Below, piece by piece: positions 1-64,000 of a DNA stretch of 64,000 nt (position 1 is the stretch's first letter; each line of letters starts with the position of its first letter). The translations under genes were made by a program, and so were the position numbers. Under the pieces are notes generated by a model. It had not been told where the DNA came from. It was given only the letters and a program-made list of their open reading frames with translations, and ran no database searches. Source of the stretch: Amycolatopsis alba DSM 44262 (lineage in GTDB: Bacteria > Actinomycetota > Actinomycetes > Mycobacteriales > Pseudonocardiaceae); NCBI RefSeq assembly GCF_000384215.1, contig NZ_KB913032.1, forward strand, positions 8,765,605-8,829,604, written 5' to 3'.

Positions 1-700
1 TCTTCGTGGCATCACGGATTCGCGGCCCGCCGACGGCGTCGTGGATCTGCCATGGCTCCGCGGCGCGGCACAGCGGGTCCAGGACGACCCCGGCACCTTC
101 CTGTCCTGGCTGGAGGAGATCCTCCGGAACGAGGAATCCGTCCGCGACGCCGCGAAGCGCTCTTATTGGCACCCCAACGGGTTCGCCAAGATGGTGCTGC
201 ACGCTTCGGCCGATTTCCGGATCCGGCTGCACGTCTGGCCGGAAGCCGCCGAGCCGTCCCGTGGCGAATCCAATCCGCACAGCCACCGCTGGGAATTCGC
301 TTCGACCGTCATCGCGGGCGAAGGCATGCACATGGTCGAGTACGGCGAAACCGCTGCAGGCGGAGACCTTCACACCAGGTACTGGTACGGGGTCGATCCC
401 GCCGACCCCGCGGCGTTGCGGCGCGACGGACAGGCTCGCCTCAAGAAACTGCGGGCACCGCACGTGCGGTACGGGCAGGTCTATTCTTGCGACACCGAGG
501 TCGTGCACACCGTCCGGCCGATCGACGCGAGTCTCACCGCGACCCTCGTCCTGCAAGGACCCCACCGGTCGGCCAAGACCGTTGTCTACTGCTTACCCGA
601 CCAAACCGACGACCAGCCCAACGGTGAACTGACCGAAGAGGACTTCCGCGTTCTCGTCGGATCCGTCGTCGCCGCATTCGACAAGCGAGTCTCGTCATGA
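1..700 (+). CDS. Cupin-like protein, 5' end outside the window
   Basis: The frame is open from base 2, so the true start probably lies upstream; the first in-window candidate is GTG 41 (219 residues from there), which has no ribosome binding site. Counting from 41, residues H80, H82 and E85 (motif HSHRWE) followed by H156 look like the metal ligands of a single-domain cupin. No signal peptide or membrane segment is visible. The stop overlaps the start of the next gene by 4 bp (ATGA), so the two are translationally coupled with the dCTP-deaminase-like protein. Function is unknown: a metal-dependent dioxygenase or isomerase role would fit the fold, but I do not recognise a specific family. The cupin call is an inference from the His/Glu pattern. 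Confidence 0.6.
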   Translation, partial: LRGITDSRPADGVVDLPWLRGAAQRVQDDPGTFLSWLEEILRNEESVRDAAKRSYWHPNGFAKMVLHASADFRIRLHVWPEAAEPSRGESNPHSHRWEFASTVIAGEGMHMVEYGETAAGGDLHTRYWYGVDPADPAALRRDGQARLKKLRAPHVRYGQVYSCDTEVVHTVRPIDASLTATLVLQGPHRSAKTVVYCLPDQTDDQPNGELTEEDFRVLVGSVVAAFDKRVSS

Positions 701-1338
701 CCACAGTCCAGTCCGCCCCCCTCAGTCTCCATTCCGGAAGCAGGCAAATCGAAAGCGGCATCCTCACCGACCGGGAGATCCGGAGTGCCCTGCTCGAAGG
801 CGATCTTTCCGTCCTGCCTTTCGACGACTCCCTGATCCGGCCCGCGGCGATCAGCCTGCGGCTGGGCAAAGAAGCCTTCAGCCTGGAATCCACCGGCCCC
901 GTCGACATCGCCGACAAGACCACGTACCCGGACCTGGTGCCGAAGGACCTGGATGACCAAGGCAGGCTGCGGGTGGAACCCGGTGAGGTCGTCCTCGCAC
1001 CGACCATGGAACGCATCGGACTTTCGAGCAGGCTGGCCGGACTCGTCGACGGCACCAGCGACTACGCCCGCCTCGGCGTCAGCGTGGTGCTCTGCGGCCA
1101 GGTCAGTCCCGGCTTCGGCAGCAACAACGGCGCCGTCCTGACCCTGGAAATCGTCAATCATCTACGCCACGCGGTTCTGTTGCGTCCCGGCACCAGAATA
1201 TGCAATGTGATGCTTTTCGCTTCGACCGGAAGTGAGGAGTCGTATGACCGTATTCCGCACAACTATTCGAACGATCATTTCGTCATGCCCTCCCGCCTTG
1301 CCGAACGAATCGAACACGCGCACAATTCCAACAACTAG
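697..1338 (+). CDS. dCTP deaminase / dUTPase-fold protein
   Basis: 213 residues, close to the usual 190-200 of dCTP deaminases. The family deaminates dCTP to dUTP in a homotrimer. The core signature appears as GTSDYARLG (residues 119-127), matching the family's G-K-S-S-x-x-R-L-G, and TLEIVN at about 149-154. S121, R125 and E151 would be the counterparts of E. coli Ser111, Arg115 and the catalytic Glu138. The region around 45-57 (IRPAAISLRLG) matches the conserved N-terminal strand. It is divergent from housekeeping Dcd, so another nucleotide or a nucleotide-sugar is possible as substrate. Overlaps the upstream cupin gene by 4 bp; its co-occurrence with a ThiL-like kinase suggests a nucleotide-modifying cassette rather than housekeeping pyrimidine salvage. 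Confidence 0.75.
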   Translation: MTTVQSAPLSLHSGSRQIESGILTDREIRSALLEGDLSVLPFDDSLIRPAAISLRLGKEAFSLESTGPVDIADKTTYPDLVPKDLDDQGRLRVEPGEVVLAPTMERIGLSSRLAGLVDGTSDYARLGVSVVLCGQVSPGFGSNNGAVLTLEIVNHLRHAVLLRPGTRICNVMLFASTGSEESYDRIPHNYSNDHFVMPSRLAERIEHAHNSNN

Positions 1339-1359
1339 TCCGTTCATCCTCCTGGCGGG

Positions 1360-1388
1360 CAGACAGGTGAAATAGCCGCACCTATGCT
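1360..1388 (+). promoter_or_regulatory. Predicted promoter of the PLD-like gene
   Basis: CAGACA at 1360-1365 and TATGCT at 1383-1388 are separated by 17 bp and resemble SigA/HrdB -35 and -10 boxes. The expected start point is about 25 bp before GTG 1420. Prediction from sequence only. Confidence 0.35.
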
Positions 1389-1419
1389 GTAGCGAGTCCG
1401 CCCACCGGGAGGAGGCCTT

Positions 1420-2469
1420 GTGGGAACTCTCGACAGGTCGGAACTGCGCATAGCCCAGGATCTTCAGCAGACCGGGATGACCCGCTCTTCGGCGATGCTG
1501 GCCGTCGTGATGGCGACACGCGGGTACGACCGGCCGGAGCGGGATCTTGCCGAAATCGTCCGCCACTATCCCGGACTCGAATCCGTCGCCGAAGCCCGGC
1601 TGGCGATTCAGGACCTGCTCCATCGAGAATGGCTCACTCAGGCCGTCATTCACGGAGTGACGGTGACCGGGCGTGTTTCCCGGTTGGCGCAGCTGATCGC
1701 GAACCACCTGAGCGATCAGAGTGTCGCCGACAGACTGTTGGCGATTCGTGTCACGCTCGAACCCTATATCAAGGTTCTCGGCCCGATGGAGAACTCTTCG
1801 GTATTCCATTCGTATCTCGACCTTCTCCGATCGGCACAGCGCGAGATCTGCCTGCCGATGCTGGTGACCCCGCCCTACGACGAGACCGTGCGCATACTTC
1901 ACGAGCGCGCCGAAGCAGGCGTGCGGGTGCGCATACTGCTCGCCGCGCCGACGCTGGCCGTGAAATGGCGAAACGAAACCATGCGTTCCATTTCCGCCGA
2001 GCGGATCACCGCCTGGGTGCACGAGTTCCACCACTCCCCGACCGTCGAAATCCGGCTGAGCAGGACACCCGAGGACATGGAACTCGCCACCTGCTTCTCC
2101 GTGGACGGCGAAATCGTGAGATTCGATATCTACGACCCCTACCGGCAACGAAGCCTTGAAGGCGTCATGATCGAGGTCGCCTCCCCGCAGGGTATGCTGC
2201 CGAATTTCGTCAGAATGTTCCTCAGGCTCTTCGAGGAAGCATGGTCGAACTCTGTTCGCGTTGCCCCGTCGGCAAGATTCCTCTGGTTCTTCCGCAAACA
2301 CTGGAAGTCCTGGCTTGCCATCCTGTTCCTTCTGCTCGCGTTCATTCCGGTGCCGGTGCCACACTGGCCCGAAATTCTCATCGGCATCAGCTGCGGAATC
2401 GCGGCCCCGCTGCTCATCGAGGAGATACCACGAATGAACAAGATCGTTCGCAAATGGCGAAACCGATGA
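1420..2469 (+). CDS. Membrane-anchored phospholipase-D-like protein of unknown function
   Basis: 349 residues from GTG 1420, chosen because a strong ribosome binding site (GGGAGGAGG, 1407-1415) sits just ahead. Residues about 125-180 (SVFHSYLDLLRSAQREI, then an ERAEAGVRVRILLAAP segment) resemble the N-terminal half of phospholipase-D-like folds, but I see no HKD catalytic motif, so enzymatic activity is doubtful. The C-terminus has two hydrophobic segments, about 297-312 and 316-335, and ends in a basic tail (RMNKIVRKWRNR), which predicts membrane attachment. It begins 81 bp after the dCTP-deaminase-like gene behind its own predicted promoter and is followed closely by the ThiL-like gene. Function unknown. 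Confidence 0.6.
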   Translation: MGTLDRSELRIAQDLQQTGMTRSSAMLAVVMATRGYDRPERDLAEIVRHYPGLESVAEARLAIQDLLHREWLTQAVIHGVTVTGRVSRLAQLIANHLSDQSVADRLLAIRVTLEPYIKVLGPMENSSVFHSYLDLLRSAQREICLPMLVTPPYDETVRILHERAEAGVRVRILLAAPTLAVKWRNETMRSISAERITAWVHEFHHSPTVEIRLSRTPEDMELATCFSVDGEIVRFDIYDPYRQRSLEGVMIEVASPQGMLPNFVRMFLRLFEEAWSNSVRVAPSARFLWFFRKHWKSWLAILFLLLAFIPVPVPHWPEILIGISCGIAAPLLIEEIPRMNKIVRKWRNR

Positions 2470-2508
2470 TCATCGGCCGCAAGGTGACCCCGTCCCGATT
2501 GGCGGATC

Positions 2509-3603
2509 ATGCCTGGCGTAAGCGATTTTCCCCCGGTCAGTGACGACGTGCTCCTCGGCGACCTCGGCGAGCACGCGATCGTGGAGCACATTCTGCGGCC
2601 ACGCTACGGCGGTGTCCCGGCGTTCGGTGACGACTGTGCTCTCCTGGACGGCTCGGACGGGTTACGCGGCAGCGATCTGGTCGCCACCACCGACAGCTGC
2701 CCCACCCCGCTGGTCACCATTCTGGGGGAAACGGATCCGTACCACACCGGCTGGCTGCTGGTGACGATCAACGTTTCCGACCTCGCGGCGGCAGGCGCCA
2801 CTCCACTCGGACTGGTCGTCAACTACACCCTCCCGAAGACGACCACGGCAGGCGAGTTCCGGCGGCTCCTCGACGGCGTGGACGACTGCGCGGAGACCCA
2901 CGGGACCAGGATCGTCGGCGGCGATCTCCGGGACGGTCCGGTCCGGCAGCTCACCGCGACCGCGATCGGCCGGTGTGTCCCCGGAGGAAGACTCGGGCGC
3001 ACGGGCTCCGAAGTCGGAGATCGCCTGTTGCTGGTCGGTTCGCCCGGTTATCTCTGGGCGTACGCGTTGCTCGCCGAAGAGCAGGCGCGGCTTCCCGAGC
3101 CGCTCGTCGACGAAATCCGCGAGCGCGCCTGCCGCCCGATGGCGCAGCTGACCGCCGGGCGGCTGCTCGCCACGGCGGGGCTGGCCCGAGCCGCGATGGA
3201 CGTCTCCGACGGGCTCTTCCCGACCGTGCGGACACTCTGCCGCGCCAACGGTCTCGGCGCGGTGATCACCACGGACATCCAGCTGGACGACGGGCCCGCC
3301 GACGTCTGCGCGCAGGCGGGACTCGGCCGGTTCGACCTCGCACAGGCCTGGGGCGACTGGACGCTCGTGGTCGCCGTGCGATCGGACGATGTCGAACTCG
3401 CCAGGAAGACCCTCGCCGCGGAGGGCGTCGCGGCACAGGAGATCGGCACCTTCGTTCCCCGTGAGGCAGGCATCGCGCTGGACGACGGCACGCCTTGGGA
3501 AGGAATCGCGCAGGAGCGGTTCTCGCCGAGTTCTTGGCACGGCGGCGACCTGTCCCGGCTGATCGCCGACGTACTGGGCAGGCAGGCCCCCTCCGGCTCG
3601 TGA
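2509..3603 (+). CDS. ThiL / AIR-synthase-like kinase
   Basis: 364 residues, close to the length of thiamine-monophosphate kinases (about 320-350). ThiL-type signatures in order: FGDDCALL (about 44-51), VSDLAAAGATPLG (about 90-102), a GGDLRDGP loop (about 138-145) and DVSDGLF (about 226-232), corresponding to the Mg-ATP binding acidic residues of the PurM/ThiL fold. ThiL phosphorylates thiamine phosphate to the diphosphate. No other thiamine gene is nearby, and the next-door dCTP-deaminase-like and cupin proteins suggest a paralogue with another phosphate-containing substrate. ATG 2509 has only a weak purine stretch ahead; GTG 2548 is a possible later start that would remove 13 residues not expected in ThiL. 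Confidence 0.7.
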   Translation: MPGVSDFPPVSDDVLLGDLGEHAIVEHILRPRYGGVPAFGDDCALLDGSDGLRGSDLVATTDSCPTPLVTILGETDPYHTGWLLVTINVSDLAAAGATPLGLVVNYTLPKTTTAGEFRRLLDGVDDCAETHGTRIVGGDLRDGPVRQLTATAIGRCVPGGRLGRTGSEVGDRLLLVGSPGYLWAYALLAEEQARLPEPLVDEIRERACRPMAQLTAGRLLATAGLARAAMDVSDGLFPTVRTLCRANGLGAVITTDIQLDDGPADVCAQAGLGRFDLAQAWGDWTLVVAVRSDDVELARKTLAAEGVAAQEIGTFVPREAGIALDDGTPWEGIAQERFSPSSWHGGDLSRLIADVLGRQAPSGS

Positions 3604-3668
3604 GTGGCGGCAGGTCGCCCGGACGCGTCGTGATTCGGGTCACATGCGGTGTCATCGCCCGGCGTCTC

Positions 3669-3687
3669 TATAAACCAACCGCTTAGT
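3669..3687 (+). promoter_or_regulatory. -10 box and TetR-type operator before the acyl-CoA operon
   Basis: TATAAA (3669-3674) resembles a -10 box and runs directly into the imperfect palindrome ACCAACCGCTTAGT (3674-3687; 10 of 14 positions symmetric). The layout fits a repressor blocking transcription of the operon starting at 3734. Confidence 0.45.
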
Positions 3688-3733
3688 ACGGCAGACTCGA
3701 CGTCACTTCCACTCGACGACGAGGAGTAGACCC

Positions 3734-4495
3734 GTGACCGAACACCCCTCCCGCGTAGCGATCGTCACCGGCGCCGGCCGTGGCATCGGCGCGGCCGTGG
3801 CCAAGCGGCTCGCTTCCGACGGGTTCGCCGTCGGCCTGCTGGACCTCGACGAGGCGGGCGTCAAGCAGGGAGCCGAGGCGATCGTCGCCGAGGGCGGCAA
3901 GGCCGTCGGTGTCGCGCTGGACGTCAACGACGCCGCGCAGGTCGAGGCCGCGGTGACCAGGGTGGCCGAGGAGCTCGGCGCGCCGACCGTACTGATCAAC
4001 AACGCCGGCATCACCCGCGACAACCTGCTGTTCAAGATGACCGAACAGGACTGGGACTCGGTGCTGGGCGTTCACCTGAAGGGGTCGTTCCTGATGACCC
4101 GCGAGGTGCAGAAGTACCAGACGCAGGAGAAGTGGGGCCGCATCGTCAACCTGTCCAGCACCTCGGCGCTGGGCAACCGCGGCCAGGTCAACTACTCCGC
4201 GGCCAAGGCGGGCATGCAGGGCTTCACCAAGACCCTCGCGATCGAACTGGGCAAGTTCAACGTCACCGCGAACGCCATCGCCCCCGGCTTCATCGCCACC
4301 GACATGACCGCGGCGACCGCCGAGCGGATCGGCATGTCGTTCGAGGACTTCAAGGCGGCGGCCGCGTCGCAGATCCCGGTGCAGCGCGTCGGCACCCCCG
4401 ACGACATCGCCAATCTCGCGTCGTTCCTGGTGAGCGACGGCGCCGGGTTCATCTCCGGCCAGGTCATCTACGTCGCCGGCGGACCGAAGGACTGA
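3734..4495 (+). CDS. FabG-type short-chain dehydrogenase/reductase
   Basis: 253-residue classical SDR, the normal length. NAD(P)-binding TGAGRGIG at 12-19, NNAG at 89-92 and the catalytic set S141, Y154, K158 (YSAAK) are all present. The family reduces 3-oxoacyl thioesters or oxidises 3-hydroxyacyl-CoA. Placement with a MaoC-like hydratase and three acyl-CoA dehydrogenases favours a beta-oxidation step (3-hydroxyacyl-CoA dehydrogenase) over fatty acid synthesis. First gene of the operon, with only 3 bp between its stop and the next start. The start follows a GACGAGGAG ribosome binding site. Confidence 0.85.
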   Translation: MTEHPSRVAIVTGAGRGIGAAVAKRLASDGFAVGLLDLDEAGVKQGAEAIVAEGGKAVGVALDVNDAAQVEAAVTRVAEELGAPTVLINNAGITRDNLLFKMTEQDWDSVLGVHLKGSFLMTREVQKYQTQEKWGRIVNLSSTSALGNRGQVNYSAAKAGMQGFTKTLAIELGKFNVTANAIAPGFIATDMTAATAERIGMSFEDFKAAAASQIPVQRVGTPDDIANLASFLVSDGAGFISGQVIYVAGGPKD

Positions 4496-4498
4496 GTC

Positions 4499-4951
4499 AT
4501 GCGCGAATTCGCCTCCCTGCAGGAGTTCGAGAACGCCGTCGGCGAGCATTTCGGCTACAGCGAATGGCTGACGCTCACCCAGGAACGGGTGAACCTGTTC
4601 GCCGACGCCACCGACGACCACCAGTGGATCCACGTCGACGTCGAGAAGGCCGCCGATGGCCCGTTCGGTGCGCCGATCGCGCACGGTTTCCTGACTCTTT
4701 CGCTCATTTCGGGCTTCGTCGGCAAGCTCTACCGGGTCCACGGGCTCAAGATGGGCATCAACTACGGCCTGAACAAGGTCCGGTTCCCCCAGCCGGTCAA
4801 GGTGGGTTCGAAGATCCGGGCGGGCGCCGAACTGATCGAGGTCACCGACGTCACCGGTGGCAAGCAGACCATCGTCCGGTGGACGATCGAGATCGACGGC
4901 GAGCCGAAACCGGCGTGTGTGGCGGAGATGGTCGTCCGGCTGATCGCCTGA
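4499..4951 (+). CDS. MaoC-like (R)-specific enoyl-CoA hydratase
   Basis: 150-residue single hotdog domain. The hydratase-2 type motif appears as FADATDDHQWIH, in which D40 and H45 are the expected catalytic Asp-His pair, followed by the HGFLTLSLI stretch typical of MaoC dehydratases. It would hydrate a trans-2-enoyl-CoA. Next to the SDR and upstream of the acyl-CoA dehydrogenases, it supplies the middle step of an acyl-CoA degradation route. Confidence 0.85.
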   Translation: MREFASLQEFENAVGEHFGYSEWLTLTQERVNLFADATDDHQWIHVDVEKAADGPFGAPIAHGFLTLSLISGFVGKLYRVHGLKMGINYGLNKVRFPQPVKVGSKIRAGAELIEVTDVTGGKQTIVRWTIEIDGEPKPACVAEMVVRLIA

Positions 4952-4995
4952 GAAAGGTGACCTCCGGCACCTCGCCGGACCGCCACTACCCGACA

Positions 4996-5011
4996 TACCG
5001 ACTGGTCGGTA
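4996..5011 (+). promoter_or_regulatory. TetR-type operator inside the acyl-CoA operon
   Basis: TACCGACTGGTCGGTA is a perfect 7+7 bp inverted repeat with a 2-bp centre, in the 92-bp gap before the APH-like gene. It shares the TACCG/CGGTA half-site with the palindrome upstream of the TetR gene (10724-10733). Likely an internal promoter/operator. Confidence 0.6.
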
Positions 5012-5043
5012 CTGTAACCGGAAAGCGCGACGCTGGAGGCACC

Positions 5044-6069
5044 ATGAACCAGACCGACCTGCCGGGCCTCGACCTGACCAGGCTCAAGGCCCATCTGGAC
5101 GAGCATCGGCCGGGTCTCGTCCAAGGCGACCTGAGCGGCCAGGTCGTGGAAGGGGGCAGGTCGAACCTCACCTACATCGTGGGCGACGGCCGGTCCCGCT
5201 GGGTGGTCCGGCGCCCACCGCTGGGCCATGTCCTGCCGACCGCGCACGACATGGGCCGCGAGTTCCGGGTGATCTCCGGCCTGCACGGCACGGCCGTCCC
5301 GGTGCCGGAAACCGTGCTGCTGTGCGAGGACACCGACGTCATCGGCTCGCGGTTCTACGTGATGGAGTTCGTGGAGGGCACCCCTTTCCGCTCGGACACC
5401 GAACTGGCCGCGCTGGGCCCCGCCCGGACGAAGGCGATCGCGGGCGAACTGGTCGACACCCTGGTCGCGCTGCACGCCGTCGATCCGGAATCGGTGGGAC
5501 TGGGCGATTTCGGCCGTCCGGAGGGCTTCCTCGAACGCCAGCTGCGGCGCTGGAAGAAGCAGCTCGACGGCAACCGCAGCCGCGACCTCCCCGGCGTCGA
5601 CGAGCTGCACGACAGGCTCGCCTCGTCGGTCCCCGAATCGGGGCGGCCGTCGATCGTCCACGGTGACTACCGGCTCGACAACGTGCTGGTGAACGCCGAC
5701 GACCGGATCACCGCGGTGCTGGACTGGGAGATGTCCACCCTCGGCGATCCGCTGACCGACCTCGCGCTGCTGGTGGCCTACGCCGAACGCGACAAGGTGT
5801 CGCTGCAGTTCGTGTCCAACGCCAGTTCCGCGCCGGGGTACCCGCGCAACGACGAGGTCATCGCCCGGTACGCCGAGCGTTCGGGCCGCGACGTCTCACG
5901 GCTCAACTGGTACGTGGGCTTCGCCTTCTTCAAACTCGCGGTGATCCTGGAAGGCATCCACCTCCGCTACAGCAAGGGGCAGACCGTCGGTGCCGGATTC
6001 GACGGCATCGGAGCGGGCGTCGTCCCGTTGATCGCGCACGGCAATGAGACTCTCAAGGAAGAGGGATAG
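5044..6069 (+). CDS. APH-family phosphotransferase of acyl-CoA catabolism (ACAD10/FadE36 type)
   Basis: 341 residues from ATG 5044, selected because GCTGGAGG lies just ahead, although the frame is open further upstream. The kinase fold is marked by HGDYRLDN (206-213, catalytic D208) and [11 protein letters not shown] (from about 226, metal-binding D227). Proteins of this type are related to the N-terminal kinase domain of human ACAD10/11, which phosphorylates 4-hydroxyacyl-CoA, and are usually encoded beside an acyl-CoA dehydrogenase, as here (4-bp gap). Role by inference: phosphorylating a hydroxyacyl-CoA so that the next enzyme can remove phosphate. An antibiotic kinase role is unlikely in this context. 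Confidence 0.8.
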
Positions 6070-6073
6070 CAGG

Positions 6074-7293
<1,220 letters not shown>

Positions 7294-7297
<4 letters not shown>

Positions 7298-8475
7298 CGA
7301 CACCTCAGGAACTCAAGGGGCGCGTGGCCGAGCTGCTGGCCGCGTATCCGCCGGAAAGCACGCCACGCCAGGACTTTCTCCACGCGCGGTTCGACGCCGG
7401 GCTGGCGTGGATCCACTTCCCCGAGGGCCTGGGCGGCCTGAGCGCGCCGCGTTCGCTCCAGTCCGTCGTGGACAAAGAGCTCGCGGCGGCGGGCGCGCCG
7501 GACAACGACAAACGGCGGATCGGGATCGGCCTCGGCATGGCCGCGCCGACCATTCTCGCCTTCGGCACCCCTGAGCAGCACCAGCGCTTCCTGCGTCCAC
7601 TGTGGACTGAGCGGGAGGTGTGGTGCCAGCTGTTCAGCGAGCCGGGCGCGGGTTCCGACCTCGCCGCGCTGGGCACCCGCGCGGTCCGCGACGGCGACGA
7701 CTGGGTGGTCACCGGCCAGAAGGTCTGGACTTCGGGCGCGCACAAGTCGCAGTGGGCGATCCTGGTCACCCGCACCGATCCCGACGTGCCGAAGCATCGC
7801 GGCATGACGTACTTCCTGTGCGACATGACCGCGCCGGGTGTGGAGGTCCGGCCGTTGCGCCAGATCACCGGTGAGGCCGAGTTCAACGAGGTCTTCCTCA
7901 GCGAGGTCCGCATTCCCGACGCGCACCGCCTCGGCGCGGTCGGCGAGGGCTGGAAGGTCGCGCAGACCACGCTGATGAACGAACGGGTCGCGATCGGCGG
8001 GACCGAGTTCCCGCGCGACGGCGGGATGGTCGGCGTCCTCACCGAGACCTGGCGAGAACGTCCGGAACTGCGGACCTCGGAACTGCACGACAGGCTGCTG
8101 AAACTGTGGGTGGAGGGCGAAAGCCTGCGCCTGGTGAGTTCGCGGCTGCGGCAGCAACTCGCCGCCGGCGCGCCCGGACCGGAGGGTTCCGCGGTCAAGG
8201 TCGCCTTCTCCGAGCTGAACCAGGCCGCGTCCGGGCTGGAGATCGAACTGCTCGGCGACGAAGGCCTGCGCTACGACGACTGGACGATGCGACGTCCGGA
8301 CGGCGTGAACTTCCTCGGCCGCGAGGCCGGATACCGCTATCTGCGCGCGAAGGGGAACTCCATCGAGGGCGGCACCTCGGAGGTCCTGCGCAACATCATC
8401 GCCGAGCGCGTGCTGGGGCTGCCGTCCGAGCCGCGGATCGACAAGGACGTCGCCTGGAAGGACCTGCCCCGATGA
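7294..8475 (+). CDS. Acyl-CoA dehydrogenase, likely catalytic subunit of a heteromer
   Basis: 393 residues. The FAD/substrate loop is [19 protein letters not shown] (about 111-129) and the C-terminal signature [20 protein letters not shown] carries the catalytic Glu. Starts with GTG and overlaps both neighbours by 4 bp. The following gene encodes a shorter dehydrogenase that lacks this signature, an arrangement known from alpha2-beta2 enzymes such as mycobacterial FadE28-FadE29. The heteromer is inferred, not seen. Confidence 0.85.
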
Positions 8476-9587
8476 GCGACCTGTTGTACTCCGAGGTCGA
8501 AGAGGACCTCCGGGCCAGTGTCCGCGACCTGTTCTCCGACCGCGTGGAACCGGCGTCCCTGATCACCAGGACCGAGACGGCCGAACCGTACGACCTGGCA
8601 CTGTGGCGCACGCTCGCCGCCGACCTCGGCGCGGCCGGTCTGGCCGTCCCGGAGGCGCTGGGCGGGCACGGTGCTTCGGCCCGTGAGGTCGCCGTGGTGA
8701 TGGAGGAACTCGGGCGCAGCGTCGCCCCCGTCCCCTATCTCGGCAGCGCCGTCCTGGCGACGTCGGCCCTGCTGGCGACCGACACTGCGCAAGCGGAAGT
8801 GACGGAAAGGCTCGGGAAACTGGCCGCGGGCGCGCTCATCGGCGCGCTGGCGGTACCGCTGTCGGCCACGCCCGGCGCCGGGTTCCCCTCGACGGTCACC
8901 GCGACCGCCGACGGGACGCTCGACGGCCAGGTCCGCAGCGTCGCCGACGCTTCGGTGGCCGAGCTGCTCGTCGTCCCGGCGGTGGGCCCCGACGGTCCCG
9001 GCCTCTACACGGTCGACGCGGCTTCGGCGGGCGTGACGGTCACCGAGGCGATTTCCCTGGACCTGACCCGGCGCATCGCCGACGTCACCTTGGAGAACGT
9101 GGCCGCGAAACGCGTCGCCGCCTCCTCGGCGGCGACGTCCGCGCTGGACACGGCACTCGTGACGGCGGCGGGGCTGCTCGCGTCGGAACAGCTCGGGATC
9201 GCCGAATGGGCGCTGACCGAAACGGTGCGCTATCTCAAGGAGCGCTACCAGTTCGGCCGTCAGGTCGGTTCCTTCCAGTCGCTGAAGCACCGGCTGGCGA
9301 ACCTGTACACGGATCTGGTCAACGCCAGGGCGACGGCGCGCTACGCCGCCGACTGCCTGGCTTCCGGTGACGACGTCGCGATCGCCGTCGCGGTGGCACA
9401 GGCCAGGAACTCCCCCATCGCCGTCCACGCCGCCGAAGAGGCGATCCAGCTGCACGGCGGGATCGGCATGACCTGGGAGCACCCCGCGCACCTGTACCTG
9501 AAGCGCGCGAAGAGCGACGAGATCGCCCTGGGCACCCCTGGGCGGCATCGCGCGGCCCTCGCCTCGCTGATCGACCTGCCCGCCTGA
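8472..9587 (+). CDS. Acyl-CoA dehydrogenase, likely non-catalytic partner subunit
   Basis: 371 residues from ATG 8472, which overlaps the previous stop by 4 bp; the frame is open further upstream but coupling fixes this start. The C-terminal domain keeps the FAD-binding helices (RYLKERYQFGRQVGSFQ, about 252-268; QLHGGIGMTWEH) but, where the catalytic Glu signature should be, reads DEIALGTPGRHR. The middle domain is short and Ala-rich. This matches beta-type subunits that supply FAD contacts while the neighbouring protein carries the base. Last gene of the operon, followed directly by a hairpin. Confidence 0.8.
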   Translation: MSDLLYSEVEEDLRASVRDLFSDRVEPASLITRTETAEPYDLALWRTLAADLGAAGLAVPEALGGHGASAREVAVVMEELGRSVAPVPYLGSAVLATSALLATDTAQAEVTERLGKLAAGALIGALAVPLSATPGAGFPSTVTATADGTLDGQVRSVADASVAELLVVPAVGPDGPGLYTVDAASAGVTVTEAISLDLTRRIADVTLENVAAKRVAASSAATSALDTALVTAAGLLASEQLGIAEWALTETVRYLKERYQFGRQVGSFQSLKHRLANLYTDLVNARATARYAADCLASGDDVAIAVAVAQARNSPIAVHAAEEAIQLHGGIGMTWEHPAHLYLKRAKSDEIALGTPGRHRAALASLIDLPA

Positions 9588-9593
9588 TCTCCC

Positions 9594-9632
9594 CCGGCGG
9601 GGTCCGCCCCGGAAAGTGTCGGACCCCGCCGG
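9594..9632 (+). terminator. Hairpin terminator after the acyl-CoA operon
   Basis: Perfect 13-bp GC-rich arms (CCGGCGGGGTCCG / CGGACCCCGCCGG) around a 13-nt loop, 6 bp after the stop codon. No U-tract follows, which is usual for actinomycete terminators. Confidence 0.75.
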
Positions 9633-9636
9633 TATA

Positions 9637-9662
9637 CCTGTTCGAACATCTGATCGAACAGG
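9637..9662 (+). promoter_or_regulatory. SOS-box-like operator before the Cys-rich gene
   Basis: CCTGTTCGA and TCGAACAGG form a perfect 9+9 bp inverted repeat with an 8-bp spacer, ending 8 bp before ATG 9671. Inside it, TCGAACATCTGATCGA (9642-9657) matches the actinobacterial LexA box TCGAAC-N4-GTTCGA with one mismatch. Binding would cover the ribosome binding region. Confidence 0.5.
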
Positions 9663-9670
9663 GAGTCATC

Positions 9671-10063
9671 ATGAAACTGCTCGTGGCCACCTCGAAAACG
9701 CAGGGTGCGCGGGAGAACGACTTCAACCACTGCATCGAAGGCGAACTGATCTGGATCGCCCCGTGCTGCGAAGACGGCGAAGAATCACCCGATTCCGAAT
9801 GCGGTTGCGGCCGGTCGTTCGCCGGGCTGAACTCGCACCACGGGACGACGACGGCGCTCGTCGTGGAACTGCCCGGCTTCACCTGCTCCGACTACACCGA
9901 GGCGTTGCGGTCGAGCATGGCCGCGCAGGGCTGGCCGCCCGACGCCGCCGACGAAGTGGCGGCGGGGCTGCTCTCCTTCGCCTTCGGCTGGGAGGTGGGA
10001 ACGGTGCTCGAACGCCGATACGACCTGTTCATCGAGCGTCTCGTCCCCGCGTCACCGGGCTGA
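9671..10063 (+). CDS. Cys-rich small hypothetical protein
   Basis: 130 residues, ATG preceded by CAGGGAG. It is acidic, with a cluster C32, C33, C44, C46 and H56, H57 near C21 that could bind a metal; no signal peptide or membrane segment is seen. I do not recognise the family. It stands alone between the terminator of the acyl-CoA operon and the convergent TetR gene, under an SOS-box-like inverted repeat, so a role in a stress or DNA-damage response is possible but only inferred from the operator. Confidence 0.7.
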   Translation: MKLLVATSKTQGARENDFNHCIEGELIWIAPCCEDGEESPDSECGCGRSFAGLNSHHGTTTALVVELPGFTCSDYTEALRSSMAAQGWPPDAADEVAAGLLSFAFGWEVGTVLERRYDLFIERLVPASPG

Positions 10064-10073
10064 ACGTCCCCGG

Positions 10074-10691
10074 TTACTCGGGTCGCAGCGAGGCCAGCAG
10101 GAGATCGGCGAAGTGGTCGCCGATCTGGCGGGCCGAGAGCGCGCCACCACGCCGGTACCAGGAACCGAGGTGGTGCACCGAGCCGAAGAAGAAGTCGACG
10201 ATCACGTCGGCCGGTTTGTCCGCGCGGAATTCGCCGGACTCCTGGCCTTCTTCGATCAGCGTGCGGAACCGCTCGTGGTACTTGCGGCGTTCCGCACGGA
10301 CGGCCTTCTGCTTCTCCACGCCGAGCTGGTGCATGGACTGCATGAAGATCGTGTTGTCGTCGAGGTTGTCGATCGTGCTGACGACGACGTCGGAGCCGGC
10401 GGACCGCAGCCGCTCCCGCAGTGGTGCCTCACTCGAGGCCACCTTTTCCAGTTGCTCGGTCTGTGCGCGCAGCACACGGGCGTAGATCTCGTAAAGGAGG
10501 TCGTCCTTGGAGCCGAAGTAGTGGTACATCGCGCCCTTGGTGACCCCGGCCGCCTCGACGATCTCCTGCACGGAGGTGCGGTCGAAGCCCTTCTTGGCGA
10601 AGAGCTTCGTGGCGTGCGACAACAGACGGCGCGGGACGGCGGCCTGATCCTCGCCGCTCGCCTCGGCCTTCCGGGTGGTCGCTCGTGTCAT
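10074..10691 (-). CDS. TetR-family repressor, likely of the acyl-CoA operon
   Basis: 205 residues. The N-terminal helix-turn-helix is clear (about 30-75): AKKGFDRTSVQEIVEAAGV then GAMYHYFGSKDDLL. The C-terminal ligand domain is of the type found in TetR proteins that sense acyl-CoA esters. Read away from the LAL regulator gene and towards the catabolic operon. A palindrome in its own promoter (10724-10733) and a related one at 4996-5011 suggest autoregulation and control of the 3734-9587 operon. A role in the polyketide cluster is less likely. Confidence 0.85.
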   Translation of the reverse strand: MTRATTRKAEASGEDQAAVPRRLLSHATKLFAKKGFDRTSVQEIVEAAGVTKGAMYHYFGSKDDLLYEIYARVLRAQTEQLEKVASSEAPLRERLRSAGSDVVVSTIDNLDDNTIFMQSMHQLGVEKQKAVRAERRKYHERFRTLIEEGQESGEFRADKPADVIVDFFFGSVHHLGSWYRRGGALSARQIGDHFADLLLASLRPE

Positions 10692-10723
10692 GGCCGGCTC
10701 CTTCTCGTGCGGACTCTCAGCAT

Positions 10724-10733
10724 ACCGGCCGGT
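10724..10733 (-). promoter_or_regulatory. TetR self-operator
   Basis: Perfect 10-bp palindrome ACCGGCCGGT, 33 bp upstream of the TetR start and in the region shared with the divergent LAL gene. Its TACCG half-site matches the operator at 4996-5011. Confidence 0.5.
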
Positions 10734-10864
10734 TTGTCGATGGCCGGAGAACCGCCGGTGCCCGGAAGCAATTACCGGTCACTGGCCGCTCGAGACGGCT
10801 CCGGCGGCATGGTTCATACGGTTGGGTGACGGTCAGCCGGGCTCCATCCTGGTGAACTGGGCGC

Positions 10865-13648
10865 ATGAGCACCAGGCACCCGAGCGCCGGGACGGGACTG
10901 CGGGCCGACGTCCGCACCGAGGAGGTCAAGATCCTGCGGGACGACGCCGACCCCGGCGCGACCCCGCTGACCGTGCTCGCCGGCGAACCCGGCTGCGGGC
11001 GCGGCACGGTGCTCGACAGGCTCGCCGAGGAACTCACCCCGTCGGCCAAGGTGCTGGTGCTGCGGCTGGCCGAACTCGACCGGGCGCTCCCGTACGGCGC
11101 GATCTTCCGGCTTCTCGTCCTCCTCGGCGCGGACCGGGCCGAAGAGGAGCCCGCGCGGCGATCCGTGCTGGCCATGCTGGCCAGGGCGGGCGAGACCACG
11201 CCGACCCCGGAGACCGTCGCGAAGATCGCGACGGCCGTGTTCGCCCTCCTGCGCACGCAGACCCCGCTGGTGGTCCTGGTCGACGACGCGCAGTGGCTCG
11301 ACGAGCACACCGCCCGGCTGGTGAGCCCGCTGCTGCACCGGTGTTCGGCGGAGACGCCGATCAGCGTGGTCGCGACGCTGCGGATCGGCGCGGGGGACGA
11401 CCTGTCCGGGAGTCCCGCGCTGCAAGGCGCGTTCGCCCGGCTGCGGGCGGGCGGCCGGGCGAAGTTGCGGTTCCTCCGGCCGCTTTCGCGAGCCCAATCG
11501 CGGTCCCTGCTGACCGGGCTGGTCTCGGCCATGCCGAACGACGGCCTGGTGACCGAACTGCACACCGCGGCACGGGGCAACCCTGCCGCGCTGACCGCGC
11601 TCGTGCAGGGCTACCGGGCGGCCGGGGCCCTGCGGATCGTCGACCGCACCGCCTACCGGGTCGACAGGGTCGACCGGCCGGTGGCCACCGAGGACCATCC
11701 GCTTCTGCGGGCGGTCACCGAGGCGGGCGGTGGTGTGCGGGAGGTGGCCGAGACGATGGCGGTGCTCGGCCCGCTCGGCCCGTCCGCCGCCGGGCTGGCC
11801 GCGACCGCGCTCGGCCGCCGGGAGGAGGACCTCCGCGCGGTGCTGGACAGGCTCGTCGCCGAACGCGTCCTGATCCGGGACCCCGGCGGCGGCCACCGGT
11901 TCCGGGTCCCCGCCGTCCGGGACGCCCTGCTGACCGGGATCGGGCCGTATGCTTCGCGCAGCCTGGCCGCTCAAGCGATCCACGCCGTGTGGTCGGGATC
12001 CGCGACCGCCTCCGACCCGGATCTGGTGCTCGACTGGATCACCCAGGCCGGGTCACTCGTCGACACGCGCCGTGCGTCGGCCGAGCTGCTCGAGAACGGC
12101 GAGCGGGTCCTGTTCACCGACGGCGCCAAGGCGGAACGCTGGCTCCACGCGACGTTGTCCTGGGTGACCGAACCGCCCGCGCGGACGGCCGTGCTGATGA
12201 TGCTGAGCTCGGCCAAGGCGCTGCACTACCGGGCGGCCGAAGCCGGGGACTGCGCGCGGCAGGTGCTCTGCAAGCATCTCGGCCATCTCGAACCGGCGCA
12301 GGCGCAGGAACTGTCGACGGTGTTCATCTCCGGGCTCGCCGCCCGCGGCGATGTCGGTGAGCTCGCCGAGATCGCCGCGGGCGCGTCACCGGTGCTGCCG
12401 GACGACCCCGCCCTGATGGTGATCAACCGGGCGTACGCGCTGCTGCTGAGCCACCGCTGGATCGAGACGCGGGACCTGCTCGAACGGGAACGCGCGGTAT
12501 GGACCGGCAGTAACCACATCACCGCCGACTTCGGCACGATGTTCCTCGCGGCCTGCGGCGTCGTGCTCGGTGACACCTCCCAGATGCACACCCTCATGGC
12601 GCATCCGGAACTGTGGCGGTCCACGCATTTGCCGCAGTACGAGGTCGAACAGCACCGGTTCGAAGTGGAAATGCTGTTGCAGCTGGGGGATCTCCGGCAG
12701 GCGCGACGGCGGATCACCGAATCCGGGCTGAACGCCGAACAGCTGCCCATCGCCAACCGGTTCGCGGTGAACTACCTGGGCGGGGACTGGCCCGAAGCGA
12801 TGGAACTGGCCCGCCGGACCATGCTGGGCGGCACCGATCCGGCGCGACCGCTGCACTACCTGCTGACGCAATGCGCGATCCGGATCCTCGGCGCGCAGGG
12901 CTGGCTCTCACGGGCCAGGACACTCGCCGCCGACAGCCGTCCCTCCGGGATGCGGCACACGCTCGACCATGCCGAGTTCACCGTGCTCAGCAAACTCGGG
13001 GACACCGAAGGCGCCGACGCCTTGCTGTACTCGGCCGCGCGCAGCGCCGACGCGGGCGGCTACGTCCTGGGCACCGAAGACCTCTGGGCCGACCTGGCGC
13101 GCTCCGCGCTGGCAAGGAACAAGCAGCGCGAAGGGGAACACTGGGTGCGACGCGCGGCGCGCACGGCGACCCAGCTCGACACCGCCCGCGCGCACCAGAA
13201 TCACCACCTGGCACGTGCGGCGGTCCACCGCGAACCCGCCGCGGCCCGGCGCGCCGCGGCCATCGCCCGCGAACGCCGCGACGTCCCGTACGAGTCGGCG
13301 ATGACACTCCTGCAGGCAGGCCTCGCCGGGCACCGGCCCGAGCAGTCGTGGACCGAGGCGTACGAACTGTTCGGCGAGGTCGGCGCCTGGTTCTGGCGAG
13401 GCCGTGTGCGGAAAATGTTGCGCGACAACGGCTTCGCCGGTCCAGGCCGCACGGAGACGACCGCCGAGAACGAACGGCTGCTGGCGATCCTCGTCGCCGA
13501 GGGCCTCACCAACCGGCAGCTGGCGGTCGTCCTCGAAACCAGCGAGAAGAGCGTGGAGGGCAGGCTCAGCAGGCTGTTCTCCCGGACCGGGTACACATCA
13601 CGGGTGGAGCTCGCGGCCGCGATCCTGACCGGCGAATACCGCACCTGA
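10865..13648 (+). CDS. LuxR-type large ATP-binding regulator (LAL)
   Basis: 927 residues, the usual LAL size (about 900-1000). N-terminal AAA-type module with a P-loop region GEPGCGRGT (about 39-47) and a Walker B stretch VVLVDDAQWLD (about 136-146). The middle is a helical repeat region. The C-terminus carries a LuxR-like helix-turn-helix (about 870-920: AEGLTNRQLAVVLETSEKSVEGRLSRL, here split for brevity). Odd point: in the P-loop the Lys of GxxxxGK[ST] is Arg and the next residue is Gly, so ATP hydrolysis may be lost. LALs often activate macrolide and polyene clusters; the location beside a SARP and facing the PKS operon makes it a probable pathway regulator. Confidence 0.85.
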   Translation: MSTRHPSAGTGLRADVRTEEVKILRDDADPGATPLTVLAGEPGCGRGTVLDRLAEELTPSAKVLVLRLAELDRALPYGAIFRLLVLLGADRAEEEPARRSVLAMLARAGETTPTPETVAKIATAVFALLRTQTPLVVLVDDAQWLDEHTARLVSPLLHRCSAETPISVVATLRIGAGDDLSGSPALQGAFARLRAGGRAKLRFLRPLSRAQSRSLLTGLVSAMPNDGLVTELHTAARGNPAALTALVQGYRAAGALRIVDRTAYRVDRVDRPVATEDHPLLRAVTEAGGGVREVAETMAVLGPLGPSAAGLAATALGRREEDLRAVLDRLVAERVLIRDPGGGHRFRVPAVRDALLTGIGPYASRSLAAQAIHAVWSGSATASDPDLVLDWITQAGSLVDTRRASAELLENGERVLFTDGAKAERWLHATLSWVTEPPARTAVLMMLSSAKALHYRAAEAGDCARQVLCKHLGHLEPAQAQELSTVFISGLAARGDVGELAEIAAGASPVLPDDPALMVINRAYALLLSHRWIETRDLLERERAVWTGSNHITADFGTMFLAACGVVLGDTSQMHTLMAHPELWRSTHLPQYEVEQHRFEVEMLLQLGDLRQARRRITESGLNAEQLPIANRFAVNYLGGDWPEAMELARRTMLGGTDPARPLHYLLTQCAIRILGAQGWLSRARTLAADSRPSGMRHTLDHAEFTVLSKLGDTEGADALLYSAARSADAGGYVLGTEDLWADLARSALARNKQREGEHWVRRAARTATQLDTARAHQNHHLARAAVHREPAAARRAAAIARERRDVPYESAMTLLQAGLAGHRPEQSWTEAYELFGEVGAWFWRGRVRKMLRDNGFAGPGRTETTAENERLLAILVAEGLTNRQLAVVLETSEKSVEGRLSRLFSRTGYTSRVELAAAILTGEYRT

Positions 13649-13748
13649 ATCCCGCATTCAGCGGACTGAACGCGTGGAGGGGCGCGCGCGTTTAGCAGTG
13701 GAGACGTCCACAGTCAACACATCGGGCGGTAACTGGCATCGTTCTCGG

Positions 13749-13761
13749 GTGCCACTGGCAC
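13749..13761 (+). promoter_or_regulatory. Palindrome in the SARP promoter region
   Basis: GTGCCACTGGCAC, perfect 6+6 bp arms around one base, about 95 bp before the SARP start in the 207-bp gap after the LAL gene. A further TGAGCCAG follows at once. Possible operator; no known consensus matched. Confidence 0.3.
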
Positions 13762-13855
13762 TGAGCCAGTATCCGCGCCACAACGTTGTCGGGAGGCGGG
13801 GTGCGGGGCCACGGTGGAGATCGTCTTCGCAAGTCCTGAACAAGGTGGTGACCCC

Positions 13856-16237
13856 GTGCGTTTCGATCTACTCGGCCCCTTCAACGTCGTGCACGACGGA
13901 CGTCCGGTCGTGCTGCGCGGGGCGACCCAGCGAGCCGTGCTCGCCTATCTCCTGTTGCGCCACAACGAGGTCATCGCCACCAGCACCCTGCTGCAGGCGA
14001 TCTGGGCGGACGAGATCCCCGCCACCGCGCGCAAGATGGTGCAGAACGCGGTTTCGGGGCTGCGCGCCACGCTGGCCCAGCGGACCGGCGCCACCGAGCA
14101 GGCCATGCTGCTCACCCACGCGCCCGGCTACCTGCTGCGGGTCGACAGCGACCAGGTCGACGTCTCCCGGTTCCGGCGGCTCGCCACCGAGGGCCGCACG
14201 GCGCAGGCGGGCGGCGACGTCGAGCGGGCCGTCTCGGCCTACCGCGACGCGCTCGCGCTGTGGCGTGGCCCGGTGCTCGCCGACCTCACCGAGACCGGCG
14301 TGGTGTGGCCCGAACTGGTCGCGCTGGAGGACCAGCGGATCGCCCTCCACGAGGATCTCTTCGGCCTGGAGCTGGACCGGGGACACCATCACGAGGTGCT
14401 CACCGACCTGCGCGGGATGGCGGAGGCCAACCCGAACCGCGAGCGGCTCAACGCCCAGCTGATGACCGCGCTCTACCGCTGCGGCCGTCACGTCGACGCC
14501 CTCGAGGTCTACCGCGCGACGCGGGCCAGCCTCGCCGAGGGCCTCGGCCTGGAGCCGGGCAAGGAGCTGCGCGAGCTGGAACGCGCGATCCTCCAGCACG
14601 ACGAAACCCTGCTCACCCGGCGCCCGGATCCGGCACCGCGTCCCGCGTCCGAGCCGGTGCCCGCACCGGTGGTCGAACCGCTGCCGTTCACTCCCGCCCC
14701 GGTGATCGCACTGCCCCGCACGGAGCCCGTCGAGAGCGAGCGGAAGCCGGTCGTCGCGATCGGGGTCGCCCTGGCCACCCCGGACGACGACCCGGAAGAG
14801 GCCGTCGAGGTACAGGCGAGGCTGCGGACCGTCGTCGAGGAGGAGGCCCTCGCCGCGGGCGCGTACCTGCCGGGGGAATCGGGTCCGGTCGTGCTGGCCC
14901 TGTTCGGTCTCCCCCGCACCGATGACGACGACGCCGTCCACGCGACCAGGACCGCGCTGCGGATCCACGACCGGCTGACCACCGCCGGGATCGCCACCCA
15001 GATCGGCGTCGACAGCGGCGACGTCCTCGTCGAGTTCACCGCCGCCGGTCCCGGTCAGGTGGCGGGCCCCGTGCTGGACCGCTGTGTCCGTTCGGCGCTG
15101 CGCGCGCCCGAAGGCCGGATCCGGGTGTCGGACGCGGTCCGCGAGGCTTCCGAGCCCGCCGTGGTGCACGAGGCGTCGGAAGACTCGCCTGGCTGGTGGC
15201 ACGCCGTTTCCGCACGCCAGCACCCGGTGGCGGAGCCCGCCGATCCCGGCGGCTTCGTCGGCCGGGACCACGACCTCGATCTGCTGAGCCACCTGCTCGG
15301 CTTCGTCGAACGCGGCGGCCGCCCGCATCGGGTGACGATGCTCGGCGAGCCCGGCATCGGCAAGTCGCGGCTCCTCGCAGAGTTCGCCGAAACCCTTTCC
15401 GGGCAACCCCGGATCAGGGTGCTGGACGCCGGCGCCGACGTCACCGAAGCGTTCGCCGTCGTGCCGGGGCTGCTCCCCCAGACCGCCTCGCGACTGCGTA
15501 CCGAGGGCGGCGACTCGGCACTCCGGGCCGCCGCCGGCGAACTGACCGCCTACGGGCCGCTGGTGGTGCTGGCCGACGACCTGCATCGCGCCGGACCCGA
15601 GACCCAGGACGCGGTCGACCGGCTCGGGGAGTCCTGCGCGGGACTGCCGGTCCTGATCGTCGCGTCCGCCCGGCCCGGCCTGCTCGAAGCCGAACACGGC
15701 GAGCGCTGCGGCACGACGGTGACCCTCGCCCCGCTTTCCGACGACGCCGTCGGCAAACTGCTCGACAAGCTGCTGCCCGGCACCGCCCGGCTCATCCGCG
15801 GCAGGCAGGACCTGATCGCCAGGATCGGCGGGAACCCCCGGTTCGCGCACGCGTACGCCCAGGGGGTGCATGGCCGGACCGCCCCGTTTCCGGGACTGGG
15901 CCAGGCGATGACGCCCCCGCTGGTCCGCCGGACGCTCGCCGCGCAGCTCGACAACCTGCCCGCCGCCGAGAAATCCCTGCTGAAGGCGGCCAGTCTCACC
16001 GGTGACGCGTTCACCGCCGAGGACGTCGCCGCGGTCTGCGGCCGGGACACCGTCGAGATCGAGGGGACCCTGTCCCGGCTCGCGAGCCTCTCGGTGCTGC
16101 GCCGCGAAGACGACGACGCCGGCTACACGTTCCGCCGCGCGACGCTGCGGGAGCTGGTCTACCAGCGGATCCCGCGCGCGACCCGCACCGCGCTGCTCCG
16201 CCGCCCCGCCGTGCGCCGCGTCGAAGCCCTCGCCTGA
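13856..16237 (+). CDS. SARP regulator with cyclase-like and AAA ATPase domains
   Basis: 793 residues from GTG 13856, preferred because AAGGTGG precedes it and SARPs commonly begin M-R-F-x-x-L-G; GTG 13814 is an in-frame alternative. Domains: OmpR-like DNA-binding domain (about 1-95), bacterial transcriptional activation domain (about 100-250), Pro-rich linker, nucleotide-cyclase-like domain (about 297-442) lacking the metal-binding Asp of its first strand, then AAA ATPase (from about 465) with Walker A GEPGIGKSR (about 497) and Walker B VVLADDLH (about 570). SARPs activate antibiotic operons by binding direct repeats near -35 boxes. It ends shortly after the ATPase, without the long TPR region of AfsR-like relatives. 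Probable activator of the PKS operon, whose promoter lies outside this window. Confidence 0.85.
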   Translation: MRFDLLGPFNVVHDGRPVVLRGATQRAVLAYLLLRHNEVIATSTLLQAIWADEIPATARKMVQNAVSGLRATLAQRTGATEQAMLLTHAPGYLLRVDSDQVDVSRFRRLATEGRTAQAGGDVERAVSAYRDALALWRGPVLADLTETGVVWPELVALEDQRIALHEDLFGLELDRGHHHEVLTDLRGMAEANPNRERLNAQLMTALYRCGRHVDALEVYRATRASLAEGLGLEPGKELRELERAILQHDETLLTRRPDPAPRPASEPVPAPVVEPLPFTPAPVIALPRTEPVESERKPVVAIGVALATPDDDPEEAVEVQARLRTVVEEEALAAGAYLPGESGPVVLALFGLPRTDDDDAVHATRTALRIHDRLTTAGIATQIGVDSGDVLVEFTAAGPGQVAGPVLDRCVRSALRAPEGRIRVSDAVREASEPAVVHEASEDSPGWWHAVSARQHPVAEPADPGGFVGRDHDLDLLSHLLGFVERGGRPHRVTMLGEPGIGKSRLLAEFAETLSGQPRIRVLDAGADVTEAFAVVPGLLPQTASRLRTEGGDSALRAAAGELTAYGPLVVLADDLHRAGPETQDAVDRLGESCAGLPVLIVASARPGLLEAEHGERCGTTVTLAPLSDDAVGKLLDKLLPGTARLIRGRQDLIARIGGNPRFAHAYAQGVHGRTAPFPGLGQAMTPPLVRRTLAAQLDNLPAAEKSLLKAASLTGDAFTAEDVAAVCGRDTVEIEGTLSRLASLSVLRREDDDAGYTFRRATLRELVYQRIPRATRTALLRRPAVRRVEALA

Positions 16238-16262
16238 CGGCTTCGGCCGGGCCCACACGCGT

Positions 16263-16393
16263 GACTCGCGTGATTGAACACGGGACTCGCGTGATTGGAG
16301 ACGGAACTCGCGTGATTGGACGAGTTCCGTCTCTGATCACGCGAGTCACGGGTCTGATCACGCGAGTTGCGGCTTCAAGCACGCGAGTTACGG
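16263..16393. repeat. Cluster of ACTCGCGTGATT repeats in both orientations
   Basis: At least three copies of ACTCGCGTGATT (from about 16264, 16284 and 16307) are followed by copies of the complement (GATCACGCGAGT at about 16336 and 16356; a variant CACGCGAGT at about 16380). Within it, 16298-16310 and 16321-16333 are perfect 13-bp inverted arms with a 10-nt loop. It lies between the ends of two convergent operons, so it may add to transcription termination; the repeated unit also suggests a genus-specific intergenic palindrome. Confidence 0.8.
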
Positions 16394-16408
16394 GTCTGGT
16401 CACGGGAA

Positions 16409-16438
16409 AGCCCCCGGTCGCCGAAGCGGCCGGGGGCT
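16409..16438. terminator. Bidirectional hairpin terminator
   Basis: AGCCCCCGG / CCGGGGGCT arms, extended inward with one wobble pair to a CGAA tetraloop. Placed 17 bp after the end of the minus-strand operon and 170 bp after the SARP stop, so it can serve both converging transcripts. Confidence 0.75.
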
Positions 16439-16454
16439 GACGTCGTGACCAGGG

Positions 16455-17159
16455 TCAGCCGGTGGGGCGCTGCATCACGTCCGAGGTGTACTTGACCGAC
16501 GAAGGCTCGTGCCGCGAGGTGAACGGGCACTTCCAGTCCTCTTCGGTCATCCGGCCGGAGAAGTGGCGGGACGGCATCTGGTACTCGTAGGTGGTGAAGC
16601 TCGGGTTCACCGAGCCGTTGTTGGTCGTCTCGCGTTTGCGGATCGCGTCCTGCATCGAGAAGAACTTGTCCCCCAGCAACATGAACTGCATCAGCGAGTT
16701 GAACGCGATCGCCGGCCGCGAGAACCGGCGGCTCGCGCGGGAAGAGCCGGGGTGCATGCCGACGACGAAGAACGAGTGCCCGGCGACGTGGAACCCGAAG
16801 TTCGGCTCGTCAGGGTCGGAAGTCGCGCCTTCGTCGAGACCGTAGGTGCGGCTGTCGATGTCGTGGATGAGCTGGAGATGGCGCCACAGCAGGCGTTCGT
16901 ACTCCTCCTCGTCGAGAACACCGCCGGGTTCCTCGAAGGTGGACACGAAGGTGCGGAAACTCTTGTCCGACAACGTGGGCCGGATACCGCGGGCGTAGCC
17001 GAGCATGTCGCGGTAGTGGGCGCGCGCCGATTCCGGATCCCCCAGCGCCGGGTAGTGGCCGTGGACGATCGAGCCCTTTTTCAGCGCCGCGCGAGCGCCG
17101 AGACAGCTGAACTCCGTGGTCTGGATGAACGCTTCGAGCTCCGCTTTCGGGTCGCTCAT
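16455..17159 (-). CDS. YqcI/YcgG-family protein, probable haem-dependent N-oxygenase
   Basis: 234 residues, ATG 17159 overlapping the PPTase stop by 4 bp; last gene of the operon. Family signatures: FSCLGARAALKKGS (about 17-30, C19), then VVGMHPGSSRASRRF (132-146, H136) and AFNSLMQF (152-159). Members of YqcI/YcgG studied so far include, from memory, haem-dependent enzymes that hydroxylate nitrogen of arginine-like substrates (GntA of guanitoxin; DcsA of D-cycloserine may belong here). Translational coupling to PKS tailoring genes argues for an oxidative step on the polyketide or on its starter, most plausibly N-hydroxylation of an amine or guanidine. Substrate is inferred, not shown. Confidence 0.75.
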   Translation of the reverse strand: MSDPKAELEAFIQTTEFSCLGARAALKKGSIVHGHYPALGDPESARAHYRDMLGYARGIRPTLSDKSFRTFVSTFEEPGGVLDEEEYERLLWRHLQLIHDIDSRTYGLDEGATSDPDEPNFGFHVAGHSFFVVGMHPGSSRASRRFSRPAIAFNSLMQFMLLGDKFFSMQDAIRKRETTNNGSVNPSFTTYEYQMPSRHFSGRMTEEDWKCPFTSRHEPSSVKYTSDVMQRPTG

Positions 17160-17914
17160 TTCACTCCGCCTTTCCGGTGCTCCCCGGCTGCTCGCTGCCT
17201 GCCGGGAAGCCAGTCGAAGGCGCGCACGGTGACCGGGCGCGCCGGGACGGCCAGCGCGGCCGCGTTGCCGGCGCCGGCGTCCAGTTCCGTGATCGTCCAC
17301 TCAGGACGGTCGTCGAAGACGACGTCACCGCCGGTGAGGGTGAAGGAGGGGCCCGGCAGTCCGGCCAGGCCGGTGCCGTCGACCTTGAGATAGGCCTCCT
17401 TGCAGGTCCAGTACCGGAAGAAGGCCAGCGGCTCGCGCACGGTGGCGGCCTCTTCCGGACGCAGCGTCCGGGCGGCCAGGCCGTCGTGGTCGACCTCCCG
17501 GACCTCTTCGATGTCGACGCCGACCCGGACCCCGGCGGTGACCGCGACCAGCGCCAGCGCGCCGGAGCGGGACAGGCTGAACTCGATCCCCGTCTCACCT
17601 GCCAGTGCCGGGCGGTCGCCGTCCCGCGTGAAGCGCAGCGCGGACGGCGCGGCGCCCGTGTACGAGGCGAGGATGTCGCGCAGCGCGACATGCGAGGCCA
17701 GGAACCGGGCCCGTTCTTCGTCCACCGCGATGGCGGCCGCGCGGCGCAGCTCGTCTTCGGAGAGCGCGCCGAGCAGGCCGTAGACCTCGGCCGAGCCAGG
17801 GGCGAGCACCCGCGCGAGGGGGATCCGCCACACGTGCGCGTCCCGGCCGGGGCGCAGCCGCTCGCCCAGCGCGCCCGAAGGCTGTTTCCAGGCCGAGAAC
17901 CATTGCGTCGTCAT
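17156..17914 (-). CDS. Sfp-type 4'-phosphopantetheinyl transferase
   Basis: 252 residues from ATG 17914, the normal Sfp length; the frame is open upstream but the 4-bp overlap with the thioesterase stop fixes the start. The GVDIEEV metal-binding motif (D and E near 131-133) and FRYWTCKEAYLKVDGTG (W near 168, K and E near 171-172) are intact. It transfers phosphopantetheine from CoA to the Ser of carrier domains and would activate the eight PKS carrier domains in view and the free ACP at 20854-21105. Confidence 0.9.
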   Translation of the reverse strand: MTTQWFSAWKQPSGALGERLRPGRDAHVWRIPLARVLAPGSAEVYGLLGALSEDELRRAAAIAVDEERARFLASHVALRDILASYTGAAPSALRFTRDGDRPALAGETGIEFSLSRSGALALVAVTAGVRVGVDIEEVREVDHDGLAARTLRPEEAATVREPLAFFRYWTCKEAYLKVDGTGLAGLPGPSFTLTGGDVVFDDRPEWTITELDAGAGNAAALAVPARPVTVRAFDWLPGRQRAAGEHRKGGVK

Positions 17915-18657
17915 CGGCCCAGTTTTCGGTGGATCACCCCGAGCAGCTCCGGTACGCGCTGTTCGAGGTAGAAGTGCCCGCCGGGGTAGGTGACCATCGC
18001 CGAGTCGGCGGCGAGTTCGAGCCACGCCGACAGTTCGTCCAGATCGGCCCGCGGGTCGCGGTCGCCGCCGAACACGGTCAGCGGCACCGGCAACGGCTCC
18101 CCCGGCACATGCCGGTACGTCTCGTTGACCGCCAGGTCGGCCCGCATCAGCGGCAGGAACAGCGCCAGCAGTTCCCGTTCGCGCCGCAGGACGTCCGGCA
18201 GCCCGCCGAGAGCGTGGAGTTCGGCGGCGAGCCGCTCGTCTGGCAGGTCCCGCAGCTGGAGCCGGGTGTCGGGCAGCTGCGGCGCCGCCCTTCCCGACAC
18301 GAACAGGTGTTTCGGCAGCGTGGCCCCGCGCTCGGCGAGCCTGCGGGTGAGCAGGTACGCGGTCAGTGCGCCGACGCTGTGCCCGAAGAACGCGAAGTCC
18401 CCGGTCAGCGCGTCGCCGAGACCGTCGATGGCCGCGTCGACCAGGCTTTCGACGTCGGTGTGCGGCGTCTCGCGGCCGCGTTCGGCCCGGCCGGGCAGCT
18501 GAACCGGCAGGACGGCCAGCTCGTCGTCCGCCGCGAGGACCCATTCGCGGTAGACCGCCGCGCTCGCTCCCGCGTGCGGGAAGCAGAACAGCCTGGTCGC
18601 GCCGCCCGGCGGGATCCCGCCGGGCAGCCAGGGCCGGGTCGTGATCGGTACGGTCAT
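17911..18657 (-). CDS. Type II thioesterase
   Basis: 248 residues, typical of editing thioesterases of PKS/NRPS clusters. The alpha/beta-hydrolase triad can be placed: S94 in GHSVGA, Asp near 200 in GGDRDP and H228 in GGHFYL; the N-terminal FCFPHAGASA is the family hallmark. These enzymes clear stalled acyl groups from carrier domains. No thioesterase domain is present at the end of any PKS protein in this window, so this or an enzyme outside may also take part in release. Overlaps FkbH and PPTase genes by 4 bp each. Confidence 0.9.
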   Translation of the reverse strand: MTVPITTRPWLPGGIPPGGATRLFCFPHAGASAAVYREWVLAADDELAVLPVQLPGRAERGRETPHTDVESLVDAAIDGLGDALTGDFAFFGHSVGALTAYLLTRRLAERGATLPKHLFVSGRAAPQLPDTRLQLRDLPDERLAAELHALGGLPDVLRRERELLALFLPLMRADLAVNETYRHVPGEPLPVPLTVFGGDRDPRADLDELSAWLELAADSAMVTYPGGHFYLEQRVPELLGVIHRKLGR

Positions 18658-19703
18658 CGCAGCTCCATCGTCAGATAGGACGGCGGGGGCTGGATCGTGC
18701 TGAGGTCGGACTCCAGGACGAGCCTGTCACCGTCACGGGAGATCTCGGAGAATCCCGCGAAGGCGTAGGTCACGTACATGACCCGGTTGCGCCCGGTCTC
18801 GACGAAGTCCGCGCGCAGCTTCGCGCCGTCCTCCTTCGCCAGCCCCATGATGTGGTTGAGCAGGACCGTGCCGACCCCGCGCGACATCACCCGGCACGAC
18901 ATCAGCATCATCCGCAGATGCCAGGCCTCCTCGCCGCGTTCGGCCAGCGCGAGCCCGATCTTGCCGTAGCCGCCGTACTTGTCCGAAAGGGACGCGACGA
19001 GCAGCACGTGGTCGGGCGAGGTCCGCAGCTCGTCCAGTTCGTCGTAGGAGTAGGTGCGGCCGGTCGAGTTGAGCTGATTGGTGCGGACGGTCAGTTCCTC
19101 GGCCCGCTGCAGATCCTCCCGCTGCGCGCGGGCGATCGTGAACTTCATGTCCAAAGTGGACAGGAATTCCTCGCTGGTGCCTTCGTGGTCCTGTTCGACC
19201 TGCTCCCGCACGGCGGCCGCGCGGTAGAGCTCGCGGCGCACCCGCGACTCGTCGGTGACGAACTTGGGCCGGAACTCCTCCGACGCCAGGGTCTCCCCCA
19301 GCTTGGCAACGTCGACCGTCTTGACCGACGGCAGCGCGTGCGCGACCTCCTCCAGTTCGAAGGGCTGGTCGTCGACGAACGCGATCGCGTCGAGGCCGAT
19401 GTTGAGCGCCTTCGCGATCCGTTCCACGGAGCCGGATTTGGGGTTCCAGCTGATCTGCGGGTACAGGAAGTACTCGTCGAGCCCGGCCGCCTTCAGCCGC
19501 GCCATCGCCGCTTCGTGGTCGTTGCGGCTGGCCACCGAATGCAGGACGCCCAGCTCGTCGAGCCGCTTGATCTCCGCGACCACTTCGGGGCGCACGGTGA
19601 CCTCGCCGTCCTCCAGCAGGGTGCCGTCCCACAGTGTGTTGTCGAGGTCCCACACCACGCATTTGATGCGGCCCCGCTTGGGTTTCTCCAGAATCCCGGT
19701 CAT
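18654..19703 (-). CDS. fkbH: FkbH-like glyceryl-ACP synthase
   Basis: 349 residues from ATG 19703, overlapping the previous stop by 4 bp. N-terminal HAD domain with DLDNTLWDG (nucleophile D19, D21), plus a C-terminal GNAT-like part (about 190-330), the layout of FkbH. The family takes 1,3-bisphosphoglycerate, removes phosphate and loads the glyceryl group on a dedicated ACP, the first step to hydroxymalonyl- or methoxymalonyl-ACP. The partners (ACP, acyl-ACP dehydrogenase, 3-hydroxyacyl dehydrogenase) lie next door, so function is well supported. Confidence 0.92.
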   Translation of the reverse strand: MTGILEKPKRGRIKCVVWDLDNTLWDGTLLEDGEVTVRPEVVAEIKRLDELGVLHSVASRNDHEAAMARLKAAGLDEYFLYPQISWNPKSGSVERIAKALNIGLDAIAFVDDQPFELEEVAHALPSVKTVDVAKLGETLASEEFRPKFVTDESRVRRELYRAAAVREQVEQDHEGTSEEFLSTLDMKFTIARAQREDLQRAEELTVRTNQLNSTGRTYSYDELDELRTSPDHVLLVASLSDKYGGYGKIGLALAERGEEAWHLRMMLMSCRVMSRGVGTVLLNHIMGLAKEDGAKLRADFVETGRNRVMYVTYAFAGFSEISRDGDRLVLESDLSTIQPPPSYLTMELR

Positions 19704-20839
19704 CCCGACACCTCCCGGTACGCCTCGTCCGCGATGGTCAGCTCCTGGATCTGGGTGCTGCCCTCGATGATCTCCATGACTTTCGCGTCGCGGTACAGCC
19801 GGGCCACCGGATAGTCCGGGCCGCAGCCGTTCGCGCCGTGGATCTGCACCGCGTCCGAAGCCGCCTTCGCCGCGGCCGTGGACGCGAAGTACTTGGCGAC
19901 CCAGGTCGCCATGATGGTCGCCGGATCGCCCGCGTCCTTGAGCCGTCCCGCCTTCTCGCACAGCAGCCGCGCGGCGTCGCGAGCGGTGACCATTTCGCTG
20001 ATCTTGGCGCGGATCTGCGGCAGGTCCCGCAGCAGCCCGCCGCCCGCCGAACGCGCCGACGTGTAGGCGGCCGAAGCGGCCAGCGCCGCCCGCACGATGC
20101 CGACCGAGCCGCACGCCACGCTGTAGCGACCGAGGTCGAGCGCGCCGGTCATCACCGTGCCCGCCGCCCAGCCCGGCGGCCCCACCAGCGCGGACGGGTC
20201 GAGCCGGACGTCGTCGAACTCGATGGTCGCCAGCATGCTCGCCGTGGTGCCGAGCATGTGCCGGACCGGGGTCACCCGGACTCCGGGGTGGTCCGCGGGC
20301 ACCAGGAACGCGCTCATCCCGGTGGCCGTGCCCGCGAACACGAGGAACAGCCCGGCGACCTGGCCGCCGGTGATCCAGGTCTTGCGGCCCCGCAGGGTCC
20401 AGACGCCGTTCTCGGCGACCGCCACTGTTCCGGCGGCGGTCGAATCGCTGCCGCTGTGGTCCGGTTCGGTCAGGCAGAACGCGCCCAGTGTCGTGCCTTC
20501 CGACAGCTCGGGCAGCCAGCGTTCGCGCTGCTCGTCGTCACCCCAGCGCTGCACCGTCGCGGTCGCCATCGTGTGCACGGTGAGCAGGCTCCGCAGCGAT
20601 GAACAGCCGCGGCCGACCTCCTCGTGCAGCCGCCCGAGGGTGACCATGTCCAGCCCGGCGCCGCCGGCCTCGACGGGGAGGAACGGGGCCCACAGTCCCA
20701 GCTCCCCCACCCGCCGCAGCACGTCACCGGGGATGTTCTCGGCCCGGTCCCACCCGTCCGCGTGCGGGCAGACCTCCTCGTCGACGAAACGCCCGACCGC
20801 CTCTACCTCAGGGGTTTCGGGCCGTGTCCTCGCCCTCAC
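19700..20839 (-). CDS. fkbI: FkbI-like acyl-ACP dehydrogenase of extender-unit synthesis
   Basis: 379 residues from GTG 20839, preceded by GGAGAGAACGAC, 14 bp after the ACP stop. Acyl-CoA dehydrogenase fold with AFCLTEPDHSGSDS loop (about 127-140), GRKTWITGG and the C-terminal EIIEGSTQIQ containing the catalytic Glu. In methoxymalonyl-ACP and hydroxymalonyl-ACP pathways this enzyme oxidises the alcohol or aldehyde intermediate on the ACP. The position between the ACP and FkbH genes separates it from the catabolic dehydrogenases at 6-9.6 kb. Confidence 0.88.
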   Translation of the reverse strand: MRARTRPETPEVEAVGRFVDEEVCPHADGWDRAENIPGDVLRRVGELGLWAPFLPVEAGGAGLDMVTLGRLHEEVGRGCSSLRSLLTVHTMATATVQRWGDDEQRERWLPELSEGTTLGAFCLTEPDHSGSDSTAAGTVAVAENGVWTLRGRKTWITGGQVAGLFLVFAGTATGMSAFLVPADHPGVRVTPVRHMLGTTASMLATIEFDDVRLDPSALVGPPGWAAGTVMTGALDLGRYSVACGSVGIVRAALAASAAYTSARSAGGGLLRDLPQIRAKISEMVTARDAARLLCEKAGRLKDAGDPATIMATWVAKYFASTAAAKAASDAVQIHGANGCGPDYPVARLYRDAKVMEIIEGSTQIQELTIADEAYREVSG

Positions 20840-20853
20840 GTCGTTCTCTCCGT

Positions 20854-21105
20854 TCAGTGCGCGGCCGCGGCGGTGCGCCGCTCGACCAGCTCGGTCATCC
20901 GCGTGACGCTGCGGAAGTTGTCCAGCTTCAGCTCCTCGTTGGGGATCCGCGTGGCGAACGCCTTCTCGATGAACATGACCAGCTCCATCGCGAACAGGGA
21001 GTTCACGAAACCCAGCGCGAAGATGTCCTGTTCGTCGGTGAACGACAGGCTGGGGAACTTCGCCCCGATGAAGGCGCGGATCTCGCCGTTGACGTCCTGC
21101 GACAT
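20854..21105 (-). CDS. fkbJ: FkbJ-like acyl carrier protein
   Basis: 83 residues, normal ACP size. The phosphopantetheine Ser is S36 in GFVNSLFAM; the N before Ser instead of the usual D is characteristic of the FkbJ-type carriers that hold glyceryl and hydroxymalonyl groups. ATG 21105 has GAGAGAGG nine bases ahead. It is the carrier on which FkbH, the dehydrogenases and finally an acyltransferase act. Upstream lies a 189-bp gap with a strong inverted repeat, the only sizeable gap in this part of the operon. Confidence 0.92.
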   Translation of the reverse strand: MSQDVNGEIRAFIGAKFPSLSFTDEQDIFALGFVNSLFAMELVMFIEKAFATRIPNEELKLDNFRSVTRMTELVERRTAAAAH

Positions 21106-21223
21106 GGTGGATGCCTCTCTCGTAAAAGGAAGAAGGTCTGCTTGAGGGCCGAGGGCCCGCGGCGTACCGGATAGTGGTTGTCGCGAGAAGAGGTGCGGCA
21201 GGCCCCGGTAGACCAGGCGACCG

Positions 21224-21278
21224 TGTCGCGAAAGCCACTTTCGGGACATCAGACGTCGCGAAAGTGGCTTTCGCGACA
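21224..21278. repeat. Perfect 20-bp inverted repeat inside the operon
   Basis: 21224-21243 and 21259-21278 are perfect complements (left arm starts TGTCGCGAAAGCC), 15 bp apart. Each arm region is also a smaller palindrome (GTCGCGAAAG and CTTTCGCGAC around TGG at 21255-21277). It may attenuate transcription between the 3-hydroxyacyl dehydrogenase and ACP genes, or be a dispersed palindromic repeat. Confidence 0.85.
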
Positions 21279-21294
21279 TACCCGCAGCCCCGCG

Positions 21295-22140
21295 TCAGCC
21301 GCTGTAGTTGTAGAAACCCTTGCCGCTCTTGCGGCCGTGCAGGCCGGCCGCCGTCATCTGCTTGAGCAGCGGGCAGGGGCGGTACTTGCTGTCGTTGAAC
21401 TCGTCGTAGAGCACCTCGACGCTGTAGAGGATCGTGTCGACGCCGATCAGGTCGGCGGTCTCCAGCGGGCCCATCGGATGCCCGAAGCAGCCGCGGAACA
21501 CCTCGTCGACCGTCTCCGCGTCCGCGACCCCTTCGTGGACCAGGAAAGCGGCCTCGTTGACGGTGAGCATGAGCACGCGGTTGGAGACGAATCCGGAAGC
21601 GTCGTTGACCGGGATCGGCTTCTTCCCCATCGACAGCAGCAGCTCGCGCACGATGTCCTTTGTGGACTCGCTGGTGTGGTAGCCGGGGATGAACTCGCAC
21701 GACGGTTTCATCGGCACGGGGTTCATGAAGTGGACGCCCATCACCTTGTCCTGGCGCTGGGTGAGCGCGGCGACCTTGGTGATCGGGATGGCGGAGGTGT
21801 TGACGACGAACACGGTGTCGGCTTTGCAGGCCTCGTCGAGTTTCGGGTACAGGCGGGACTTCAGGTCCCAGTTCTCGGTGATGTTCTCGATCACCACCTC
21901 GGCCTCGGCGAGGAGTTCGAGTTCGGTGCCGAAGGTGATCCGGCCCAGCACCTCGGCCGCGTCGATCTCCGGGCCGCCGAGCATGCGGCTCATCCGGCAT
22001 TCGAGTTCGATCCGGTCGCGGGCGTCGGCCAGCTTGCCGGGGTCGACGTCGATGAGCACGGCCTCGTGCCCGCTGGTGGCGAGATTCTGCGCGACCCCGG
22101 TGCCCATCACACCGGCGCCGACGACTCCGACGAGGGTCAT
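21295..22140 (-). CDS. fkbK: FkbK-like 3-hydroxyacyl dehydrogenase of extender-unit synthesis
   Basis: 281 residues, overlapping the PKS D stop by 4 bp. Rossmann motif GAGVMG at 8-13 with acidic D31 after the second strand, predicting NAD. The catalytic His (in GVHFMNPV) and Glu 12 residues later (in PSCEF) are spaced as in 3-hydroxyacyl-CoA dehydrogenase. In the FkbH pathway this enzyme oxidises the glyceryl group on the ACP. A beta-oxidation role is unlikely given the neighbours. Confidence 0.9.
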   Translation of the reverse strand: MTLVGVVGAGVMGTGVAQNLATSGHEAVLIDVDPGKLADARDRIELECRMSRMLGGPEIDAAEVLGRITFGTELELLAEAEVVIENITENWDLKSRLYPKLDEACKADTVFVVNTSAIPITKVAALTQRQDKVMGVHFMNPVPMKPSCEFIPGYHTSESTKDIVRELLLSMGKKPIPVNDASGFVSNRVLMLTVNEAAFLVHEGVADAETVDEVFRGCFGHPMGPLETADLIGVDTILYSVEVLYDEFNDSKYRPCPLLKQMTAAGLHGRKSGKGFYNYSG

Positions 22141-25073
22141 CGTTCCTCCTTGGCTGCGTTGCTCGTGGTCAGGTCCAGCACGCCGTCGAGCCTGCCGTGG
22201 GCGGCCCGCACCGCGTCGGCGCCGCCGGGGTGCTCTTCGGCGAACACGACGGTCGCGCCCAGTTCGGCGCCCAGCCGGGCGGCCAGATCACGGGCGGTGA
22301 CGTCGAGTTCGCCTTCGATCAGGTAGACCGGCCGCGTGGACCGGGCGCCGAGCGCGACGTCGGCGGCGGCCTGGGTCGGCTCGATCCAGTAGCGGTCGCG
22401 CTGGAACGGATAACCGGGCAGCGTGGTCTTCCGCGGGTCACGGCCGTCGTGATAGGCCCGCCAGTCGATGTCCGCCCCGGACAGCCAGGCCCGGCCGAGC
22501 GCTTCGGTGAGCACGGCCGTGTCCTGGCGGGGGTCGGCCTCGCCGGGCAGGGTGGGTACCAGCAGCGACCACGAAGTCTGGGGGAAATCGGGGTGGCCGC
22601 GGAACATCGAGCCGAGCGACTGCCCGGCTCCCAGTTCCAGCAACACGGTATCCGGGGAATGACTGGCAAGATGCTCGATCATCGCGGCGAAGCGCACGGG
22701 ACGGCACATGTGCTCGGCCCAGTAGCCGGGATCGTTCAGCTGTTTGACGGTGATCGGCGCGCCGGTGACGTTCGACAGGTACGGCACTTCCGGCTCGCGC
22801 GGTGTGAGGTTCTTCCGCGCCCACGCGGTCAGTTCGGCGGCGGCGGGCCGCAGGGCCCGCGAGTGGAAGGCGTGCGTGGTGCGCAGCGGCCGGGCCGGGA
22901 CGCCGTGTTCGGCGAGCGCGGCGGCCAGCTTCTCGACGCCGTCGCCCGCGCCGGACACCACGATCATCCGCGGCCCGTTCACCGCGGCGACGTCGACGCC
23001 GAACGCGGTCACGTCGCCCACCAGCGCGGTGAGTTCGGCGGCGCCCAGCGGGATCGCGGCCATCGAGCCTTCGGGCAACTCCTCGATCAGCTTCGCGCGG
23101 GTGGCGACCAGCGCGGTGGCCTCCGCCAGGGTGAGGGCGCCCGCGAGGGTGGCGGCGGCGAACTCGCCGACGCTGTACCCGGCGAGCACGGACGGCTGGA
23201 CACCCCAGGCGCGCAGCAGGCGCCCGAGCGCGTAGCCGAGGGTGAACACGGCGGGCTGGGTAACGGACGGCGACGCGTCCTCGGCGTCGGTCGCGCGGCC
23301 CAGCAGCCGGGCGAGGTCTCCGCCGTCGGAACCGCGTTCGCCGTGCAGGCTTTCCGTCGGATCGGTGCCGAGCTGGGCCTTGAACAGCGCGGCGCATTCG
23401 TCGACGGCGGCCTTGAACTCCGGCTCGCTTGCGTACAGCCCGCCCGCCATGCCGCGGTACTGCTCGCCGACCCCGGCCAGCAGGAAAGCCGCCTTCCGCG
23501 GCTTCGAGCCCGCTTCGGCGACCACACTGGTCTCGGACCCGAACGCGTCGGCGGCGTCATCCACAGAGGACACGACCGTCATCCGGCGGTGGTCGAAAGC
23601 CTTCCGGCCGTTGTGCAGCGTGTAGGCGACGTCGGCGAGATCCGTCCACTCAGGACGGTCCGCGGCGAGCCTGCCGGTCATCGCGTCGGCCGCCTCGGGG
23701 GTCCGCGCGGACCACGCGAGCAGCTGATGCGGCCGGGCGTCCGGGCGCTCCGGGCAGTCCTCCGGTGCCTCCTCGATGACGACGTGAGCGTCGGTGCCGC
23801 CGAAGCCGTACGCGCTGACCCCGGCCAGCCTCGGCCGTTCCCCGCGCGGCCAGTCGCCCAGTTCCGCCTGGACAACGAGCTTGTCGCCGCTGTGCGCCAG
23901 CTGCGGATTGGGCTTCTCGAAGTTGACCGCCGGCGGCAGCTTCTCGTGGTGCAGCGCCAGCGCGGCCTTGATCAGGCGGGCGATACCGCCCGCCTGGTTG
24001 ATGTGCCCGAGGTTCGCGTCGATCGAGCCGAGCGTGACCCGCTCGACGTCGTCGACGTCGAAGATCTTCTGCAGCGCGGAGATCTCGGCGACGTCGCCGA
24101 ACGGAGTGCCCAATGTGGACACTTCGATGTGGTCGATCTCGGCGGGTTCGACGTCGGCGGCGGCCATCGCCTCGGCGACGACGGCGGCCTGACCGGGTAC
24201 GCCCGGCAGGTTGAACCCCTGCCGCGCGCGGTTGCCCTCGTGGTGGATGGCCCAGCCGCGGATCACCGCGTAGACGCGGTCGCCGTCGGCCAGCGCGTCC
24301 TCCAGCCGCCGCAGCACGACGACGCCGAGACCGTTGCCGGGGACCTTGCCGTTGGCGCCCGCGTCGAGGATCCGGTTGATCCCGTCGGGCGCGAACCGGC
24401 TGCCCTCGCGGTAGAGGTAGCCCGGTTCCTGCGGCACGACAACGGAAACCGAACCGGAGACCACCAGGTCGGACTCGCCGGTGAGCAGGCTGGAGCAGCC
24501 CTGCGCGACGGCGGCGAGCGCGGTCGAGCTGCAGCTCTGGACGCTGACGGACGGACCGGTCAGGTCGAGCGCGTACGACAGCCGGGACGCGATCAGGTCC
24601 TTTTCGTTCTGCAGGATCAGCTGGTCCGGGCCGACGGTCAGCGCGGTGACGTCGTTGGAGAGCAGGTTCGACAGCAGGTAGGTGCTCGGGGCGCCGCCGG
24701 CGAACACCCCGGCGAGGCCTTCGATCCGGTCCGGGTCGACGCCCGCGTCCTCCAGCGCGTGCCACGCGCATTCGAGGAACAGCCGGTGCTGCGGGTCGAG
24801 CAGTTCGGCGTCGGCCCGGTCGTAGCCGAAGAAGTCGGCGTCGAAGCGGTCGATCCCCGGCAGCAGGCCCGCCGCGGGGACGAACGCGGGGTCGTCGGCC
24901 ACTTCGGCGGGGACGCCCGCGGCGAGCAGTTCGTCGCGGGTCATCCGGGTGATGCCGTCGCGGCCGGCGCACAGATCGGCCCAGAACTTGCCGATGTCGG
25001 GCGCGCCGGGGAAGTTCCCGGCCATGCCGACGATCGCGATGTCGTCGCCGGTGTCCCGTTCTCGCGTGGTCAT
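22137..25073 (-). CDS. PKS D: free-standing KS-AT didomain with inactivated KS, no carrier
   Basis: 978 residues from ATG 25073, 8 bp after the PKS C stop. Domains: KS about 11-430, AT about 525-895, then an 80-residue tail of no clear domain; no ACP, KR or TE. The KS lacks normal chemistry: where other KSs read T-A-C-S, this reads S-C-S-S, placing S182 at the nucleophile position (C181 is one residue early), and EAHGTGT is EVSTLGT, with S319 for the first His; only H357 is kept. The AT looks active: GYSVGE (Ser near 632), HAFH (near 735) and an Arg at the usual place. No docking coil at either end. It probably works as an acyltransferase acting in trans; see findings. Confidence 0.85.
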   Translation of the reverse strand: MTTRERDTGDDIAIVGMAGNFPGAPDIGKFWADLCAGRDGITRMTRDELLAAGVPAEVADDPAFVPAAGLLPGIDRFDADFFGYDRADAELLDPQHRLFLECAWHALEDAGVDPDRIEGLAGVFAGGAPSTYLLSNLLSNDVTALTVGPDQLILQNEKDLIASRLSYALDLTGPSVSVQSCSSTALAAVAQGCSSLLTGESDLVVSGSVSVVVPQEPGYLYREGSRFAPDGINRILDAGANGKVPGNGLGVVVLRRLEDALADGDRVYAVIRGWAIHHEGNRARQGFNLPGVPGQAAVVAEAMAAADVEPAEIDHIEVSTLGTPFGDVAEISALQKIFDVDDVERVTLGSIDANLGHINQAGGIARLIKAALALHHEKLPPAVNFEKPNPQLAHSGDKLVVQAELGDWPRGERPRLAGVSAYGFGGTDAHVVIEEAPEDCPERPDARPHQLLAWSARTPEAADAMTGRLAADRPEWTDLADVAYTLHNGRKAFDHRRMTVVSSVDDAADAFGSETSVVAEAGSKPRKAAFLLAGVGEQYRGMAGGLYASEPEFKAAVDECAALFKAQLGTDPTESLHGERGSDGGDLARLLGRATDAEDASPSVTQPAVFTLGYALGRLLRAWGVQPSVLAGYSVGEFAAATLAGALTLAEATALVATRAKLIEELPEGSMAAIPLGAAELTALVGDVTAFGVDVAAVNGPRMIVVSGAGDGVEKLAAALAEHGVPARPLRTTHAFHSRALRPAAAELTAWARKNLTPREPEVPYLSNVTGAPITVKQLNDPGYWAEHMCRPVRFAAMIEHLASHSPDTVLLELGAGQSLGSMFRGHPDFPQTSWSLLVPTLPGEADPRQDTAVLTEALGRAWLSGADIDWRAYHDGRDPRKTTLPGYPFQRDRYWIEPTQAAADVALGARSTRPVYLIEGELDVTARDLAARLGAELGATVVFAEEHPGGADAVRAAHGRLDGVLDLTTSNAAKEER

Positions 25074-25081
25074 GGGGTGGT

Positions 25082-28000
25082 TCACCTTCCGGTCCGGCTC
25101 GGGCGCTTGCGCAGCTTCGCGGTGCGGGCGCGGCGGCGTTCGCCGCGGGCGGAGACGTCTTCGGCGACCCCGGCAGGCTCGGCGGCCGCCGGGGACTGCT
25201 CGCCGAGGAGCGTGACGAATTCGGCGATGGTCGGTTTCTCGAACAGGCTCGCCGGGGCCAGTTCGACGCCGAACTCCTTGGCGACGCGGCCGATCAGCAC
25301 CAGCCCGATCAGTGAAGTGCCGCCGAGGTCGAAGAACGGGTCGTGCACGCCGACCTCTTCCAGGCCGAGGCAGTCGCACCAGGCGGCGGCGACGCGCACC
25401 TCGGCCGGGGTGCGCGGGGCGACGTACGCGGTGCGCAGCTCGGGCCGCGGGTACCGCTCCCCGGTCGGGATCGCGGCGTCGGCGCCGACCAGTGCGTCGA
25501 CCGAACCCATCCGGGCCAGCGCGGCCAGCACGTCGGTCAGCGGGAGCGGCAGCACGGTCACCAGCGGCTCGCCGGAGGCGACGATCCGCGAGAGCAGTTC
25601 GGTGCCTTCTTCGGCGCCGATGCCGAATTCCTCGCGGAACTTGCGGGAACCTTCCTGCGCCTCGGCGGACCCCGAGAGCCCGGACGCCGTCCAGGCGTCC
25701 AGCTGCCAGGGACCCCACGCGACCGACACGACCTGCTTGGCCGGGCCGCGGCCGCCCGCCGAGGCCGAGGCGACCCCGTCCAGGAAGGCGTTGGCCGCGG
25801 AGTAGTCGATCTCGCCGACGCCGACGGTGAGCGTCACCGTCGAGGAGTACAGGACCAGCAGGTCGACCGGTTCGACACGCAGCGCCTCGGTGAGGGCGAG
25901 GGTGCCGTCGATCTTCGGCGCCAGCACCGCGGCCGCCTGCTCGCGGGTCTTGTTCTGCAGCAGACCGCCACCGGCGATCCCGGCAGCGTGCACGACACCG
26001 TCGAGGTACCCGAAGTAGCCGCGGACCTCCGCCAGCAGCGCAGCGGCCTCGCCGGGAGCACTGACGTCGGCGCGCAGCGTCAGGACGTCGGCGCCGAGGG
26101 CACGCAGATCCCGGACAGCCAGCAGTACTTCGCTCTTGCGGTCGTCGACTCCGTGGTCCCGGATCCAGTCGTCCCAGGTCTCCTCCGGCGGGAGCTCGGA
26201 ACGGCCTGCCAGCGCGAGGTTCACGCCCAGCGGTGCGAGCCGCCGTGCCAGCGCGAGACCGAGGACGCCGAGACCACCGGTGATCAGGTAAGTACCGCCG
26301 GGCTTCCACGCCAGCGCGTCGTCGGTCTCGGGCAGCTCGACGACGTCGAAACCGCGCAGCCAGCGCCGTCCGCCGCGCCAGGCGGCGACCGCGACCCCGT
26401 CGACAGTGTCCACTGTGGACGCAGTCAGCAGGTCGAGTTCGTGCAGGACTTGGGCTGTCTTGTCACCGGTGCGGTCGAAGTCCGCGTACTGCGCGTGGAC
26501 CAGCGGGTACTCGGCGGCGATCGCGTCGGTCGTGGCGGCGATGGTCGGGGCGAAGGCGTCGGTGGCGTCCCCGCCGAGGACGTCGAAGCCGTTGTGTCCC
26601 AGGGAGAGCAGGTCGACCCGGCGGCCGGCGCATTCGGCGCCGATGGCCTTGCCGAGTTCCAGGAGACTGTAGAAGCCGGATTCGAGGCCGCTCGCGGTGA
26701 GCCCGAGGGCGTGCACGATCCGGAGCGGTCCGTCCCCGGCAAGTACCTGGCGCGTGATCTCGGAGGCGACCGTGACGCGGTGTCCGGCGGCTTCCGCGGC
26801 GGCCGCGAAGCCGTCGGCGAACTTGCCCGGCTCGGCGAACAGGACCAGGTCACCCGGTGTCACCGGCGTGCGGCGGGTACTGTCGCGGCGCCAGGTCGGC
26901 GTGTGCGCGGCCAGACCGTCGCGGACCGGCGTCTCCGGCTGCGGTTCACCGGCGGACATCTGCGACAGCGACCAGCCGCCACCGCGGGAAGCGACCTCGG
27001 GCCAGTAGCGGGTGCGCTGGAAGCGGTAGCCGGGCAGGGAGACGAACCGGCGGTCCGGTCCGGCGCCGTCCGCCCAGCCGATCTGGACGCCGTGCTCCCA
27101 GAGCGCGCCGAGCGCGGTCAGCCAGGCGCGCCGTCCGGCACCGGCCACCGGCTCCGGAAGCAGGGAGACCACCGGAGTCTGCGGCAGGTAGCGGCCCGCC
27201 GCCTCGGCGCCCTCGTCACCGAGGCCGGCTTCGACCAGGACTCCGGCGTACTTCGCCAGCGCCAGCAGGCCGTCTTCGAAGCGGTCGTCCGCGATCCGCC
27301 AGTGCGCCGGATCGGCGGCCTCGGCGGCGGTGAGCACAGTACCGGTGCGGGGCGAGATCACCGGCACCGTCGGCGTTCCCGCCCGCGGAACCGGCCCGCC
27401 GAGCGCGAGTTCGAGCCCCTCGGCGAGACCGAACAGCCCGCCCGCGACGGCGGCGGCGCATTCGCCGGTCCCCCGGCCGAGTACCACGGCCGGTTCGAGA
27501 CCCCACGCGGTCAGCAGCCGGGTGAAGGCGTACTCGACGGCGAAGACCACGGCCCGTTCGTCGGCCTCGGCCGTGCCGTAGAGCGCGCCGAGCAGGTCGA
27601 TGCGACCGTCCAGCAGGGCCGCGCACTCGTCGATCGCGGCGCGGAAGGCGAGTTCGGTGCGGTACAGCTCGTCGGTGGTGCCCTGCCACGCGCCGCGGGT
27701 GCCCGGCAGCAGGAGACCGAAGCGCCGCTTGTCCGTGACGGCCGAGCCGCCGGTGACCGCGCGCAAGGCCGTGACGGCGTCGGCGTGATCGCGCACCAGC
27801 ACCGCCTTGCGGAGCGGAAGCGCGCTGCGCCCGGCCTGGGTGGTGAAGGCGACGTCGGCCAGTTCCCCGGTCAGGTTGTCGGCCAGCGCCTCGGCATTGG
27901 CACGAAGACCGGCTTCGCTCTGGCCGGACACCGTGAGCAGCTGCCATTCCCCGCCGGGGATGGCCGCCGGGGCGGGCGCGGCCTGGTCGAGGACGAAGTG

Positions 28001-31000
28001 CACGTTGGACCCGGACCAGCCGAAGGAGCTGACGCCCGCGCGCAGCACCCCGGCGGCGTTGGCCGGGAAGGGCCGCGCCTCGGGGACCGGGCGGACCGTG
28101 CCGTCCACGGTGACCACCGAGTTCGGCGTGCTCATGTGCAGATTGCCCGGCAGGGTGCTGTTTTCCAGCGACAGCACGGTTTTGATCAGCCCGGCCATCC
28201 CCGCCGCCGCGAGCGTGTGGCCGACGTTCGTCTTGACCGCGCCGACGTAGAGCGGCTCGGGCGCGTTCCGCTCGCCGAAGATCTCGCCGAGCGCGGTGAA
28301 CTCGATCGCGTCGCCGAGCTGCGTGCCGGAGCCGTGTGCCTCGACGTAGCCGATCTCGTCGGGGCTGACCCCGGCGTCGGCGAGCGCCGCGCGGATGACC
28401 GCGTTCTGCGCCGCGCGGTTGGGCGCGGTGAGCCCGTTGCTGCGGCCGTCCTGGTTGGTCGCGGTGCCGCGGATGACCGCGCGGGTGCGCCTGCCCTGGC
28501 CGACTTCGCCCGCCCGGCGGAGCACCACGACGCCGCCGCCTTCGCCGATGACGTAGCCGTCGGCGCTCTCGTCGAAGGTCTTGGTGCGGCCGTCTGCGGC
28601 GAGCATGCTCATCTTGCAGGATTGGATGAAGACGTCCGGGTTGATCATCGCCGACGCGGCGCCGACGATCGCGATGTCGCATTCGCCGCGGCGGAGGCTC
28701 TGCACAGCCAGATGCGCCGCGCTCAGCGCCGACGAGCAGGCGGTGTCGACGGTCAGGCAGGGGCCGCGCAGGTCGAGCAGATGCGCGATGCGCCCGGCGG
28801 CGGCGGAAAGCGAGCTGCCGAGGCCGAAGTAGGGGTCGTCGGCCGCGTCCATGCCGTCGGCTTCGAGCTGCCGCATGCTGTACTGCATGGTGTCGATCAG
28901 CCCGGCGAACACGCCGGTGCGGCTGCCGCGCAGTTCGTCGGCGGTGAGCCCGGCGTCCTCGATGCCCTCCCACACCAGCTCCATGAGCAGGCGGAAGGTC
29001 GGGTCGAGCCGCCGCGCTTCCTGGGGCGACAGGCCGAAGAACGCCGCGTCCCAGCCCGCGATGTCATCGACGAACGCGCCCTGCTGCGTGTACGCCTTGC
29101 CCGGCGCGGTGCGGTCGGGGTCGTAGTAGTCGGCGGCCCTCCAGCGGTCCGGCGGGACCTCGCGCACGAGATCCTTGCCCTGGACGAGGTTCTGCCAGAA
29201 CTTTTCGGGAGTGTCGCTGCCGCCGGCGAAGCGGCAGGAGAGACCGACGACGGCGACGTCCTGACCCGCGGCGGCCGGTCCGGCGACGACGGTCCGCGTC
29301 TCGCGTTCGGCCGGGGTGAGCGCGGCCAGCAGATGCGCGGCGAGCGCGGCCGGGGTCGCGTGGTCGAACACCATCGTCGGCGGGAGCGCGAGTCCGGTCT
29401 CGGTGTTGATCCGGCCGCGCAGTTCGATGGCGGTGAGCGAATCGATGCCCAGTTTGGTGAACTGCTGCCCGGCCGGGACGCCGTCGGTGTGCCCGAGCAC
29501 GGCGGCGGTGTGGGTCAGGACCAGTTCGGTGATGACGCGTTCGCGTTCGGCCTCGGGAAGCCCGGCGAGGCGGGTCCGCCACGCGTCGGCTGCCTCGGCA
29601 CCTTCTTCGGCCTGGGCGGCTTCGGCCTCGGCGATGGCGACGACCTCGGGGAGGTCGGCCAGCAACGGGCTCGGCCGCAGCGCGGCGAACGGCGGGGCGA
29701 ACTTCTCCCAGGTCAGTTCGGCGACGGTCAGCGCGGTCTCGTCACGGTCCAGCGCCTGGCCGAGCGCGACGAGACCGGTTTCCGGCGCCATGGCCGGGAC
29801 GCCGAGTCCGCTGAGCATCTCGTCGAGGTCCGCGCCGACGCCCATGCCGACCTTGCCCCAGCGGCCCCACGCGATCGACGTCGCGGGCAGGCCGTTGGCC
29901 CGGCGCCGCTGCGCGACGGCTTCGAGGTACGCGTTCGAAGCGCCGTAAGCACTCTGGACCGCGTTGCCGATGGAGGCGGCGATCGAGGAGAACAAAACGA
30001 AAGCGTCGAGGTCGAGGCCTTCGGTCAGCTCTTCGAGGTTGCGCGTCCCGGCGACCTTCGGGCGGAGGACGTCGGCGTAGCGCGTGCGGTCCATCGACTC
30101 GATGAGGCCTAGTTCGAGGACGCCAGCAAGGTGGAAGACGGCGCGGAGGTCGTCGCGGATCGGGTCGATGACGGCGACCAGCGCGTCCTTGTCGGCGACG
30201 TCGCAGGAGGCGATGGTGACGCGATCGCCTGCCAGTTCGGCCGCGCCGGGAGCGTCTTGTCCTTGGCGCGACACGAGAACGACGTGTTCGGCGCCGTGCT
30301 CGACGAGCCAGCGGGCGACGATCCCGCCGAGTCCGCCGGTCCCGCCGGTGACGAGCACGGTGCCGCGCGGCTGCCAGGACCGCTTGGCCTCGGCGGGTTC
30401 GGCGTGGACGAGCCGCCTGCCGAAGGCGCCGGTGGCCCGGACGGCGACCTGGTCTTCGCCGCGAGGGCCGGTGAGGACGCCACGCAGGAGGGCGACGGTC
30501 CGCTCGCCCGGCTCGGCCGGGACGTCGACGAGCCCGCCCCACGCCTGCGGGTTCTCCAGCGCGGCAGCGCGGCCGAAGCCCCACAGCTGAGCCTGCGCGG
30601 GCGAGTCCGGTGCGTCGTGAGCGCCGGTCGAGACCGCGCCGCGAGTGAGCGTCCACAGTGGACCTTGCGGGTCACGCGCGGCCAGCTCCCGGACCAGCGC
30701 CATCGTGGCTTCGGCGCCGAAGGACAGTCCGTCGGTTTCGGTCTCGTCGAGGGCCAGCAGGGACAGGATGCCGTCGAAGGACTCGTCAGGAAGTTCTACG
30801 CGGTCAGGGTGCTCGACGACGAGCCGCCGCACCTCGGCACCGGCCAGGGCCTCGGCCGCGGTCTCGATCCACGGGTGCTCCTGCGCGGACGTGACGAGCA
30901 GCCAGCGTCCGGTGGCCGTCGTCGTCGCGGGCGTGAAGGGCTGCCAGCGGACGTGGTAGGCCAGCGAAGTCGCTTCGGCGGCCAGCGACCGGGCGCGACG

Positions 31001-33817
31001 GTAGCGCGACAACGCGGGCAGGACCGTGCCGAGCGGGGCTTCGACGTCGGACAGCTTCAGCTCGGCGGCGAACTCGCCGACGTCACCGGATTCGACGACC
31101 GACCAGAACCGGCCGTCCTCGGCGGCGACCACTCCCGCGCCAGGGTCTTCCAGCCAGAAACGCTTGCGCTGGAAGGGATACGTCGGCAGCGTGACCACAC
31201 GGGCGCCGCTGCCACTCAGGTAGGCGGACCAATCGACGCGCGCGCCGTGCGCATGAACGAGACCCAGCGCGGTGACGAGCGTGGCGGCCTGGTCGCGGTC
31301 CTTGCGCTGGGCAGCGGCGAAGACCGCGCCCTCAGGACGGACCGAGCGGCCCATCGGGGTGAGTGCCGCATCCGGGCCGAGTTCGAGGAAGGCCGTGACG
31401 CCTTGGCCGTGCAGGGTTTCCACCGCGTCGGCGAACCGGACGGTGCCGCGGACGTGCTCGGCCCAGTACTCCGGATCGGTGAGCCGGTCGGCGATCTCGC
31501 CGGTCAGCGTCGAGACGACCGGGATCGCGGGCTCACGGTAGGTCAGGGTCCGCGCGACGGCGGCGAACTCGGCGAGCATCGGCTCCATCAGGGCCGAGTG
31601 GAAGGCGTGGGACACGGAGAGCCGGGTCGTGCGGCGGCCGGGAAAGCGTTCGGCGACCGCGATGGTCGCCGCGTCGGCGCCGGACAGGACGACCGCGCGC
31701 GGACCGTTGACCGCCGCGAGCGCGACCTCGGCCGACAGGTAAGGGCGGACCTCGTCCTCGGTCGCCTCCAGCGCGATCATCGCGCCGCCCTCGGGCAGCG
31801 CCTGCATCAGCTTGCCGCGAGCGGCGACCAGGCGAGCGGCGTCCTCCAGGGAAAGCACCCCGGCGACGTGCGCAGCCGCCAGCTCGCCGACCGAATGCCC
31901 GGCGAGGAAGTCCGGGCTGACACCCCACGACGTGACGAGCCGGAACAGCGCGACCTCGAAGGCGAACAGGGCGGGCTGGGCGAACTCGGTGCGGTCGAGC
32001 CGCGCGGCGTCGGCGCCGAACACGACGTCCCGGACGCCGGGGAGATGCGCGCAGGCCTCGTCGAAAGCGGCGGCGAACACCGGGAAGCACTCGTGGAGAC
32101 GGCGGCCCATGCCGAGCCGCTGCGACCCCTGGCCGGTGAACAGCATGGCCAGCCGTCCGGCGGTGTCGCTGCCGGTGACCGTGCCCGCTTCGCCGCCCGC
32201 GAGAGCGCGGAGACCGGCGGCCAGCTCGGCGCGGTCCGCGCCGGTGACGACCGCGCGGTGCTCCATCCCGGCGCGCGTGGTGGCGAGGGACAGCGCGACA
32301 TCGACGGGCTCGGCGCCGGATTCGTCCACGGTGGACAGCAGCGCGGCGGCCTGCGCGCGGACGGCGGCGGGCGAGGCACCGGACAGCACGTACGGGACCA
32401 CCTGCGGCGCCGCGATTTCCCTGGCGGGATCAGCTTCTTCGGCAGGCTGCTCCAGGATGACGTGCGCGTTGGTGCCGCTGATCCCGAACGAAGACACGCC
32501 CGCCCGACGCGGCCGGTCGGTCGCTGTCCACGGGCGGGCCTCGGCGAGCAGCTCGACCGAACCCGCGGACCAGTCGACATGCGGGGACGGCGCGTCGACG
32601 TGCAGGGACGCGGGCAGCGTGGCGTGCCGCATCGCCTCGACCAGCTTGACGATCCCGGCGAGCCCGGCCGCGGCCTGGGTGTGGCCGATGTTGGACTTCA
32701 CCGAGCCCAGCCACAGCGGCGTTTCGCGGTCCCGGCCGTAGGTGGCCAGCAGGGCTTGCGCCTCGATCGGGTCACCCAGCGCGGTCCCGGTGCCGTGCGC
32801 CTCGACGACGTCCACAGTGGACGCTTCCACCCCGGCGTTCGCGAGCGCCGCACGGATCACGCGCTGCTGGGACGGGCCGTTCGGGGCGGTCAGGCCACTG
32901 GACGCGCCGTCGGAGTTGACCGCGCTGCCACGCACGAGCGCGAGGACCGGGTGGCCGTTGCGGCGCGCGTCGGAGAGGCGTTCCAGCACGAGCATCCCGG
33001 CGCCCTCGGCCCAGTTCGTGCCGTCGGCGGCGGCCGCGAACGGCTTGCAGCGACCGTCCGGCGCGAGCCCCCGCTGCCGCGAGAACTCGACGAACGCGCC
33101 CGGCGTCGCCATCACCGTGACCCCGCCGGCCAGCGCCAGCGTGCACTCCCCCGACCGCAGCGCGCGGGCGGCGAGGTGGACCGCGACCAGCGACGACGAA
33201 CAGGCCGTGTCGATCGACACCGACGGCCCTTCGAGGCCGAGCGCGTAGGAGACGCGGCCGGACACCACACTGCCGGAGGTGCCGATGCCGAGATAGCCCT
33301 CGTGTTCCTCGGGCAGCGCGGTCAGCCGTGACGCGTAGTCGGTGAACCCGACGCCCGCGAACACCCCGGTGGCGCTGCCCTTGAGCGAAAGCGGGTCGAT
33401 CCCGGCCCGCTCGACGGCCTCCCACGCCGTCTCGAGCAGCAGCCGCTGCTGCGGGTCGGTCGCCTCGGCCTCACGCGGCGAGATGCCGAACAGCTCGTTG
33501 TCGAACTCCGCGGCGTCGTGCAGGAAGCCGCCCTCGCGGACGTAGCTGGTGCCGGGGACGGACGGGTCGAGGTCGTGGATCGCGTCGGTGTCCCAGCCGC
33601 GGTCGGCGGGGAACGGCGAGATCGCGTCGCCGCCGCCGTCGATGAGTTCCCACAGCTGTTCCGGGGTGCGGACGCCGCCGGGGAACCGGCAGCTCATCGC
33701 GACGATCGCGATGGGCTCGGTCTCCTTCTCCCGCGCGTCCGCCAGCTCGCGGCGGCTCTCCCGCAGGTCGGCCGCCATCCGCTTGAGGTAGTCGACGTAC
33801 TGCTCTTCCGAAGGCAT
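25082..33817 (-). CDS. PKS C: two modules, KS-AT-KR-ACP and KS-AT(dead)-KR-carrier
   Basis: 2911 residues. N-terminal docking coil ([19 protein letters not shown]) fits the C-terminus of PKS B. The first module is ordinary, with a malonyl-type AT (GHSVGE, HAFH) and no DH. The second module differs in character: its KS ([15 protein letters not shown] start) is of another subfamily, its AT has lost the catalytic Ser and the HAFH region, its KR contains a long insert, and its carrier reads FFDLGGTSL as in peptidyl carriers rather than GxDSL. The C-terminus is a basic tail ([16 protein letters not shown]) without docking coil or thioesterase. Preceded by AGGAG and 28 bp after PKS B. Confidence 0.92.
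25190..29265 (-). other. Module C2: KS, AT without active site, KR, PCP-like carrier
   Basis: KS about 29.26-27.99 kb, complete ([20 protein letters not shown]). AT remnant about 27.74-27.01 kb: GHSxGE has become GRGTGE, with Arg2115 for His and Gly2116 (codon 27470-27472) for the nucleophile Ser; the part that should hold HAFH is missing. KR about 26.31-25.70 kb with ITGGLGVLG and Tyr in IDYSAANAF. Carrier about 25.38-25.19 kb. It needs an acyltransferase from elsewhere. Confidence 0.85.
29265..33720 (-). other. Module C1: KS-AT(malonyl)-KR-ACP
   Basis: KS about 33.71-32.44 kb with [10 protein letters not shown] about 32.16-31.15 kb; KR about 30.37-29.83 kb with Lys (RPKVAGT), Ser and Tyr (SAYGASN) present; ACP about 29.56-29.32 kb with LGIDSL. 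The KR has neither LDD (B-type) nor the Trp of A-type ketoreductases, so alcohol stereochemistry cannot be read. Expected to leave a beta-hydroxyl. Confidence 0.85.
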
Positions 33818-33845
33818 GTCACGGCTCCTGAATGGATGGAAGGTC

Positions 33846-44834
<10,989 letters not shown>

Positions 44835-44868
44835 GACGGTGGTCCTCCTCGCGGCGGCGGGCCGGGGG

Positions 44869-64000
<19,132 letters not shown>

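Follow-up and report, generated by a model that had tools for sequence, protein, structure and literature searches.

A ketosynthase-inactive KS-AT protein as the probable acyltransferase donor for the last module of a likely octacosamicin assembly line in Amycolatopsis alba

Several described systems each resemble the locus analysed here in part. In trans-AT polyketide synthases (PKSs), such as that for bacillaene, AT-less modules with a live ketosynthase (KS) and a carrier are loaded by an acyltransferase (AT) on another protein, wherein that AT is small and free-standing and the line is generally AT-less. In the cis-AT line for irumamycin, AT12 is inactive, and a proposal based on a structural model has T12 of module 12 served by AT11 of the upstream module, which is described as malonyl-specific and working. 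CalA3 of the calcimycin pathway is a terminal KS-AT protein that lacks a carrier, follows the last working module and acts in release by amidation. PfaB of the polyunsaturated fatty acid synthases is also carrier-less and located at the end of its line, where it joins a pseudo-KS to an AT that has its catalytic residues and moves long chains. Finally, the zwittermicin pathway includes the discrete AT ZmaF and the AT domain of the PKS ZmaA (ZmaA-AT), which takes hydroxymalonyl from a carrier protein. AT swapping is a main tool of polyketide engineering.

The window is a stretch of 64,000 nucleotides from A. alba DSM 44262, and all of its features described here are on the minus strand. PKS C (25082..33817; 2911 aa) comprises module C1 (KS-AT-KR-ACP) and module C2 (KS-dead AT-KR-ACP2), and only 8 nucleotides separate its stop (25082) from the start (25073) of PKS D (22137..25073). 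C2 is module 12 and the last of the line with a live KS (27983..29257), in which the catalytic Cys, His, Lys and His are all present. Its ketoreductase (KR; 25703..26299) has the catalytic Lys, Ser, Tyr and Asn, and it ends with an ACP2-type carrier (25196..25414; GGTSL) that is the putative acceptor of the extender unit. Although these three domains were found by a domain scan of C2, no AT was recovered. The AT remnant (27002..27727) reads GRGTGE (27461-27478) where GHSxGE is expected, such that the Ser has become Gly, and it lacks the HAFH region. Of the 319 positions of the Pfam AT model, the remnant matches just 10-113 (35.6 bits).

PKS D is a 978-aa protein with the complementary defects, consisting of an inactive KS and a complete AT, and no PP-binding domain was found in it. 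Compared with live relatives, the Cys of its KS (hereafter KS'; 23769..25040) is replaced by Ser182 (codon 24528-24530), the first His by Ser319 (codon 24117-24119) and the Lys by Asp352, and the second His (His357) is kept. A reading of the D KS Cys as intact was rejected, because the alignment of VQSCSSTAL with the live IQSACSTSL puts this Cys one residue early and leaves Ser at the nucleophile position. The AT (22452..23489) retains Ser634 (GYSVGE, 23163-23180), Arg659 (23097-23099) and His737 (HAFH, 22863-22874). It is followed by a short tail (22140..22334) that, by comparison with live relatives, is probably a KR-region relic of a former complete module.

These domain states are those described by the sequence-only reading, which had noted a C2 with KS, KR and carrier but without the AT Ser and HAFH region, followed 8 bp downstream by a carrier-less protein whose KS lacks the Cys and first His and whose AT keeps its Ser, His and Arg. 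The same description extends to an alignment of 22 D copies, one of them from the window. Every copy has Ser where the catalytic Cys would be, none has His at the site of the first His, and the Lys is gone in 19. The three AT residues (Ser, Arg, His) are intact in 21 copies, the exception being a database copy (P0024) that is without the AT site too. Given this pattern, the aligned sequences indicate that the residue losses in D are not due to chance. At positions that are near-invariant in 26 live D or E copies, dead D has lost 22 of 133 in the KS against 2 of 75 in the AT (Fisher p 0.0026, a value that overstates independence because each loss is a single evolutionary event). A predicted model of D shows the full KS-AT fold (mean pLDDT 88.9).

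D is not a decaying gene and is under purifying selection. Among eight Amycolatopsis copies the mean pairwise dN/dS of KS' is 0.049 and that of the D AT is 0.137, compared with 0.032 for the C1 KS, 0.041 for the C2 KS and 0.127 for the C1 AT. The constraint on KS' is close to that on live KS domains, which may point to a role beyond holding the AT. The dead AT of C2 evolves no faster (0.107) than the live ATs of C1 and D among these close copies, and is the fastest region measured only in wider comparisons (0.264 against loci L040 and L041).

Relatives were searched with the 581-aa C2 tail as a query. There are homologues of this tail in 24 of 398 relatives (E up to 1e-90), and a D-like match is present in all 24; a C2-like module without a D-like gene, which would speak against a functional pair, was therefore not encountered. 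In all 17 clusters whose D has a degenerate KS and whose PKS C can be read, C2 is without a working AT. Where the KS of D is live and C2 can be read (14 loci), the C2 AT is live in 11 and absent in 3. Thus, the relatives represent three stages: both C2 and D live (11 loci), C2 AT lost with D live (3) and both lost (17). These counts omit L053 (no C2 obtained), L038 (C2 cut by a contig end) and L043 and L044 (no PKS C). A classification of the L056 C2 as AT-less was rejected as an artefact of a split KS match, since the domain scan found its AT, and this locus is counted among those with an AT. Likewise, the apparent lack of a KR in the L042 C2 was dismissed, because KR sequence is present.

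The KS-dead D copies form one clade (20 rows, SH-aLRT 100) that is nested beside the live D copies of the three intermediate loci. The AT-less C2 copies also form one clade (20 rows, support 98), which is made up of the 17 and the same three intermediate loci. Loss of the C2 AT therefore preceded loss of the D KS, because the AT-less C2 clade also takes in three loci with a live D. The single origin of AT loss concerns the C2 clade alone, as the AT label needs four changes over all C1 and C2 rows, which include the AT-less C1 of L050-L052 and also L056. The basic C-terminal tail of PKS C (25085..25153; conserved ARGERRRAR), a putative docking element for D, is also preserved: PKS C ends with RG[EQR]RRR in 30 of 31 loci, in live-live and split types alike.

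Octacosamicin is very probably the product of this assembly line. All ten genes compared with cluster 2.1 of A. azurea are 90-98% identical over their aligned parts, and octacosamicin A has been linked to two A. azurea clusters, 16.3 and 2.1; the placement of cluster 2.1 on A. azurea contig 2 is our reading of the numbering. Octacosamicin biosynthesis reportedly involves glycine, an N-hydroxyguanidine end, an alpha-hydroxyketone, a hydroxymalonyl unit and a terminal module that has neither ACP nor TE. There are 12 live modules in the line, and these can yield the reported octacosamicin m/z values of 625 and 639 under calculations that assume an N-hydroxyguanidine start and glycine. When D is included as a 13th extension, none of 128 variants gives a nominal m/z of 625 or 639. 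The module count therefore leaves D no extension step. The title of one paper names release by intermolecular amidation for octacosamicin (Liao et al. 2024, doi 10.1002/cbic.202300590), and that paper may already treat the PKS D protein.

Genes for a hydroxymalonyl-ACP set adjoin D. The ATG of a 3-hydroxyacyl-CoA dehydrogenase gene (3HCDH; 21295..22140) overlaps the D stop by 4 bp, and is followed by a small free-standing carrier-like protein that was identified by eye and is the putative hydroxymalonate carrier (20857..21105), an acyl-CoA dehydrogenase (ACAD; 19700..20854, high end approximate) and an FkbH-family glyceryl transferase (18654..20114, true start maybe at a lower coordinate) whose FkbH domain scores 288 bits against a cut-off of 147. 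In each of the 18 loci of this type (the window, L031-L042 and L045-L049), D is followed by matches to 3HCDH, ACAD and FkbH. The D AT motif is GYSVGE, whereas the remaining 11 ATs of the line have GHSxG, including that of C1 (GHS/HAFH), which is of the malonyl-CoA type. ZmaA-AT, which is specific for hydroxymalonyl-ACP, has GYSFG. GYSxG is found in all 35 tabulated D copies, among them L064, which reads GYSLG (an initial reading as GRST was a wrong match). The motif is not exclusive to ATs of the ACP-linked kind, however, and is common in distant relatives. In a second carrier-recognition motif, where ACP-linked extender ATs have hydrophobic residues instead of RXR, D has Pro-Ala-Arg, such that the first charge is lost and the last is kept.

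The sequence-only reading had left the choice between malonyl and a hydroxymalonyl-type unit open. Judging from the GYSxG motif and the adjoining genes, hydroxymalonyl-ACP is favoured as the D AT substrate and malonyl less so. Two points on the masses speak against this choice: nominal m/z 625 is also matched by malonyl with one methyl branch (625.417), and hydroxymalonate use would require one ketone, yet KR12 looks intact.

C2 and D probably function jointly as module 12, the final extension module of the line, in which the D AT loads hydroxymalonyl from the carrier of the FkbH set onto the C2 carrier. C2, whose own AT is dead, would contribute the KS, KR and carrier. D would be a former complete downstream module that is now without KS activity, KR and carrier and contributes its AT. 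Docking would be onto the basic tail at the end of PKS C, an arrangement presumably kept from the time when D was still the real next module. The small carrier-like protein encoded with FkbH next to D would hand hydroxymalonate to the D AT for transfer to the C2 carrier. A KS-shaped scaffold with an AT that loads C2 is what the sequence-only reading had suggested for D, and this is the reading best supported here; we infer the loading step from the nested loss clades, the intermediate loci, the PKS C tail, the module count and the AT motif.

The likeness to trans-AT PKSs is in the presumed loading of an AT-less module by an AT on another protein, and C2 has the live KS (CHKH), KR and carrier, and the missing AT, of such a module. 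However, modules 1-11 carry complete ATs, so that a single module is served within a cis-AT line, and the AT would come from a former module that still carries its KS' rather than from a small free-standing enzyme. The pair thus differs from free-AT systems and from ordinary cis-AT modules alike, as had been claimed. D also differs from ZmaA-AT and ZmaF, despite the shared GYSxG, as ZmaA-AT is a domain of the PKS ZmaA and ZmaF is a discrete AT.

An unlikely alternative is that the D AT acts as PfaB does, moving the finished chain from C2 to glycine or water. D shares with PfaB a pseudo-KS without the full catalytic triad (the second KS His remains in D) and a catalytically equipped AT at the end of the line, the absence of a carrier, and a Tyr before the catalytic Ser. 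PfaB lacks the malonate-binding Gln-Arg pair, however, whereas the Arg is retained in 21 of 22 copies of D, although the presumed Gln position in D is Val. In addition, GYS-type ATs of the D kind also occur in live modules that have a carrier themselves, and this role would leave C2 unloaded.

Such release by the D AT is less well excluded than release by KS' in the manner of CalA3, wherein the KS would take the finished chain from C2 and join it to glycine as an amide. This second option is distinctly unlikely, even though D is placed after the last carrier, its KS' is strongly constrained with an invariant Ser at the nucleophile position, and the title of the octacosamicin paper fits a release by amidation. 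CalA3 is the reverse of D, with its KS Cys-His-His kept and its AT dead. The CalA3 substitutions C197A, H332A, K367A, H372A and L437A each abolish amidation, and the D equivalents of the first four, assigned by motif, are Ser, Ser, Asp and a retained His. Amide formation by KS' is unlikely because at least three of the five required residues are changed, and such a role would give C2 no AT and the conserved AT of D no function.

It is very unlikely that C2 is loaded by another AT, whether the C1 AT within PKS C itself or FabD of the fatty acid synthase, with D as a leftover. Irumamycin offers a proposed precedent for a module that borrows the AT of its neighbour, although in that proposal the AT is lent by the upstream module. 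The genome also encodes a 323-aa free AT that by its length is probably FabD. However, purifying selection on D, the retention of its AT site and the constant company of a D-like gene with C2-tail homologues argue against leftover status, and the C1 AT is not expected to use a hydroxymalonyl carrier. No free-standing AT gene is present in the window's cluster, and the small-frame AT matches in the genome (323, 587 and 291 aa) are all more than 1 Mb away. That D still adds one unit, with a carrier supplied in trans, is exceedingly improbable despite the full predicted fold, given the KS residues lost across the 22 copies and the failure of every 13-extension variant to match the masses.

A donor role of D would offer an alternative to the view that extension or release is the task of the terminal octacosamicin protein. 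It would also make the C2-D pair a ready system in which to study trans-loading by a KS-AT scaffold and hydroxymalonyl delivery. As to how AT-less modules arise inside ordinary cis-AT lines, evolution here appears to have retained the next module in its docked position as a substitute source of the AT, and the live, intermediate and final stages of this replacement are all present in living strains. In the clusters of G221, G101 and G206, AT-less C1, C2 and last module F surround the AT-bearing live D and E, and no free-standing AT gene was found in about 60-77 kb. A plausible but evenly balanced reading is that a change from cis to trans AT use is in progress, wherein AT sharing of this type came first and D then became a dedicated AT donor in the window's lineage, with KS' possibly also holding or gating the finished chain for glycine release. 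Two modules would thereby have merged into one without gene fusion, because D lost its KS, KR and carrier and took on this donor role.

Some D genes are found outside of this arrangement, which, like the loss of the AT site in P0024, counts against the donor role. There are no other PKS domains over 54.8 kb around the second D copy of G151, and the 3HCDH, ACAD and FkbH set is not located beside the second copies L043 and L044, which occur without a nearby PKS C in two Sciscionella genomes.

Module C2 lies at the end of PKS C (33817-25082, minus strand), and PKS D (25073-22137, minus strand) starts 8 nt past that gene. In the domain scan the C2 KS has its Cys, His, Lys and His all in place, and a KR and a carrier are present. 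The scan of the window recovered no AT for C2; the remnant reads GRGTGE in place of the expected GHSxGE and is without HAFH. Domain search shows PKS D to be a KS-AT protein without a carrier. Compared with live relatives, its KS has Ser182 at the Cys position, Ser319 at the first His and Asp352 at the Lys, with His357 kept, while the AT retains Ser634, Arg659 and His737. The predicted structure has a full KS-linker-AT fold (mean pLDDT 88.9). The sequence-only reading had described C2 as a module with full KS, KR and carrier whose AT lacks Ser and HAFH, followed 8 bp downstream by a carrier-less protein with an intact AT and a KS without Cys and first His. The C2 remnant and KS residues bear out the first half and residue alignment the second; thus, that observation is correct.

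The same reading proposed that the AT of PKS D loads the C2 carrier in trans, and suggested looking for the gene pair elsewhere. Matches were found in 58 of 398 relatives, from which 34 neighbourhoods (L031-L064) were fetched and scanned, together with the window, using seed sequences taken from the window. The KS nucleophile position of D is Ser in all 22 aligned copies, the window's included, and the first KS His is present in none of the 22. The AT Ser, Arg and His are retained in 21 of 22, the exception being P0024, where the AT site is lost too. This D-like KS-AT from Amycolatopsis panacis (781 aa) has both domains dead, reads GYGVGE and is missing the HAFH region. Seventeen clusters (the window, L031-L037, L039-L042 and L045-L049) have a degenerate D together with a PKS C that could be read, and in every one of them C2 is without an AT. 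This count leaves aside L038, which is cut by a contig end, and the second copies L043 and L044, which have no adjoining PKS C. The C2 AT is mostly deleted in L047-L049, where 414-427 aa separate KS from KR, against 557-596 aa in the 13 other C2 modules with a KR match. The second D copy in Sciscionella (L043, L044, L065) is 70% identical, with KS dead, AT intact and no PKS C adjoining; in L065 it adjoins ornithine cyclodeaminase-like, PLP-enzyme and carbon-nitrogen hydrolase genes.

Three stages can be distinguished among these loci. In 11 loci with readable C2 (L054-L064; L056 was counted as AT-bearing after correction by hand), KS and AT both look live in C2 and in the D-like module. In three loci (L050-L052), the C2 AT is lost and D keeps its KS Cys/His/Lys/His, AT and carrier. 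In the 17 clusters, loss of the C2 AT and of the D KS occur together. The KS-dead D copies form a single clade (20 rows, SH-aLRT 100) adjoining the live D of L050-L052, and the AT-less C2 copies of the 17 clusters and L050-L052 likewise form one (20 rows, SH-aLRT 98); both trees are quick ones with SH-aLRT support only, and that of C2 has long branches for L052, L060 and L059. The L050 and L051 remnants have Gly at the Ser position, as in the window. These nested clades and the common Gly therefore indicate, within the limits of quick trees, that loss of the C2 AT came first, at a time when the D module was live, and loss of the D KS later. In L057 (G134:C1) the D-like frame, whose KS is live, stops short of KR and carrier after 1119 aa, by frameshift or true truncation; its near relatives are about 1400 aa.

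The intermediate clusters L050 (G221:C119), L051 (G206:C2) and L052 (G101:C1) have no AT in C1, C2 or the last module, F, and have one in D and E; modules farther upstream carry their own. No free-standing AT gene was found in the approximately 60-77 kb scanned at each. The simplest reading is that the D and E ATs serve the neighbouring AT-less modules, and AT sharing among neighbours in these cis-AT lines is possible. For C2 of the window, loading by the C1 AT or by FabD rather than by D is unlikely, as it would leave D, which is under constraint, without a purpose. AT borrowing from an adjacent module has been proposed for irumamycin.

Sites almost invariant across 26 live D and E copies were compared with 20 dead D copies. 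Counting a site as lost when 80% or more of the dead copies have changed it, 22 of 133 are lost in the KS, among them the Cys, the first-His loop His-Gly-Thr, Lys and Asn, versus 2 of 75 in the AT (Fisher p 0.0026). Across eight Amycolatopsis copies (mean of 28 pairs, which are not independent), the dead KS of D is not decaying, because its dN/dS of 0.049 is near that of the live KS of C1 (0.032) and C2 (0.041). The corresponding AT values are 0.137 for D, 0.127 for C1 and 0.107 for the C2 remnant; thus, the dead C2 AT evolves no faster than live ATs among close Amycolatopsis. In comparisons with L040/L041, no measured region exceeds the remnant in dN/dS (0.264, with 0.206 for the D AT).

PKS C ends in a basic motif, RG[EQR]RRR, in 30 of 31 loci spanning all three stages (L060 has RGTERRR), and this conserved tail is a candidate docking element. 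At its N-terminus PKS D has a short acidic stub, which is MTTRERDTGDDIA in the window. A longer YLKR...LRE-type stretch, which we take to be of the coiled-coil docking type, opens subunits B and C of the window. The C-D junction, used for chain transfer in live clusters, seems to persist even where the chain can pass to no live KS.

The stop codon of PKS D overlaps the start of a 3-hydroxyacyl-CoA dehydrogenase (3HCDH) gene by 4 bp, and genes for a small carrier, an acyl-CoA dehydrogenase (ACAD) and FkbH follow. A gene set of like kind is proposed to make hydroxymalonyl-ACP in tetromadurin biosynthesis. In all 18 loci of the window type, D is followed by matches to 3HCDH, ACAD and FkbH, the families searched for; such matches are absent beside L043 and L044. 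The D AT reads GYSVGE, whereas the remaining 11 ATs in the line read GHS. It thereby resembles ZmaA-AT (GYSFG), which is specific for hydroxymalonyl-ACP, and ZmaF (GYSLG); the CoA-dependent ATs tabulated with these two have GHSxG. The live C2-like ATs of related clusters are also GYS (11/11), and therefore C2 and D may once have had one substrate in common, leaving the C2 AT dispensable. However, GYS is frequent among distant relatives whose substrates have no assignment, and the RXR site of D is mixed.

The Tyr beside the AT Ser is common to D and PfaB, which couples a pseudo-KS to a functional AT and transfers long chains. A PfaB-like role, in which the D AT would handle the finished chain, is unlikely given the malonate-binding Arg, kept in D and missing in PfaB, but with the Tyr in common it is excluded only in part. 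Release of the finished chain by amidation through the D KS, as in the likewise carrier-less terminal module CalA3, is unlikely, since of the residues that CalA3 requires (C197, H332, K367, H372 and L437; four of five compared) D has the first three changed and only the H372 equivalent kept, and the AT site is lost in CalA3 and intact in D.

Supply of an AT in trans is known; what would differ in the proposed loading of C2 by D is the unusual donor, a KS-dead former module that would serve the module before it, and the visible evolutionary steps. No description of such a donor turned up in the open-licence literature searched, outside which lie most subscription papers, including that on octacosamicin.

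All ten window genes compared match Amycolatopsis azurea NZ_MUXN01000002 (L066) at 90-98% over aligned parts. On bioinformatic grounds, octacosamicin A has been linked to the A. azurea PKS clusters 16.3 and 2.1 in combination. The m/z values reported for octacosamicin are 625 and 639. By our own reading, cluster 2.1 is located on contig 2 (NZ_MUXN01000002). A YqcI/YcgG-family gene at 16455-17300 matches the GntA guanidine N-hydroxylase model (198 bits, cut-off 145), in keeping with the N-hydroxyguanidine end that octacosamicin presumably has. The extended line comprises a loading carrier and 12 live-KS modules, C2 being the twelfth; 4-guanidinobutyryl, which we assume to be the start unit, plus 12 two-carbon units would give a 28-carbon chain.

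Masses were enumerated with an N-hydroxyguanidine start, terminal glycine, modules 1-9 as their domains indicate, choices at modules 10-12, and with or without one methyl branch. Twelve extensions allow 32 variants, among which only hydroxymalonate at module 12 yields the pair 625/639 (625.381; 639.396 with methyl), provided that module 10 leaves a hydroxyl and that a single ketone comes from module 11 or module 12. Malonate with one methyl gives 625.417, yet no 639 among the 32. Counting D as a thirteenth extension allows 128 variants, and neither value occurs among them. The mass therefore favours hydroxymalonate at module 12, short of proof. Module 10 (33846-44834 holds modules 9 and 10) probably leaves a hydroxyl because its DH is truncated, with 74 aa aligned. 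The module 9 AT, AT09, is the sole AT in the line with HASH in place of HAFH and could be the source of the methyl branch. Three adjoining acyl-CoA dehydrogenase-like frames lie at the cluster edge (6044-9587).
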